Assembly (NCBI RefSeq): GCF_001311075.1
Contig: NZ_BBAD01000004.1
Location: 1-64,000 of the forward strand
Source: Secundilactobacillus similis DSM 23365 = JCM 2765
GTDB lineage: Bacteria; Bacillota; Bacilli; Lactobacillales; Lactobacillaceae
DNA: 64,000 bases
Reading direction: 5' to 3'
This document shows positions 1 through 64,000 of this stretch, one piece after another. Below the pieces are notes generated by a model that was not told the DNA's origin, ran no database searches, and was given only the letters and a program-made list of their open reading frames with translations. How positions within the stretch are numbered: position 1 is the first letter of the stretch; each line of letters begins with the position of its first letter. The position numbers and the translations under genes are program-made.

Positions 1-170
1 TAGTGAAAGGCCGAATTCTGTAGACGTGTTTTTCCGGCTCAGAATCGTGCCCACGGCGTTCCAGCCCAAATTTTCTGACCGACCGGTTGTGCCCACAATA
101 TCACCCATGATTAACGCGCCAACGAAGCCAAGTTTCACAAATTTCGCACACTTACGCTGGACACAAACGA
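1..170. repeat. End of structured repeat element, copy 1 (cut by window start)
   Basis: This stretch is nearly identical to 5245-5413, differing at a handful of bases including one extra T. It ends with the same 16-bp terminal motif (151-166, CTTACGCTGGACACAA) that ends copy 2. Homology stops just after this motif, which marks the element boundary. No reading frame in it resembles a protein. The rest of this copy lies before the window. Confidence 0.85.
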
Positions 171-251
171 CAATCAAAACTGGGGCTGTCCAACACTAAC
201 CGGACGTTAACTAAAAACACTAATGATTTTGTAATAATTAGCGACTGGCAA

Positions 252-281
252 TTGTCAAGCCCCAGTACTATCTCGTATAAT
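252..281 (+). promoter_or_regulatory. Predicted sigma-A promoter of the amidase gene
   Basis: TTGTCA (252-257) and TATAAT (276-281) are separated by 18 bases. The start codon follows 30 bases after the -10 box. Confidence 0.6.
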
Positions 282-311
282 GGTGAGAAAACGTGAAAAC
301 GAGGCAAACTG

Positions 312-1160
312 TTGAAAGATTTAAAAAAATACTGGGTGCCGATGACCATCGCCGCAATCGTTGTGCTGTTGGTGGGTATCACCCTGTTTCAAACCGTTCG
401 TAAAGATCGGCTCACTGCACCGATCGATAATATTAACGTTCGAACGGGACCTAACATTAACTATCAAAAAAAGGCCACTTTAAAAAAGGGCCAAGCGGTC
501 TACATCGTTAAAAAGCAGGATAACTGGTACAAGATCCGTTACGATGACCACCACTTTGGCTGGGTTGCCAGTTGGCTGATCAACCAAACGCAGTCGGTAA
601 AAACGGCGACTAATTTGTCCGATGCCACCATTGTTCTGGATCCTGGTCATGGCGGGAGTGATGCAGGGGCATTGTCGATTGATCAAAAGCACGATGAGAA
701 AACTTATACATTACAGATTGCAAAGCAGGTTCAGCGGCAATTGGAGGCAAAGGGCGCGCACGTCATCATGACGCGGACTGGTGATCAAACGGTATCACTG
801 GGCGCGCGACCCGAGATGGCCACTGACCGCCATGCGGATGCCTTTATCAGTTTCCACTTTGATTCCAGCCCCAGTAATAACCTTGGCTCTGGGTTTACCA
901 CGTACTACTACCACGCCGATACCTCGCTTAAGTTAGCGAAAGCCGTCAATCACAGTCTGACTGGATTACCGTTAACTAATCGGGGAATCGCGGTGGGAAA
1001 CTTTGAAGTCATTCGGGATAATTTACGACCAGCGTTACTACTGGAGATGGGCTATATCAACACAGCTAAGGATTTTAAATCGATTCAAAGTCCTAGTTAT
1101 CAAAAGCGGGTTGCCGTCGATGTGACGCGCGGATTAGCAAACTATTTTGCAGCCAAGTAA
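312..1160 (+). CDS. N-acetylmuramoyl-L-alanine amidase with SH3 domain
   Basis: Cell-wall hydrolase of 282 residues that cleaves the bond between N-acetylmuramic acid and L-alanine. A basic N-terminus is followed by one hydrophobic segment (about residues 10-29, membrane anchor or uncleaved signal). A bacterial SH3 domain follows (about 38-92) and then an Amidase_3 catalytic domain (106-282). Visible zinc and catalytic residues are H113 in DPGHGGSDAG, E129, H182 in FISFHFDSS and E245 in LLLEMGYI. The start is TTG, with GAGG seven bases upstream and a consensus promoter before it. It is monocistronic and lies just upstream of the hisS T-box leader, an order I recall from other lactobacilli. 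Family assignment is firm; the physiological role (daughter-cell separation or turnover) is inference. Confidence 0.9.
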   Translation: MKDLKKYWVPMTIAAIVVLLVGITLFQTVRKDRLTAPIDNINVRTGPNINYQKKATLKKGQAVYIVKKQDNWYKIRYDDHHFGWVASWLINQTQSVKTATNLSDATIVLDPGHGGSDAGALSIDQKHDEKTYTLQIAKQVQRQLEAKGAHVIMTRTGDQTVSLGARPEMATDRHADAFISFHFDSSPSNNLGSGFTTYYYHADTSLKLAKAVNHSLTGLPLTNRGIAVGNFEVIRDNLRPALLLEMGYINTAKDFKSIQSPSYQKRVAVDVTRGLANYFAAK

Positions 1161-1180
1161 CTGAGGGTTTGCGAATCTGC

Positions 1181-1209
1181 TTGACTTTTAGTTAGGAACT
1201 GGTTAATCT
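1181..1209 (+). promoter_or_regulatory. Predicted promoter of the hisS-aspS T-box operon
   Basis: TTGACT (1181-1186) and TAATCT (1204-1209) have a 17-base spacer. Transcription would start just before the T-box Stem I. Confidence 0.5.
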
Positions 1210-1224
1210 AGTCTATAGTCAAAT

Positions 1225-1430
1225 ATTGAAACACCGATGACGAAGATCAGTAGTGACACGCCGACTTTTAGAGAGTTTCCGTTAGCTGAAAGGAAACAGC
1301 AGGGGGCGTCACGAAGACACTTTTGAGGTGAATAATGCAGATTATTCGTGTCCAACGTTATGGATGAGTAAATTTAAGGTGGTACCGTGCCAAGCACCCT
1401 TGTGAAAACAAGGGTGCTTTTTATTTTTTT
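1225..1430 (+). ncRNA. T-box riboswitch leader of hisS-aspS
   Basis: tRNA-sensing leader. AGTAG (about 1248) marks Stem I. The specifier region GAAGACACTTTTGAG (1313-1327) puts GAC (Asp, 1316-1318) in the usual register, with CAC (His, 1318-1320) overlapping it by one base. The T-box AAGGTGGTACCGTG is at 1376-1389. The terminator stem AAGCACCCTTGT / ACAAGGGTGCTT with a U-run is at 1392-1430. Uncharged tRNA should stabilise the antiterminator and allow transcription of hisS and aspS. Confidence 0.92.
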
Positions 1431-1464
1431 CACGGTGGAACCGATAATCAGAAAGGAAGTTACT

Positions 1465-2750
1465 ATGCGTTACCAACGACCAAAGGGAACGGCGGACATT
1501 CTTCCCGGCGCAAGCAACACTGGCAGTACGTCGAAAATATCGCCCGCGATGTGTTCCGGAAATACCGTTTCGAAGAGATTCGGACGCCGTTATTTGAAAA
1601 CTTCGAGGTCTTCTCCCGAACTTCTGGGGATACTTCGGATATTGTGACCAAGGAAATGTACGATTTCAAGGATAAAGGAGATCGTCACATTAGTTTGCGG
1701 CCTGAAGGCACTGCGGGGGTTGTGCGGGCGTTTGTTGAAAACAAACTGTACGGCCCAGAAGTTCAAAAGCCTTTCAAGACCTACTACATGGGTCAAATGT
1801 ACCGTTACGAACGGCCACAATCTGGTCGGTTACGGGAATTCCACCAAATTGGGGTGGAAGCTTTCGGTAGTGACGAACCCGCACTGGATGTTGAAGTGAT
1901 CGCAATGGGCATGGACCTATTTAAGCACTTCGGCATCAACAATCTGCGTCTCGCCATTAACACGTTAGGTGATAAGGAAACCCGGGAGAATTACCGGCAA
2001 GCGCTGATCGACTTCCTGGAACCTCACTTTGACGAATTGAGCGAAGATTCACAGGTTCGCTTGCACAAGAACCCATTGCGGGTCCTTGATAGCAAGGATA
2101 AGCAGGACCAAAAATTTGTGGCGGATGCGCCATCGATCTTGGACTACTTGACGGATGATGCCAAAGCCCACTTTGAAACGGTGAAGGCATTGTTAACCGC
2201 CCTTGGTATCGACTATGAAGTTGATTCAACCATGGTACGTGGATTAGATTACTACAACCACACCATCTTCGAATTCATGGTGGATTCAAAGGCGTTAGGC
2301 CACGGCTACACCACGGTTTGTGCCGGTGGTCGGTACAACGGTCTGGTTGAGGAATTGGGTGGTCCAGAAGTTTCTGGGGTTGGCTTTGGTCTCGGAATGG
2401 AACGGCTGATCTTGTTGATGGAAGCGGAAGGGGTCGAATTCCCTGATACGCGGAAATTGGACGCTTACGTGGTTGGTATCGGCGATGCTGCCGATGCTGC
2501 AACGCTGAAAGTGGTTCAAGCCTTGCGTTCACAAGATTTTGCGGCTGATCGTGATTACCTTGCACGTAAGCCAAAGGCCCAATTTAAGACGGCTGACCGG
2601 TTAAACGCGGCTTACACGCTGACCCTTGGGGAAGCCGAATTAGCTGCTAACACCATTCACGTTAAAAACATGGCAACCGGGAACGAAGTCAGTGCACCAC
2701 TCGATGATGTGTTAACTGACTTTGCGAACGTGATTGCCAGCACTAACTAA
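1465..2750 (+). CDS. hisS: Histidyl-tRNA synthetase (frame break near 1516)
   Basis: Class II aminoacyl-tRNA synthetase that charges tRNA-His. The N-terminus reads [15 protein letters not shown], the standard HisS opening, and the body carries class II motif 2 ([16 protein letters not shown]) and the histidine motif [14 protein letters not shown]. The C-terminal anticodon-binding domain is present. After codon 17 the frame breaks: AA at 1516-1517 should be AAA. Restoring one A gives 428 residues, the normal length. An essential gene is very unlikely to be broken, so a sequencing error is the likely cause. The ATG has AAGGAAG upstream. First gene of the T-box operon; aspS follows after a 27-base gap. 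Confidence 0.93.
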
Positions 2751-2777
2751 AAACTAATTTAGAGGAGACACACAACT

Positions 2778-4557
2778 ATGAAGCGAACAACATACGCTGG
2801 CCTAGTTGACGAACAATATCTTGATCAAGACGTTGTTTTAAAGGCTGGGTTCAAAAGCGCCGGGACTTAGGCGGTTTGATTTTTATTGATTTACGGGACC
2901 GCGAAGGCATCGTTCAACTCGTGTTCAGTGAAGAATACGATAAGGACGCCTTGGCCGTTGCCGATCAACTTCGGAACGAGTACGTCATTGAAATCAAAGG
3001 TCACGTTGTGATGCGTGCCGAACACGAAATCAACGACAAGATGAAGACTGGGAAAATTGAAGTTCGGGTAACCGACATCAACTTGTTGAACAAGGCAAAG
3101 AACCCACCATTCTACATCCAAGACGACATCAACGTCTCAGACGAACTTCGCTTGAAGTACCGTTACTTAGACTTGCGTCGGCCAGAGATGCAACGCGGCT
3201 TGATGATTCGTAACCGGATCACTCAAGCAGTTCACAGTTACTTTGATTCAGAAGGGTTTATTGATATTGAAACCCCTGATTTGACCAAATCCACGCCAGA
3301 AGGCGCCCGGGACTACTTAGTGCCTTCACGGGTCTACCCAGGTCACTTCTACGCCTTACCACAATCACCACAATTGTTTAAGCAATTGTTGATGGGTGCC
3401 GGCTTTGACCGTTACTACCAAATCGCACGTTGTTTCCGTGACGAAGATTTGCGTGGGGACCGTCAACCAGAATTTACCCAAATCGATATGGAAACCTCAT
3501 TCTTAGACGCCGAAGAAATCCAAGACTTAACTGAAGGCTTAATTGCTAAAGTGATGAAGGAAACGTTGGACGTTGACGTGAAGTTACCATTCGAACGGTT
3601 AGACTGGGACGACTCAATGGCGCGCTTTGGGACCGATCAACCGGACGTTCGTTTCGGTATGGAATTGAAGGACTTGGGCGACTTAGTTGACGACCTTGGC
3701 TTCAACGTGTTCTCAAACGTGTTAGCTGACGGTGGCCAAGTTAAGGCCATCGCCGTACCAGGTGGGCTGATAAGTACTCACGTAAAGACATCGACAAGTT
3801 CGTTGAACACATCGATCGTTTCGGTGCTAAGGGCTTACCTTGGTTGAAGGTCACTGAAGACAACTTCACCGGCCCAATCGCCAAGTTCTTCAAGGACAAC
3901 GCTGACCTGTACAAGGCCATCACTGAACGGACTGGCGCCAAGCCTGGCGACATGCTGTTGTTTGCTTGTGATTCAAAGCGGGTTGTTGCCCAAACCTTGG
4001 ATTACCTACGTCGCACGATTGCCAAGGACTTAGACTTGATCGACGAATCCAAGTTTGCGTTCCTCTGGGTCGTTAACTGGCCACTGTTTGACTACGACGT
4101 TGACTTGAAGCGTTGGGTCCCAGCGCACCATCCATTCACCATGCCAAAGGCTGGCGATGAACACTACTTGGACGAAGGCGAAGATCCACATAAGGCTTAC
4201 GCTCAAAGTTACGACATCATCTTGAACGGTCTCGAATTGGGCGGTGGCTCGATCCGGATCCACGACCGCGAGTTACAAATGAAGATGTTGAAGGCCCTTG
4301 GCTTTACCAAGGAACGGGCCGAAGATCAATTCGGTTACCTGCTAAATGCCTTAGATTACGGTTTCCCACCTCATGGTGGTCTCGCAATCGGCTTGGACCG
4401 GTTTGCCCGCTTGTTAGCTAAGCGTGGTAACATCCGCGATGTCATTGCCTTCCCTAAGAACTCGAAGGCCGTTGAACCATTGACTTCAGCACCAACTGAA
4501 GTGTCTGATAAGCAATTGCAAGACTTGAGCTTGTTTGTGAACAAGACTGAAGACTAA
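2778..4557 (+). CDS. aspS: Aspartyl-tRNA synthetase (two frame breaks)
   Basis: Class II synthetase that charges tRNA-Asp. It has an N-terminal OB-fold anticodon-binding domain, the motif [11 protein letters not shown], motif 2 residues around [17 protein letters not shown], a central GAD insertion and motif 3 GLAIGLDRF. Two one-base losses break the frame: GG at 2843-2844 should be GGG (restoring [13 protein letters not shown]) and GGG at 3764-3766 should be GGGG (restoring [12 protein letters not shown]). Corrected length is 593 residues, normal for bacterial AspRS. AGAGGAG lies ahead of the ATG. Co-transcribed with hisS under the T-box; a strong terminator follows. Confidence 0.93.
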
Positions 4558-4570
4558 ATTTGATTTCTGA

Positions 4571-4607
4571 AACGGTACCTGCTCTTTTGCGGGTACCGTT
4601 TTTTTTG
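4571..4607 (+). terminator. Rho-independent terminator of hisS-aspS
   Basis: Inverted repeat AACGGTACC / GGTACCGTT followed by eight T. Confidence 0.9.
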
Positions 4608-4623
4608 CGTGTTATGCTATTGC

Positions 4624-5413
4624 TTGTGTCCAGCGTAAGCATCGTTGCTGTTAGTTTGTGAAATGCTGTGATTTATTTAAACTGTCGATTCCGGTAAGCG
4701 GTAGGTTCCTGCTATGGGGCCGGTCTGAGCCAAAAGGCGGTCTCAGTCCTCGAATTGAAGCCACGCCAAAAAACGTGCGAGTCTTCAATTCGTCCCCGAT
4801 AATTGGCGGTTGTTGGGAAAAGCACCAACAACCACCAATTATCGCGACACAGCATCCACCTAGCCGCTTACCGAAATCTTACGTTGGCGTAATTCGGCAC
4901 TATTGTAGACCATCTCAAGTGCTTAACTGGACGTCATGCTACAGTATGACAGCGATTGATGTTAACTCGGTAAACAACACAATCATTCAGTAGTTGTCAT
5001 TTCCGTGATGAACAAGTCTAGCCTGAACATTGACTCAACTCGCTTGAACGTACGGCTGACCCGACGTCGTTACGTTGCCATTCAACATTTGCTGAGATGC
5101 TTGCAATTGTCATCGTCCGACAGTTTAACCCTTCATGATAAATTTTCGGGAGTGCGCTTCCGATGCCGACAGCCCGCAAACAAGAGGTCGGTCAGAAAAT
5201 TAGGCTCAGCCGTGAAATTTCACTTAGTTGGTGAACTTCCAGCTTAGTGAAAGGCCGAATTCTGAGACGTGTTTTTCCGGCTCAGAATCGTGCCCACGGC
5301 GTTCCAGCCCAAATTTTCTGACCGACCGGTTGTGCCCACAATAGCACCCATGATTAACGCGCCAACGAAGCCAAGTTTCACAAGCTCCGCACACTTACGC
5401 TGGACACAAACGA
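4624..5413. repeat. About 0.8-kb non-coding element with terminal inverted repeats, copy 2
   Basis: The ends are a perfect 16-bp inverted repeat: TTGTGTCCAGCGTAAG (4624-4639) and CTTACGCTGGACACAA (5394-5409), with weaker pairing further in (GTTTGTGAAA against TTTCACAAG). Inside are a 10-bp stem (4751-4760 with 4783-4792), a 20-bp stem with one mismatch (4797-4816 with 4825-4844) and a 16-bp inverted repeat (5186-5201 with 5312-5327). Its last 169 bp recur at 1-170. Short open frames (4658-4993, 5005-5247) have no protein-like composition or good ribosome site. It resembles a non-autonomous mobile element or a structured RNA; no target duplication was found. Confidence 0.7.
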
Positions 5414-5580
5414 TAGTAGTTTAATTGATTGCCAATATTACTTTGAATAATTTTTGTTATGTAAAGTAGATGATGAATTTGAGCAATCTGTTGAAATTGA
5501 ATTAAAAAACAACAGTTGAACCGAATTGTACTAAGCGGTAATCTAAAGAAGATTAAAAATAACTAAGGGCGTGATGCGGA

Positions 5581-6789
5581 ATGTCAGGTCAACGGTCGGT
5601 TACGGAAAATATAGAAGCGTTAAGTCAGTTCGGACAATTGCCGGATGGCTCAGTAACGCGGTTAGTTTACGATGATGCTTGGGTTGCGGCAATGACTTGG
5701 TGGTTGCGTCAAGGACAACAGCAGGGGATGCAGGCAACGATTGACAGTTATGGCAATGGTTTTTTAACCTATCCAGGCAGTCAGTCGGGAACGGTTGCTG
5801 TTGGATCGCATATTGATTCAGTGCAGCACGCCGGCCACTATGATGGCGCATACGGCATCGTTGCTGCCCAACTCGCAATGACGCGGTTGGTGGCACGATT
5901 AGGTCAACCGCAGCGAACGATGATGGCAATTGCGTTTAGCGAGGAAGAAGGTAGTCGTTTTCCAGTTAGCTTTACTGGGTCACGGCATTATTCGGGGGTT
6001 GCCGAAACGGATGACACATTAACGGATGCAAAAGGCGTGACCTTTAACGATGCCCGGCAACAGGCGGTTCAATCGTTAAGCGAGCACTTTAATCAAACTG
6101 AACAGGCGCTTCCCGATGAATTTATGGAACTTCACATTGAACAAGGCCCATTACTTGAGTCGACCCATGACGATATTGGGGTGGTTTCGACGATCTGCGA
6201 ACTAGAGGAGTTTGTCGTTACGCTTACGGGTGAAGCGAATCATGCAGGCACAACGCCGATGCATCTTCGTCATGATGCGTTAATGGCTGCTGTTCAGGTC
6301 ATCAGTCAATTGGACGAGCAAGCACATCAGGTTGGTGAACCATTCGTTTTCACAGTTGGTCAGCTTGAGGTCAGTCCAGGATCATCTAACGTGATTCCGG
6401 GACAAGTACGGTTTACGATCGATATTCGGCACCCGCAACGCCGAGTCGTTGATGAATTTGAACAAGTGATTCGACAACTGTTAGCGGATGTAAATGAGGT
6501 TCGGGTTGACTTGAAACGGGTGACAGCTAGTTATCCAGAAGTTCGAATGGATCCTCGATTAATGGGTCAATTTGAACAAATCTGTCAGCAACGCGGGTTG
6601 GCGTACCGGGTCATGCCATCCGGGGCGGCTCACGATACTCAGATGATGAACGCCAAGGTGCCAACCGCGATGCTGTTTGTCCCGAGTCATAGGGGCATTA
6701 GCCATTCGGTTGCAGAATATACCTCACCCGAAGCACTAGAAAACGGGGTTCAGGTGTTAATGGCGCAACTGTATCAAGAGTGCTACTAG
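5581..6789 (+). CDS. M20-family Zn-dependent amidohydrolase (AllC / N-carbamoyl-amino-acid hydrolase type)
   Basis: Cytosolic dinuclear-metal hydrolase of 402 residues in the allantoate amidohydrolase/L-carbamoylase/beta-ureidopropionase subfamily, which cleaves N-carbamoyl or ureido groups from amino acids. Visible motifs are VAVGSHIDSV (metal His), GHYDGAYG (bridging Asp), EEEGSRFP (catalytic and metal Glu), ELHIEQGP, GEANHAGTTPM and the C-terminal GAAHD. Substrate cannot be read from sequence. It stands alone between the repeat element and msrA. A paralogue sits in the thiamin operon at 31510-32736. Upstream AAGGG is a weak ribosome site. No purine-catabolism genes are nearby, so allantoate is not specifically supported. 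Confidence 0.8.
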   Translation: MSGQRSVTENIEALSQFGQLPDGSVTRLVYDDAWVAAMTWWLRQGQQQGMQATIDSYGNGFLTYPGSQSGTVAVGSHIDSVQHAGHYDGAYGIVAAQLAMTRLVARLGQPQRTMMAIAFSEEEGSRFPVSFTGSRHYSGVAETDDTLTDAKGVTFNDARQQAVQSLSEHFNQTEQALPDEFMELHIEQGPLLESTHDDIGVVSTICELEEFVVTLTGEANHAGTTPMHLRHDALMAAVQVISQLDEQAHQVGEPFVFTVGQLEVSPGSSNVIPGQVRFTIDIRHPQRRVVDEFEQVIRQLLADVNEVRVDLKRVTASYPEVRMDPRLMGQFEQICQQRGLAYRVMPSGAAHDTQMMNAKVPTAMLFVPSHRGISHSVAEYTSPEALENGVQVLMAQLYQECY

Positions 6790-6857
6790 TGGTGAAATTC
6801 TGGTAGTTCTCGGTTAATTACGGTATGATAGAATCATTAACTTTAGAGGTGATTAGA

Positions 6858-7381
6858 ATGAGTGAATCGCGTGAAACGGCAATTTTTGCGGGTGGGTGTT
6901 TTTGGTGCATGGTCAAACCCTTTGATACCCAACCCGGCATTGAGAAAGTAATCTCGGGGTATACGGGTGGGACAGTGCCTAATCCAACCTATGATCAAGT
7001 GAAGCGCCATGAAACGGGGCATACCGAAGCAGTTAAAATCATTTTTGACCCAACGATTATGTCATATAAACGATTGGTTGAAATTTACTGGCAACAAACT
7101 GACCCAACCGATGCGATGGGCCAATTCCAAGACCGGGTGATAACTACCGGCCAGTGATTTTTGTGAAGGATGCTGCTCAACGTCAAGTTGCGGAAGCCTC
7201 CAAGAGGCAGCTTGAAGAAAGTGGTCGGTTTGACGCCCCAATCGTGACGACGATTGAGAATGCCCAACCATTTTATGAAGCTGAGGAAGAACACCAAGAA
7301 TTTTATCGCAAAAATTCCGAACGTTTTGCGATGGAAGAAGCTGCTGGACGCGAAGGGTTTGTTAAAAGTCACTGGCAGTAA
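6858..7381 (+). CDS. msrA: Peptide-methionine (S)-S-oxide reductase MsrA (frame break near 7136)
   Basis: Repairs methionine-S-sulfoxide in proteins. The N-terminus has the active-site motif GCFWC; SGYTGG, GHTEAV and the C-terminal EEEHQEFY region follow. The frame breaks at 7135-7137, where GGG should be GGGG; correction restores [15 protein letters not shown] and gives 174 residues, typical of MsrA. ATG at 6858 was chosen over an upstream in-frame ATG (6825) because AGAGGTGA precedes it and the family motif starts close to it. Confidence 0.88.
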
Positions 7382-7516
7382 CCGGTTCCATGATAATAGA
7401 ACGCTAAAAATTGTGGTTTAGTCGGCGACCTTAGAGGAGTTGTGATAGACTAATTTAAGGTAACGAGTAACGGGGAGTGATGTCATGTCACTTTCGTAAA
7501 GATTAAAGGAGATATT

Positions 7517-8392
7517 ATGGATGACGTACAGCGCTTGATCAAGCGCCACCAGTCAATTGGTAAACTATCGACTGCTTTTATTTACGCAATTTTAGTGTCT
7601 GTTGCAATGAACTTTTTCTGGACACCGGGTCACATTTATTCATCGGGAATCACTGGGTTAGCGCAATTGGTGACCACGATAACGGAACGTCAATCGCCAA
7701 TCGTGATTTCAACGGCGTTGGGGCTGTTCCTATTGAACGTGCCATTATTTATTCTAGCTTGGCGGCAAATCAGCCATAATTTTACGGTGTATACGGTGAT
7801 CACGGTTTTCTTGGCTAGTTTGATGATCAAGATGATTCATCCAGTTCACTTGACGACTGATCCGATTATCTGTGCAATTTTCGGGGGCGCCGTGAACGGT
7901 TTCGGGACCGGTTTAGCTTTGAAGAACGGGATCTCTACCGGGGGCCTTGATATTTTAGGTATCGTGATTCGCCGTAAAACCGGGCGTTCGATTGGGACGA
8001 TCAACATTGCTTTTAACTCACTGATCATTATTGCGGCCGGTTTTCTGTATGGTTGGCCCTACGCCTTTTATTCCGCGATTGGCTTAGTGGTGAATGCGCG
8101 GGTCATGGATATGACCTATACGCGACAGCAATTGATGCAGGTCATGATTATTACCGACCGACCGAAAACGGTGATTGATTCGATTCAAAATCACATTCGG
8201 CGGGGGATTACGATCGTTCACGATGCGGAAGGGGCTTATCACCACGACACCAAGACGATTTTGTTTACGGTGATTTCGCGCTATGAGATGCCTGATTTAG
8301 AGGAAGCCATGTCAGAGGCGGATTCTAAAGCGTTCGTGAGTGTTTCAGAAATTTATAAAGTACTGGGCCATTTTTATGAGCCTAAATTATAA
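7517..8392 (+). CDS. YitT family membrane protein (DUF161/DUF2179)
   Basis: Protein of 291 residues. The N-terminal two thirds has about five or six hydrophobic segments with the glycine-rich signature GLALKNGISTGGLDILG; the last ~80 residues form a soluble DUF2179 domain with RRGITIVHDAEGAY. Members of this family are abundant in Firmicutes, and their transport function is not firmly established. AAAGGAG precedes the ATG. Monocistronic, with its own terminator. Confidence 0.85.
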   Translation: MDDVQRLIKRHQSIGKLSTAFIYAILVSVAMNFFWTPGHIYSSGITGLAQLVTTITERQSPIVISTALGLFLLNVPLFILAWRQISHNFTVYTVITVFLASLMIKMIHPVHLTTDPIICAIFGGAVNGFGTGLALKNGISTGGLDILGIVIRRKTGRSIGTINIAFNSLIIIAAGFLYGWPYAFYSAIGLVVNARVMDMTYTRQQLMQVMIITDRPKTVIDSIQNHIRRGITIVHDAEGAYHHDTKTILFTVISRYEMPDLEEAMSEADSKAFVSVSEIYKVLGHFYEPKL

Positions 8393-8402
8393 ACGATATT
8401 GG

Positions 8403-8435
8403 CGGTTGACCTAAATGAGGGTCGACCGTTTTTTT
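8403..8435 (+). terminator. Terminator after the YitT gene
   Basis: CGGTTGACC / GGTCGACCG stem followed by seven T. Confidence 0.8.
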
Positions 8436-8659
8436 GAGATAAGCGCTATTAAATCGTGATGCGGCGCGTTTTTGAAGCATGCAATCTATTCAGGCGATAA
8501 TGCGGATGATGCCCTGAATATGAAGTTAACGTCACACCACTAGATTATAATTTCCTAAAGAGCCTCAAGTCCCGTTACCCGTGTGGTATAATACCATGTT
8601 GTGCCCGTTTCACTTGTGGGAACGAGTAGAATGAAAATCAGTGAAATTGGTGATTTGTA

Positions 8660-9812
8660 TTGAAAGTAATCTATATCTGGTTGGTACGGTTCATGTCGAT
8701 GTTAACGTATTTCGGCCGTACCAAAAGACGCCCCGTTATTTACCTCATGAGTTTCGGTAATAACTTAGGCTTTATCCTAAAATTGGCGGAACAATTAGGA
8801 CAACGTCAACATTTGATTGTCTTTTACCGACAACGTGGCGGTTGAGGCAGCGCAGTTGGCGGCTAACGGGGTTGAGGTAGTACCCTTTAGTGATAATTTA
8901 CACTTTATCGCGACGGGGGTGCCAGTGTTAATGCGGGCGCAGTTAATTTTTTGCGATAACTACTATGCTTTCTTAGGTGGTTTATTGCACCCGCGGCACG
9001 CTAAAATCGTGCAACTCTGGCACGCAAACGGCGCCATTAAACAGTTTGGTTGGGGGGATCCTCAAACAAAACTGCGGTCTTCAGCTGATCAACGGCGGTT
9101 TCAACGCGTTTATGATCAGTTTGATGACTATGTGGTGGCGTCAGAAGCGATGGGAACGGTTTTTCAAGAGAGTTACCGGGTACCGGCGACCCGAATGCAG
9201 TTACTTGGGTATCCGCGATCAGACCGGTTTTTGTCAAAAGAATGGCGAGATGCAGCAATTGAGCGCATTGACCAAGTGGCGCCTGATTTACGGCACCACC
9301 GGGTCATTTTGTACGCGCCAACTTACCGTGAAGACCGAACTTTTGAGCTGTCAGCAGCCCTAAAACAAGCGCTCATGGCAGATGATAACGCAGTCGTCGT
9401 GGTGAAACTCCACCCCGTGATGCAGCAAGTTGAACGACAATGTCAGCAGATGGCGAATTCGCGGATTCGGTTTTACCCGCAGTTATCAACCACGGATCTG
9501 TTGACCGTTGCTGAAACACTGATTACGGACTACTCGTCGGTTGCTTTTGACTATAGTCTGTTACCCACCGCTCATAGTTTGCTATTCTACATGTCAGATT
9601 TAGAGGACTATCAACACAATCCCGGTATCCAGCCCAACTTTTTGCGCTGGTTACCCGCGGCACCGCTACGAACGCCTGCTGAGTTGAAACAGGCGATTCT
9701 GGCGGACCAGGCCACTGACGTTTCAAAATTTAATCGCTATTGGAATACCTATAATGATGGTCACGCAACGCAACGTGTGGTTGCCCATTACGACCGGTAT
9801 TTGAACGAGTAG
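8660..9812 (+). CDS. CDP-glycerol glycerophosphotransferase, TagB-like (frame break near 8823)
   Basis: Enzyme of the Glyphos_transf family, which transfers glycerol-phosphate from CDP-glycerol to the lipid-linked linkage unit or the growing teichoic acid. Motifs seen are QLWHANGAIKQFGW, YAPTYRED, VVKLHP and [12 protein letters not shown]. The N-terminal part (VIYLMSFGNNLGFI) and the remainder are in different frames. TTTT at 8822-8825 read as TTT restores LIVFTDNVAVEAAQL and gives 383 residues, the size of TagB rather than the longer TagF. TTG start at 8660. First gene of a four-gene run (transferase, tagG, transferase, nfo). Linkage-unit primase activity is inference from size. Confidence 0.8.
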
Positions 9813-9835
9813 TGAACTTGAAGGAGTGTTAACCT

Positions 9836-10642
9836 TTGAAAGAGGTCATAACCTTATTTAAAGAGCAGTTTCACAGTTTGGGGATCATTTTCCGGATTTC
9901 GAGTTACGAAGACCGGGCAAGTTATCAAAGCCATTATCTCGGGATGGTTTGGGAATACCTTTACCCGTTGATTCAAATTTGTATCTACTGGTTAGTGTTC
10001 GGGGTCGGGTTAAAGCACGGTCAAAGTAACGGTGTTGATTACCTGCCTTGGATGATGATTGGGATCACGCCTTGGTTCTTCATGAACCGAGCTACCTTGG
10101 ATGCGTCAAAGAGTATCTACCAGCGGGTCGGCATGGTGTCAAAGATGAAGTTCCCGGTATCGGCTTTACCAACGATTAAAATCGTGTCTAACCTGAGTTC
10201 GTTTTGGACGATGTTAGTGATTTCAGTTGTCGTGAGTCTGTTATACGGGATTCGGCCAAGCATCTACTGGTTTGAATCCATCTACTACTTTATCTGCATG
10301 CTTGTGTTCTTACTGGCGTTTGGGATCTTTAACTCAGCCGTTTCCGTGTTGATTCGGGATTATCATGTGCTCTTACAATCCGTGATGCGGATGCTGTTTT
10401 ACTTATCTGGCGTGCTGTTTAACTTTGAATCAGGCGCCTTTCCACCAATCGTGACGCGAATCTTACAACTGAACCCATTTTTCTACGTGGTTTCCGGCTT
10501 CCGGGAATCATTGATGGGCCAAGGTTGGTTCTGGCAACGGCCAACGTTGACCTTGGAATTTTGGTTATTCGTGCTATTCTTCCTGCTCGTTGGGTCGCAC
10601 CTGCACTACAAGTTCCGGTCACGGTTCGTTGATTTAATTTAA
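9836..10642 (+). CDS. tagG: Teichoic acid ABC transporter permease TagG
   Basis: ABC-2 type permease of 268 residues with six predicted membrane segments, exporting lipid-linked teichoic acid across the cytoplasmic membrane. Features include the N-terminal SLGIIFRISSYEDRASYQSHYLGMVWEYL region (interrupted here only for description; residues about 10-40), typical of TagG/TarG, and a Pro/Tyr-rich first membrane helix. TTG start with AAGGAG eight to ten bases upstream. It sits between two CDP-glycerol transferases. The ATPase partner TagH, usually adjacent, is not in the window. Confidence 0.85.
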   Translation: MKEVITLFKEQFHSLGIIFRISSYEDRASYQSHYLGMVWEYLYPLIQICIYWLVFGVGLKHGQSNGVDYLPWMMIGITPWFFMNRATLDASKSIYQRVGMVSKMKFPVSALPTIKIVSNLSSFWTMLVISVVVSLLYGIRPSIYWFESIYYFICMLVFLLAFGIFNSAVSVLIRDYHVLLQSVMRMLFYLSGVLFNFESGAFPPIVTRILQLNPFFYVVSGFRESLMGQGWFWQRPTLTLEFWLFVLFFLLVGSHLHYKFRSRFVDLI

Positions 10643-10657
10643 TTTAGGAGGAGAACG

Positions 10658-11884
10658 ATGTCAATCAGACAACTGAAGCGTCAAGTGATTCAGGGATTGA
10701 AGATCGTGATCCGTTATGGACTCATCGTGTTGAACGATGGGTTTATTTGTATCCCGACAAATCCGAAGTTAGTTATGTTTGAAAGCTTTAACGGTAACGA
10801 TATCAACGACAACCCGGCCGCAATTTACCGAGAGTTAGTGGCAGAACACCCAGAAATGGCGCAAACAGCGTACTTTGGCGTCAAGCCACGGCACTATCGG
10901 CGACTACAAGAACAGTATCCGGATATTCAGCTGGTGAAGCGGTTTTCGTTGAAGTGGGTGTGGTTAATGGCCCACGCCCGGTACTGGGTGCTAAACTCCC
11001 GGTTACCCAATTGGTGGCGAAAGAACCGGGGTACCACGTACATTCAAACTTGGCACGGCACCCCGCTGAAACGGTTGGGGGCCGACATTGAGCACGTGGC
11101 GATACCGGGCACCACTACTGAAAACTACGCGAAGCAGTTTACGCAAGAGGCCAGTCGTTGGGACTACTTGATTGCGCCAAATGCTTATTCACGCGAAATT
11201 TTTAAGTCCGCATTTCGATTCAACAACCACTTCTTAGCCGTGGGGTATCCTCGAAATGACGTGTTATACCGGGATAACCGACCCGAAGTGGTAGCACAGC
11301 TGAAATCTCAATTGGTGGGTGATGCCAACGCCACGGTGATGACGTATGCGCCAACCTGGCGGGATGATGATGCGATTAAAACGGGGCAGTATCACTTCCA
11401 ATTACCGTTTGATCTAGCAACCTTTTTCAACCATGTGAGTGCGGAAACGGTGTTGGTGATCCGGCCACACTACCTCGTTAAAGATCACATTGATATTCGG
11501 GGGTTCGAAGACCGGGTTAAAATTTTAGCGGATGTTGATATTGCCCAGTTGTACTTGATTACCGATCTACTGATCACCGATTACTCATCGGTGATGTTTG
11601 ATTTTGCGAACCTAGACCGACCAATGTTGTTTTATGCGTATGATTTATCCCATTATCGGGATCAACTGCGAGGCTTTTACTTTGACTATCAGGCTGAGAT
11701 TCCGGGACCTTTGGCAACGGATGAGGGTCAGATGATGCAGGCGTTGGACGAGTTTGCACAAGCCAATGATTTTGCGGCTTATCGACCAAAGTTAGCGGCC
11801 TTTCAACAAAAATACTGTGAGTGGGAAACCGGCACTGCAGCCCAACAAGTGGTTGCTGTCATGAATGGGGGATTTCAAAAATGA
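10658..11884 (+). CDS. CDP-glycerol glycerophosphotransferase (TagB/TagF family)
   Basis: Second Glyphos_transf enzyme of 408 residues. Motifs: [15 protein letters not shown] (catalytic His region), [38 protein letters not shown] and [14 protein letters not shown]. It lacks the long N-terminal extension of classical polymerising TagF (~700 residues), so primase or short-chain activity is as likely as polymerisation. AGGAGG lies before the ATG. It follows tagG by 15 bases and overlaps nfo by four bases (ATGA), so translational coupling is likely. Confidence 0.85.
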
Positions 11885-12810
11885 CATTATTAATTGGGTC
11901 ACACGTCAGCATGAAGGGTAAGGAGATGCTCCTTGGTTCAGCCAAAGAAGCAGCGAGTTACGATGAAAACGTGATGATGGTGTATACGGGGGCACCACAA
12001 AATACCCGTCGCAAGCCAATTGACGAGTTAAATATTGATGCGGGTCAGGCGTACATGAAGGCGCATGGTATTGAACAAGTTGTTGTTCATGCACCTTATG
12101 TGGTCAACTTAGGCAACACGATCAAACCCGAAAATTTCCCGTTTGCCGTTGAGTTCTTACGCGAAGAAGTCAAACGTGCCCAAGCGCTCGGTGCAACGCA
12201 AATCGTGCTTCATCCGGGAGCCCACGTTGGTGCCGGTCCAGATGCGGCCATCGCGCAAATCGCAACCGGTTTAAACGAAATTATTACCCCGGATCAAACG
12301 GTTAAGATTGCGTTGGAAACCATGGCGGGTAAGGGAACTGAAGTTGGCATTACCTTTGAACAACTTGCTCAAATTATTGAACAAGTTGACGATAATGATA
12401 AGCTGTCGGTTTGTTTTGATACCTGTCACACAAACGATGCGGGCTATGATATTGTTGGTGATTTTGATGGTGTTTTGAAGCATTTTGATGACGTGGTTGG
12501 CTTGGATCGGCTTCAGGTGGTTCACCTGAATGATTCTAAGAATCCACAAGGGAGTCACAAGGACCGGCATGAACTTCTCGGACTTGGGACGATTGGGTTT
12601 GAGGCGCTAAATGCCGTTGCCCATCACCCAGCTTTGACCAGCGTACCTAAAATCATGGAAACACCGTGGGTCATTCCTGATCCTGAAAACAAGAAAAAGA
12701 AGTTACCGCCATACGGTTACGAAGTGGCGATGTTGCGGCAACAACGATTTAATCCAAATATTGAAGCGAATGTGATTGCGCAAGCAACCTTTGATGAAGG
12801 GCTGTCGTAA
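11881..12810 (+). CDS. nfo: Endonuclease IV (AP endonuclease)
   Basis: Zn-dependent apurinic/apyrimidinic endonuclease of base-excision repair, 309 residues. It opens with [11 protein letters not shown] and has [59 protein letters not shown] and IMETPW, which supply the metal ligands of the TIM barrel. ATG at 11881 overlaps the previous stop, so it is the last gene of the teichoic-acid transcript. A terminator follows. Confidence 0.95.
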
Positions 12811-12821
12811 GCGTTTGTGAG

Positions 12822-12865
12822 TGCCGGCTAGTTCTCTGTTTGACGTGAGACTGGCCGGTTTTTGA
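12822..12865 (+). terminator. Terminator of the teichoic acid-nfo transcript
   Basis: Stem GCCGGCTAGTTCTC against GAGACTGGCCGG, then a short T-run. Confidence 0.8.
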
Positions 12866-13016
12866 GTTTTACTGAATGAAAATTGGTCGGCGTAAGCATT
12901 GAAGCACACAGCCAATTCGGTAAGTGAAATTTATCGAAAAATATTACGCTAACCGGGATCTAAAAGCAGTATAATAACTGCAATTAACGATAACTTATAA
13001 AATCGAGGATAAGCAG

Positions 13017-14977
13017 ATGAATAAGAAACTCGCCATCATCACTGGAGCGGGCGTTGTCATTTTAGCCATTGCAGGTGGGGTGACGTACGACCACTATCGA
13101 ACTGAACACGCGGTTAAGCAAACCGCAACGCGCTACGTCACGGCATTTGCAAACCAAAAATCAACGCAATTAGCACAGCAAGTTGATACCAAGCACTTGA
13201 AGGGCTATACAGCTAAATCACTAGCAACGCGAAATACCGCTGCCTTCACGCGGATGGGCGTCAGCAAAATCAAGATTGCCAATCAAACTGTCAAAAAGCA
13301 GTCTGGCGACACGTACAGTTTGCGGTTCACTGCGGCTATTACCACTAAAATTGGGCAGTTAAAGCCGCAACATTACCGCACCACCATTGTTAAAGATGGC
13401 CAACAGTGGCGGGTTCGCTGGTCACCGAAAATGATCTTACCCAGCATGTCAGGCAAGGACGTCATTCAGCTTCGAACGGTGACGGCCACGCGGGGACAGA
13501 TTTATGATCGGCACCACCAACTCTTAGCGAAGAATGGGAAACGGGTTCAGGCTGGTATTATTCCCGGTAATCTGGGAAGTGGCGCCAAACGAAATCAAAA
13601 CTTACAAAAAATCGCTACAGCTTGGAACGTAAAACTCGCAACCCTCAAAACGTTGGTCAACCAATCCTGGGTTACGCCGAAAACGTTGGTGCCAGTTAAA
13701 GTGGTCACTAAGACGCCGACACTAGCGGGGGTCGATTATCAAACCGTTGATTCACGCACCTATCCGCTCGGGTCGGCCGCTGCCCAGTTAATTGGGTACG
13801 TTGGCCAAGTGACGGCGGATGATATTAAAAAGGATCCGCAACTGACGAGTGCCGATGTAATCGGTAAAGCGGGGTTGGAGCAAACCTATAATAAGCGTCT
13901 TTCAGGGACCGATGGCGGGGTACTCTATCTGCAAAATGGGGATGAAACGACCACCTTATTACAGACTCAGCTCGGCCAGGCAAGGACCTCACGCTAACGA
14001 TTGACGCTACCCAGCAAAAGAAAGCTTATCAACAACTTGGTAGCAAGGCTGGTAGTGTTGTCACGATGAATCCAAATAATGGGCAATTACTCGTTTTGGC
14101 TAGCAGTCCTAGCTATGATCCCAATAAGTTTGTGAACGGCATTTCGCAAACCGACTATGATCAGTACGCCAACGATAAAAACTTACCGTTCGTGAGTCGG
14201 TTTGCCCAACGGTACGCCCCGGGGTCAACGTTTAAAATGCTAACGGCGGCGATTGCGCTACAGAATAGAACGATTACGTCTAAAACAACGAAATCAATCA
14301 ATGGCTTGAAGTGGCAAAAGGACGCCAGTTGGGGGAGTTATCAAGTCACACGAACGGTGGCGGATAGTCGTGAGAACATGACGCAGGCGTTGGTGAATTC
14401 CGATAATATCTGGTTTGCTCAGGTTGCGTTGAAGATGGGAGCGAGTGCTTATTTGAAAGGGCTTGATCCGTTATTCAAGACGCAGAGTAGCTTACCACTC
14501 ACGATGGCCAAAGCGCAGATTTCTAATTCTGGGAAGCTTGATCGCGATACCTTACTGGCCGATACTGCATATGGTCAAGGGCAACTCTTGCTGTCGCCGA
14601 TTCAACAAGCAACCATGTATTCGGCCATTGCTAACCACGGCATCATGCAGCAGCCAACCTTGATTAAGGGGGTTAAGGCCAAACGAACGCGAGTCTTTGC
14701 AGCGCAGGATGCGGCTAAGGTTGAAACGGCGTTAACCCACGTTGTTTCCGATGCGACTGGTACCGCTCACGGCTTAGTGTTGTCCGGCCACACCATTGCG
14801 GCTAAAACCGGAACGGCGGAGTTGAAGCAAACACAAGATACCAACGGTAAGACGAACGGGTTCTTAGCGGTGATGGATGCTGATAAAAACACGTATTTGA
14901 CGGTGAGTTTGATGGAGAATTCTGACAGTGGAACGTTGGTGACGGCGATGAAACCGTACGTTAAAACGTTGTATTAG
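13017..14977 (+). CDS. Class B penicillin-binding protein, MecA_N type (frame break near 13974)
   Basis: Monofunctional transpeptidase that cross-links peptidoglycan. Order: N-terminal membrane anchor (about residues 4-22), NTF2-like MecA_N domain (25-145), PBP dimerisation domain starting at TATRGQIYDRHHQLLA, then the transpeptidase domain with SxxK (PGSTFKML), SxN (VNSDN) and KTG (AAKTGTAE). The frame breaks at 13974-13975, where GG should probably be GGG; correction gives TQLGPGKDLTLTID and 653 residues, normal for PBP3/PbpC-like proteins. ATG has GAGGATAAG upstream. Single gene with its own terminator. The MecA_N class often has low beta-lactam affinity, but this cannot be judged here. 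Confidence 0.88.
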
Positions 14978-14997
14978 TAATAATTTGAAAATGAATA

Positions 14998-15042
14998 AAG
15001 CACGTTGCAGCTTCAGTTAAGAAGTTGTAACGTGCTTTTTTG
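14998..15042 (+). terminator. Terminator of the PBP gene
   Basis: AAGCACGTTGCAGCTTC pairs with GAAGTTGTAACGTGCTT, followed by six T. Confidence 0.88.
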
Positions 15043-15069
15043 GTGGTTAAGGCTTAAAGTTGTTCGTGC

Positions 15070-15930
15070 TTAACGCAACAAGTTAGCGTATTCTGGATTC
15101 TTTTCAAAGAACGCCTTAGCATACGAGCACTCTGGCACGATCTTCAAATCATAAACCTGCGCAAAGGTGATTACACGCGCAATGAGTTGACGGGCGATGC
15201 CCTTGCCACGGAATTGACCGTCAACCACGGTACTTTTAATGACAATTGTGGTGTCGTCTTGATACTCAAATTTAACTTCGGCAACAATTTGATCATTATC
15301 GTCTTTGTGGAAAAAGTGACCGGGTTCTAATTGCAGTGACAGGGGATCCGTACTTTCTTCCAAAACGTTGTTCACACTGTCAGCCAGTGACGTCAACGTT
15401 AATACCCGAACCAGAGCCCGGATGCCGGATTGCAGATAGTCTAAGGTGCCTTGATTTTTCACTAAATCGTGCTCATCAAACATCGTGTTGGTGTGACCGA
15501 TATACATTTCAGGTCGTTGAACCGGGATGATGTTTAAGGTAGTGAAGGTTTGGCGAAGGTGGTGGTTGGCCCCATAACCGCCAGCTGATCCAATTGAATT
15601 AGAGACAACTAGCGCTGGTTTACCGTAAAAATGATTGCCTGGCCGTGAGCCGATATCCATAGCGTTTTTAAGTACCCCTGGAATAGATCGGTTATACTCT
15701 GGGGTCACGATGACCATCGCGTCAATGGCATCGACTTGTTCCCGGAAAGTCACCCAAGCTGCTGGCGTTGGTCCTTCAACGTCGAGGTCGTCGTTAAATA
15801 AGGGCAGTTGGCTGATATCAAGCATTACTGGTTGCATGTCGCAAGGTAATAATGTTGCCAGCGTCTTCGCTAATTTTTTAGAGTAGGACCCGCGGCGCAA
15901 ACTCCCAACTAAAAAGCCAATTTTTTTCAA
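15070..15930 (-). CDS. NADPH-dependent FMN reductase fused to GNAT acetyltransferase
   Basis: Two-domain protein. Residues 1 to about 175 form a flavodoxin-like NADPH-dependent FMN reductase (KKIGFLVGSLRRGSYSKKLA phosphate loop; TPEYNRSIPGVLKNAMD). Residues about 190-286 form a small YjdJ-type N-acetyltransferase with the acetyl-CoA loop QFRGKGIARQLI. A TTG at 15930 is preferred because AGGAG lies eight bases upstream and the family usually begins KKIGF; in-frame ATG (15936) and GTG (15939) are alternatives but too close to the ribosome site. Single gene. Substrates are unknown. Confidence 0.82.
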   Translation of the reverse strand: MKKIGFLVGSLRRGSYSKKLAKTLATLLPCDMQPVMLDISQLPLFNDDLDVEGPTPAAWVTFREQVDAIDAMVIVTPEYNRSIPGVLKNAMDIGSRPGNHFYGKPALVVSNSIGSAGGYGANHHLRQTFTTLNIIPVQRPEMYIGHTNTMFDEHDLVKNQGTLDYLQSGIRALVRVLTLTSLADSVNNVLEESTDPLSLQLEPGHFFHKDDNDQIVAEVKFEYQDDTTIVIKSTVVDGQFRGKGIARQLIARVITFAQVYDLKIVPECSYAKAFFEKNPEYANLLR

Positions 15931-16068
15931 AATCATCACTCCTACGTTAGATTTATGATGGCTACAATGAATCAGAAATCGAATTAATTAACCGCTTTCA
16001 TTTTACTCGATTTAAGCTGATTTGAGTAGGCTTCGCTGGAATTTAACAAAAATTCGCTAAGGAACCAT

Positions 16069-16103
16069 AAAAAATAGCAGTTGCTCAACAAACAACTGCT
16101 ACT
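16069..16103 (-). terminator. Terminator of ppsR
   Basis: On the minus strand AGTAGCAGTTG pairs with CAACTGCTATT, followed by a T-run. Confidence 0.8.
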
Positions 16104-16113
16104 TCATGTGTGA

Positions 16114-16953
16114 TTAGTCGCGAATGGTGTCAACTTCTGCTGGTTCAAGGTTAAGACTTTCGAGAATCAAGGTCGCCGTTTCCTCAATGGATTTGTTAGC
16201 AACGTTGATCTTTAGGCAACCAATCTTCTTGTAAATTTCATCGGCATATTCCAGTTCTTGCTTGATTTTTTCAGTGTCAGAGTAAGCACTTTCGGCTGGT
16301 AAACCGTATGAAATCATCCGTTGTTGCCGGATGCGCCGAAGTACTTTGGGACTATTGGTGAGACCGATGATGTTTTTAGGGTTGACCTGCCAGATTTCAT
16401 CAGGCAACTGCGACTTTGGCGAGAGTGGTAAGTTGGCCACCTTGATTCCCCGGTTGGCTAAGAAAAGCGATAATGGGGTTTTAGATGTCCGGGAAACGCC
16501 TAGAATCACAAGATCAGCCTTCAACAAACCAGCGGGGTCCTTACCATCGTCGTAAGCCACTGCAAATTCCATGGCGCTGATGCGGTCAAAATACGTATCG
16601 GTCAGGTTATGGTTCATGCTTGGAATTGAGGCGGGTTTGACGCCACTCCGGTTTGCCAAAACGGCCATCGCCGGTTGGATACAGTCAAATGATTGCAGGT
16701 TGTGCTTGGCTGCGAAGTCGGCAACCTGTTCGCTGAGCGGGTGGGTTACAAGTGTGTAGTAAAGTACAGCGTTATTCTTAGCAGCGAGGTTTAAAATGCC
16801 GCTCAGAATCGATGCGGTTTGGATGAACGGAAACCGTTGATACTTCACTTTTAAATCGGGAAACTGTGCCACTGCCGTTTGTGCAACGGTCAGTGCAGTT
16901 TCACCAGATGAATCGGAAATCAGAAAAATTTCAATTTCGGGTGTCTCTGCCAT
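16114..16953 (-). CDS. ppsR: PEP synthase/PPDK regulatory protein (DUF299 bifunctional kinase-pyrophosphorylase)
   Basis: Regulatory protein of 279 residues that, in characterised relatives, phosphorylates with ADP and dephosphorylates with phosphate a threonine of pyruvate phosphate dikinase or PEP synthase. Motifs: IFLISDSSGETALTVA at the N-terminus and the P-loop ILGVSRTSKTPLSLFLA. Its target enzyme is not in the window. Divergent from rpsU, whose promoter lies in the shared intergenic region. Confidence 0.9.
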   Translation of the reverse strand: MAETPEIEIFLISDSSGETALTVAQTAVAQFPDLKVKYQRFPFIQTASILSGILNLAAKNNAVLYYTLVTHPLSEQVADFAAKHNLQSFDCIQPAMAVLANRSGVKPASIPSMNHNLTDTYFDRISAMEFAVAYDDGKDPAGLLKADLVILGVSRTSKTPLSLFLANRGIKVANLPLSPKSQLPDEIWQVNPKNIIGLTNSPKVLRRIRQQRMISYGLPAESAYSDTEKIKQELEYADEIYKKIGCLKINVANKSIEETATLILESLNLEPAEVDTIRD

Positions 16954-17115
16954 AAAGCTGATGCCTCCATAAATTGCGTTTAACTTTATTCTACCATAGT
17001 CGACGATAATCGGTGGATTGTGACAGCGGGTTACAGTGGTTTGGCGATCAAAAGACCATTAAGTGAACGCCGTTAATAAAAGTTATAAAAAGTTGAGATA
17101 AAATGTGAACAGTTA

Positions 17116-17144
17116 TTGACGGGGAGACCTTTGGTAGGTATAAT
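17116..17144 (+). promoter_or_regulatory. Consensus promoter of rpsU
   Basis: TTGACG (17116-17121) and TATAAT (17139-17144) with a 17-base spacer; near-ideal for a highly expressed ribosomal gene. Confidence 0.8.
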
Positions 17145-17225
17145 TAAAAAGAACTGTTGGAACGAGTGCTTTTGTGTTGCTTGATTTCAGACGGTTACTA
17201 CTTGAGCTCGGAGGGAGGGATTTAC

Positions 17226-17411
17226 ATGACAAAGACAGTCGTTCGCAAAAACGAGTCTCTTGACGATGCTCTTCGGCGCTTCAAACGAACCGTTTCAAAA
17301 AGCGGTACTTTACAAGAATACCGTAAACGTGAGTTTTATGAAAAGCCAAGTGTTAAGAAGAAATTAAAATCAGAAGCAGCAAGAAAACGTAAGAACAAGA
17401 AGCGTTTCTAA
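17226..17411 (+). CDS. rpsU: 30S ribosomal protein S21
   Basis: Small basic protein of 61 residues, [20 protein letters not shown] at the start and a lysine/arginine-rich C-terminal tail ([13 protein letters not shown]). It is part of the 30S subunit. ATG at 17226 is chosen over upstream in-frame ATG 17157 because GGAGGGAGG precedes it and S21 starts here in the family. Own promoter and terminator; yqeY follows, an order common in Firmicutes. Confidence 0.95.
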
Positions 17412-17420
17412 TTGCTTTTA

Positions 17421-17450
17421 AAAAGTCCCTGTTTCAATGGGGACTTTTTT
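17421..17450 (+). terminator. Terminator of rpsU
   Basis: AAAGTCCC / GGGACTTT stem followed by T-run. Confidence 0.88.
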
Positions 17451-17550
17451 GATGGCTTTGAACGATTGAAGCGTGAAGTGTCCTATTTGACCAAATACGG
17501 GTATAATAGGAGTGACAAGTCATCATGAAAATTTTTGGGAGGTTCCAACA

Positions 17551-17997
17551 ATGTCATTATCAGATACATTAACTGAAGATTTGAAAACGGCCATGAAGGC
17601 CCACGATAAGGTTGCTTTGAACGTGATTCGAATGATCAAAGCATCTTTAACGAACGAACGGGTAAAGTTGGGTCATGACTTGACCGACGACGATGAGTTA
17701 ACCGTTTTGTCACGGGAACTCAAGCAACGTAAAGAATCACGCGAAGAATTCGCCGCTGCCAACCGCCAAGACTTAGTTGACGGGTTGGATGCTGAAATCG
17801 CACTCGTTGAAAAGTACGCGCCAAAGCAATTGAGCGAAGACGAAGTGAAGCAAATCGTGACCGATACGGTTGCTGAAGTCGGCGCCAGCTCAATGGGCGA
17901 CTTTGGTAAGGTCATGGGTGCCGTAATGCCTAAGTTAAAGGGTCGCGCTGATGGCGCTATCGTTAACAAGACGGTTAAGGCACTGTTGAGCAAGTAA
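17551..17997 (+). CDS. yqeY: GatB/YqeY domain protein
   Basis: Protein of 148 residues, helical, related to the tRNA-binding tail domain of the amidotransferase subunit GatB. It opens with MSLSDTLTEDLKTAMKAHDK and has the family segments VALNVIRMIKASLTN and EKYAPKQLSEDEV. Exact function is not established. GGGAGG precedes the ATG, and TATAAT at 17502-17507 may be its -10 box. A strong terminator follows. Confidence 0.9.
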   Translation: MSLSDTLTEDLKTAMKAHDKVALNVIRMIKASLTNERVKLGHDLTDDDELTVLSRELKQRKESREEFAAANRQDLVDGLDAEIALVEKYAPKQLSEDEVKQIVTDTVAEVGASSMGDFGKVMGAVMPKLKGRADGAIVNKTVKALLSK

Positions 17998-18014
17998 GTT
18001 AGAATTAACTTTTA

Positions 18015-18058
18015 GAGGGGCCTGGAACAACGATCGTTGATCGTGGTTCCAGACCTTT
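18015..18058 (+). terminator. Terminator of yqeY
   Basis: GGCCTGGAACAACGATC pairs with GATCGTGGTTCCAGACC around a GTT loop, followed by TTTT. Confidence 0.85.
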
Positions 18059-18134
18059 TCACTGTATAAGAGATTGAATTCTAGACGTTATAAACGTAAA
18101 GAAAGATTGCGGATGTAATTGTAGTGTATTAATA

Positions 18135-18173
18135 AAGCGGATGTTCTCAATGATGGAGGACATCCGCTTTTTT
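18135..18173. terminator. Terminator downstream of the secreted-protein gene
   Basis: AAGCGGATGT / ACATCCGCTT stem with T-runs usable on both strands. It lies at the 3' end of the minus-strand gene. Confidence 0.7.
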
Positions 18174-18176
18174 GAA

Positions 18177-18617
18177 TTAAAATGAACGTAATCGTTTTGG
18201 AATGGTGTTATGATGCTTCGTTTTAAAATGAGTGAATAACATAGTGCCATCAACAATCATGACCTGGTGATATTTACCGTTAATCTTCATCTTGCCACCA
18301 CGGTAAACACTGTTACCACCCTCGGAGCGAGAATCCATAATGCTCCAACTATGGTGAGCCCGATTATAGCTATCGACTTCGAGATGGTTACTGGTAACGT
18401 ATTGATGTCCGCCATATACATAATCATTATAGCGAAAGGTATGCGCGGTGATTTTTGCCCGTTGCCAACCACCGTTATAGTAATACCAAGTTCCACGTAA
18501 ATAAGACGGTGTCGTGTGATATACCTTTTGTTTAGCCTGAGCGGTTGTAGTACTAAAAGTAGGCGCCCCTAATGTTAGGCCGAAAGCTAAAATTCCTAAA
18601 ACTAATTTACTTTGCAA
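18177..18617 (-). CDS. Small secreted protein of unknown function
   Basis: 146 residues with a clear signal peptide (MQSKLVLGILAFGLTLGAP, cleavage near AQA-KQ at about residue 29). The mature part is rich in Tyr, His, Gly and basic residues (TPSYLRGTWYYYNGGWQRAK). This composition resembles small secreted beta-rich proteins common in lactobacilli. No catalytic motif, anchor or membrane segment is visible. GAGGAGG is just upstream of the ATG. Monocistronic. Confidence 0.8.
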   Translation of the reverse strand: MQSKLVLGILAFGLTLGAPTFSTTTAQAKQKVYHTTPSYLRGTWYYYNGGWQRAKITAHTFRYNDYVYGGHQYVTSNHLEVDSYNRAHHSWSIMDSRSEGGNSVYRGGKMKINGKYHQVMIVDGTMLFTHFKTKHHNTIPKRLRSF

Positions 18618-18849
18618 TGTTAAAATCCTCCTCGGTAGATAGTTTTAGTATAATCTGGGAAGGATGTAGGGTAAAGGTAGAATTTTAGGTATCTAACATT
18701 AGTTTTGGATTATCAATTTTGTCCGTCAAAAATCAACGATTAACCGAGATGGTTTAAAAATTTAATGAGTTGGTGCCACTGAACAACGTAAAACAACTAT
18801 AATTGCTTATCATTTTGAATATGGTGTGTGATAACGTTGGCCCTAAAAA

Positions 18850-18898
18850 AGACCTAAGCTACTCAGATATATGAGCTAGTTTAAGGTCAATTTTTTTC
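18850..18898. terminator. Bidirectional terminator ending the lactonase-transporter transcript
   Basis: GACCTAAGCTAC pairs imperfectly with GCTAGTTTAAGGTC; T-runs flank it on both strands. It sits just downstream of the minus-strand lactonase gene. Confidence 0.75.
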
Positions 18899-18911
18899 AT
18901 TCATTAAACGG

Positions 18912-19930
18912 TTATGCATTTACTTTAACGCAAACAGGTTCCGGTACATTGATTTTATCAATAATGGTTAAGCGACCAGTGGTGTTATTAATCCAAAACG
19001 TTACTACTGAGCTACTTTTTTGATTACCAACAACGAGATACTGGCCATCGGGTGTTAAACAAAAATCTCGTGGAAAAACGCCGTGACAACTGATAATATC
19101 AATTAATTGAAGGTGAGGGCCAGTGCTGATTCGTTGAATTTGATAGATGACGATTGAATCATGACCGCGGTTTGAAGCGTACAAAAATTGACCATCGGCC
19201 GATAATTGAATGGCACCTCCACCAGTATTGCCAATCCAGTCATCAGGTAGGGTACTAATAAGTTGTCGCTGAGTAAACGTGCCGGTATCCGATGAGTAGT
19301 GTAATACTGCCACTTGACTTGCTAATTCACCTAATACATACGCATCATTACTGTTATGTCGATCAAAATAGAGCTGTCGGGGTCCGAAACCGGGACGTGT
19401 TCGGAAGCTGGCAACCTGATTACCTAATTGACCCGTGCTTCGATCAAAATCGTAGGTCAGTATTTCATCGGTTCCTAGGTCTAATACTAATAACCGTCCA
19501 TCGGGTGCTAAAGTCATAAAATGCACGTGACTGGTAGCTTGCTGCGGGAGAACGCTGCTTCCACTTCGCTGGAACTGATCGGTTAGAGCGAGTTGGCCAT
19601 CTGGAGTTAATTGATAGATTTGACCAACGCCAGTTTGATAGTTGCTGACCAACGCTAAATTATTTATTACCTGGACATGGACGGGAGTGGGGCCGTCCGT
19701 TGTAGCTTGATCTAATGGTAGCAACGTTGATGATCTTCAGTTTTGTAATTAAAGACGCCACCACGTTGGCCGATACGACCCACTGTCAGTAATTGTTGGT
19801 TAGTGGTGAGGTCGAAGTAGGTTGGTTCCTCTAAATTACTAATTTTGATTGGGTCTGTTAACTGACCCGTTTCCGGATTTAGATTGCTAGTAAATAAGCC
19901 TTTGGTGTAAGTTCCAAAAATGAGTTGCAT
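18912..19930 (-). CDS. Lactonase family protein, 6-phosphogluconolactonase type (frame break near 19727)
   Basis: Seven-bladed beta-propeller lactonase (YbhE/cycloisomerase-2 family), expected to open a sugar or sugar-acid lactone. It opens MQLIFGTYTKGLFTSNL and has repeated blade motifs such as LSADGQFLYASNRGHDSIVIY and LTPDGQYLVVGNQKS. The frame breaks at TT 19727-19728 (AA on the coding strand should be AAA); correction gives 339 residues, the usual size. TAGGAGG precedes the ATG. It follows the transporter by ten bases in one transcript controlled by the operator at 21258-21277. The true lactone is unknown. Confidence 0.85.
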
Positions 19931-19940
19931 TAAGTGCCTC

Positions 19941-21221
19941 CTAATTAAACATCGCAGCAGCCAACAGTAGATTTAAAATGCTACTGATCCAGCCGAACGG
20001 TACACCAGTTTTCAAGAACTGTTTTACTTCCAACTGGTAGTTTTCAACGATCCATAAATTCCATGATTGGGTGATACAAGTAGAAATCGCAATCGAGACG
20101 CCAGGCACCAAGATTACGGCGAAGGCAAAGTATTGATTAAAGAAACCAGTAGCTGCTAATACGGCGGCAGTGGCAGAACCGGCGCCCCAAACCATTAAGG
20201 GTCCCCGGAATAGTGCCAGTGGTGCTAAGATACCGAATGCGATTGCTAAGACCCATGGATTATGAGGAACGATGGCTTGAAGAATGCCACTAAAGCGGGC
20301 CGTGTTTTTTACAGCCGCAGCACTGAACATGGTTAGAAAAAGTAACATGATGATCAATCCTGAAATGTCGGTAATCGCTTGTTTGATAGTGTCGTTGATA
20401 ATTTTCATGGCACTTTTATAACTCTTTAGTTTGCCAGTAATTAATAGGACTAAGAAGATGGAAATCATTAATGCCGGAATGGGCTGCCATTGAAAGGCTA
20501 AGTTCATGAAAACTGGAAAAATAGGTAAGATATACGCAATTTTGGGTACTCTTTTTTTGTCTGGTTCGGTAGACGTTGCAGCTTCAGATGGTGCTTCGTT
20601 TTTATGAATTGACTTTGCGTGTAAGAGAATAAAGACAACAACGACCAGCATTTGAATGAACATTGCAGAGAATCCGTAAGTCAGGTATTTGGCACCGTAA
20701 ATGACTTTAGGAAAGAATAATTGCAGTTGCTTGATAATTACAATGTTGACGTACATTGGTGCGCCGATTGACATTACAAAAGCCGTAATAGCAACATTCT
20801 CAGATAATCCGAGAGATTCTAGAATGGGTAGCAGAATAACAGAGATTGCAATTACGGCGCCAACACCGTAAGAACTTGTAAAAATAAAAGCGGTTACAAA
20901 ACAAATCAGAATAGTAGCGGTGATTGGTCGTTTATAACTCACCTTAACAGTTTGCTCACTGATTTCGCCCGCGATGCCTGTATCTACTAACACGCGACCA
21001 AACCATGAACCAAAAACAATGACCATGATCGTTGAACCATAATCCAATGCAGGTTGTGAGAAGATATTGTTAATGGCCTCTTTATATGGGATGCCTCCGA
21101 TAACCGTCCATAGTAGCGCCATAACCAAAAATCCAATCATGATGTTACCACCACGCATAACAAAAATGATGAAGCCCACGAATGTGAGTAGTAATAATAA
21201 CCCGATGATGGTGTTTAACAT
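19941..21221 (-). CDS. GntP/ion-transporter-like permease, probable sugar-acid symporter
   Basis: Integral membrane protein of 426 residues with about twelve hydrophobic segments and a charged central loop (KNEAPSEAATSTEPDKKR). It belongs to the ion transporter superfamily (gluconate/dicarboxylate/citrate type); the exact family cannot be fixed by eye. First gene of a two-gene minus-strand transcript with the lactonase. Its position opposite an isomerase-dehydrogenase operon with a shared operator suggests uptake of the acid or lactone metabolised by that operon. AGGAGG lies before the ATG. Confidence 0.78.
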   Translation of the reverse strand: MLNTIIGLLLLLTFVGFIIFVMRGGNIMIGFLVMALLWTVIGGIPYKEAINNIFSQPALDYGSTIMVIVFGSWFGRVLVDTGIAGEISEQTVKVSYKRPITATILICFVTAFIFTSSYGVGAVIAISVILLPILESLGLSENVAITAFVMSIGAPMYVNIVIIKQLQLFFPKVIYGAKYLTYGFSAMFIQMLVVVVFILLHAKSIHKNEAPSEAATSTEPDKKRVPKIAYILPIFPVFMNLAFQWQPIPALMISIFLVLLITGKLKSYKSAMKIINDTIKQAITDISGLIIMLLFLTMFSAAAVKNTARFSGILQAIVPHNPWVLAIAFGILAPLALFRGPLMVWGAGSATAAVLAATGFFNQYFAFAVILVPGVSIAISTCITQSWNLWIVENYQLEVKQFLKTGVPFGWISSILNLLLAAAMFN

Positions 21222-21257
21222 AGCTAGTCCTCCTTAACTGGGTGTCTTTTATCGTTA

Positions 21258-21277
21258 AGGAAACCGGTAAACCTAAA
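21258..21277. promoter_or_regulatory. LacI-family operator, left copy
   Basis: AGGAAACCGGTAAACCTAAA with a central ACCGGT palindrome. It starts ten bases downstream of the minus-strand -10 box of the transporter and is identical over 20 bases to 21549-21568. Confidence 0.75.
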
Positions 21278-21287
21278 AAGTAACTTT

Positions 21288-21317
21288 AGTATACAGGATA
21301 ACTTTGCTCACTGTCAA
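21288..21317 (-). promoter_or_regulatory. Promoter of the transporter-lactonase transcript
   Basis: On the minus strand TTGACA (21317-21312) and TATACT (21293-21288) with an 18-base spacer. Confidence 0.75.
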
Positions 21318-21511
21318 ACATAAATTTAAAAATTAATCATTTTGCTTGTTTGGTAGAGGTGGTTAGTTTATCGAAAAGGCCGCAATTGCCAGCGCCTTTA
21401 AAGTGAAAAAGGCTGAATATATCGATGTTATTAATAAATTGAACCGCCTCAATTAGCGGACATATTATAGGAACACTGGCGTTAATTGATGATTAGCAGA
21501 CGAAAAAAGCG

Positions 21512-21539
21512 TTGACTTTTACGGTTAGATGATTATGAT
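21512..21539 (+). promoter_or_regulatory. Promoter of the isomerase-SDR-dehydrogenase operon
   Basis: TTGACT (21512-21517) and TATGAT (21534-21539) with a 16-base spacer. The operator begins ten bases downstream. Confidence 0.7.
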
Positions 21540-21548
21540 TGTCACTGT

Positions 21549-21568
21549 AGGAAACCGGTAAACCTAAA
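21549..21568. promoter_or_regulatory. LacI-family operator, right copy
   Basis: Same 20 bases as 21258-21277, 291 bp away on the same strand. It lies directly downstream of the plus-strand promoter, a position suited to repression. Confidence 0.75.
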
Positions 21569-21625
21569 GAGCAATCGACTTCCTAAATTGCCACATTTAG
21601 ATCATCAGATAAGGAGTGACACTTC

Positions 21626-22366
21626 ATGACACAACCATTACTTGTACTTAACACGCTCGTACTTCAAGCAGAACACAATCAGGGAAAATCACAGCTTGAA
21701 CTAGTCAAGCAACTCTTAGCAACCGATTGTCACGCGATTGAGCTACGCCGAGAATTCGGCGATGGGTCATTAGCCGAATTGGACGCCCTAAATGCACTTC
21801 GTTTACAGCATCAGCTAGTTTACTTTTATTCAGTTCCAGAGAACCTTTTTATTAACCAGCAATTGAACCCGCAATTATTACAGATTATCGGGGAAGCCAA
21901 ACTTTTGGGTGCTAGTTATATCAAGATGACGTTGGGGGATTACGTTTCAGGTCAAGAATTTGATAGCCAACAATTGACTAGTATTTTACCGGCCAGCATC
22001 CATCTGAACTTGGAAAATGATCAAACGCAAGAACATACTGAACCAGAAAAATTAAAGGATTTCTTTGATCGATTTGATACCACTAAAATCAAAGTTGGCT
22101 TTGTAAACGACTTGGGAAACTGGATTTTTGTGAACCGAGATGCTGAAATGGCCACGAAAACATTACTGCCATACACTCGTTTCGTACATCTAAAGAGTTA
22201 CGTATTGAATGCGAAAGGACGGCCAGCAACCGTACCATTTGATCAAGGAGAACTTGATTGGCAAGCAGCATTACAGCAATTTGATTCATCATTACCAGTA
22301 GCATTGGAATATCCAACAACTTTAACTGCGTTACAGGATGATTTACGGATTTTAGGAGGCAATTAA
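21626..22366 (+). CDS. Sugar phosphate isomerase/epimerase (AP-endonuclease-2 TIM barrel)
   Basis: 246 residues of the xylose-isomerase-like TIM barrel superfamily. It has HAIELRREFGDG near the start, ASYIKMTLGD, IHLNLENDQTQ, VGFVNDLGNW and RFVHLKSYV, which carry the expected acidic and His metal ligands. Reaction unknown; relatives act on sugar acids, inosose or keto sugars. First gene of the LacI-controlled operon; AAGGAGTGA lies before the ATG; the SDR gene follows after one base. Confidence 0.82.
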   Translation: MTQPLLVLNTLVLQAEHNQGKSQLELVKQLLATDCHAIELRREFGDGSLAELDALNALRLQHQLVYFYSVPENLFINQQLNPQLLQIIGEAKLLGASYIKMTLGDYVSGQEFDSQQLTSILPASIHLNLENDQTQEHTEPEKLKDFFDRFDTTKIKVGFVNDLGNWIFVNRDAEMATKTLLPYTRFVHLKSYVLNAKGRPATVPFDQGELDWQAALQQFDSSLPVALEYPTTLTALQDDLRILGGN

Positions 22367-22367
22367 G

Positions 22368-23137
22368 ATGACGTTTAGTACCGATTATTTTCGTTTAGAT
22401 GGCAAGGTAGCACTCATTACTGGCGGCGCATCTGGCTTAGGTGCCAATTACACTAAGGCAATGCTGAAGTCAGGCGCGAAGGTATTTATTGTTAGTTATG
22501 ATCAACAAGGTTGGATCGAAACTCGGACATTTGCCACTGACAATAAGGCTGAAGTTCAATTTTTGGAACGAGACATCACGGAGGATGGCGCCGCAAAGGA
22601 CATTGTTAATGCGGTAATTGCGGCCTTTGGACGCTTAGATATTTTAATTAACAATGCTGGTATTCAAATTCGTAATGAATGGCAGAATTTCAAGGATGCT
22701 GACTGGCAACGAGTAATCAATTTAAACTTGAGTGCGACTTACTATCTGGCGCATGAGGCGGCAATCAAAATGGCGGCTCAAGGTTCTGGCAAAATTATTA
22801 ACGTTGGATCTATGCAATCGTTTAGAGCGGGGAAATACATCTTTCCCTACACTGCCAGCAAACATGGGGTCGTTGGTTTGACTAAGGCCTATGCGGATGC
22901 GCTTGCCAAGGACAATATTCAAGTCAATGCGATTGCACCAGCTACATTGATACGCCGATGACAAAGGCACTTCAAAATAATCCAGAACGAAATACGGAAA
23001 TTTTAGCCCATATTCCAGCGGGTCACTGGGCGAATCCATCGGAACTGATGGGGACCATGGTTTTTTTGGCGAGTCGGGCTTCTGATTATGTGACTGGGGT
23101 TACGGTGCCAGTCGATGGTGGCTATTTATTACGATAG
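22368..23137 (+). CDS. SDR oxidoreductase, gluconate 5-dehydrogenase-like (frame break near 22947)
   Basis: Classical short-chain dehydrogenase. TGGASGLGANY is the NAD(P)-binding motif, NNAGI follows, and the catalytic set is Ser (VGSMQSF) with YTASKHG (YxxxK). The frame breaks at TT 22947-22948, where TTT restores APATFDTPMTKAL; the corrected protein has 256 residues and ends VDGGYLLR, as in the family. Likely oxidises or reduces a sugar acid between the isomerase and the 2-hydroxyacid dehydrogenase steps; direction and substrate are inference. Confidence 0.85.
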
Positions 23138-23149
23138 GGGGAATTTTTA

Positions 23150-24097
23150 ATGACAAAAACAGTTGCGATTCCAGCCGGCTTAGCTCAGGTTGGCAAAGAC
23201 TACTTAACAAAACATGGCGCACGATTAGTTGAATTACCACAGCAGGATGAAGCTACGATCCTTAAGCAGGCTGCTAATGTGGACGGTATGATCTTGATGA
23301 CCGATCCTTTCAGCAATGCGGCTGCTCAGCAGATGCCTAATTTAAAGGTAATCGCCCGGCACGGTGTTGGATATGATAATTTGGACGAAGATTTTTGGGG
23401 AGAACAGGGTGTTTGGGTAACGATTACACCTAATGCGAATGCGGGGACGGTCGCAGAAACAACATTAGCTGAAATTTTAGACGTTTCGAAACGACTTTCC
23501 GCTAACACGGCAGCGATGCGGCGGGGTGATTTTAGTTACAAAAGTCGCCATATGGGGTTTGATCTTGCTGGGAAAACGCTCGGCATCATGGGATTTGGCC
23601 GAATTGGTCAGGCGTTAGCTAAACTAGTGAGTGGATTAGGGATGGAAATCTTGATTTACGATCCATATGTTGAATCTACTGAAGTGGGCGAGCTTGTTAC
23701 CCGAAGTACGTTGTTAACGGAGTCAGATATCATTACGTTACACATGGCCGTTACACCAGCCAATACCCGTGGCATTGGCGAACATGAATTTGGTCAAATG
23801 AAAAACGATGCTGTTTTAATTAATTTAGGTCGGGGTGCGCTAGTTGATCAAATTGCTTTAGTAGATGCATTGCGCACCCATACGATTGGTGGTGCGGCGC
23901 TGGATGTTTTCGATGAAGAACCATTGCCACTGACCAGTCCGTTTTACCAGTTAGATAATGTCTTGTTAACACCGCACATTGCGTCTAATACGACACAATG
24001 TATGAATCGAATGGCATTAGATTCGGCTAAAGAAGTCATTCGGGTTTTAAATGGGAAAGCACCAGAATGGCCAGTTAATACGGTGAAGGGGGCGTAA
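23150..24097 (+). CDS. D-isomer-specific 2-hydroxyacid dehydrogenase
   Basis: NAD(P)-dependent dehydrogenase of the phosphoglycerate/hydroxypyruvate dehydrogenase family, 315 residues. Features: GIMGFGRIGQALA Rossmann motif, the Arg in NLGRGALVD, a Glu in DEEPLP and the catalytic His in LTPHIASNT. It acts on a 2-keto acid or D-2-hydroxy acid. It follows the SDR by 12 bases and sits in a sugar-acid context, so reduction of a 2-keto sugar acid is plausible. GGGGG ribosome site. Confidence 0.88.
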   Translation: MTKTVAIPAGLAQVGKDYLTKHGARLVELPQQDEATILKQAANVDGMILMTDPFSNAAAQQMPNLKVIARHGVGYDNLDEDFWGEQGVWVTITPNANAGTVAETTLAEILDVSKRLSANTAAMRRGDFSYKSRHMGFDLAGKTLGIMGFGRIGQALAKLVSGLGMEILIYDPYVESTEVGELVTRSTLLTESDIITLHMAVTPANTRGIGEHEFGQMKNDAVLINLGRGALVDQIALVDALRTHTIGGAALDVFDEEPLPLTSPFYQLDNVLLTPHIASNTTQCMNRMALDSAKEVIRVLNGKAPEWPVNTVKGA

Positions 24098-24099
24098 CT

Positions 24100-24360
24100 A
24101 TGGCGACCCAACGTACTCAGATAGATGCCAATCAGTTTGCGTATACTGCACTAAATACGATACATTTTCGAGACTGCGACAATTATGAACGCCAGTTAAA
24201 AGAACGACTTACGGTTTTTTTGATGGCTAAATATCTGATCGATGATTTCAATGATCTCGAAAATCGAACATTTGATGGAACGAACAATAACGATGTTGCT
24301 TTATCAAAGCTAGGTTTTGACGAATTACTGAAGAAAATTGAAACGTTAAATCAGTATTAG
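24100..24360 (+). CDS. Small conserved-context protein of unknown function
   Basis: 86 residues, acidic and probably helical (ERQLKERLTVFLMAKYLIDD), without signal peptide, membrane segment or metal motif. I do not recognise a family. It starts two bases after the dehydrogenase stop with AAGGGGG upstream, so it is very likely translated as part of the operon. It may be an accessory or regulatory subunit, but nothing in the sequence shows this. Confidence 0.6.
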   Translation: MATQRTQIDANQFAYTALNTIHFRDCDNYERQLKERLTVFLMAKYLIDDFNDLENRTFDGTNNNDVALSKLGFDELLKKIETLNQY

Positions 24361-24384
24361 GGTTATGGTGCATGCTTGATGATG

Positions 24385-24401
24385 GGGTAGCGGTTTCCTA
24401 A
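24385..24401. promoter_or_regulatory. Possible degenerate LacI operator upstream of the regulator gene
   Basis: On the minus strand the sequence reads TTAGGAAACCGCTACCC, sharing AGGAAACCG and the following TA with the operators at 21258 and 21549. It lies just upstream of a TATAAT (24417-24422). Suggests autoregulation. Confidence 0.4.
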
Positions 24402-24443
24402 CATTGCGATTCAGCGTATAATTAAGCAAACAAGTTAACCGAG

Positions 24444-25466
24444 GTGAGCACCATTAACGCAAAAAAGACGACACCAACTATCAATGATATTGCTAAGTTA
24501 ACAGGGGTTTCAAAGACGACGGTCTCACGGTACTTGAATGGACGTTACGGGAAAATGTCTGCAGAAACTCGTGCTAAAATTACTCAGGCAATCACGGAAA
24601 CCGGGTATCATGTGAACCGACAAGCTCAAGCGATTACTAAAAAGCAGACTTTTGTGATTGGGGTTATCGTGGCTGACGTGGAAAACATTTTCTCGTCGAT
24701 GCTTTTTAAAGGTGCGGACGCCGTCTTTGAAAATCAGCAATATCAGCTAATGCTGATGAATTCAGATAACTCAATTGCTCGAGAACGGTCACAAATCGAA
24801 CGTTTATTAAGCTTAAGAGTGGACGGTTTGATTTTGCAACCCATGAGTAAACGAGCTGCAGATTATCAGATTTTATTGGATAATCACGTTCCAACCGTGA
24901 TGGTAGATCGCCAAGTTGATCAGTTAAACTGGCCCATGGTCGTTACTGATAACTACCATTATTCCAAGTTATTGGTAGACTACATGATTCGATTACGCTA
25001 TCAAAAAGTGATCGTTGTAAGTGAAGCTGTTGATGATAATACAGCTCGGCAATCTCGTTACCATGCCGTGCAGGATAGCTGCGAAAAGCAGGGAATTCCC
25101 TTCGAATTGATTGAGATTGATTCGACAATAAGCGACGAAAAGTTGTATACCCAACTGGTGGCTGCTACGGATGATCTTCAATTAAAAGCTGCAGTTTACG
25201 CACTAAAGGGCACTTTATTAATGCGAATCGTTCATATCTTATCAACGTATTCAGTTGAGGTGCCGCAATCACTAGGGTTAGCCGCATTCGATGATTGGGA
25301 TTGGGCAACTTTAACAACGCCTCAAATTACCACGATTCAGCAAAATCCACAGTTAATGGGGCAACGGGCTGCAGAGGTGTTGTTGACGACATTGTCCGAA
25401 CCGGATACAACGCCGACGACCGTGCAAGTACCTAGTGAATTTATTGTGCGACAGTCACTGATTTGA
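24444..25466 (+). CDS. LacI family transcriptional regulator
   Basis: 340 residues. N-terminal helix-turn-helix TINDIAKLTGVSKTTVSRYLNG with the LacI hinge, then a periplasmic-binding-protein-like ligand domain (FVIGVIVADVENIFSSML; LGLAAFDDWDWATLTTPQITTIQQNP). It should repress the divergent sugar-acid operons through the AGGAAACCGGTAAACC operators. The GTG at 24444 lacks its own ribosome site. GAGGTG at 24441-24446 is ideally placed for an ATT at 24453 (six-base gap), giving INAKKTTPTINDIA; the true start is therefore uncertain. Confidence 0.88.
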   Translation: MSTINAKKTTPTINDIAKLTGVSKTTVSRYLNGRYGKMSAETRAKITQAITETGYHVNRQAQAITKKQTFVIGVIVADVENIFSSMLFKGADAVFENQQYQLMLMNSDNSIARERSQIERLLSLRVDGLILQPMSKRAADYQILLDNHVPTVMVDRQVDQLNWPMVVTDNYHYSKLLVDYMIRLRYQKVIVVSEAVDDNTARQSRYHAVQDSCEKQGIPFELIEIDSTISDEKLYTQLVAATDDLQLKAAVYALKGTLLMRIVHILSTYSVEVPQSLGLAAFDDWDWATLTTPQITTIQQNPQLMGQRAAEVLLTTLSEPDTTPTTVQVPSEFIVRQSLI

Positions 25467-25482
25467 TGTTCCGCGAGCAAAG

Positions 25483-25533
25483 TAATGACGGATTAGGTCA
25501 CTCGATTTAGGGCGACTTAATCCGTTATTTTTG
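25483..25533 (+). terminator. Terminator of the LacI gene/operon
   Basis: AATGACGGATTAGGTC pairs with GACTTAATCCGTTATT, followed by TTTTT. Confidence 0.8.
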
Positions 25534-25708
25534 ATTTCAAGCACTTGAAATAACCATGTTTTAGAAAAACGTACCTGACTGCTGATGTGCTTTTTAAAAA
25601 GTAAGACGTCATTCAGCTTGAATGATGAAAAAAATGTTAAACTCTGGTTGTCTATAAGTGGCAATAGTTGGGATAATGTCAGCATGAGCGACTTTGGAGG
25701 GGATTGAG

Positions 25709-28700
25709 ATGGAAACAAAGACGCATTTTAAAATGTATAAGGACGGTCGACGATGGGTTGTTGCGGGAATAACAACGATGGCAGTAGGACTGACAATTGG
25801 GTTAACACCAATGAAAATTGCGCACGCAGCTACTCCGGCGGAGACATCGGTGGGCATGATAACGAGTACAACGGCTTCAACTCAAGTGTCAACTTTAAGC
25901 GACGTACAACCAGATTCGGGATCGAGTGATGATTTGACACAGGCGACCCCAACGATACCAACAGAAGCGCAATCGGTAACCGTAGCACCAGAACAATCAG
26001 GGATAACGGTAGCGCCTAGTGATGAACAAATTGCCAATTCTGCAGAATTACCATCATTAGCTAATGATGATCAGACTCAATCGCAACCTGTACCGGTAAC
26101 GATCAGCGATAATCGCGCGAAATCGGCAACTAACAACCCGGTCACGGCTGATTTGCTACGTGAGACCACCACGGCGCAACCTGTAGCCGCTGAAGCGCAA
26201 GCGCCAGTTGAAGCTCAAGCTGATGACGTCCAAAACGTAACGGCGACCGAGAATCTAGCTGACTCGCCATCAGCATCAACCACGTCAACTGAGTTAACGA
26301 ACGTCGTTAAGGCAACTAATCTATTTAACGTCCCCAAGGTTGGTAATCTTCAGTGGAGTTTCAAAAACCCAAGTTTAAGTGAAGTCATCGGTCAAAATGC
26401 CTGGCAGGGGGCGGACTATGCGGCAGGTATTACGACAACTGCCAAGGGAATCGATCCGAAAACCGGTCAGTTGTATCTTGATGAATGGATGCCGGATGAA
26501 ATCTTCCAGTATTTTCTTTACACCAACAACTACACGGACCAGTACGCGAGTTTTGCTACATTTCGTTCTCAATTTACCAAGGATGCGTTAGCACAAATGA
26601 CGACGTTTGCCTCCTCTGAAGCGGCACAACACGTTGGTACCTATCAAAATTTAAGCAGCCTGACAAATTATACGGCGTTAATGAGTATGGGGTCATTAGA
26701 AGGCTTACAGTATGCGACGAATTTAACCTCAATTGACCTTCATCCATCGACTGATATTAGCCAAGAAGTTTTTGGCAATATCGCTCAGAATGGCAATCTT
26801 TGGGATATTTCAGCGCTAGCGACGTTGACGAAATTACAAACGGTGACCATTTCAACGTTTTCAATCACGGATATTTCGGCATTAGCGGATAAACCAGAAT
26901 TGACGCGTGTTGACTTGATGTATAACCAAATTTCAGATATTTCGCCGCTAGCAACGGACGCTAAATTGAGTCCGAAGTCAACTTACTTAAGATTCCAACA
27001 CCTTTTGCTAACGCCAATTACGCTGAGCACTGGCACGACGACTTACACAACGCCATCATTTATTGTTAAAAATCTCCAGGGTAATAACGTACCAGTTTTA
27101 GCATTTGATCCTAAATCAGACGAGTATCCAAGTTTGTTTCCAAGTACGGCAGACGGTGGCAACTTGGATGATGTGACACTCAGCTGGTCCAATATTTTGC
27201 CTGATACGACAACTAATTATGGTAGCTTTACCACAACTTGGTCCGATATGAGTGCTAATTTTGAAGGTTGGATCATTCAACCCTATACGCTGAAAGATGG
27301 TATTGGCAACGTTACGGTTAATTATCAGCTGTTACAAGCGGATGGTCAGCAGCTTTCGGTTTACCCGACATCGGTGTTAGCAGGAAATGTGGACGCGGCG
27401 TTTGATCTGAACACTGATGCAACGGTTGCTCAGGCGTTGCGGGTAATTATGGGTGATAAGGGATTGGATTTCTCCGGCGTTATCTTGACCGGTAGTGGTC
27501 AAAATAGTGACTATCTCGCCAATAACGGTCTAGCAGAACGGGTTGGCCTAACTGGCACTTATACGGCGGATGGGCAAACGCTCGCGATTTTATTCCTAAA
27601 AAGGTGGCAGGTACAGGCTAACTACGGCGTGCTTTCCGCGGATGGTGGTTCAGCATCCGCAATTATGAGCGACGATGGTCAACCGCTCCAGCAGACCATT
27701 AACGGTAACCTTTCAACGCCGATTGCGCTACGTGGGGTTAACGGCATTGTTGCCGATTTGCCTGGCTATATTTTTGCGGGGGTTGAGGTGAGTTCGGCAG
27801 GTAGCGGTTGGACGCCACTACCTGCCGATGCCAATCAAGTCCCGTTCATTGATGGCAATCAAAATGTCTTAGTGCTGTATCGAGTTGCCCAAACAGCAAC
27901 GGTGAACTACATTGATGAAACTACCGGGCAACTGCTAAAAGCGGTAACGGCGACGGATGACCCAACGCTGATTGGACTTGCTGGGGCTACGAGTTTATAT
28001 CGTAGTCAGGATCAGATTGCGGTGTATGAACAGCAGGGGTACCAACTCATTAGTGATGCGACGCAGGATGCTGACGGGCAATCGCTGATTGTTTTTGGGG
28101 ATACTGGTCAACCGGTGACATACCAAGTTAAGTTGGCGCACACCTACCAAACGGAATCGGTTCAAACGGTGACTCGGACAATTAATTACGTGAATAAGAG
28201 TGGGCAAGTCATCGCCGCCCCCAAAACCCAATCGGTAACCTTTGTGACGGTGATTGATCAAACGACCCCATCGGCTTCGGGGACGAATTACTACTATTTG
28301 GGGGCGATGCAACAAGCGCCAACTTTAACGGCAACCGGTCAGCCAAGTGACACTAACTGGATTCAAGGCGATAGCGGAATGTTTACCAACGTTACTAACC
28401 CAACCATCCCGACCTATGAAGTCGTTGAAACGACGGCTGCTGATCAGAATTTAACGCAAATGATCGCAAAATCCGTAACAATACAAGACGGTAATTCTGT
28501 TGAAACGGTGACGTACAACTTCATCCAGGGCCAGGTCGGTGAAATTCCAGCAACAACGATTCTCACGATTATCCCCGTTGATCAAACTGGACAGAAACTG
28601 CAAGAACCAAGTGTTCAAAGCGGTTCGCAAAATACCGATTTTATGGTAACGGCACCTGAAATTGATGGTTATCGGTTAGTTGATCCGCAGCAAGCAATCG

Positions 28701-29884
28701 TAACGGGAACGTATCATGGTAACGCGATGACCTTAACCTTGATGTATGAACCGAAATCAATTGAAAAGATCACCGCGAATGTAACGCTAACAATCAATTA
28801 CGTGGATCGCCTAGGCAATTCGATTGCGCCGGCAACAATTCAAAGCGGTAACCAAGGTGCCCCGTTTAGTATCGCAGTACCAACGATTGCAGGCTATCGA
28901 CCAGTTGATCCACGGCAATCGGCGGTAACGGGGACGTATCATGGCAACGTGGTGACGCTGACGTTGATGTACGAACCCAAACCAATTGAAGAAGTCGCCT
29001 CAACCACAACGCTGACCATTAATTATGTCGATCGTTTAGGCAACCCAATCGCACCAACAACAATGCAAAATGGCGCCCAAGGTGCCCCATTTAGCATCGC
29101 AGTACCAGTAATTGCAGGTTATCGGCCAATCGATTCACAACAGTCGGCGGTAACCGGCACATACCACGGTAACGTAATGACGCTAACCTTGACGTACGAA
29201 CGCCAACCAACAGAGACAGTGCCGACAACTGTTCAGGTGACGGTAATCTATGTTGATCAAAATGGCCAGTCAATTGCGATACCAACGCATGAGAGTGGTA
29301 CTCAAGGGACGGCATTTACCATTACTGCCCCAACGATTACAGACTATCAATTGGTTGATCCGAACCAACAAACGGTGACCGGAACGTACCAGGGTAATCA
29401 AATGACGCTGACGTTGACATACCGACCGGAACAGGCAACGCCGGCCATTACACCACTAACGGATGCAGGTAGTCCAATTGTTAGCGAGACGGAAACGGAT
29501 TCCCCGATGATTGAGGTGCCGGTAAGGACCACCCCAACTGATTCAGGTAGCTCAAAGTCGAGTTCACCTGAACTAACGGTAGCTCCGGCACCAGAGAAAA
29601 CCATTAAAAATACGCCAATGGTGGGTCGAACAGCCACTCAACCGACATCAGGTGAGCAGCAGTCAGCCAAGCAACAACGCACGTTACCCGCTCAGTCAGG
29701 TACGGTGTCGACGACTAACCAGCTGATAAAATTACCGAGCGATACAAACCCAATCATCGAGACGAAGTTACCGCAAACTTCTGAACGCGCAACAACCAAG
29801 GGAACCTTTATTGGTGCTAGTTTATTAGCGATGCTGACCGGCTTTGGCTGGCAATTGAAGCTGCGGCGGAAGCGTGATCGTTAA
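25709..29884 (+). CDS. Sortase-anchored leucine-rich/MucBP adhesin
   Basis: Surface protein of 1391 residues. The signal peptide has a KxYKxGKxW-like motif (KMYKDGRRWVVAG, residues 8-20) and likely cleavage after AHA (residue 40). A Ser/Thr/Ala/Gln-rich region follows (to about 200), then a globular part with internalin-like leucine-rich segments (NLTSIDLHP, LTKLQTVTI, KPELTRVDLMYNQISDISPLA). MucBP-type modules begin with NYIDETTGQLLK and RTINYVNKSG. Four tandem ~75-residue MucBP repeats (about 28550-29430) have NYVDRLGN and VTGTYHGNVMTLTL. LPQTS precedes a hydrophobic segment and RRKRDR. ATG at 25709 has GGAGGGG upstream. Family knowledge suggests mucus or plant/biofilm adhesion. Confidence 0.9.
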   Translation: METKTHFKMYKDGRRWVVAGITTMAVGLTIGLTPMKIAHAATPAETSVGMITSTTASTQVSTLSDVQPDSGSSDDLTQATPTIPTEAQSVTVAPEQSGITVAPSDEQIANSAELPSLANDDQTQSQPVPVTISDNRAKSATNNPVTADLLRETTTAQPVAAEAQAPVEAQADDVQNVTATENLADSPSASTTSTELTNVVKATNLFNVPKVGNLQWSFKNPSLSEVIGQNAWQGADYAAGITTTAKGIDPKTGQLYLDEWMPDEIFQYFLYTNNYTDQYASFATFRSQFTKDALAQMTTFASSEAAQHVGTYQNLSSLTNYTALMSMGSLEGLQYATNLTSIDLHPSTDISQEVFGNIAQNGNLWDISALATLTKLQTVTISTFSITDISALADKPELTRVDLMYNQISDISPLATDAKLSPKSTYLRFQHLLLTPITLSTGTTTYTTPSFIVKNLQGNNVPVLAFDPKSDEYPSLFPSTADGGNLDDVTLSWSNILPDTTTNYGSFTTTWSDMSANFEGWIIQPYTLKDGIGNVTVNYQLLQADGQQLSVYPTSVLAGNVDAAFDLNTDATVAQALRVIMGDKGLDFSGVILTGSGQNSDYLANNGLAERVGLTGTYTADGQTLAILFLKRWQVQANYGVLSADGGSASAIMSDDGQPLQQTINGNLSTPIALRGVNGIVADLPGYIFAGVEVSSAGSGWTPLPADANQVPFIDGNQNVLVLYRVAQTATVNYIDETTGQLLKAVTATDDPTLIGLAGATSLYRSQDQIAVYEQQGYQLISDATQDADGQSLIVFGDTGQPVTYQVKLAHTYQTESVQTVTRTINYVNKSGQVIAAPKTQSVTFVTVIDQTTPSASGTNYYYLGAMQQAPTLTATGQPSDTNWIQGDSGMFTNVTNPTIPTYEVVETTAADQNLTQMIAKSVTIQDGNSVETVTYNFIQGQVGEIPATTILTIIPVDQTGQKLQEPSVQSGSQNTDFMVTAPEIDGYRLVDPQQAIVTGTYHGNAMTLTLMYEPKSIEKITANVTLTINYVDRLGNSIAPATIQSGNQGAPFSIAVPTIAGYRPVDPRQSAVTGTYHGNVVTLTLMYEPKPIEEVASTTTLTINYVDRLGNPIAPTTMQNGAQGAPFSIAVPVIAGYRPIDSQQSAVTGTYHGNVMTLTLTYERQPTETVPTTVQVTVIYVDQNGQSIAIPTHESGTQGTAFTITAPTITDYQLVDPNQQTVTGTYQGNQMTLTLTYRPEQATPAITPLTDAGSPIVSETETDSPMIEVPVRTTPTDSGSSKSSSPELTVAPAPEKTIKNTPMVGRTATQPTSGEQQSAKQQRTLPAQSGTVSTTNQLIKLPSDTNPIIETKLPQTSERATTKGTFIGASLLAMLTGFGWQLKLRRKRDR
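28550..29430 (+). repeat. Four tandem MucBP-coding repeats
   Basis: About 225-bp units coding for TLTINYVDRLGN...AGYRPVD...VTGTYHGN...LTLMYEP. Units 2 and 3 are closest to each other; 1 and 4 are more diverged, consistent with recent internal duplication in the middle. Confidence 0.8.
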
Positions 29885-29931
29885 ATTCATGATAATTTAA
29901 GTCACCTATAATTAGGTGGGAAATAGGTAAG

Positions 29932-29976
29932 AAAAGGCCCTCAGTTGCGCGTGTGGTTGCGACTGGGGGCCTTTTT
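29932..29976 (+). terminator. Terminator of the leucine-rich adhesin gene
   Basis: AAAAGGCCCTCAGTTGC pairs with a GACTGGGGGCCTTTT arm, ending in T-run. Confidence 0.85.
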
Positions 29977-30179
29977 AAAGTTAATTATCAAACTAAAGGT
30001 AATGATGAAGGTGCATCAACTTAACGCTTCGAATCGTGGTAGTTATTGGGACGAATTTAAAATGGATCGACTAAGCATCGTTGAGTTCATTTGAGGTGGT
30101 AACATGGTTATAATTCACCGCTGTTGTGACAGTATACTGGCACGAAACGGGTTACCCCGCCAATTAATCGCTAGCAACA

Positions 30180-30230
30180 AAAAATCGGCTTTCCCACTCT
30201 CTCAATTAGAGCTTAGGAAAACCGGTCTTC
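30180..30230 (-). terminator. Terminator of the thiSFG-hydrolase-symporter operon
   Basis: On the minus strand ACCGGTTTTCC pairs with GGAAAGCCGAT, followed by six T. It lies 30-80 bases after the symporter stop. Confidence 0.75.
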
Positions 30231-30258
30231 TGGTAGTTGAAACAAATCGAAAAGTAAC

Positions 30259-31497
30259 TTACTTATTCACAGCATGGTGCACAATCGTCTCATACACCGA
30301 ATGATCTAATTCGTCTTCGTCACTCGCAATCGCAATCGCTGTCGTGGTATCACCAACAACATTGGCAACCGTTCGAAACATACCGGAGAACCAGTCAATT
30401 CCAGCAAGTAGCGCAATGCTGGCAGTTGGCAACCCCAGCGTTGGCACGATGATGGTTAACGCAACGAGTCCACCACCGGGAACGACAACGGTGCCGAGGC
30501 AAGCTAGGACGGAAAGGGCAACGATTTGCATTAGTCCCGTAACGGAGGTACCCACGCCGTACAGTTGGGTGAGCATCACGCAAACTAGAGCGAGGTACAT
30601 TGCAAGGCCGTTACTATTAAGCGCCATGCCAAGTGGGAGCACCAGTTTATTAATGCGTTCACTGACACCGAGTCGCTCGTGCGCATCGGTCATTTCAATT
30701 GGTAGCGAAACGGCGGAGGAAGTGGTCGTCAAGGCAACCAGCATAATTCTGGAAAAACCGCGAATCAGACCAAATAACGGCACGTGGGCGTACCAACTGA
30801 TGCCCAAGAAAAGCGCAGCGAGAAAGAGACCGGTGCTGACGCCGTAAATCGCTAGGAATTTGATCAGTGGCAAGATGACACGAAGTCCGTTGTCGGCAGT
30901 AACGCCGATCATCAATGCGCCGATCCCGATTGGGGCGGCTTTCATAACCAACATGACTAAGTTAACCGTTAACTGGTTAAGTTGTTTAACGAGGTTTAGC
31001 ACACCATCAAACTGTTGGTGTTGATTGGCGTGGTTCAGGACAAGGCCGAAGAGAAGCGCAAAGACAATGACTTGAATCACATCGCCCTTGGCTAGGGCGC
31101 CAAAAATGTTATCTGGGAAAAAGTTCAAAATCGTGGTTGCCCAGTCACCGCTGGCGGTTTGGACAGCGCTTTTAGCATGAAGTTGACCAAGTTGAAGCCC
31201 ACTTCCGGGACGGAAAAGGAGGCCCATGCCAAGCCCAATTGCCGCAGCAATCACAGTTGTTACGAAGAACCAAAGGGCGGTTTTACCGCCTAAGCGGGAA
31301 AGGGCTTTATGATCGAGGCTACCGATGGCTTCAATCACGGCGCCAAAAATTAGGAATACAACGGACATCTGAATCAAGCGTAGAAAGATATCCCCAATGA
31401 TTTTTAAACTAGCGAGCTGATGGCCGCCGACGATACCAAGACCCATGCCGACGAGCATGCCTAATGTAATTTGGGTCGTTAAGTTTAAACGTTTGAT
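30259..31497 (-). CDS. Dicarboxylate/amino acid:cation symporter (SLC1/DAACS family)
   Basis: Membrane carrier of 412 residues if started at ATC 31497, or 399 from the first ATG (31458). The ATC start (ATC AAA CGT TTA AAC) is preferred because AGGAGG lies eight bases upstream at 31506-31511 and it restores the first transmembrane helix (LTTQITLGMLVGMGLGIV). Family marks: serine-rich loop TTTSSAVSLPIEM, PLGMALNSNGLAMYLAL (variant of the NMDGT/NMDGA region) and GIDWFSGMFRTVANVVGD. It should take up an anionic amino or organic acid with Na+ or H+. Last gene of the TPP-riboswitch operon, 12 bases after the M20 hydrolase. Confidence 0.85.
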   Translation of the reverse strand: MKRLNLTTQITLGMLVGMGLGIVGGHQLASLKIIGDIFLRLIQMSVVFLIFGAVIEAIGSLDHKALSRLGGKTALWFFVTTVIAAAIGLGMGLLFRPGSGLQLGQLHAKSAVQTASGDWATTILNFFPDNIFGALAKGDVIQVIVFALLFGLVLNHANQHQQFDGVLNLVKQLNQLTVNLVMLVMKAAPIGIGALMIGVTADNGLRVILPLIKFLAIYGVSTGLFLAALFLGISWYAHVPLFGLIRGFSRIMLVALTTTSSAVSLPIEMTDAHERLGVSERINKLVLPLGMALNSNGLAMYLALVCVMLTQLYGVGTSVTGLMQIVALSVLACLGTVVVPGGGLVALTIIVPTLGLPTASIALLAGIDWFSGMFRTVANVVGDTTTAIAIASDEDELDHSVYETIVHHAVNK

Positions 31498-31509
31498 AGT
31501 AACTGCCTC

Positions 31510-32736
31510 CTAGTATGCTTGAGCGTGTAAGCTCGCAGTGAGTAACTTGATGCCGGTTTGAAGGTCCGCAAATTCGGTCCGTTCTTCTGGCGCATGGCTA
31601 ATGCCGTTGATACTTGGCACAAATAACATCGTGGTGGGAACAAACTGACTCATGATCATACTATCGTGACCCGCACCAGAGGCGAGTTGCATGCTGGTTA
31701 ACCCAAGCTGATCAGCCAGCTTTTGATTGAGCTGGCAAAGGTCCTCAGCTAATTGAACGGGCCGGTCATGCACCCAACGATCAACAGTGATGGTTAAGGT
31801 ATGATCTGGGCGATTAGTGGTTAAATGAGTGAGCTGCATTTCAAACTGGTCCAAAATCCCATCAATGGTATGACGACAGTCGATCGTAAAGGCGACCTGC
31901 CCGGGGATGACGTTGGCAGTGTTCGGTGAAACGTCAAACTGGCCGACCGTAAACGTAAGCGTTGGACTCAGCGTTTTCGCAATCTGGGCAAGTTCATGAA
32001 TCAGATTAACGGCCACCTGAAGAGCGTCGTGTCGCTGATCCATTGGGGTCGTTCCTGCGTGATTAGCGGTACCAGACACCGTTACGGTAAATCGGCGTTG
32101 ACCAACGATGCCAGTCACTAACCCAATCTGAGCTTGATGTTGGACGAGACGCGGTCCCTGTTCAATGTGCAGTTCAGTAAAACTAGCCGGTAGTGCTGGT
32201 CGTTCGTGGCGGATGCCAGGCAACGTCAGCAATTGTTGAACTGCGGTTTGTCGCGCATCATCAAAGTTGACGCCCGATGGATCCGTAATCGCGGTCGTTT
32301 CAGCTAAGCCGGTATAGTGCTTGGAACCACTGAAAGTTGCCGGAAATCGGCTGCCTTCTTCTTCGCTAAAGGAGATTAACCGAAGTGGTCGTTTGGGTTG
32401 CCCGTGAGTTTGTTGCAGGGTGGCAATCGCGTGAAGACCACCCAAAACACCGTAGAGACCATCGTAACGACCACCATTTGCCACTGTATCCATGTGAGAA
32501 CCAGTCGCGATTGCAGGTGCATTCGTTTGACCCGGTAAGTCTAAGTAGACGGTCCCGTAATCGTCAACCCTTGCCTGCATCCCAATCGATTGGCCAAATT
32601 GAATCAACGCTTGTTGCGCTGCGACCCAGTTGGGGGTGTAGACCAGCCGGTTTTGCCCCGGTGTCGCGTCGGATAGGGCGTTGATTTGATCCATCTGATC
32701 GAGAAACGTCTGCCAATTAACCGTTAAAGGCGTCAT
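31510..32736 (-). CDS. M20-family AllC-like amidohydrolase in the thiamin operon
   Basis: 408 residues, paralogue of the 5581-6789 enzyme. Motifs: AIATGSHMDTV, GGRYDGLYG, EEEGSRFPATFSGSKHYTG, ELHIEQGP, GTANHAGTTPM and GAGHDSMI. These carry the dinuclear metal ligands of allantoate amidohydrolase/N-carbamoyl-amino-acid hydrolases. ATG lies five bases after the thiG stop and has no clear ribosome site, so it is probably coupled to thiG translation. Its place between thiG and an anion symporter under a TPP riboswitch suggests a substrate linked to thiamin supply; the substrate itself is unknown. Confidence 0.85.
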   Translation of the reverse strand: MTPLTVNWQTFLDQMDQINALSDATPGQNRLVYTPNWVAAQQALIQFGQSIGMQARVDDYGTVYLDLPGQTNAPAIATGSHMDTVANGGRYDGLYGVLGGLHAIATLQQTHGQPKRPLRLISFSEEEGSRFPATFSGSKHYTGLAETTAITDPSGVNFDDARQTAVQQLLTLPGIRHERPALPASFTELHIEQGPRLVQHQAQIGLVTGIVGQRRFTVTVSGTANHAGTTPMDQRHDALQVAVNLIHELAQIAKTLSPTLTFTVGQFDVSPNTANVIPGQVAFTIDCRHTIDGILDQFEMQLTHLTTNRPDHTLTITVDRWVHDRPVQLAEDLCQLNQKLADQLGLTSMQLASGAGHDSMIMSQFVPTTMLFVPSINGISHAPEERTEFADLQTGIKLLTASLHAQAY

Positions 32737-32741
32737 CGTAA

Positions 32742-33518
32742 CTAGGACTTCTTACTGAGGCCGGTCAGAGGTGAGGACGCAACGGCACCGTGTTCAATTA
32801 CGCGGCCGGGTTCAGCTAAAAAGGCTTTTCGGCCGGCTTCAACGGCCAGCTTAAAGGCTTCAGCCATCAGTGGAATGTTACCGGCAGTTGCCATCGACGT
32901 ATTGGCCATAATGGCATCGGCGCCCATTTCCATGGCTTCAGCAGCTTGGCTTGGGCGACCGATTCCGGCATCGATGATGATTGGTACGTCGATTTCATCG
33001 ATTAAAATCTGAATAAGGTCCTTGGTTGCTAGACCTTTGTTAGTCCCGATTGGGGCAGCTAACGGCATAACTGTTGCGGCCCCAGCATCGACTAAGCGCT
33101 TTGCAACGTTTAAATCTGGCAGAACGTAAGGCATCACGATAAAGCCTTCTTTAGCGAGAACTTCGGTTGCCTTAACCGTTTCATCGTTATCGGGCATCAG
33201 GTATTTTTTATCCGGTACCACTTCCAATTTGATAAAGTTGCTGCCACTGAGTTCGCGGGCTAACCGGGCGGTCCGGATGGCTTCTTCAGCGTTGGTCGAA
33301 CCAGACGTGTTGGGCAAGATCGTAATGCCTTCAGGAATGTAGTTGAGGATGTTTTCTTCGGCCGTGTTGGTCCGACGAAGCGCCATGGTAATGATTTGCG
33401 CGTTGGCGTTTTTGATTGCTGAATCAATGAGTTCGTACGAATATTTACCAGATCCCAGAATAAAGCGTGAGGTAAAGGTGTGACCCGCAATGGTAAGTAC
33501 ATCAGTTTCAGTTGTCAT
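32742..33518 (-). CDS. thiG: Thiazole synthase
   Basis: Forms the thiazole phosphate of thiamin from deoxyxylulose 5-phosphate, ThiS-thiocarboxylate and dehydroglycine. 258 residues, TIM barrel: [14 protein letters not shown], the Schiff-base lysine region [51 protein letters not shown] and VNTSMATA-like [10 protein letters not shown]. Third gene of the operon, 11 bases after thiF. The enzyme that supplies dehydroglycine (ThiH or ThiO) is not in the window. Confidence 0.95.
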
Positions 33519-33529
33519 GTGAATGACTC

Positions 33530-34177
33530 CTAGATAGTTGAGTGACCTAAAATCAATCGGGTAATCATGTTAGCTTCGTGACCGGCGGCAATCATAACCC
33601 GTGGCGCCATTAAGCCTTCAGCACCGGTTGATGTGTTATCGCCAGCGATGTAGACGTTTGGACGAACCTGTTTGGTAGTGATGCTGTTCGAACTATGAAC
33701 CCCAGCCATCCCAGTTGCCATCACGATTGGCTTATGTGGGAAGAACTCACTGGCCGCATCCAGCAACATCGCTTTAGCGGCGGGGTTATCAAATGCCTCG
33801 CAGATGATGTCGCAATCGGCAAATAAATCGGCCACGTTGTCGTGAGTAATCTCAACGATGGCGGTATCAATCGTCACGAAAGGGTTAAATTCCTGCAGGT
33901 TTTGCTTGAGTGCCGTCACTTTATCCATGCCAACTTGACTTAACTTGTACTGTTGGCGATTGAGGTTACTGAGTTCGACGGCATCAAAATCAATTAACGT
34001 GAGGTGGCCGACGCCGATTCGAGCAAGCGCAATGGCAATGTTAGAACCTAGACCGCCAGCGCCAGCGATAGTCACGTGTGCCGCGCTAAGCTTTTCGGTT
34101 GAGTCGGCCACGTTGCGGGCCTTCATACCGGTATAAACGTCGTTAATGTCGAGTCCCTGAAGTTGTGGTTGTGTCAT
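33530..34177 (-). CDS. thiF: ThiS adenylyltransferase ThiF (short clostridial-type)
   Basis: E1-like enzyme that adenylates the C-terminus of ThiS before sulfur transfer. 215 residues; ATP-binding [36 protein letters not shown] with the catalytic Arg, and the Asp in [11 protein letters not shown]. It lacks the C-terminal zinc CxxC pairs of MoeB and is of the short type usually found with thiH. ATG at 34177 has AGGAGG nine bases upstream; an upstream in-frame GTG/ATG would overlap thiS. 13 bases separate it from thiS. Confidence 0.9.
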
Positions 34178-34190
34178 GTAATGGGGCCTC

Positions 34191-34391
34191 CTAACGACCG
34201 CCGCCGACAAACGAGATCAATTCTAGTTTGTCGTCCGGTTGGATCTGAGTGGTTTCAAATTGTGGTCGGTGTAAAATCTCACCGTTTAATTCCACCACGA
34301 TGTTGTCAACTGGTGCTTGTCGACCAGTTAAGAATGCGAAGACGGTTTGACCAGCTGCTTGTTGCGCTGGTTCGCCATTGACCATAACCAT
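34191..34391 (-). CDS. thiS: Sulfur carrier protein ThiS
   Basis: Ubiquitin-like sulfur carrier of 66 residues (MVMVNGEPAQQAAGQTVFAF; VELNGEILHR; DKLELISFVGGG). It carries the thiocarboxylate used by ThiG. Unusually, the translated end is GGGR: one arginine follows the diglycine needed for adenylation. First gene of the TPP-controlled operon; the GGGGC ribosome site lies inside the preceding terminator stem, so translation may also be affected. Confidence 0.9.
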   Translation of the reverse strand: MVMVNGEPAQQAAGQTVFAFLTGRQAPVDNIVVELNGEILHRPQFETTQIQPDDKLELISFVGGGR

Positions 34392-34394
34392 AAA

Positions 34395-34440
34395 AAAAGC
34401 CCCTTTCTTTAGTAGTTTGGCTACCGAGAAAGGGGTGCGG
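34395..34440 (-). terminator. Terminator-like hairpin just before thiS
   Basis: On the minus strand GCACCCCTTTCTC pairs with GAAAGGGGC and runs into TTTTTTT four bases before the thiS ATG. Second stem of the TPP leader; it may act as a terminator or sequester the ribosome site. Confidence 0.6.
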
Positions 34441-34477
34441 TCAACTTGATGGGTGCGTCAGTCACACCCTCCGTCAA

Positions 34478-34628
34478 CTAAAAAAGCCCTTCCAAGTTGA
34501 CGGAGGAAGGACTTCGGGCGGGTATAAGTGCCGCCATCAAATTTAAGTCAGTCTTCCTTCGGTAGTACAAACTACATCAGGTTCGATGGGTATCATCTCA
34601 GCCGTTACCGGCACCCCAGACGAACTAT
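34478..34628 (-). ncRNA. TPP riboswitch leader of thiSFG operon
   Basis: On the minus strand, GGGGTGCC, CTGAGATGATACCC and GAACCTGATGTAGTT (about 34620-34555) form the conserved THI-box aptamer. Downstream, AGTCCTTCC / GGAAGGGCT with TTTTTT (34523-34491) is an intrinsic terminator. Its loop base run CCGTCAAC (34513-34506) can instead pair with GTTGACGG (34488-34481), giving an antiterminator. TPP should shut off the operon. Confidence 0.93.
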
Positions 34629-34672
34629 TCCATTTTTTGAGAATTGTGAGTCGCGTTGGACTCAATACGTTA

Positions 34673-34701
34673 TTTATAAGCAATTTCTTGGCGATTGTCA
34701 A
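34673..34701 (-). promoter_or_regulatory. Promoter of the thiSFG operon
   Basis: On the minus strand TTGACA (34701-34696) and TATAAA (34678-34673) with a 17-base spacer, located about 45 bases before the TPP aptamer. Confidence 0.8.
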
Positions 34702-34946
34702 GCAGTCCGAACAATTCGGTACAAAATAATTGGTTCGTTAAGTAATTTAGGCTGATTACCGATTGGATGCGCAAACATCAGGAAAAACTAACCGAAAAAT
34801 AAAAAAATCAGTCTAGAATCACCGGTAGTTCAAGCGAAATGATAATTGTGCTTGAGTAATGGTACTGTACAACCCGATTTGAATCAGGTAAACTAACCGT
34901 GATTTAAGCTAAAATTGGCTTAGACCAGTTTAAGGAGGCGAATAAG

Positions 34947-35579
34947 ATGGCGATTAAACGGCCATTGTACTTAGTGACGGACCGGTTGGACTTGACCAAT
35001 GACGCATTTTTAGCGCGAATCAAAGCGGCGTGTCAAGGTGGTGTTGATCTTGTTCAGTTACGCGAAAAGACGCTGTCAAGTCGTGATTATTACGAGTTGG
35101 CACAGCAGGTGAAGACCATTACCGATCAGTTCAAGGTGCCGCTATTGATCGATGATCGACTTGATATTGCATTAGCGGTGCAGGCAGCCGGGGTGCATTT
35201 AGGTCAAAAAGATCTGCCTGTCGCAGTTGCTCGGCAGTTGTTGGGGCCGGATGTTATTATCGGGGCAACGACCAAGACGTTGGCGCAGGCTCAAACAGCG
35301 GTAAGCGAAGGGGCAGATTACTTGGGGGTTGGCGCAATTTTCCCAACTACGACCCACGTTGAGACCGTTCAAACCAGCGTTGAGACGTTGACGGCCATTA
35401 AACAGGCGGTGCCGATTCCGGTATACGCGATTGGTGGGTTGAATGCAACGAACGTTGACGCGGTCAAACCGGCGGCGGTCGATGGTGTCGCAGTGGTTTC
35501 CGCTATTATGAAGACGGATGACCCATTCAGTGCAACACAGCAGTTACGGCAACGGGTGATTGACGTTACCAAAAAATAA
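34947..35579 (+). CDS. thiE: Thiamin-phosphate synthase
   Basis: Joins HMP-pyrophosphate and thiazole phosphate to thiamin phosphate. 210 residues, TIM barrel: LYLVTDR, DLVQLREKTLSSRDYYE, LLIDDRLDIALAVQAAGVHLGQKDLP, GATTKT, ADYLGVGAIFPTTTH, YAIGGLN and GVAVVSAIM. AAGGAGGCG precedes the ATG. Divergent from the thiSFG operon. A second TPP riboswitch lies directly after its stop, so thiE may have its own promoter. Confidence 0.95.
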   Translation: MAIKRPLYLVTDRLDLTNDAFLARIKAACQGGVDLVQLREKTLSSRDYYELAQQVKTITDQFKVPLLIDDRLDIALAVQAAGVHLGQKDLPVAVARQLLGPDVIIGATTKTLAQAQTAVSEGADYLGVGAIFPTTTHVETVQTSVETLTAIKQAVPIPVYAIGGLNATNVDAVKPAAVDGVAVVSAIMKTDDPFSATQQLRQRVIDVTKK

Positions 35580-35595
35580 ACATCACAATTAAAAA

Positions 35596-35730
35596 AAGCT
35601 AGGGGTGCTTGAAATGAGCTGAGATGGCAATGCCAGACCCTTTGAACCTGATAGAGTTAGGACTCGCGGAGGAAAGCTGATCACACGCACGTTGACTAAC
35701 TCTTGAAGACCCTTCAGGAGCTTTTTTTAT
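35596..35730 (+). ncRNA. TPP riboswitch leader of the pyrimidine-salvage operon
   Basis: AGGGGTGCTTGAAATGAGCTGAGAT (about 35600-35625, in two halves), GACCCTTTGAACCTGATAGAGTTAG (35636-35660) and GCGGAGGAAAGC complete the THI-box aptamer. A terminator, CTCTTGAAG / CTTCAGGAG plus TTTTTTT, is at 35700-35729. TPP binding should terminate transcription before the ylmB-like gene. Confidence 0.93.
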
Positions 35731-35756
35731 TGGTCAAACGAAAGGAAGCGTGTTGG

Positions 35757-37040
35757 ATGGTAGCAACGCAAACGGTAAAAGATACGCTTATGGCGGCAAT
35801 TGATGCCCAACAAGCGGAGTTGGTCGCACAGTTAAAAACGTTAGTGGCGTTTAAAACGGTTTCCCCACCAGCGAGAAATACCACACCGTTACAGACGCAA
35901 TTAGCTCAGCAGTTAACTGAATTAGGATTTCAGGTCAAGCAACAGGCATTTCAGACAACGGATCAATTGGTGTCAGCAACGTTGCCGGGAAACAATGACC
36001 AGCAAGGGCATAGTTTATTACTCAATGGCCACGTGGATGTGGCAACGGTGACGGATGCGGATCGGTGGCAAACAGATCCGTTTGAGCTGGTGCAACAAGG
36101 TGATCGATTAGTGGGGCGTGGCTCAAGTGACATGAAGGGTGCCATGGCGTGCTACTTATATTTGTTCAAGCTACTTAAACAGCTGGAGATACCATTGGCC
36201 GGCGATTTGAAATTTCAGTCGGTCGTGGGTGAAGAGGCCGGCGAAGCCGGAACGAAGACGCTATTAGAACAGGGCGAACGAGCCGATTTTGCGATTGTGG
36301 GCGATACCAGTAACCTGAAGTTTCAGGGTCAGGGTGGTGTGATCACTGGTTGGATCACGTTGCGCAGTCCACACACCTACCATGATGGCAATCGGGTCAA
36401 CATGCTTCGAGCCGGTGGTGGGTTGAAAGCAGCCAGTATGGTTGAGAAAATGCCTGTTGTAATCACGGCGCTTCAAAAGCTGGAACACTATTGGGCGGTC
36501 ACGAAACAGTATCCGGGGTTTCCTGCTGGCACGGATACGATCAACCCAGCGTACATCGAAGGTGGCATTCACCCAGCCTTTGTGGCCAATGAATGTCGGT
36601 TGTGGATTACCGTCCACTACTATCCAAACGAAACGGCAACGCAAATCACAAAAGAAATTGAAACGCAGGTGATTGCAGCGACACAAGCGGATCCGTGGTT
36701 AAAGGAGTGTCCACCCATTTTTAGCTGGGGTGGCGATTCGATGCTGGTGGATAAGGGAGAAGTTTTCCCACCGTTGACCATTGACGAAACGTCGGCTGCA
36801 ATTCAACAATTACGGCAAGCACACGAGGCTGAACTCGGACAGCAACCCGAGACCGAAATGTCGACGTCAGTAACAGATGGGGGCTGGTTCGAGGCGTATG
36901 ACATCCCGGCGGTCACTTACGGGCCAGGCGAGATGTTGATGGCACATAGTGATAATGAATCAGTGTCGTTAAACCAGTTAATTGCATATACCAAAATCAT
37001 TGCGAACTTTGTTTTAGATTGGTGTCAAATTGTCGACTAA
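35757..37040 (+). CDS. ylmB: ArgE/DapE-family deformylase, YlmB-like (formylaminopyrimidine salvage)
   Basis: M20 peptidase-family metal hydrolase of 427 residues. Motifs: LLNGHVDVATV (metal His), GRGSSDMKGAMACYL (bridging Asp), VVGEEAGEAGTK (catalytic Glu), GDTSNLKFQGQGG and a C-terminal MAHSDNESV. In Bacillus, YlmB removes the formyl group from N-formyl-aminomethyl-aminopyrimidine, a thiamin breakdown product. Placement between a TPP riboswitch and a YkoE-like carrier supports that role. ATG 35757 has AAAGGAAG eight bases upstream; an earlier in-frame start lies inside the terminator. Confidence 0.85.
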   Translation: MVATQTVKDTLMAAIDAQQAELVAQLKTLVAFKTVSPPARNTTPLQTQLAQQLTELGFQVKQQAFQTTDQLVSATLPGNNDQQGHSLLLNGHVDVATVTDADRWQTDPFELVQQGDRLVGRGSSDMKGAMACYLYLFKLLKQLEIPLAGDLKFQSVVGEEAGEAGTKTLLEQGERADFAIVGDTSNLKFQGQGGVITGWITLRSPHTYHDGNRVNMLRAGGGLKAASMVEKMPVVITALQKLEHYWAVTKQYPGFPAGTDTINPAYIEGGIHPAFVANECRLWITVHYYPNETATQITKEIETQVIAATQADPWLKECPPIFSWGGDSMLVDKGEVFPPLTIDETSAAIQQLRQAHEAELGQQPETEMSTSVTDGGWFEAYDIPAVTYGPGEMLMAHSDNESVSLNQLIAYTKIIANFVLDWCQIVD

Positions 37041-37066
37041 TCAACTTACGAAAGGGTGTTTTCCAA

Positions 37067-37618
37067 GTGAAAAAACAATTCCATCTTCAAGATATTATCC
37101 TGATTGCGATGATCGCCATTATTTTTGGGGCCATTTTTGTCGGTACGGATTACCTGTACAACGTTTTGTTCGTGGCGGTTGGTCCGTTTGCAAACGAAAT
37201 TCTTTTTGGCCTTTGGATCATGGCGGGACCACTGGCGATTTACTTGACGCGGATTCCGGGTTCAGCCATCGTTGGGGAAGTGCTTGGCGCGGCCGCCGAG
37301 GTCATTTTTGGGGGTACTTTTGGTATTTCAGCATTACTATCAGGTATCGTTCAAGGCGTCGGGAGTGAATTAGGATTTACGGTTTACCGGTATCGACGCT
37401 GGGACTGGGTCAGTTTGTTAACGTCTTCGGTGACCACGACGATTGTTGCGTTTGGCTATGAACTATTCCGGTTAGGGTACGTGCACTATTCACTTGGCAT
37501 GATTGCGGCGTTATTTGCCGTTCGATTGGTGTCGGTGATCTTCTTCGGTACCATTATGGTTCGGAGCATCTTCGGATTACTCGACCGGGCGCATGCGTTA
37601 CGACATGTTCACTCGTAA
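37067..37618 (+). CDS. ykoE: ECF transporter S component, YkoE-like (HMP/thiamin precursor)
   Basis: Membrane substrate-binding subunit of 183 residues with about five or six helices (IILIAMIAIIFGAIFVGTDYLYN; GLWIMAGPLAIYLTRIPGSA; EVLGAAAEVIFGG). YkoE proteins bind pyrimidine precursors of thiamin and use an energy-coupling module encoded elsewhere, as no ECF ATPase is nearby. GTG start with AAAGGG upstream, 26 bases after the deformylase. Second gene of the TPP-controlled salvage operon. Confidence 0.87.
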   Translation: MKKQFHLQDIILIAMIAIIFGAIFVGTDYLYNVLFVAVGPFANEILFGLWIMAGPLAIYLTRIPGSAIVGEVLGAAAEVIFGGTFGISALLSGIVQGVGSELGFTVYRYRRWDWVSLLTSSVTTTIVAFGYELFRLGYVHYSLGMIAALFAVRLVSVIFFGTIMVRSIFGLLDRAHALRHVHS

Positions 37619-37635
37619 TGCTGGTTAATTAGTTA

Positions 37636-37776
37636 TTGTATACAACAAATGACCTTAAAAATCATTGATTGGCGTTGAACTAATCGATAACGTTTAAGGT
37701 CATTTTGTTTGTGTCGAAAATGCCGAATCGAGCGGTTGGTTACGGATGACACTGAATTAATAACTGCTGTATACAA
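37636..37776. promoter_or_regulatory. Terminator region flanked by two GTATAC palindromes
   Basis: TTGTATACAA (37636-37645) and CTGTATACAAG (37767-37777) bracket a hairpin in which AATGACCTTAAA (37648 on) pairs with TTTAAGGTCATTT (to about 37706). The hairpin probably ends transcription from both the ykoE and the minus-strand oxidoreductase sides; the palindromes look like operator half-sites but have no assigned regulator. Confidence 0.45.
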
Positions 37777-37779
37777 GAA

Positions 37780-38541
37780 TCAATGACGGCGGTGCTTAAC
37801 GACAGTGAAAAAGTGCAATATCATCGCTAATAAACCATAGAAAATGATCACAAAGCTGCCGTAAATCAGCCAAAAATTGGTTGTGGTAATGACGTGAAAT
37901 AACAGTTGAAGCCCCATCGTGATTAAGGCCATGATGGCAACCATGAGAAATAATTGCAGGTAGCGGCGCATCGTTTGATCATCTCGTTTCGTTTTAGTGG
38001 CTAAGCGTTGGCCCCAATCGGTGCATTCCTGAAGCTTAGCGGGTGGAACGGTTGTCATGTGCTGCGTATTGGTTAAGACGATTTCATGAATTTTGATTAA
38101 CCCGGCCGTCGTCATGATTTTGTCGAGCGTTCGAAAAGTTGGATCGGTCACGCCGGTCAATAAGTTCGTTGGGGTGTTGGCGTAACAACTGGTAATGCTG
38201 AGGTAGTGTTTATGTTCAAATCGATCAGGATGCGGATCACCACGAGTGTCGAACCGAACCAGTCGTCCTCGGAGACAGTCCAAGCAATTTTTCATACTGC
38301 CAGCTAAACCGCCCCAATAAGTAGGTGCGGCCAGAACCCAGACGTCACTGGCAAGTAATTTGTCGATTAATTCATCCAGCACTGGATCTGGTCGGTGTAG
38401 TTGGTCAGGATGAAACGGATAGTCGTCGAGAAAAATGGTTTCGGTGGTATGCGGTGCCGGTACCGCTGCTAAAACGGTTTTTAGCAACTCGGCCGTTAAG
38501 CCATCGCGTTGATGACTCGCAAGAATGCCTAAAACTTTCAC
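37780..38541 (-). CDS. NAD(P)H-dependent flavodoxin-like oxidoreductase with C-terminal membrane segments
   Basis: 253 residues. Residues 1-190 are flavodoxin-like (MKVLGILASHQRDGLTAELL phosphate loop; APTYWGGLAGSMKNCLDCL FMN-binding region). Residues about 193-247 hold two hydrophobic helices (LQLFLMVAIMALITMGLQLL; IYGSFVIIFYGLLAMILHFF), which should tether it to the membrane. GGAGGCGATC precedes the ATG. Electron acceptor unknown. The membrane tail is unusual for this soluble family. Confidence 0.8.
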   Translation of the reverse strand: MKVLGILASHQRDGLTAELLKTVLAAVPAPHTTETIFLDDYPFHPDQLHRPDPVLDELIDKLLASDVWVLAAPTYWGGLAGSMKNCLDCLRGRLVRFDTRGDPHPDRFEHKHYLSITSCYANTPTNLLTGVTDPTFRTLDKIMTTAGLIKIHEIVLTNTQHMTTVPPAKLQECTDWGQRLATKTKRDDQTMRRYLQLFLMVAIMALITMGLQLLFHVITTTNFWLIYGSFVIIFYGLLAMILHFFTVVKHRRH

Positions 38542-38927
38542 GTGATCGCCTCCTTATTAGCAATATGATACCGCATTCATTATTGAAACAGTAGCATTAA
38601 GTCGCACGATTTTTAGACGTCGATGACGAAGTGTATTTTTTGACGAGCAATCGAATTTTAATTTAGGTTGAAAAGTATTATTGTAATATGCAAATTAGTG
38701 ATTAATCACGATTCTATCATGATGACCTGTCGTTAGCAGTTGAACCGTCAAAGTAACTGCATAGGCAATTAAATGGCTGCTGAATCATTATCGATGCTGT
38801 CTCAAGTTGATTGTCACTTACAACTATCAAGTCAGTTTCAGTGTCGCCGTAACAAGAGCAAGCTTTTTCCGAAAGCTTGTCGTATAATATACTAGAGACT
38901 ATTCTAAAGTAAAGGAGTCAATTATAT
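38542..38927. other. Intergenic region before phoH
   Basis: No gene is seen. TATAAT at 38883-38888 is a likely -10 box for phoH, and an AAGCTTTTTCCGAAAGCTT hairpin lies just upstream (38859-38877). The rest is A/T-rich with no clear structure. Confidence 0.4.
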
Positions 38928-39895
38928 TTGGCTGACACGACACAAACCGAAAAAGAATTTATTTTAGAGAACCCAGAACAAGAAGTTCAGATTTTAGGGG
39001 CTCAAGATCAGTTTATTGCCATCTTGGAAGAAGGCTTAAGCGTGACGATTCGTCCGTTTGGCAATTCGATTAAAGTTGCAGGCGAACCGTTCCAAGTTCA
39101 AAAAGCGATGGCGATTCTCAAAAAGATGACGCAACTGGTTCAACAAGGCATTCAGTTGAACAGTACTGACGTGGTCAGTGCGATGAAGATGGCTGATCGA
39201 GGGACGTTGGACTATTTCTTGGATCTATACACTGAGATTTTGATCAAAGACGCTAAGGGGCGAGCTGTTCGGGTTAAGAACTATGGTCAACGCCAGTACG
39301 TCAATGCAATCAAGCATAATGACGTTACCTTCGGGGTTGGGCCTGCCGGGACTGGTAAAACCTATCTGCCGTGGTAATGGCGATTGCTTCCTTGAAGCGC
39401 GGCGACGTTGAAAAAATTATTTTGACGCGGCCAGCCGTTGAAGCCGGTGAAAGTCTCGGGTTCTTACCTGGTGACTTGAAAGATAAGGTTGATCCTTACC
39501 TGCGGCCAATTTACGATGCGTTATATGCGATTTTAGGCGCTGAGCACACGAACCGATTAATGGAGCGTGGTGTGATTGAAATTGCACCGTTGGCTTACAT
39601 GCGTGGGCGGACGCTGGATGGCGCTTTCGTCATCTTGGATGAGGCCCAAAACACCACTAACGCCCAAATGAAGATGTTCCTGACACGGTTAGGCTTTGGT
39701 TCTAAGATGATCGTTAACGGTGACGTGACTCAAATCGACTTGCCAAGCAATAGTCGTAGCGGCTTGGTTCAAGCTATGGGCATTTTGAAAGATGTTAATC
39801 ACATTGAGTTTGTTCAGTTTACGGCTGACGATGTGGTTCGGCACCCAGTGGTTGCGGCCATCATTAACGCCTACGAAGGCACTGAAAAACACTAA
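38928..39895 (+). CDS. phoH: PhoH-like ATPase (frame break near 39368)
   Basis: YbeZ/PhoH family ATPase associated with RNA metabolism and ribosome maturation alongside YbeY. It has an N-terminal KH-like part and Walker [29 protein letters not shown] and the Walker [11 protein letters not shown] follow. The frame breaks at 39368: GG is needed where a single G is read (restoring [15 protein letters not shown]); corrected length is 322 residues. TTG start with AAAGGAG upstream. First gene of phoH-ybeY-dgkA-era-recO. Confidence 0.9.
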
Positions 39896-39927
39896 TTAAC
39901 AAATTAAAAGAAACGAGTGCGGAAAAC

Positions 39928-40413
39928 ATGGATTTAGAGATTTACGATGAAACGAAGAACGGGGTTCCCGAAGAACACGTTAAGTTGGTTCAAAAAGTGT
40001 TGGACTATGCGGGTCAGTACATTAAGTTGAAGGAAAACACCGAAATGTCTGTCACCTTCGTGAACAATGACCGGATCCAAGAAATCAATAAGGAATACCG
40101 GGGCGTTGATCGGGCAACCGACGTCATCAGTTTTGCGATTGAAGACAGTGCGGCTGACGATGATTTTCCAATCGTTATGGACGATGAACTGGCAGCAGAG
40201 ATTCCCGAAAACATCGGTGATATTTTCGTTTCCGTTGATAAAGTTGGCGAACAAGCCGAATATCTGGAACACTCTTACGAACGCGAACTGGGTTTCTTGG
40301 TTGTTCACGGATTCTTGCATCTGAACGGTTACGATCACATGGAACCAGAAGATGAAAAAGTCATGTTCAAACTGCAACGGGATATTTTAGACGACTATGG
40401 GCTTACACGATAA
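39928..40413 (+). CDS. ybeY: rRNA maturation endoribonuclease YbeY
   Basis: Zn-dependent single-strand RNase needed for 16S rRNA 3'-end processing and ribosome quality control. 161 residues, with RATDVISFAIED and the metal motif HGFLHLNGYDH. ATG 32 bases after phoH; ribosome site weak. The dgkA start probably overlaps its last codons. Confidence 0.94.
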   Translation: MDLEIYDETKNGVPEEHVKLVQKVLDYAGQYIKLKENTEMSVTFVNNDRIQEINKEYRGVDRATDVISFAIEDSAADDDFPIVMDDELAAEIPENIGDIFVSVDKVGEQAEYLEHSYERELGFLVVHGFLHLNGYDHMEPEDEKVMFKLQRDILDDYGLTR

Positions 40414-40784
40414 ACAACTGAATAAGAATAAGTCGTTTCTACAGTCCTTTAGTCATGCGATGACGGGTCTATAGTTTAGTGGCGACTGAGCGCAACTTTC
40501 GCAAGCACATTGTGATGGCGATTTTAGCGCTTGGACTGGGCACTTGGCTTCAGTTATCGATCAATGAATGGTTATGGGTGACCCTCGCCATTTTTGTGGT
40601 GGTGGTTGCTGAAGTGCTTAATACGGTGGTTGAGGCCATCGTTGACTTATTAGTTGGTCACCACTACGACGCAGAAGCCAAGAAGGCAAAGGACGTCGCA
40701 GCTGGTGGGGTCTTGATCGCGGCCTTTTTTGCGGTCGTGATTGGCTGTCTCGTCTTCATTCCGGAGTTATTACAGGTTTTTTAA
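40397..40784 (+). CDS. dgkA: Diacylglycerol/undecaprenol kinase DgkA (frame break near 40470)
   Basis: Integral membrane lipid kinase with three helices, which phosphorylates undecaprenol in Gram-positives. ATG at 40397 opens MGLHDKQLNKNKSFLQSFSHAMTGL, the usual DgkA N-terminus, overlapping ybeY by 17 bases. The frame breaks at about 40469-40474 (two bases missing or one extra) before SLVATERNFRKH. The catalytic segment VVAEVLNTVVEAIVDLL is intact. Corrected length is about 129 residues, normal. Read alone, the downstream frame starts at GTG 40479 and would lack the first amphipathic helix. Confidence 0.85.
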
Positions 40785-40802
40785 ACTAGGAGGAACAAAC
40801 AA

Positions 40803-41708
40803 GTGGATAATCCAAATTATCGATCAGGGTTCGTTGCCATTGTTGGCCGCCCAAATGTTGGTAAATCAACGCTTTTAAACCGAGTGGTTGGTCAAAAAGT
40901 GGCTATCATGTCCGATAAGGCCCAAACAACCCGAAACAAGATTCAAGGCATTTACACAACCAATGACGCGCAAATCGTGTTCATTGACACGCCTGGGATC
41001 CATAAACCTAAGAGTCAATTAGGGGATTTTATGGTGAAATCGGCCTTGTCATCACTGAACGAAGTTGACGCTGTTTTGATGATGGTGAATGCGGAACAAA
41101 AGCGTGGCGCCGGTGATAACTTTATCATCGATCGCTTGAAGAGCGTTAAGAAGCCGGTTTATTTGATCATCAACAAGATCGATCAAGTTCACCCAGACGA
41201 TTTATTGACGGTCATCGATCAATACAAAGAAGCATTGCCTTGGCAAGAAGTGATTCCAATTTCGGCGTTGGAAGGCAATAACGTTGAAGAATTGCTGCAA
41301 GAAATCGTGGAAAAACTGCCAAATGGGCCGCAATACTATCCAGAAGATCAAGTGACCGATCACCCAGAACGGTTCGTGGTTTCTGAACTGATTCGGGAAA
41401 AAATCTTGCAGTTGACCCGTCAAGAAATTCCGCACTCAGTTGCGGTGGTCATTGATACGATGAAACGCCAAAACGAAGAAAAAATTCACATCCAAGCAAC
41501 CATTATCGTTGAACGCCCAACTCAAAAGGGAATTTTAATTGGTAAAGGCGGCTCGATGTTGAAGAAAATCGGGACGTTGGCCCGCCAAGATATCGAACAT
41601 CTCTTGGGTGATAAGGTTTTCTTGGAACTTTGGGTCAAAGTAGTACCAGGTTGGAAGGATAAAGCTTCCGCTCTGCAATCCTATGGTTATCGGAAGGATG
41701 ACTATTAG
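40803..41708 (+). CDS. era: GTPase Era
   Basis: Ribosome-assembly GTPase that binds the 16S rRNA 3' end. 301 residues. G1 [10 protein letters not shown]3 DTPGIHKP, G4 NKID, G5 region ISALEG, and a C-terminal KH domain with [15 protein letters not shown] start with AGGAGG upstream. The order ybeY-dgkA-era-recO is typical of Firmicutes. Confidence 0.97.
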
Positions 41709-41722
41709 AATCAGGTGATATA

Positions 41723-42520
41723 ATGGCGAGCCGAATCATGACATTTAACGGTCTGGTGATGTACCAAAAGGACTTTCGGGAACGCGATATGCTGGTCAAG
41801 TTTTTCACTCGTGAAGCCGGTAAACGAATGTTTTATATTCGTGGGGCTAAGAAGCGTGGGTTTAAAATGACCGCCGACCTATTACCGTTTACGTACGGTC
41901 AATACGTTGGTGATATCCGGGAACCGGGGCTGTCGTACATTAACGCGGCCAAGGAAACGGCTCATTTTCAAACAATCAGCCAAGATATCGTTAAAAATGC
42001 GCATGCCACTTACATGATGTCGCTGCTGGATGTCGCAATTCCGGATAACGAGTTGTTAGGTGGGTGGTATCAACGACTTTGGTCGGGCTTATCACTGATC
42101 GATAACGGTCTGGATGAGGCCATCATCACCAACATCTTTGAGGTGCAATTGATGGGCTTGTTCGGGGTGGAACCGAACCTGCGGCAGTGTGTGATCTGTG
42201 GCCGAACTGATTTGCCATTTGATTATTCGGAGTCGTATGGTGGTTTGTTGTGTCAAGCACACTGGCATTTGGACCCTCACCGTTTGAGGCTGGATCAGCG
42301 TACCATTTATTATCTGCGTCAGTTTTCGGCAATTGATTTGACGAAACTGGGGACAATCAGTGTGCGGGAAGATACCAAAAAGAATCTTCGCCGGGCACTG
42401 GATGTGATTTACGCTGATACAATTGGCGTTTATCCTCGTAGTAAGCGGTTTTTGGACCAGATGAATCAGTGGGATGATGGGTTGAAACCGTTAAGTGATC
42501 CGAAAAAAGATCAACAATAA
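41723..42520 (+). CDS. recO: DNA repair protein RecO
   Basis: Recombination mediator that works with RecF/RecR to load RecA. 265 residues: N-terminal OB fold (VMYQKDFRERDMLVKFFTRE), central helical part, and zinc-binding cysteines CVICGR and LLCQAH. Starts 14 bases after era; a terminator follows. Confidence 0.94.
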   Translation: MASRIMTFNGLVMYQKDFRERDMLVKFFTREAGKRMFYIRGAKKRGFKMTADLLPFTYGQYVGDIREPGLSYINAAKETAHFQTISQDIVKNAHATYMMSLLDVAIPDNELLGGWYQRLWSGLSLIDNGLDEAIITNIFEVQLMGLFGVEPNLRQCVICGRTDLPFDYSESYGGLLCQAHWHLDPHRLRLDQRTIYYLRQFSAIDLTKLGTISVREDTKKNLRRALDVIYADTIGVYPRSKRFLDQMNQWDDGLKPLSDPKKDQQ

Positions 42521-42528
42521 CGACAAAA

Positions 42529-42578
42529 TGAGCGGGTTCCTAATTCTGCAAATGAACTAGGAACCCGCTCGTTTTTTG
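42529..42578. terminator. Terminator after recO
   Basis: GAGCGGGTTCCTA pairs with TAGGAACCCGCTC, followed by T6. It separates recO from the converging small gene. Confidence 0.88.
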
Positions 42579-42755
42579 TTACTTACGACTACTCTTCTTT
42601 AAAATGATTTCACGATCACCAATCCCTAAAGCCCGGTTGATTTGGTCGATTTTTTCTTCAGGGTTATCGGGTGCTTGATAGTCATGAAGTAGGTGGTTCA
42701 TGATTTGGTTCATCCGTTGGACGTCTTTGCCCAATTTACGTTCGCTTTCGTTCAT
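42579..42755 (-). CDS. Small conserved-type hypothetical protein (58 residues)
   Basis: Short gene with a strong GGGAGGC ribosome site seven or so bases before ATG 42755. The protein (MNESERKLGKDVQRMNQIMN at the start; PEEKIDQINRALGIGDREII near the end) is charged and helical, without signal or membrane segment. Coding is supported by the ribosome site, clean frame and lactobacillus-like codon use. Function unknown. Confidence 0.7.
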   Translation of the reverse strand: MNESERKLGKDVQRMNQIMNHLLHDYQAPDNPEEKIDQINRALGIGDREIILKKSSRK

Positions 42756-42964
42756 TACGGCAGCCTCCCTAGTTAAGTGTTCTTAGTTATAGGATACAAC
42801 AATCTGGGCGGTTTTCAACTGCGAATTGAAGCGGTTTCAAAACAAACTCGGGAAATGAAGGCCAGTTAAGCAGTGTCAACAATTGGCTAGGGCATCATAT
42901 CAGTATTTTAAAACCAATTAAGCTATAATCCCTCATACAGGTCAAGGCTTAGGGGGAAATCAAC

Positions 42965-44383
42965 ATGACAACAACGGGGGAAAATTCAAAACGCTGGTGG
43001 ATTTTAATTTCAATTGGATTATTTGCTTTTATGTCGAACCTCGACGCTAGTATCGTCAACATCGCCATGCCGATCATGGCCAAGCAGTTGGCGGTGTCGA
43101 TGGCACAAATTGAGTGGGTCGTTTCGGGATACTTGATCGTCGTCAGCGCACTATTGCTCTTTTTCGGTAAATTAGGGGACCTTTACGGTAAAATTCGGGT
43201 GTTTCGACTGGGCACAGTCGTGTTTATTTTAGGCTCATTTCTCTCGGACTGGCAGTGGACGTTTTCATTTCTGTTAGTCGGTCGGGTCATTCAAGGTATC
43301 GGTGCGGCGATGACGTTGTCAAATACATACGGCATCACAACGGCAACCTTCTCCGTTAACGAGCGTGGGCGGGCGATGGGCTTGATTGGTACCTTCGTGG
43401 CCTTTGGTGCGGTCGCCGGACCGGGCATTGGTGGCTTGGTTTTATCACAGTTAAGTTGGGGGTACATTTTCTGGATCAACGTGCCGATTGGCATCTTAGC
43501 AGTTTTACTCGGACAGCTAGTATTGCCTAAATCAGAGGTGGCTGCTACCGACAAACAAATTGATTGGCGAGGCTTTGTGGCGTTTACTGCACTAATCACT
43601 AGTTTTTTCTTAGCAATTCTGATTGGCCAAGAGGTGGGCTATCTTAAGCCGGTGCCGGGGCTCTTGATGATGGTTGCTGTCATCTCGGCCATTATGTTTA
43701 TTCGCACTGAGCGCCGAGTGGCCGCACCGTTGATGCCACTGAGTATTTTTAAAATTAAGCCGTTTTCTTACGGCGTGGGCGCGGCAACGTTAATTTTTAT
43801 GTCCAACTTTTTTACGGTGGTGCTGATGCCGTTTTATTTAGAAGATGTGCGTGGCTTTAGCGCTGGCAAGGCTGGGTTACTGCTGGTGATTTTTCCAATC
43901 GTGATGATGATCATTGGTCCCATTGGCGGGGTGTTAGCGGATCACTTTAACCCAGCTAAAATTGTGACGATTGGGTTATCGTTAGTTGCGTTGTCTCAGT
44001 TAGGCGTGTTCTTTTTAGGATTAACCAGTTCAATGTGGCTTTACGTTGGGATTACCGTGGTCATGGCAATTGGGACCGGGCTGTTTCAATCGCCCAACAG
44101 CGACATTGTGATGTCGGTGGTCGCTAAGGACCAGTTGGGGAGTGCTGGTAGTATCAACGCCTTAGCCCGAAATATTGGCATGGTTTCCGGGACCGCTTTG
44201 GCGACTAGTGTCTTATTTGCGGTGATGAGCGTTGTTGCAGGAACTAAAGTAACAACGTATGTGGCAACGCAACCGGGCTGGTTTGTGACGGGGATGCACG
44301 TGGCGTTTATCGTTTCATTTGGGTTGATTGTTGGGGCGTTGGGGTTGTCGCTGAGGCAAGGCGAGTTATCGTTGGGAAAGTAA
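42965..44383 (+). CDS. MFS drug:H+ antiporter, DHA2 family (14 helices)
   Basis: 472-residue EmrB/QacA-type exporter. Motif LDASIVNIAMPIM in helix 1, the MFS loop GKLGDLYGKIRVF, motif C region GAVAGPGIGGLVL, and NALARNIGMVSGTALATS near the C-terminus. Fourteen hydrophobic segments are visible. Expected to export hydrophobic or cationic compounds; the substrate is unknown. AGGGGG precedes the ATG; TATAAT at 42924-42929 may be its -10 box. Monocistronic. Confidence 0.9.
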   Translation: MTTTGENSKRWWILISIGLFAFMSNLDASIVNIAMPIMAKQLAVSMAQIEWVVSGYLIVVSALLLFFGKLGDLYGKIRVFRLGTVVFILGSFLSDWQWTFSFLLVGRVIQGIGAAMTLSNTYGITTATFSVNERGRAMGLIGTFVAFGAVAGPGIGGLVLSQLSWGYIFWINVPIGILAVLLGQLVLPKSEVAATDKQIDWRGFVAFTALITSFFLAILIGQEVGYLKPVPGLLMMVAVISAIMFIRTERRVAAPLMPLSIFKIKPFSYGVGAATLIFMSNFFTVVLMPFYLEDVRGFSAGKAGLLLVIFPIVMMIIGPIGGVLADHFNPAKIVTIGLSLVALSQLGVFFLGLTSSMWLYVGITVVMAIGTGLFQSPNSDIVMSVVAKDQLGSAGSINALARNIGMVSGTALATSVLFAVMSVVAGTKVTTYVATQPGWFVTGMHVAFIVSFGLIVGALGLSLRQGELSLGK

Positions 44384-44768
44384 GCGTGCTGCTCGGAATG
44401 GTGACTTTTATGATGCTATAATGACGTTGCGGAATATTATATAAATGTTGTCCAGCCATGTGCATACCGAGCATATGGCTTTTTTACTGGAAAATATTAG
44501 TAATTAATACCAAAATAAGTTTTAAATGTGAACACTTGCTAATTGTTGAAAAGGTAAGTATTTTCTCAAATTTAGGGTGTACATTATTAGATAATTGTGT
44601 AAAAATATGGGTAAGTAAGGCGATAGAATACTTGATATTGGGGTAGGAGCTGATGTCAGTATTGGACGGAAATGGGGGCCCTAACAACTAAATTATCGAA
44701 TTGGGTATATTAATGGGAAACATTGATTAATAATGGCATATTAATTTTACTTAACGGGGGGATTCACT
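44384..44768. other. A/T-rich intergenic region before the giant adhesin
   Basis: No credible gene; a 62-codon open frame at 44458-44646 lacks a ribosome site and protein-like composition. The last 80 bases hold several TATTAAT-like candidates for a -10 box and a GGGGGG ribosome site before the ATG at 44769. Confidence 0.4.
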
Positions 44769-47700
44769 ATGGTTGGTAAAAATAACCGGCAGAAGATAGT
44801 GCAATCAAATTTAAAAAAAGCACTATAAAGCATATAAGATTGGAAAAACATGGGTTTTCGCCAGTTTAGCGTTTGGTGTAAGCCTCTTTTTGGGGTCCAG
44901 CGTGACGACTTACGCGTCAACTGCGACAACTGATGCAACGAGTACCACTGACACCAATAGTAGTATTGAGTCAGCGACGAACGAACAGGTTCTTCGTAGT
45001 ACGGCATCGAGTGATACGGCAACTGATCAGAGTGATGCTGATAGCGAAGCAACGCAGACAGCTGGTTCAGCAGCTACAGTTACCACAACGGCAACAGATG
45101 ATGCTTCAACAGCTAGTGATTCAACCAAAGCGACAACGACTGATTCAACGGACAGCAATCAGACCAGTGATGACGCAACGCCTAATACTGATACTGCGAC
45201 TAAATCGGCAACATCGGCAACGGCTGATTCAACGCAAATAACCACTGCCACGGCTACTGATAGCGATGCGACAACGGCTGATTCAACAGCAACTTCAACT
45301 GTGAACAAAGCAACGACTGACAGTACTAAGGATTCAGCAACGTCGACAACAGTTGCTGCAGCAGATTCAACGACTGATACAAATGTGGCAAGCAATAATT
45401 CAGGCACGAGTACCACAACTGATATGGGGGCCAATGCTGCGACTGATCAACAAACTGCTCAAACGGTAACCAAAGCGCAATCTGTCGCTACGGCTGATCT
45501 GACAGCTGATCAAACTGCTGAAATTGCTAAGCTAAAAGCGCAACTGACACAGCAGTTGGTTGATCCAACGGATGCTGAACTTGCCACTGCTAAAACAATC
45601 GCAGCTGAGTTATATCAGCTTAGTGGGCAACCACAGAAATTGACGGCGGTTGGTGATGCAACGACTACGAGCATCACGATTGATGCTTCTGAAACGACGT
45701 TGGGTTATAAATCCGGTGCAACGGATCCGTTGACAATTACAGTTCAAATGATCGTTAATCACGACGGTGACGCCGTTTCAATTAATATTCCAACGGAGCT
45801 CGTCTCGTTAGGTGACCTCAGTTATGATACTTGGGCTAGCAGCGCAGGTGTTACAATCGCTAAGACTGGTAACACAGATGGTTCAACTACGGTAACGGAT
45901 ACGTTTAGTCATGCAGGCAATTACACACAAACATTTACCGTTAAAATCAACGGTAATTGGCAGAGCCAAACGATGATTGCAGATCAAATGGGCAAAACGG
46001 TGACGCGTGATGTGACAGCGGCAGTTGATGGAACGGTTATTGCAACCAAAACGCTTACTCAGACGACTAACCCCACGTTAACGGTTACATCACTGACCCG
46101 GATTCAGCCAGATCAAACGATTATTCCAGCAGTAACCACGGACACGGATTACGTTTACGTCTTAAAGCTGAATAATTCCAATGGTGTTATTGATGATCAG
46201 GGGACTGGTCGTGTTAATGCGAACGTTAATTTAGGTGGTACGACGGTTACGATTCCTGTTCCAACTGGATTTACGTTAGATAGTGATTTGACTACACAAC
46301 TCAACAGTTTTGGTGATAAGGATCAAACGACCATCACCCAGACTGGAACGGGTAGCGACATTATTATTACGGTACCAGCGGGTTCTGGTAACGGCGGGTC
46401 CGATAATACGCCTTACTATCTAGTTGGTAGTTACGATGCAGCCAGTACACCTGTTGGTGAAGCGAATCCAGCTGTCGGTGAAGTTACTGCTACTCAGCAA
46501 GTTGGCGACTATGTCATTTCGGCAACTGGCCCAACTTGGACTGAAAATATGCTGGGAACGGAAGGCAATTCAGTAAACCCTACGGCAACCATTACTGGTA
46601 GAGGAAACAGCTCAGGGAGTACGACCCAATTAGCGTTGGGGGTGGATAAAGCTGATTCACCAGCGATTATCAACAAAGTAATTTTTGACGTCAATTCGGC
46701 AACGGATTTAACAGACGCTAAATTTACACTTTCGATTCCTGATGGTGTGACAGCGACCGGTGTTCAGCTACCAACGGAGAAAATTTCGATGGTAGATGGC
46801 ATTTATTTGGATGGTACTGAAAATTACGGTTACGTGTTGACGTATGCTGATGGTAGTCAATCAACGGGGACTGCAGCAGCTGGGACAATCATTAATGGGA
46901 CAGCTGATAAGGCCATTCGGACAATTGAGTTGATACCAAACTTTCTTGCGACTGGCGCAAATACCGGGAATGGTGTCACTCAAACTGGTATTAGTTCCGC
47001 AGTGGCAACGGATTCAATTGACATTTTAGGGACCCTTGCAACAACGTATGATGATGGTAGCGCAATTCAAGTTGGCGATAAGCTGACATTTGGCCAAGAA
47101 CTTAGCGTTGGCAACGCAGCGGACGGCACTGAGATGGTGTTAGATGATAGCACGAACGATCAGACTGTGGTATCGGCACTTGGCCGGGTTAGAATGTGGT
47201 ACTACCAATATGATCGAAATCCTGGGGGTACTGGGGTCGTCGATATTTCTGCGAATGGGTTAACGCAACATAACGTTGATCACGTTTATGAACCAGTACT
47301 TTATTTCGTTGTTCCTAACCAAACGATTATTACATCAGTCGTGGTGCCGCAAGACGAGTTGGATGCTGGTGTAAAAGTTTCATACTATAAAACGGATACG
47401 GACCAAACTGGTGTCAAATTAGACTTCACAGGAACCGGTTTGTCGATGGCAACGGACCAAACTGGCCGGTACGGTGTTTGGTTACAAAATGCCGACGATG
47501 CACCATCTGGCACATATAGTGTTGCCATGTATGTGACGTCGCCAACAACGGTACTAGCCAACCAAACTAAGGTGACCGATGCAACGTTAACCGATGGTGA
47601 TACCAATGCCGTTTTAGTGGACGGTGCACCTGCTGGGTATACAATTCTAAGCGCCCAAATGACCGCCGCTGTTTCCTTCGCTTCCGGTAACCAAGACATT

Positions 47701-50700
47701 TCGCCAACCAAGACGGGGAGTGCAGACACCCGAGGCGATTCAGAACTTGATTTTTACACCAACTTGTTAAATACAACGAATAACATTGCCGACAACGTTT
47801 CGGTTGCAATCAACCTACCATCTGTTGGCGATGACCAAGGCTCAACCTTCACCTACACACTAACTGGCCCGGTAACGGTGCCAACGAACACAACGGTTGC
47901 TGGCGGCACTGGTCAACCAATTGACGCGACGGTGTTGTACGGTACAACTCGGTATAACGGCCAAGGTACTACGGCCATCGATACAACCGGTTATGTCACC
48001 GCAGATCAGGTTACGGATTGGTCAACGATCCAGTCAGTGATCGTTGAAGCGGGTAACCTTGAAGTGAACAGTACTTCTGGTCGAATCAAAATGACCGGGA
48101 CAACGTCAGACTTCATTGCGCAAAGTGGCAAGGTTGGGTATTTGCAAACCAACTTCTACGCCAACGATGGCGCACCGGTGATTGCTAACCAAACGGCTAG
48201 TCTTACCTTGACCAGTACCTCAACAGTAGCGGCCCAATACCACTACACTGACCGGAATGGCAACGACCACACGATTGCGCTGCCTGATTTGACCCAAACG
48301 TTAACGGACAATAAAGACACGTTGACCGTACCAACGTTAACTGACGATGATCAAGCATTGATTCCAGACGGGTATCACGTGGTAACCGATAGCACCAGCG
48401 CACCGGTTGTAACGGTTGTTAACTCAACCCACGGTGACTACGGGACTAACGAACCAAACGGCACAGCAACGGTCGGCGATGTGTCGCAGTACTACTTTGA
48501 CGGCGATACGTTGCAATTCGAACTTGCAGAAAATCAATATACGGCAAACGTCACTTACGTGGATGATGATGCAGCTGAGGCTGTTGTAGGTCAAGATGAA
48601 ACGACTGCTGACTTTGCTGGCGAAACCGGCACGTACCAAGTTGATGCAACTAAATACCCAACGACTTACGACCTCGCAACTAATCAAGCAACCAGCGTGG
48701 CCTACACGTTGACGGCAGATGATTCGGATGCGATTACGATTCACCTCGTTCATAAGCATACGGTGGCGGATTCGAAGACGACCAATTACACGGTCAACTA
48801 CGTGGGCTTACCAGCTGATAAAGCGGTGGCTACGGCTTCCGGTACGGTAGATTGGACGGCGGATCAAGATGAAGTGACCCAAGTGATCACTTACACGCCA
48901 TCGAAGACCACGGTAACGGTTAACGTCCCAACGGTGGCTGGTTACACAGCTGATGCTGGCAACCAAGTATTTGCATTTGACACCACCACGACTGCCCCAA
49001 CTGATCAAAGTCGGACGGTGACGTATACACCAACTGCTCAAGATTTGGCTGTGACCTACGTGATGATGCTACTCAGCAACCATTAACTGATTTAGGGACG
49101 ACATTGACTGGTAAGACGGACGAAACTGGGACCTATACGGTGGTTGTGCCAACCGGGTATGTCTTGAGTAATGATCAACCAGCGACAGTTGCGTACACGT
49201 TTGAACCCGGAAATGCAGACGATATTACCGTTCACTTAACTCACGGCGTCACTCACAGTACGGCTACCACTACGCGGACAATCAACTACTACCTTGACGG
49301 GACCACAACGCCAGTTCATGACGCCACGACTCAGACGGTTAACTGGAACGTTTCAACTGACAATGTGACGGGTGATCAAGTGATGACGGCCCAAACGAGT
49401 TATGCTACAGTAGCTGCACCAAGCGTAACGGGCTACACAGCAACGCCAGCCAGTGTCGCTGCTAGTTATCCAGATGCAATTCATGGTTCGGTTGATCAGT
49501 TGGCAGATAGTACCACAACGGTTTACTACCAAGCTGATCCACAGACCATCAACGTGGCTTACGTGGATGACGTAACGAAACAATCACTGACGGACTTGGC
49601 AGATACGCTACAAGGTAAGACTGATGAAACTGGGACTTATACGGTTGTTGTACCAACCGGGTATGAGCTTAGTAATGGTCAAACTGCTGAAGTGGACTAT
49701 ACGTTTGAACCCGGTGATACAGATGGTATTACCGTTCACTTAACCCATGGCGTGACCCACAGTACGGCTACCACCACGCGAACAATCAACTACTACCTTG
49801 ACGGCACAACGACACCAGTCCATGACGCCACGACTCAAACGGTTAACTGGAATGTCTCAACTGACGATGTCACCGGTGATCAAGTGATGACGCCACAAAC
49901 GAGTTACGCCGCAGTAACTGCACCAAGTGTAACGGGCTACACGGCAACGCCAGCTAGCATCGATGCTAACTATCCAGGTGCTGCTCAGGCTCAGTTGATC
50001 AATTAGCCGATAGTACGGCAACGATTTACTACCAAGCTGATCCACAGACCATTGGTGTAACGTACGTTGATGATGTGACGAAACAATCGCTCACAGATTT
50101 GGCAGATACGCTGCAAGGTAAGACCGATGAAACTGGAACTTATGCAGTGGTCGTACCAACCGGTTATGAACTTAGTGATGGTCAAACTGCTACCGTTGAC
50201 TACACGTTTGAACCTGGTGACGCGGATGGGATTACCGTTCACTTAACTCACGGGATCACTCACAGCACGGCTACCACCACGCGGACGATCAACTACTACC
50301 TTGATGGAACCACAACGCCGGTTCATGATGCGACGACTCAAACGGTTAACTGGAATGTGTCAACCGATGATGTGACTGGTAATCAAGTGATGACACCACA
50401 AACGAGTTACGCTGAAGTCACTGCGCCAAGCGTGGCAGGCTACACGGCAACCCCAACCAGTGTCACGTCTGATTATCCGGGTGCGCTTCAAGGGTCGACT
50501 GATCAGTTGAAGGATAGCACGGCAACAATCTACTACCAAGCTGACCCACAGGACTTGACTGTGAGCTATGTAGATGATGTGACGAAACAACCACTCACCG
50601 ACTTAGCGGATACGCTGCAAGGTAAGACCGATGAAACCGGGACGTACACCGTTGTGGTGCCGGCCGGTTATCAACTGAGTGACGGCCAGTCTGCTACGGT

Positions 50701-51566
50701 TGCGTACACCTTTAAACCTGGGGATGCGGATGCCATTACCGTGCATTTGACCCATGAACTGACTCACGACACGGTTACCACGACCCGGACGATCAACTAC
50801 TGGGTTGCCGGCACGACCACGCCGGTTCACGAGGCAACCACTCAGACGATCACTTGGGCGGTTACAACGGATCAAGTGACCCACCAACAAGTTGCCACGG
50901 CGCAACAACCATACGGTGAACAAACTGCACCAACGGTAACGGGTTACACACCATTGACGGCGCAGGTTGCGGCTGATTATCCAGCACCAGTGGCAACGCC
51001 AGCGGATAGCGCAACAACCATTTACTACCAAGCAAATGCAGTTGTTGATCCGGGTAACGGTGGCGATAACGGCAATGGTGGGACTGACAATCCGGGAACG
51101 ACGCCAGAAACGACACCTGAAACTACACCGGAGACCACTCCTGAAACCACGCCGGAGACAACCACGACGACCACGCCGGAAAATACGGTGGCAACAACAC
51201 CGGAAACTGGAACAACCTCAGAGACTGGTAAGACCGGGACAACGCCAGCGGTAACGACCGATGAGTCGAAGGCAAGTCACGCAGTTACAGCAACCGAACC
51301 ACAAGTCACTGGTCAGTCAGCAGCAACAGCGACTGAGCCGACTACGACGACGGTTTCTGCGAACGCCACTGCTACATCGGAAAGTGAATCAACCGCCAGT
51401 GCGACAACCACGGCTCGCAACGCAACAGGCTTCAAACAAGGCCGCTGCTAAGACCTTGCCACAAACTAATGAACAAACGCCTAGTGCGTGGGCTGCGTTG
51501 GGACTGGGTATCTTGGGTGCTTTGGGTGCCTTGGGTGTTGGTCGCCGGAAACACGATGAGGATTAG
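44769..51566 (+). CDS. Giant sortase-anchored repetitive adhesin (four frame breaks)
   Basis: Surface protein of about 2265 residues after correction. KxYKxGKxW signal (HYKAYKIGKTWVFASLAFG), a Thr/Ser/Ala/Asp-rich low-complexity stretch (to about residue 240), a long beta-rich region with DUF11-like segments, then at least four 168-residue repeats (49057-51030) with YVDDVTKQSLTDLADTLQGK, TVHLTHGVTHSTATTTRTIN and TIYYQADPQ. A Thr/Glu/Pro wall-spanning region and LPQTNEQ plus hydrophobic tail and RRKHDED end it. Breaks: extra A in 44813-44819; lost G at 49060; lost G at 49988-49989; extra base near 51419. The frame is open across thousands of bases otherwise, so errors are likely, but phase variation cannot be excluded. 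Confidence 0.87.
48556..51030 (+). repeat. Tandem 504-bp (168-aa) repeats in the giant adhesin
   Basis: The tyrosine codon of the YVDD motif recurs at 48556, 49057, 49560, 50063 and 50567. Spacings are 501, 503, 503 and 504; the two 503 values become 504 once the missing bases at 49060 and 49988 are restored. The 49560 and 50063 units are the most alike; the 48556 unit is diverged. Confidence 0.9.
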
Positions 51567-51622
51567 TCCTTAGACTGAATTCGTTGATGATGTGATTAAA
51601 GGTATTTGAAAAACTGAAAAAT

Positions 51623-51687
51623 GCACGTAGGAGCACCAAGTAAAGGGCAAGATGAGGCCCGTTATTTGGTGCTTTTACGTGTGCGCT
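51623..51687 (+). terminator. Terminator of the giant adhesin gene
   Basis: Nested stem: GCACGTA/TACGTG outside, AGCACCAA/TTGGTGCT inside, and GGGC/GCCC at the top, with TTTT in the 3' arm. Confidence 0.65.
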
Positions 51688-51796
51688 TTAAAACGGGCTA
51701 GCGCCGATTGGTCACCAAAAACGACCAGTTAGTTTACCAGCCTAGTTAACGAGTTAGAAATTAGGTACACTTTAGTCAGAGATAGGGGGGAGCCAC

Positions 51797-52240
51797 ATGA
51801 ACATTCTTTTTAACATTGCACAACGGTTCACGGAACCGATGATTACGATCAATGCATCGGAAAAAACACCTGATTTAGTAACATTAGCGGTCTCAATTGA
51901 TCGATTGGTGAATCAAACCACGTTAATTGGTTATCAGCAAGAACAACGAATCGTGGTCCCGCTGTACCGGGTCATTCGGTTCTACACGCAGTCTAGGGTG
52001 GTCATGTGTGAAACGGCGGATGGGGTTTATCGGATGCGGGAACGGTTGTACGAACTACGTGACCGACTTTCGGGGGTGTCGTTCATCGCCATTTCTAGCT
52101 CTGAAATCGTGAGCAAAACGGCAATTGAATCTTTTTCGCTGACCAAACAAGGGAGCTATCAAATTCACCTGATTACGGGAGATGCAACGTATACATCGCG
52201 GCGGTATATGAAAAATATTCGGGAGGCGTTTTTGAAATGA
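51797..52240 (+). CDS. LytTR-family DNA-binding regulator
   Basis: 147 residues with a C-terminal LytTR domain (VVPLYRVIRFYTQSRVV; MRERLYELRDRL; SSSEIVSKTAIESFSL) and no receiver domain. Such stand-alone LytTR proteins are commonly paired with a DUF3021 membrane protein, as here; the pair is thought to be regulatory. AGGGGGGAG precedes the ATG. Its stop overlaps the next start (ATGA). The neighbouring adhesin is a possible target but nothing proves it. Confidence 0.88.
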   Translation: MNILFNIAQRFTEPMITINASEKTPDLVTLAVSIDRLVNQTTLIGYQQEQRIVVPLYRVIRFYTQSRVVMCETADGVYRMRERLYELRDRLSGVSFIAISSSEIVSKTAIESFSLTKQGSYQIHLITGDATYTSRRYMKNIREAFLK

Positions 52241-52692
52241 TGAAATGGCTGACAAGACTAGTATCAGGAGGCATCATTGGTATCGCGATTGGATTTATGA
52301 TGGCGTTGGCGTTTTCAGTAGGCTATGGTGCAGACGTTTTTATGCCTTCTAGTCCATCTTTTGTATCAGAATTTAGTACGAATTTATGGGCAACGGTATC
52401 TTCGGCCGGGTTGTGGTTTTTAATGGGCGTTGTTTTCAGCGGTTCGGCCGTTGTGTTTGAAGCGGAACGGTTGAGTATTGTCCAGCAAACCAGTATCCAT
52501 GCTGGACTGACTTTTCTGTTATTCACGCCATTAGCTATACTGGCTGGCTGGTTTCCGCTGAAATTGATGTGGCTATTGAGCTATACGGTTGAATTGGCAG
52601 TAATCTACGTGGCATTATGGTGTTTATTTATGTGGCAGGCGAAACGGCGGGTGCGGCAGTTGAACCGGTTGATTGCGGAGAAGCGGGAGTGA
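52237..52692 (+). CDS. DUF3021 family membrane protein, LytTR partner
   Basis: 151 residues with four predicted helices (GGIIGIAIGFMMALAFSVGYG; LWATVSSAGLWFLMGVVFSG; AGLTFLLFTPLAILAGWFPL; VELAVIYVALWCLFMW) and a basic C-terminal tail. Translationally coupled to the LytTR gene by a four-base overlap. Probably senses or anchors; mechanism not known. Confidence 0.85.
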   Translation: MMKWLTRLVSGGIIGIAIGFMMALAFSVGYGADVFMPSSPSFVSEFSTNLWATVSSAGLWFLMGVVFSGSAVVFEAERLSIVQQTSIHAGLTFLLFTPLAILAGWFPLKLMWLLSYTVELAVIYVALWCLFMWQAKRRVRQLNRLIAEKRE

Positions 52693-52849
52693 TAAATGTG
52701 TTCTGAAAAAACTGAAAGATGCACGTTTTTCTCCACACCTTGTGCGTGTAGGCAACAAATTTCGGCGCTAGGTCAATTAGTCTTCTTGGCTTTTCTGTAA
52801 TTGGGCCAACTTGGCATCCCGGTACTTTTTGGCTACCGCACCGAAACGC

Positions 52850-52958
52850 GCGGAAAGAAGCAGGGAACTGCACATAAGGACCTTCTACCACAATCCCCCA
52901 AGACCGGGGATTCTGGCAGAAGTCACTTATGTGCCGCTCCCTAATCGCTTCTTTCCAC
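52850..52958. repeat. Large imperfect palindrome before the glyQS leader
   Basis: GGAAAGAAGC (52852-52861) pairs with GCTTCTTTCC (52947-52956), GCACATAAG (52870-52878) with CTTATGTGC (52926-52934), and CCTTCTACCACAATCCCC (52881-52898) with GGGGATTCTGGCAGAAG (52906-52922). The loop is about seven bases. No gene is visible here. Confidence 0.75.
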
Positions 52959-52966
52959 GCTCTGCC

Positions 52967-52995
52967 TTGACAACCCCTCCCGCAACGCTTATGAT
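52967..52995 (+). promoter_or_regulatory. Promoter of the glyQS T-box operon
   Basis: TTGACA (52967-52972) and TATGAT (52990-52995) with a 17-base spacer. Confidence 0.8.
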
Positions 52996-53002
52996 AAAAC
53001 AG

Positions 53003-53217
53003 AATTGAATAGTGATTGGCATTGAAAAAAGAGGGTCAGTTCAACCGCTTATTAGCGACTCCGGGGTTGGTGTAAGCCGGAGAAAACGGTGAATTGATTG
53101 GCACTTTTAGAGCTGAATCAAACGAAGCTGCTGGGGTCACCCAGAAGTAGGGTGGAACCGCGAAAATTTTTTCGTCCCTATGTGAGTCGACGAGACTACA
53201 TAGGGGCGTTTTTTTGT
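53003..53217 (+). ncRNA. Glycine T-box riboswitch leader of glyQS
   Basis: The specifier region ends GATTGGCACTTTTAGAG with GGC (Gly) at 53100-53102 followed by A. The T-box is AGGGTGGAACCGCG at about 53148-53161. The terminator pairs CGTCCCTATGT with ACATAGGGGCG (53174-53210) before T7. Uncharged tRNA-Gly should allow readthrough. Confidence 0.92.
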
Positions 53218-53271
53218 TGGTTTACCCCTGACTTTCTTACCCGTCACATTATCTTAGGAGGAACTTGTTTT

Positions 53272-54198
53272 ATGACCAAGAAATTGTCAATGCAACAAAT
53301 TATTCTGACCTTGCAACAATATTGGTCCGCACAGGGTTGCATGTTGATGCAGGCCTACGATACTGAAAAGGGTGCCGGGACCATGAGTCCTTACACTTTC
53401 TTGCGGGCAATTGGACCAGAACCTTGGAACGCTGCTTACGTGGAACCTTCACGTCGGCCAGCCGATGGTCGGTACGCGGAAAACCCTAACCGGTTATACC
53501 AACACCACCAATTCCAAGTTGTCATGAAGCCATCACCTGAAAACATCCAAGAACTTTACTTAAACAGTTTAAAGGAACTCGGCATCGATCCTTTGGAACA
53601 TGATATCCGATTCGTTGAAGATAACTGGGAAAACCCATCAATGGGTTGTGCCGGTGTTGGTTGGGAAGTTTGGCTTGACGGGATGGAAGTTACCCAATTT
53701 ACCTACTTCCAAATCGTCGGTGGTCTTGAAGTTGACCCAGTGACCTCAGAAATCACTTACGGTCTGGAACGACTGGCTTCTTACATCCAAGACGTTGATA
53801 ACGTGTTCGACCTTGAATGGGGCGACGGTGTGCTTTACGGTGATATCTTCCGTGAACCTGAAATTGAACACTCAACTTACAGTTTTGAAGAAAGCAATCA
53901 AGCGATGTTGTTGAAGATGTTTGACGATTACGAAGCTGAAGCTAAAAAGCAAATCGCTAACGGCCTCGTGCACCCAGCTTACGACTACGTGTTGAAGTGT
54001 TCACACACCTTTAACTTGTTGGATGCGCGTGGTGCCGTATCCGTTACTGAACGGGCCGGGTATTTATCACGAATCCGGAACATGGCACGGAGTATCGCGC
54101 GGGCCTTTGTTGCTGAACGAAAGAAGTTTGGCTTCCCATTGATTAAAGATGAAGCTAAGCGACAAGCATTATTAGCAGACGGGGAGGACGAGAAATAA
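53272..54198 (+). CDS. glyQ: Glycyl-tRNA synthetase alpha subunit
   Basis: Catalytic class II subunit of the alpha2beta2 GlyRS. 308 residues: [55 protein letters not shown]-like [37 protein letters not shown] and [16 protein letters not shown] precedes ATG 53272. An in-frame upstream start at 53098 lies within the T-box and is rejected. Overlaps glyS by one base. Confidence 0.96.
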
Positions 54199-56269
54199 TG
54201 GCACACACCTTTTTACTCGAAATCGGATTGGAAGAAATGCCGGCGCACGTGGTCACGCCCAGCATCAAACAATTAGTTCAAAAGACCAAGAAATACCTGA
54301 AGGACGAACGGATCAGTTTGATGACATCAAGTCATTTTCAACGCCACGCCGTTTGGCCATTCAATTGACGGGCTTAGCTGATAAGCAACCCGACGTTGAC
54401 GAAGAAGTGAAGGGCCCAGCTAAGAAGATCGCCTTGGATAAAGACGGCAACTGGTCAAAGGCTGCTCAAGGCTTTACTCGCGGTCAAGGCGTCACCGTTG
54501 ACGACATTACCTTCAAGGAATTGAAGGGGACTGAATACGTCTACGTCAACAAGCACATCGCGGGTCAACCCGTTGAATCAGTGCTTGCCGGCTTAAAGGA
54601 CGTCATCACTGGGATGACTTTCCCAACGATGATGAAGTGGGGCAGTTACCATTTTGAATATATCCGCCCAATCAAATGGTTGGTGGCTTTGTTGGACGAC
54701 AAAGTGATTCCATTCCAAATCTTGGACGTAGCCACTGATCGTGAAACTCGCGGCCACCGGTTCTTGGGCAAGACTGTGACCTTGAACACGGCCACCGATT
54801 ACGAAGCCGCTTTAACGAGTGAATTTGTGATCGCGGACGCTGCTAAGCGTAAAGCCGAGATCCGGACGCAAATCGACCGGTTAGCTACTGACAACAACTG
54901 GGTCGTTAAGATCAACGAAGACCTGTTGGAAGAAGTCACCAACTTAGTTGAATGGCCAACGGCCTTCGCGGGTGGTTTTGATGACAAATACCTAGCAATT
55001 CCTGACGAAGTACTGATTACTTCAATGCGTGATCACCAACGTTTCTTCTACGTTTCAGACAAAGCCGGCAAGTTGTTGCCACACTTCATCTCAGTTCGTA
55101 ACGGGAACGATAACCACTTGGAAAACGTGATCTCTGGGAACGAAAAGGTGTTGGCAGCTCGGTTGTCAGACGCCATGTTCTTCTATGAAGAAGACCAAAA
55201 GCAAACCATCAACGATTACGTTGAACGGTTGAAGACGGTTAGCTTCCACGACAAGATCAGCACGATGTACGAGAAGATGCAACGGGTCACCGCAATTGCT
55301 GGCAAGTTGGGTCAAACGCTTGGCTTAACTGAGGCCCAATTGAAGGACGTTACGCGAGCTGCTCAAATCTACAAGTTTGACCTGGTGACTGGGATGGTCG
55401 GTGAATTTGCTGAACTTCAAGGGGTCATGGGTGAAAAGTATGCCTTGTTAAACGGTGAAACCCCTGCCGTTGCGCAAGCCGTTCGGGAACACTACATGCC
55501 AATTTCAGCTGATGGCGACTTGCCAGCTTCAACGGAAGGTGCTGTTTTAGCCCTTGCCGATAAGTTGGATAGTATCTTGACCTTCTTCGCTGCCGGCATG
55601 GTACCAAGCGGTTCAAACGACCCATACGCCTTGCGTCGTCAAGCAACCGGGATCGTTCGGATCATTCGCGCCAATGACTGGCACTTTGATCAAGATTTGG
55701 TGAACGCTGCGATTGCTGCTGAAACGGCCGCTAACGTTGCCCCTAAACTTGATCAAGCCGCTCAAGTAAGTGCCGTTGAAGCCTTCTTGAAGGATCGAAT
55801 CAAAGTTACATTGTTGGGTGAAAAGGTTAAGCATGACGTGGTTGATGCCGTGATTGAAGGGCCTAACACCGACTTGCTGGATAACTTCACTGCTGCGCAA
55901 GTCTTGAGTGATCACCAAACCGATGACGACTTCAAGGGTACGATTGAAGCCTTGAACCGGGTCTTGCGGCTTGCCCAAAAAGCGGATGCTGATAAGGTGA
56001 CTGCCGTTGATCCAGCACTGTTTGAAAACGATAGTGAAAAGGGCTTGTATGACGCCGTTAACGAAGTTGCTGCCAAAGCAGCCGGTTTAGCCATTCCAGC
56101 CTACTACAACGCCTTAGCTGGGTTGAAACCAGCTATCAACGCTTACTTTGAAGCAACGATGGTCATGGCTGACGATGAAAAGGTCAAGAACAACCGCTTA
56201 AGCCAATTGAGCCAATTAGCTCAATTGATCTTACGCTTAGGTGATTTGAACCAATTAATCGTTAAATAA
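54198..56269 (+). CDS. glyS: Glycyl-tRNA synthetase beta subunit (frame break near 54318)
   Basis: tRNA-binding subunit with HD-type and anticodon-binding C-terminal domains. [19 protein letters not shown] opens at ATG 54198. The frame breaks at TTT 54317-54319, where TTTT restores [20 protein letters not shown]. Later segments include [30 protein letters not shown] and [10 protein letters not shown]. Corrected length is 690 residues, the normal size. Second gene of the T-box operon; a terminator follows. Confidence 0.93.
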
Positions 56270-56351
56270 CGTCATTAGCACGTTACCATTTGGCGAATCC
56301 GTCAAAAAGTGCTATGATAATGTTATGCTATTAATGAAATCTGTAAATTAA

Positions 56352-56389
56352 TGACCAGCCCGGATGTGATGTTCGGACTGGTTTTTAAT
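56352..56389 (+). terminator. Terminator of glyQS
   Basis: GACCAGCCCGGATGT pairs with a TTCGGACTGGT arm, followed by T5. Confidence 0.8.
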
Positions 56390-56400
56390 AGAGAGTGGCA

Positions 56401-56505
56401 GATAGCGCGGTTAGATTCCAGAATATAACTAAATAACGCAGTAGCTCGCCAAAAACCGGCGAGCTACTGCGTTATTTAGTTATATGGCCGGAATCTGCGC
56501 TATTT
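56401..56505. repeat. Long near-perfect hairpin
   Basis: A 27-bp perfect stem: 56424-56450 pairs with 56458-56484 around a seven-base loop (AAAAACC). Outer arms add GATTCC/GGAATC (56414-56419 with 56490-56495) and ATAGCGC/GCGCTAT (56402-56408 with 56497-56503). No T-run follows, so it is not a normal terminator. No coding frame is visible. Confidence 0.85.
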
Positions 56506-56716
56506 CCCACGTTTCGGCGTGGCAGCCCGAAATCGGTTAAGTACCAAACTTCACTGGGTATAAGTTAACTGGAATTAAAAAAGTTAAAACCGAGCCGAAA
56601 CAAACGATGCCAGAGTGCGCCTAAGCGTGGCAGAAGGCAGGTCGTTGATCTGGTCGAGTCCCGAGCTTTATCACGTGACCAGCAAGACTTGGAAGCCAGT
56701 CGTATTTAGTCAATCA
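56506..56716. other. Non-coding stretch beside the long hairpin
   Basis: No convincing gene. Contains short inverted motifs (CACGTTTCGGCGTGG; GTTAACTGGAATTAAAAAAGTTAA). May be part of a longer element with the hairpin. Confidence 0.35.
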
Positions 56717-57348
56717 TCACTTAAACGTCGTAATCTGACTAGCTGGTTCCCGGTAAGAAGCGCTTAATTGACCAACGGCCTTACCAACTGCAATCAACAT
56801 CACGGGGGCGTAACGGTTAGCGTCTAAATCTAACGCACTGACGATATGATCATGGTCGAAGCCAGTCATTGCGCCAGTATCGTAGCCGTGTTCTTGAGCA
56901 ACTAGCATAAACTGCATGATTGCCAAAGCGGTATCCATGGATAATGCGGCTTGCAAAGCTGGTTTCGGTGAGGCTTGTTCGATCTTATTAATGATGGGTT
57001 CAAGGTGGTCTCTAGCAGCTTGACTCATTTTATCTGCAGAAACGGCAGCGTCAAAAACGGAACCGATGTGTTCACTTGTCTTGAGATCTGCCAGGAATAA
57101 AACGAGGCGGAAGCAGTTGGGTTTTGCGTCCCGTTAGTCCCCATGAGTGGCTTGAGGGTTTTGCGGGCATCGTCACTGTCGATAACAACAACGCGCCAAG
57201 GTTGACGGTTTAATGCCGAAGGGGCGGTCATTGCCTCGTCTAGCATTTGTAACATTTCGGTGCGACTGATCGTAACGCTGGTATCAAATTGCCGGGTAGC
57301 ATGACGACTAGTCAGAATTTTTTGAAAATCAGTTTCAACAATTGCCAT
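56717..57348 (-). CDS. Nitroreductase family protein (frame break near 57099)
   Basis: FMN-dependent NAD(P)H oxidoreductase. SRHATRQFDTSVTISR is the N-terminal FMN-binding motif, and APSALNRQPWRVVVID follows. The frame breaks at AAAA 57098-57101 (a T is missing on the coding strand); correction gives FLFLADLKTSEHIGSV and 210 residues, normal. The C-terminal part has DTALAIMQFMLVAQEHGYDTGAMTGFD. ATG 57348 has AAGGAG eight bases upstream. Substrate unknown. Confidence 0.85.
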
Positions 57349-57447
57349 GAAAAACACTCCTTTTGGTTATTCTAGCGGGTATGGTGTGGGTTATACCGTG
57401 GCCGTTATGTTTAACTTATTCGGATTTGAGGACATGTCAATCATTGA

Positions 57448-58080
57448 TCATGCGCCGTAATAAATAATTGGCCGATCAGCTCGATTTTGTGGTTGGCGTT
57501 GATTAGCACCGAAGTGGGTTTTGAACCATTGCACTTGTTCGGCACTTACTGTTAGGGCCGGGTTAGTGATCACCAGCCATTCAACGCCCTCGGTAAGTGG
57601 CGGTGTGGTGAGCGAACCAAGGTAGTGGTAGCCCGTAGCGGCTTGTGGTGCCCAGTGCGATAGCGTGAGCGTGAGTGGCACCTCATGACCGGCACTAAAC
57701 TGATCGATCAACGTTTGCAAAGTCGTATCGGCGGGGCCTTGGTTGACCATTAACGCTACAACGCAAAGCTGACCGATCGTATTTTGATGAACTAGATGAA
57801 TTTCAAGTGCACTTGGTTGCCCCTTGATCAGATGCTCTGAGGGGCAGTGAAAATGCACTTGGGTGAACTGAAATGCACGATTGAAAATTGAAGCAGCCCC
57901 TTCGCCCAGAACCTTAATGGTGGTGTGATCGTCAGTTTCTAGATGGAGCTGATAAGGTGCGGTGATCTGAAACGGTAATGTCGCCGTACCGCCTGCTGTA
58001 AAGGGGGCAACTAGATTAATGGGTGATTGTTGGTGCCCACTTTGGGGCTGCCAATGAGTTTGATTGTCATAAGTAAACAT
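57448..58080 (-). CDS. Alpha-class carbonic anhydrase
   Basis: Zinc enzyme that interconverts CO2 and bicarbonate. 210 residues. Hallmarks: QSGHQQSPINL, the zinc histidines in FTQVHFHCPSEH (HxH) and EIHLVH (third His), YHYLGSLTTPPLTEGVEWLV. No signal peptide is present (MFTYDNQTHWQPQSG), although many bacterial alpha enzymes are exported. Single gene with its own short upstream region. Confidence 0.92.
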   Translation of the reverse strand: MFTYDNQTHWQPQSGHQQSPINLVAPFTAGGTATLPFQITAPYQLHLETDDHTTIKVLGEGAASIFNRAFQFTQVHFHCPSEHLIKGQPSALEIHLVHQNTIGQLCVVALMVNQGPADTTLQTLIDQFSAGHEVPLTLTLSHWAPQAATGYHYLGSLTTPPLTEGVEWLVITNPALTVSAEQVQWFKTHFGANQRQPQNRADRPIIYYGA

Positions 58081-58435
58081 CGCGAACCTACTTTCTGCGT
58101 GAAATTCGACGTTACGTTAACCTGATTATAGGCGGAAATTCGTGGTTTGAAAACGATAACTTATATAGGCCGTTAACTAAAAAACTTCATGAACGATCCA
58201 AGTGGTTATAGTTGCGTAATAGGTGGAGGTTTGCTATTATGTAATTACGTACGCAATGCATTGCAAAAGAGAAAGATATCCTATAAACGAATCGTCGTTT
58301 TGACAATGTGTTCAAGCGTAATGGTAGCGAAAGTGATCTCGCTATCGTAACGCCCGTTAGACGTCAAGCAATTTGGCGTGGCATATTATTGGTAGAAACA
58401 CGACTCTGGTACTTAAATTGAAGGGGGTTGAGCCA
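58081..58435. other. Intergenic region before dnaG
   Basis: No gene. Contains a 12-bp perfect palindrome GCAATGCATTGC (58254-58265), a TTGACA at 58300-58305 without a matching -10, and a hairpin built from GCGT/ACGC and TAGCGA/TCGCTA (58317-58355). These could be the dnaG-rpoD promoter and leader region, but I cannot place the promoter with confidence. Confidence 0.4.
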
Positions 58436-60308
58436 GTGGCAAGAATACCCGAACCCGTGATTGAACAAGTCCGCGATGCAACCGATATCGTGGATTTTAT
58501 TAGTCAGTACGTTCAATTACAAAAATCAGGTAAAAACCTATTTGGTCTGTGTCCGTTTCATGAGGAACGGACGCCTTCTTTTTCGGTTTCGGAAGATAAA
58601 CAGATTTTTCACTGTTTTAGCTGTGGCCGTGGGGGTAACGTCTTTAAGTTCTTGATGGAACTTGAAAATTTGAGCTTCCAAGAAGCCGTTGTTAAAGTTG
58701 CCGATTTCTCACACGTTGAGTTGGATGCAACCATTACGCGGCAGGCCGCCGGAACCAGTGGGCAGTCTGACCCACAATCACCGACGAATCAGTTGATTCA
58801 TCTGCACCAAGAAGCAACTAAGTTGTATCACCATATTTTGATGAATACCGAAGCGGGGCAGCCAGCGTTAGATTACCTGCATGAGCGAGTTTAACGGATC
58901 AGACGATCAACGATTACGGGTTAGGGTACGCCTCTGACCAACAGTTGTTGAAGCCGTTCTTTGAACAGCGACAGATTGATTACCAGACGTTACGTCATTC
59001 GGGGTTGTTTATTGAAAATCAGGATGGTGAGTTACGTGATCGGTTTGTTAATCGAATCATGTACCCAATTCGTAATGAGTCTGGTCAAGAAATCGCGTTT
59101 TCGGGTCGATTGTTGGCGAAGTTGCCAGATCAACCAAGTACCTGAACAGCCCGGAAACGGAATTGTTCAATAAGCGACGAGTCCTATTCAACTTTGATCA
59201 GGCTCGGGGGGCGGTTCGAAAACAAGGTAGTCTGATTTTATTTGAAGGCTTTATGGACGTCATGTCGGCTCACCAATCTGGAGTCGATAACGGCGTTGCA
59301 TCGATGGGGACCAGTTTGACTGAGGAGCAGATCTATGCGATTCAGCGGATCACAAAGCAGGTTTACGTCTGTTATGATGGTGATACGCCGGGGCAAAAAG
59401 CGACTCAGCGGGCATTAAAGATCTTACAGGATAATTCCAGCCTAACGTTGGGTGTTATCCAGATGCCCGAAGGAATGGATCCCGATGAGTATCGACGACA
59501 GTATGGCGAAGCAAAGTTAGCCGATGCTTTAGCAACGGCTAAGGAAACGCCAGTCGCTTTTATGATGCGGTACCTTAAAACGCAGTATGACGTTCAGTCC
59601 GATACGGGGCGGTTAAATTACCTCGATGACGTGATTGCGTTATTGGCAACGGTTCGTTCGCCAGTTGAGCAGGATGTTTACCTCACTCAACTGGCAACGA
59701 CCTTCCAATTAGATAAGGCCAGTTTGCGGCAGCAACTCAGCATGGTTCGGCCACCAGCGCCAACACCGCAGATTGCACCACCGCCCACTCAATCTTATGG
59801 TAACTATGGTGACGCCGATATGCCACCGGCACCAGCCGTTGTGCAACAACATCGGCAAACAACCCCACTCAGTCGAACGGAACGCGCGGAGCGAAATCTG
59901 TTGTTTCGCATGCTTCACGAACGCGACGTTTGGTTGCGGGTGACCGGCGTGGCTGGCTTTAGCTTCGTGCATGATGATTATCAGCTCATTTACACCATGG
60001 CTCAGGGATACTTTGAAACGCATCAGGACTACGCACCAGCGCAGTTCATTGATTATCTTCAAGATGACCACTTACAAAACTTACTCATCGAGTTGGAATC
60101 GATGCAGTTGAGTGACACCGCCGTTGACACTGAGATCGACGATTACTTGCAGGTGATCATGAACGATGCGCCACTTGAAGATCAGTTACGCAATCAGCAA
60201 CAAGCGTTACAGGAAGCGACCCGGTTAGGTGATCGTGACCAACAACGTCAACTGGTCATCGAGATCATTAAATTACAGCAACAAAAGCAGTCTAAAAAAC
60301 AAGCTTAG
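58436..60308 (+). CDS. dnaG: DNA primase (two frame breaks)
   Basis: Makes RNA primers at the replication fork. Zinc-binding domain [25 protein letters not shown] (as CPFH...HCFSC), then the RNA polymerase core with [13 protein letters not shown] and [14 protein letters not shown] (TOPRIM Glu and DxD), and a helicase-binding C-terminus. Breaks: G 58889 should be GG (restoring [13 protein letters not shown]) and AA 59136-59137 should be AAA (restoring [15 protein letters not shown]). Corrected length is 624 residues. GTG start with AAGGGGG upstream. It precedes rpoD by 11 bases. Confidence 0.93.
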
Positions 60309-60319
60309 GGGGCTCTCTA

Positions 60320-61441
60320 ATGGCAAAAGAAACAAATGATAAAACTTTTGATCAAAAGGCATTTGATAAAGCAATCAAGGACTTGGTGAAAACCTACAAG
60401 AAACAGGGCCAAGTAACTTACGATGTCTTATCAGACAAAATTGCGTCCCCATTTAGTTTAACCGCTAAGAAGATGGACCAACTCTTAGAAAAGGTCGAAG
60501 ATGCTGGGATCAGCGTTGTTGACGAAAAGGGTGATCCGGATGCTCGGGCGGTCAAAGCGGCCAAGAAGGTCAGCAAAGCCGAATTAAAGGATACGTCAGC
60601 ACCATCTGGTGTCAAGATCAACGATCCTGTTCGGATGTATTTGAAGGAAATTGGTCGGGTTAAGTTGTTAACGGCCGACGAAGAAGTTGCGTTAGCCCTT
60701 CGGATCGAAGAAGGCGACGAAGAAGCTAAACAAGAATTGGCCGAAGCTAACTTACGGTTGGTGGTTTCCATTGCTAAACGTTACGTTGGTCGTGGGATGC
60801 AATTCTTGGACTTGATCCAAGAAGGGAACATGGGTCTGATGAAGGCGGTCGAAAAGTTCGATTACCGTAAAGGGTTCAAGTTCTCAACTTACGCCACTTG
60901 GTGGATTCGTCAAGCCATCACACGGGCCATTGCTGACCAAGCTCGGACCATTCGGATCCCAGTTCACATGGTTGAAACCATCAACAAGTTGATTCGGATT
61001 CAACGGCAATTGCTCCAAGACTTAGGGCGTGAACCTACCCCTGAAGAAATTGGGGCCGAAATGGACATGCCAACGGAAAAGGTTCGTGAGATCTTGAAGA
61101 TCGCGCAAGAACCCGTTTCATTGGAAACCCCAATCGGTGAAGAGGACGATTCTCACTTGGGTGACTTTATCGAAGATGATGACGCTACGTCACCAGCCGA
61201 CCACGCCGCTTACGAATTGTTGAAGGAACAACTCGAAAGCGGCTTGGACACGTTGACTGACCGGGAAGAAAACGTCCTTCGGTTACGGTTTGGCCTAGAC
61301 GATGGTCGGACGCGGACCCTTGAAGAAGTTGGGAAAGTCTTCGGCGTTACTCGGGAACGAATTCGTCAAATCGAAGCTAAGGCGCTCCGGAAGCTACGCC
61401 ACCCATCACGTTCAAAGCAACTGAAAGATTTCTTGGAATAA
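60320..61441 (+). CDS. rpoD: RNA polymerase primary sigma factor RpoD/SigA
   Basis: Housekeeping sigma factor of 373 residues. Region 1.2/2: [53 protein letters not shown] and [10 protein letters not shown]. Region 4: [20 protein letters not shown] (RTLEEVG) and [20 protein letters not shown]. Recognises TTGACA/TATAAT promoters like those seen in this window. Co-transcribed with dnaG. Confidence 0.97.
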
Positions 61442-61452
61442 AGATGGTTCTA

Positions 61453-61488
61453 GTCGGCACGACGTTGTTCGTTGTGCCGGCTTTTTTA
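61453..61488 (+). terminator. Terminator of dnaG-rpoD
   Basis: GTCGGCACGACG pairs with CGTTGTGCCGGC, followed by T6. Confidence 0.88.
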
Positions 61489-61632
61489 ATAGCTACGTGA
61501 TGAGTTTGCAAGTTGCTTTAAAAAGTTTGGTGGGAAATCGACAACCCGAAACCAATCCTAGTATAATAAGTGATAAGTCAGTACCACAGCGTTGCCGATG
61601 ACGCGATGCTGGAGGTCAAAGGAGAGAATGTT

Positions 61633-62340
61633 ATGAATGGGACACACCTGTCCAACCGCCTACAAACGGTGGCGGATTTTGTTAAAGCAGACGCACGGGT
61701 TGCCGATATCGGTTCGGACCACGCGTACTTACCAGTTCACTTGGCACAGCAAGGTCAATTGAGTTACGGCATTGCCGGTGAGGTTGTTCGTGGCCCATAC
61801 GAAAACGCCGCGGTTGAAATTCAGGCGGAGGGATTAACTGACCGCATTATTCCACGGTTAGCGGATGGCTTAGCGGCGATTCAGCCAGAAGATCACATTG
61901 ATACGGTGACAATTTGCGGCATGGGCGGGACCCTGATCGCTAAAATTTTGGAAGCAGGTCAAGCACACCTAACGCATACGGAACGGCTGATTTTACAGCC
62001 CAACGTTGGCGAATATAATGTACGGCGCTGGTTGCAGAACCACGCTTACGAGATTCAAGCGGAACGGATTTTGGAAGAAGATGGTCACGTTTACGAAATT
62101 ATTGTCGCCGATCCAGTAGCTACGCCGATTACGTACACGCCGGTTGAACTTAAATTTGGCCCGTTTCTGCTACAAGAAAAGAGTCCCGTTTTACAACAAA
62201 AATGGCGCCGTGAACAGGCCAGACTCGATCAAGTGATCACCACGATGCAGCAGGCCAAAAACGCCCCAGCAGCTAAAATTGCGGAGTTCCAAGCACAGCG
62301 TGATCAAATTCAGGAGGTTATTCTTAATGCTAGTAAGTGA
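61633..62340 (+). CDS. trmK: tRNA (adenine(22)-N1)-methyltransferase TrmK
   Basis: SAM-dependent methyltransferase (DUF633/YqfN) that methylates A22 of tRNA. 235 residues: RVADIGSDHAYLPVHLA SAM-binding motif, VTICGMGGTLIAKIL and RLILQPNVGEYNVRRWL. ATG 61633 is preferred over an in-frame ATG at 61570 because AAAGGAGA precedes it and the family starts here. Overlaps the next gene by 14 bases. Confidence 0.92.
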   Translation: MNGTHLSNRLQTVADFVKADARVADIGSDHAYLPVHLAQQGQLSYGIAGEVVRGPYENAAVEIQAEGLTDRIIPRLADGLAAIQPEDHIDTVTICGMGGTLIAKILEAGQAHLTHTERLILQPNVGEYNVRRWLQNHAYEIQAERILEEDGHVYEIIVADPVATPITYTPVELKFGPFLLQEKSPVLQQKWRREQARLDQVITTMQQAKNAPAAKIAEFQAQRDQIQEVILNASK

Positions 62341-63439
62341 GTTGATTGATCGTTTTGAACAGTTTGCACCCAAGCATTTGGCGGAACCGAAAGATCCGGT
62401 TGGTCTTCAATTAGGCGCGTTGTCGGCCCCGGTTCATAAGGTGTTAGTCACGCTAGACGTTCGACCAGAAGTGGTTGATGAAGCTATTGAAGTAGGCGCA
62501 GATTTGATTTTTGCCCATCATCCAATGATGTTTCATCCGGCGAAAAACTTAGATTTAAGTGATCCGCAAAATCAGATGTATGCAACGTTGCTCCAACACG
62601 GCATCACGGTTTACGCGGCTCACACGAACCTTGATAGTGCCGATGGTGGCATGAATGACTGGCTGGCAGAGGCACTTGGGTTACAGGATTTGAGCGGCAT
62701 GGTCGCCGGGTATCAAGAACCCATTTATACGGTGACGGTTCACGTACAATCGGTTTACGCCGATGCTGTTCGCTTAGCGATGGTCGGTGCCGGCGCCGGT
62801 CAAATGACCCATTACGAAGGGGCTAGTTTCGAATGGAGTGGTAACACTTGGTACACGCCGTTAGCCGGTGCTGATCCAGAATTAGGGCCTGAAGGTGAAC
62901 GCAACCACGTCGAAGAGTTTGGCATTCAAGCGCGGGTAACCGAGTCCCAACTGGCAACGGTGAGAAGTGCCATCAACGATGTCTATCCTGGTGGTCACCC
63001 AACCATCGACGTCAGCCCGCTAGCCGGTGATGGTCATCAGTATGCGATGGGTCGAATCGGTAACTTGCCAGCGCCGATGACGGTGCGGGCGTTCGCGGAA
63101 CACTGTAAGCAAGTCTTCAACGTCCCTGGCCTGCGATTAATTGCGGCCGATGAAACCAAATCCGTTCAACGCATCGCGGTATTAGGTGGCGATGGCGGCA
63201 AATTCTTTAAGTTAGCACAACGCTTAGGCGCGGACGCTTACGTGACTGGGGACGTCTACTACCATACTGGCCATGACATGATTGCGGCTGATTTCCCGGT
63301 AGTTGATCCCGGGCACCATATCGAAAGTATTTGTAAACCCAAACTGACGGCGCTGTTTAAGCAGTGGGCGACTGACAACAATTGGTCGCTTGAAGTCGTT
63401 GCGTCACAGTTAAACACGGATCCGTTCACGTTTATTTAG
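62327..63439 (+). CDS. yqfO: Nif3-like dinuclear metal center protein (YqfO)
   Basis: 370 residues of the NIF3/YqfO family with a dinuclear metal site: [36 protein letters not shown] and a C-terminal [14 protein letters not shown] and [12 protein letters not shown]-like insertion is expected between about 130 and 240. Function is not settled; it is often next to trmK. AGGAGG precedes ATG 62327. Confidence 0.92.
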
Positions 63440-63453
63440 AAAGGAAGTTCACG

Positions 63454-64000
63454 ATGACTTACGAGCAGTTATTACCCCGTTTTTTAAAATATGTGAAGAT
63501 TGAAACGCGTTCAGATGAAACCAGTGAAACGGTGCCATCAACCCAGAGTCAAGTGGTGTTCATTCAACAGTTAGCTGCTGAATTGAATGAAATCGGCATG
63601 AGCGATGTGCATGTTAACGATCAAAGTGGTTACGCGTTCGCAACGTTGCCAGCTAATACGGATCAAGCCGTTAAGACGTTGGGGTTCATTGCCCACGTTG
63701 ACACAGCCGATTTTAACGCGGAAAACGTGGCCCCTAAAATCGTTGAAAACTACGATGGCAAATCGATCATTCCGTTAGATGAGGCGGGTAAGTATCAGCT
63801 TGACCCAGCGGTATTTCCAAGTTTGAAAAAGTACCAGGGTCACACGCTGATCACCACGGATGGCCGGACGTTACTGGGAGCCGATGATAAGGCGGGGGTC
63901 GCTGAAATTATGACGGCGATGGCCTACTTGCTGACTCATCCAGAAATCAAGCACGGTACGATCAAAGTCGGTTTAGGGCCGGATGAAGAAATCGGCACTG
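63454..64000 (+). CDS. pepT: Peptidase T (tripeptidase), 3' end beyond window
   Basis: Partial gene: 182 codons seen. Cytosolic M20B metallo-aminopeptidase that releases the N-terminal residue of tripeptides. [20 protein letters not shown] at the start, [11 protein letters not shown] (metal His/Asp), [14 protein letters not shown] (bridging Asp) and LGPDEEIGT (catalytic Glu) are visible. AAGGAAG precedes the ATG; it follows yqfO by 14 bases. Confidence 0.94.

Follow-up and report, generated by a model that had tools for sequence, protein, structure and literature searches.

How does ThiG, a thiazole synthase that needs dehydroglycine (2-iminoacetate), obtain this substrate in an operon that contains neither ThiO nor ThiH? 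The question is raised by Secundilactobacillus similis DSM 23365 = JCM 2765 (genome label G000; assembly 93% complete, 6.9% contamination), at positions 30259..34628 of the window, by which we mean the whole stretch of 64,000 nucleotides that was analysed (contig NZ_BBAD01000004.1, positions 1..64,000). In excerpts of two papers ThiG has two bacterial sources of dehydroglycine: ThiH, which is a radical SAM enzyme, and glycine oxidase (PMC4403557, PMC9046217); in the latter excerpt ThiO oxidises glycine with oxygen. A survey, in its excerpted text, counted 89 gut genomes (62 from Bifidobacterium) in which the pathway is otherwise present while both ThiO and ThiH are lacking, and ascribed their iminoglycine to a 'yet unknown enzyme/route' (PMC6593275). 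We think it quite likely that, for thiazole synthesis by the S. similis operon, dehydroglycine is obtained hydrolytically from ureides, in place of ThiO and ThiH. The pathway logic is strongly supported; the substrate and the chemistry we infer.

The operon is encoded on the minus strand. It is headed by a TPP riboswitch aptamer (34537..34628; RF00059, 65.7 bits, gathering cut-off 54.3), one of six TPP riboswitches in the genome, followed by thiS for the sulfur carrier (34191..34391; TIGR01683, 60.5 bits, cut-off 37.45), thiF for the ThiS adenylyltransferase (33530..34177; PRK08644, 272 bits, cut-off 159), thiG (32742..33518; PF05690, 331 bits), a gene for an M20 amidohydrolase of the AllC clade (31510..32736; TIGR01879, hydantoinase/carbamoylase family amidase, 339.2 bits, cut-off 204) and a gene for a symporter of the SLC1 (DAACS) type (30259..31497; PF00375, 334 bits, cut-off 27.9; start codon uncertain). 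These profile and RF00059 matches confirmed the gene order of a preliminary description of the locus. Its gaps of 13, 11, 5 and 12 bases between the five genes are exact provided that the symporter starts at 31497, where an ATC is preceded by AGGAGG. An ATG first occurs at 31458, and relatives have ATG, GTG or TTG close to the position matching 31497. The description had also stated that there is no internal terminator, and none was found in the junctions of the five genes in a scan restricted to loops of 3-8 bases. With the same loop sizes, nine terminator-like sites were found across 29850..37700 against 10.2 expected, i.e. not above chance.

The description had reported no ThiH or ThiO in the window, and genome-wide profile searches agree with it. 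In the S. similis genome no ThiO was found over the TIGR02352 cut-off of 250.8 bits; the best match, at 97.7 bits, is an FAD oxidoreductase split by a frameshift on contig 99, which carries none of the six TPP riboswitches. The ThiH model (TIGR02351, cut-off 380) gave no match in this genome at E <= 0.001. We searched 80 Lactobacillaceae genomes, 45 with ThiG and 35 without. ThiO exceeded its cut-off in one of the 80, solely G113 (271 bits), where it is encoded directly behind thiG and the hydrolase is missing; ThiH exceeded its cut-off in none of the 80. Sub-threshold matches of about 280 bits in G081, G108, G209 and G050 were rejected as a hidden ThiH; the one that was checked, L160 in G081, is HydG (885 bits).

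It is conceivable that ureide breakdown supplies only glycine or nitrogen, and that some other oxidase makes dehydroglycine. A candidate would be a DAO-like protein that scores 97-156 bits with the ThiO model and is found in many of the 80 genomes, S. similis included. However, this protein occurs both with and without ThiG, a distribution on which we ruled it out as a hidden ThiO; several genomes with ThiG (G202, G073, G266 and G136) gave no ThiO-model match at E <= 0.001, and there would be no need to place the supply of glycine under TPP control. We consider this explanation very improbable. In other Bacilli, among the best-scoring 30 of 210 ThiG genomes (299 genomes searched), a ThiO-like match was located within 1.5 kb of thiG in 24 of the 30 loci and the hydrolase in none. 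The ThiO route of Bacillus subtilis resembles the proposed one in supplying dehydroglycine to ThiG, and the ThiH route of Escherichia coli, with its radical SAM tyrosine lyase, has the same proposed product, but both proteins are unrelated to the hydrolase. ThiH needs SAM and an iron-sulfur cluster. Unlike ThiO, such a hydrolase depends on neither oxygen nor FAD.

ThiG is present in 45 of 397 Lactobacillaceae genomes. The operon is preceded by a TPP riboswitch in 44 of the 45, and in 44 the hydrolase gene adjoins thiG or stands one transporter gene away, the exception being G113, where ThiO occupies this place. The hydrolase is thus conserved in the operon of other lactobacilli, and the symporter is less so: among the 44 genomes the transporter gene beside the hydrolase (adjacent genes only) encodes an SLC1 protein in 24, an MFS protein in 7, and is absent in 13. 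SLC1 as an obligate part was thereby ruled out, and the symporter is the more replaceable member of the pair. The arrangement recurs in many species and is therefore not due to chance. In G614, from another family, one array contains a TPP riboswitch, a 2-hydroxyacid dehydrogenase, an AllC-clade hydrolase, an SLC1 protein and thiSFG. A search of plasmids with the hydrolase returned 507 records, all below 60% identity, and the 20 matches listed were all below 42%. The earlier proposal that hydrolase and symporter stand in for ThiH or ThiO by importing and processing a precursor is supported by this distribution together with the ThiO/ThiH searches; no ThiO over the cut-off and no ThiH was found elsewhere in the genome, and of the last two genes that of the hydrolase is conserved beside thiG.

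To which enzymes is the hydrolase related? In a tree of 48 rows, from which plant UAH was left out, the hydrolases of all three types of thi operon, E. coli AllC and the hydrolases of allantoin clusters formed one clade (33 rows, support 100/98). A single clade of all thi hydrolases was rejected (p-AU 8e-35), and a single clade of the SLC1-type and MFS-type ones was not (p-AU 0.067). The top Foldseek matches were to E. coli AllC (4pxd, 1z2l and 2imo), although the fold is not discriminating, as a Burkholderia amidase matched as well as AllC (TM 0.92 and 0.91). His81, Asp92, Glu127, His190 and His381, which we take to be the dinuclear metal ligands, and Glu126, whose role we likewise assume, were invariant in 21 aligned sequences. 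The hydrolase did not reach the AllC equivalog cut-offs (TIGR03176, 359.1 against 597.75 bits; NF006768, 397.6 against 532 bits), and we therefore file it as AllC-clade, not as AllC. The same cut-offs were missed by the hydrolase of G614 and by a paralog at 5581 of the window, whose close relatives are located in allantoin clusters. Clade, fold and metal ligands are common to the thi hydrolase and AllC, an allantoate amidohydrolase that serves ureide catabolism, whereas the former is encoded in a TPP-controlled thiamin operon and scores below the AllC cut-offs.

The hydrolase could have the same role with another substrate, cleaving ureidoglycolate, as plant UAH does, or another N-acyl hydroxyglycine, directly to hydroxyglycine that would be dehydrated to dehydroglycine. 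AtUAH is indeed a fold match, at rank 12. In sequence, however, the nearest solved protein is E. coli AllC (1z2l, 288 bits against 169-171 for UAH), the tree, built with UAH left out, groups the hydrolase with AllC, and the TPP-controlled partner described below is an allantoinase, the product of which is allantoate. This makes the ureidoglycolate or N-acyl hydroxyglycine substrate unlikely, and we favour allantoate.

Seventeen of the ThiG genomes have an allantoinase, and in 15 of these the genes for allantoinase and a permease are found directly behind a TPP riboswitch. The permease is of the purine/allantoin type (PF02133 where tested); its substrate is assumed, because in the one case tested it was under all NCBIfam cut-offs, that of allantoin permease included. 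The TPP-controlled pair was present in 12 of the 13 genomes without a transporter gene adjacent to the hydrolase, compared with 3 of the 31 with one. With G268 left out, this trade-off comes down to only two independent changes on the thiG-thiF tree, and a phylogenetic test would have no power. G268 breaks the pattern: it has thiG and the hydrolase, neither an adjacent transporter nor a detectable allantoinase, and the expectation of a transporter behind the hydrolase failed there. No TPP riboswitch was found at the allantoinase operons of eight ThiG-less genomes when 13-14 kb around each was scanned with a TPP riboswitch model built here, which did find the positive control L194; an earlier scan of 1.5-kb flanks, also 0 of 8, had missed some operon leaders. 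Nor was one found at four catabolic allantoin clusters in ThiG genomes. The catabolic clusters of lactobacilli share allantoinase, permease and AllC-clade hydrolase with the thiamin-linked genes but had no detectable TPP riboswitch in front; they contain either a PucR-type regulator and a class V aminotransferase or cupin, Ldh_2 and CoA-ligase-like proteins.

The last two genes might also be mere passengers held by operon inheritance, since the Lactobacillaceae operons may share one origin and a single clade of their SLC1- and MFS-type hydrolases was not rejected. Gene orders and transporters differ, though, a separate hydrolase lineage occurs in another family, and the TPP-controlled allantoinase operon is unlinked; coincidence is hardly credible.

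We propose, on the strength of these gene associations, that allantoate would be imported by the SLC1 symporter, or by the MFS anion transporter in other genomes, or else made inside the cell by way of the TPP-controlled permease and allantoinase. A similar ureide is another possible substrate of the SLC1 symporter. In the S. similis genome no allantoinase was found over the cut-off, and this species would therefore have to import allantoate. The AllC-clade hydrolase would remove one carbamoyl group from allantoate to give (S)-ureidoglycine, an unstable gem-diamine that would lose urea to form dehydroglycine; alternatively, ureidoglycine may decay to glyoxylate and ammonia, which can re-form dehydroglycine. 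ThiG would condense dehydroglycine with DXP and the ThiS thiocarboxylate, possibly after a hand-over. Among the points against the route is the hydrolysis of dehydroglycine in water, described in an excerpt of PMC9046217, which would make it wasteful to pass through a free intermediate. Overall, it seems likely that an AllC-clade hydrolase converts purine-derived ureides (allantoin, allantoate) to dehydroglycine, as a third biochemical way of supplying ThiG. No oxygen, radicals or flavin would be involved, TPP would control both import and allantoinase, and thiazole synthesis would depend on ureides. The link to allantoin and allantoate, through the TPP-controlled allantoinase and permease and through the AllC clade, goes beyond the preliminary description. 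Among the open-access titles and abstract beginnings listed, none connected allantoin, allantoate or ureidoglycine with the synthesis of thiamin.

The divergent neighbour of the operon is thiE, for the enzyme coupling thiazole and pyrimidine (34947..35579, plus strand; TIGR00693, 216 bits, cut-off 145). On the same strand follow a second TPP riboswitch, belonging to the neighbouring operon (35591..35691; RF00059, 68.7 bits), a gene for an M20 deacylase of the ArgE/DapE type (35703..37040; PRK08596, 594 bits, cut-off 412), which is probably YlmB-like and involved in pyrimidine salvage, and one for a transporter component that we take to be YkoE-like (37019..37618; PF09819, 129 bits). YlmB deacylates the pyrimidine-half product in formylaminopyrimidine salvage. 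Such salvage likewise combines an M20 hydrolase and a transporter under a TPP riboswitch, and 35703..37618 is a likely case of it, but it involves another M20 subfamily and the pyrimidine half. By analogy, the AllC-clade hydrolase might deacylate a breakdown product of thiazole or thiamin imported by the transporter, in keeping with TPP control and with the YlmB-like deacylase next door. This would leave the exchange with ThiO, the absence of ThiO and ThiH and the TPP-controlled allantoinase unexplained, and we give it little credence.

If confirmed by experiments, the ureide-fed supply of dehydroglycine would be an undescribed third route, shared by many lactic acid bacteria. Such a route would be well suited to fermenting organisms, in which oxygen is little used, and would tie vitamin B1 synthesis to ureides, nitrogen compounds common in plants. 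It offers a third candidate for the missing iminoglycine source that is open to a one-enzyme assay, and a similar hydrolase may fill this step in Bifidobacterium. Genome-based predictions of whether lactobacilli need thiazole may have to be corrected, as may the interpretation of these genes as serving allantoate degradation.

Two smaller features of the encoded proteins were also noticed. The window ThiS, whose family score is over the cut-off, ends in GGGR, one residue past the glycines that ThiS presumably requires as its last residues; among 43 relatives 14 end in GGGR and the other 29 in GGG. The hydrolase was ruled out as a trimmer of the extra Arg, as most genomes without this Arg carry the hydrolase too. 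The solved sequence nearest to the symporter is the aspartate transporter 9bgz (235 bits). At the site that we take to be Asp394 in GltPh numbering, binding the amino group in SLC1 amino acid transporters, the symporter has Gly where aspartate transporters have Asp, and the Arg three residues on is kept. Apart from L127 and L152 (both on the other strand, outside the operon), L144 (a truncated ORF) and L123, a GIDWF..FR-type motif was present in the SLC1 ORFs examined, 21 of 25.

On the minus strand of the window, a TPP riboswitch (34628..34537) heads thiS, thiF, thiG, an AllC-clade hydrolase of the hydantoinase/carbamoylase-family M20 amidases (31510..32736) and an SLC1 symporter. The gaps of 13, 11, 5 and 12 bases between these five genes, given in the preliminary description, were confirmed, the last of them presuming a symporter start at 31497, and a scan for loops of 3-8 bases found no terminator-like site at the junctions, in agreement with the claim that an internal terminator is missing. 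The codon at 31497 is ATC; in SLC1 relatives ATG, GTG or TTG lies near the corresponding site, beside a good ribosome-binding site. For the window this leaves three readings: an unusual initiation codon, initiation at 31458, or an error in the sequence. ThiS (34191..34391) ends in GGGR, as in 14 of 43 relatives; the glycines of ThiS should be its final residues, so that the Arg, one residue past them, would need to be removed. Divergently from the operon run thiE and, behind another TPP riboswitch, an ArgE/DapE-type deacylase with a YkoE-like component. Tandem TPP riboswitches were seen ahead of thiS at L124, L135, L144 and L147, all from genus g19, in which Weissella falls.

The G000 assembly, which contains the window, spans 3.45 Mb in 176 contigs (completeness 93%, contamination 6.9%) and carries six TPP riboswitches, two of them in the window; from translations, we take the other four to precede a CytX-like permease, a YkoE-like transporter, thiM-thiD and tenA. 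ThiC is absent from G000, so the pyrimidine is presumably salvaged and the thiazole made. Whole-genome searches found neither a ThiO above the cut-off nor a ThiH: the best ThiO match reached 97.7 bits against a cut-off of 250.8 and is a frameshift-split FAD oxidoreductase on a contig without a TPP riboswitch, and ThiH gave no match at E <= 0.001. In the window, aspS-like (2876..4557), phoH-like (38928..39895) and adhesin-like (44890..51451) genes, named from their translations, appear split into adjacent frames, as does the DAO-like gene on contig 99; the assembly probably contains indel errors.

Strong matches to ThiG, with E values of 7e-78 or below, came from 45 of 397 Lactobacillaceae genomes, in 10 genera. 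ThiO and ThiH were sought in these 45 and in 35 genomes without ThiG. None of the 80 had ThiH above the cut-off. Four proteins gave strong sub-threshold ThiH matches of about 280 bits (G081, G108, G209, G050); the single one tested, from G081 (L160 1399..2817), proved to be HydG (885 bits) and not a hidden ThiH, and together with the similar-scoring matches it suggests [FeFe] hydrogenase maturation in some Lactobacillaceae. ThiO exceeded its cut-off in one of the 80 genomes, G113. A weaker DAO-like protein (97-156 bits with the ThiO model) is present both with and without ThiG, and the ThiG genomes G202, G073, G266 and G136 had no ThiO-model match at E <= 0.001.

We read the thiG neighbourhoods of all 45 genomes (44 fetched loci and the window). 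The hydrolase lies beside thiG in 44, immediately downstream of it in 37 and separated from it by an MFS transporter in 7; a few genes at these loci carry frameshifts. The exception is G113, where the hydrolase is missing, the order is thiE-thiS-thiF-thiG-ThiO, and proteins reading as ThiD and TenA follow. The operon is preceded by a TPP riboswitch in the window and in 43/44 fetched loci; in the remaining one, L151, the thiS region is damaged. Among the best-scoring 30 thiG loci from other Bacilli (299 genomes, 210 of them with ThiG; flanks of 1.5 kb), 24 had a ThiO-like match near thiG and none had the hydrolase. A hydrolase search of named species, which overlaps the genome survey and is no second independent sample, gave 69 loci: 35 from Lactobacillaceae, all with thiG directly upstream, and 34 (<= 37% identity) with no thiG within the locus. 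No hydrolase match (E <= 0.001) was obtained in 33 of the 35 genomes without ThiG; G053 and G199 have paralogs of 40-42% identity inside allantoin clusters.

The best solved relative of the hydrolase is E. coli AllC (288 bits), followed by carbamoylase-family amidases (up to 201) and plant UAH (169-171). Its predicted structure (pLDDT 92) matched 4pxd, 1z2l and 2imo best, with a Burkholderia amidase equal by TM-score, and the metal ligands are invariant in 21/21 sequences. Since the curated AllC equivalog cut-offs were missed, both by the hydrolase and by a paralog at 5581..6789, we label it AllC-clade rather than AllC. This second hydrolase, 43% identical, is sister to PucR-type allantoin-cluster hydrolases and has no adjoining allantoin genes in the window. 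In a tree of 48 rows, with UAH left out, E. coli AllC, allantoin-cluster hydrolases and all thi hydrolases formed one clade (100/98). Those from SLC1 and no-transporter operons grouped together, with PucR-cluster hydrolases as sister (96/90), and that of G614, from another family of the same order, joined E. coli AllC (100/99). Topology tests rejected monophyly of the thi hydrolases taken together (p-AU 8e-35) but not that of the SLC1 and MFS types (p-AU 0.067). No fewer than two separate lineages thus show the hydrolase-thiSFG link, and the tree is compatible with both repeated gain and loss.

Of the last two operon genes, the SLC1 symporter is more readily replaced than the hydrolase: the 45 operons comprise 24 with SLC1, 7 with MFS, 13 with no transporter adjoining the hydrolase and the ThiO operon. 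In G268, one of the 13, the hydrolase is split across two contigs and no transporter follows. The window symporter has Gly aligned to an Asp of the aspartate transporter and retains the Arg three residues on, a motif common to 21/25 relative ORFs examined; in SLC1 amino acid transporters this Asp binds the amino group. Judged from this alignment, the replacement would suit an anion without an amino group as putative cargo. One MFS protein was tested, and among solved structures the D-galactonate transporter 6e9n came nearest to it (58 bits).

Allantoinase exceeded its curated cut-off in 25/397 genomes, 17 with ThiG and 8 without. A TPP riboswitch stands immediately ahead of an allantoinase-permease operon in 15 of the 17 (12/12 and 3/3 in two scans, repeated with our own model); the other two, G081 and G108, have catabolic allantoin clusters without the riboswitch. 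The permease belongs to PF02133 (cytosine, purine, thiamine, allantoin) in 11/11 tested and was read by eye in four; the single one tested against NCBIfam fell under every cut-off. No hydrolase gene was among the genes listed for these operons. A TPP riboswitch was found at 0/8 allantoinase operons of genomes without ThiG, again 0/8 with 13-14 kb around each, at 0/4 catabolic clusters of ThiG genomes and, with our own model, at none of the loci L176-L185; at L186 one precedes a thiM-thiD-thiE-like operon. The TPP-allantoinase operon occurs in 12 of the 13 hydrolase genomes without an adjoining transporter (all but G268), against 3 of 31 with one (Fisher p = 2.6e-7, which overstates the independent evidence because the genomes are related and the transporter changed only twice in the thiG-thiF tree, calculated with G268 left out). 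In almost every random pairing these changes went along with the allantoinase operon (mean 1.9 of 2).

The substrate of ThiG, dehydroglycine, comes from glycine and oxygen through ThiO or from tyrosine through ThiH; in water it hydrolyses to glyoxylate (PMC9046217). The product of allantoate amidohydrolase is ureidoglycine, which is thermally unstable and can decay to glyoxylate, ammonia and urea (PMC4016543); on chemical grounds, its loss of urea would pass via dehydroglycine. Plant UAH makes hydroxyglycine (PMC3793230), which equals dehydroglycine plus water. Along either path, dehydroglycine can be obtained by hydrolases from this family without redox chemistry. In 89 genomes, 62 of them Bifidobacterium, ThiO and ThiH are missing and the other enzymes present, and the study that reports them leaves the iminoglycine source open (PMC6593275). 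Among the open-access papers listed by literature searches, no title or opening of an abstract describes the proposed ureide route. The pathway logic argues strongly that thiamin thiazole synthesis here draws on a new putative precursor source, for which we propose substrate and chemistry.

In G614, a TPP riboswitch (55.0 bits against a cut-off of 54.3) is followed, all in the same direction, by a 2-hydroxyacid dehydrogenase, an AllC-clade hydrolase, SLC1, thiS, thiF and thiG; a second thiSFG lacks the hydrolase within the 16 kb read. The dehydrogenase heading this TPP-controlled array (L190 3893..4852) reached 203 bits against the model of phosphoglycerate dehydrogenase and 194 against that of glyoxylate reductase, both under the cut-off; a glyoxylate reductase here would fit glyoxylate as a by-product and perhaps serve its removal.
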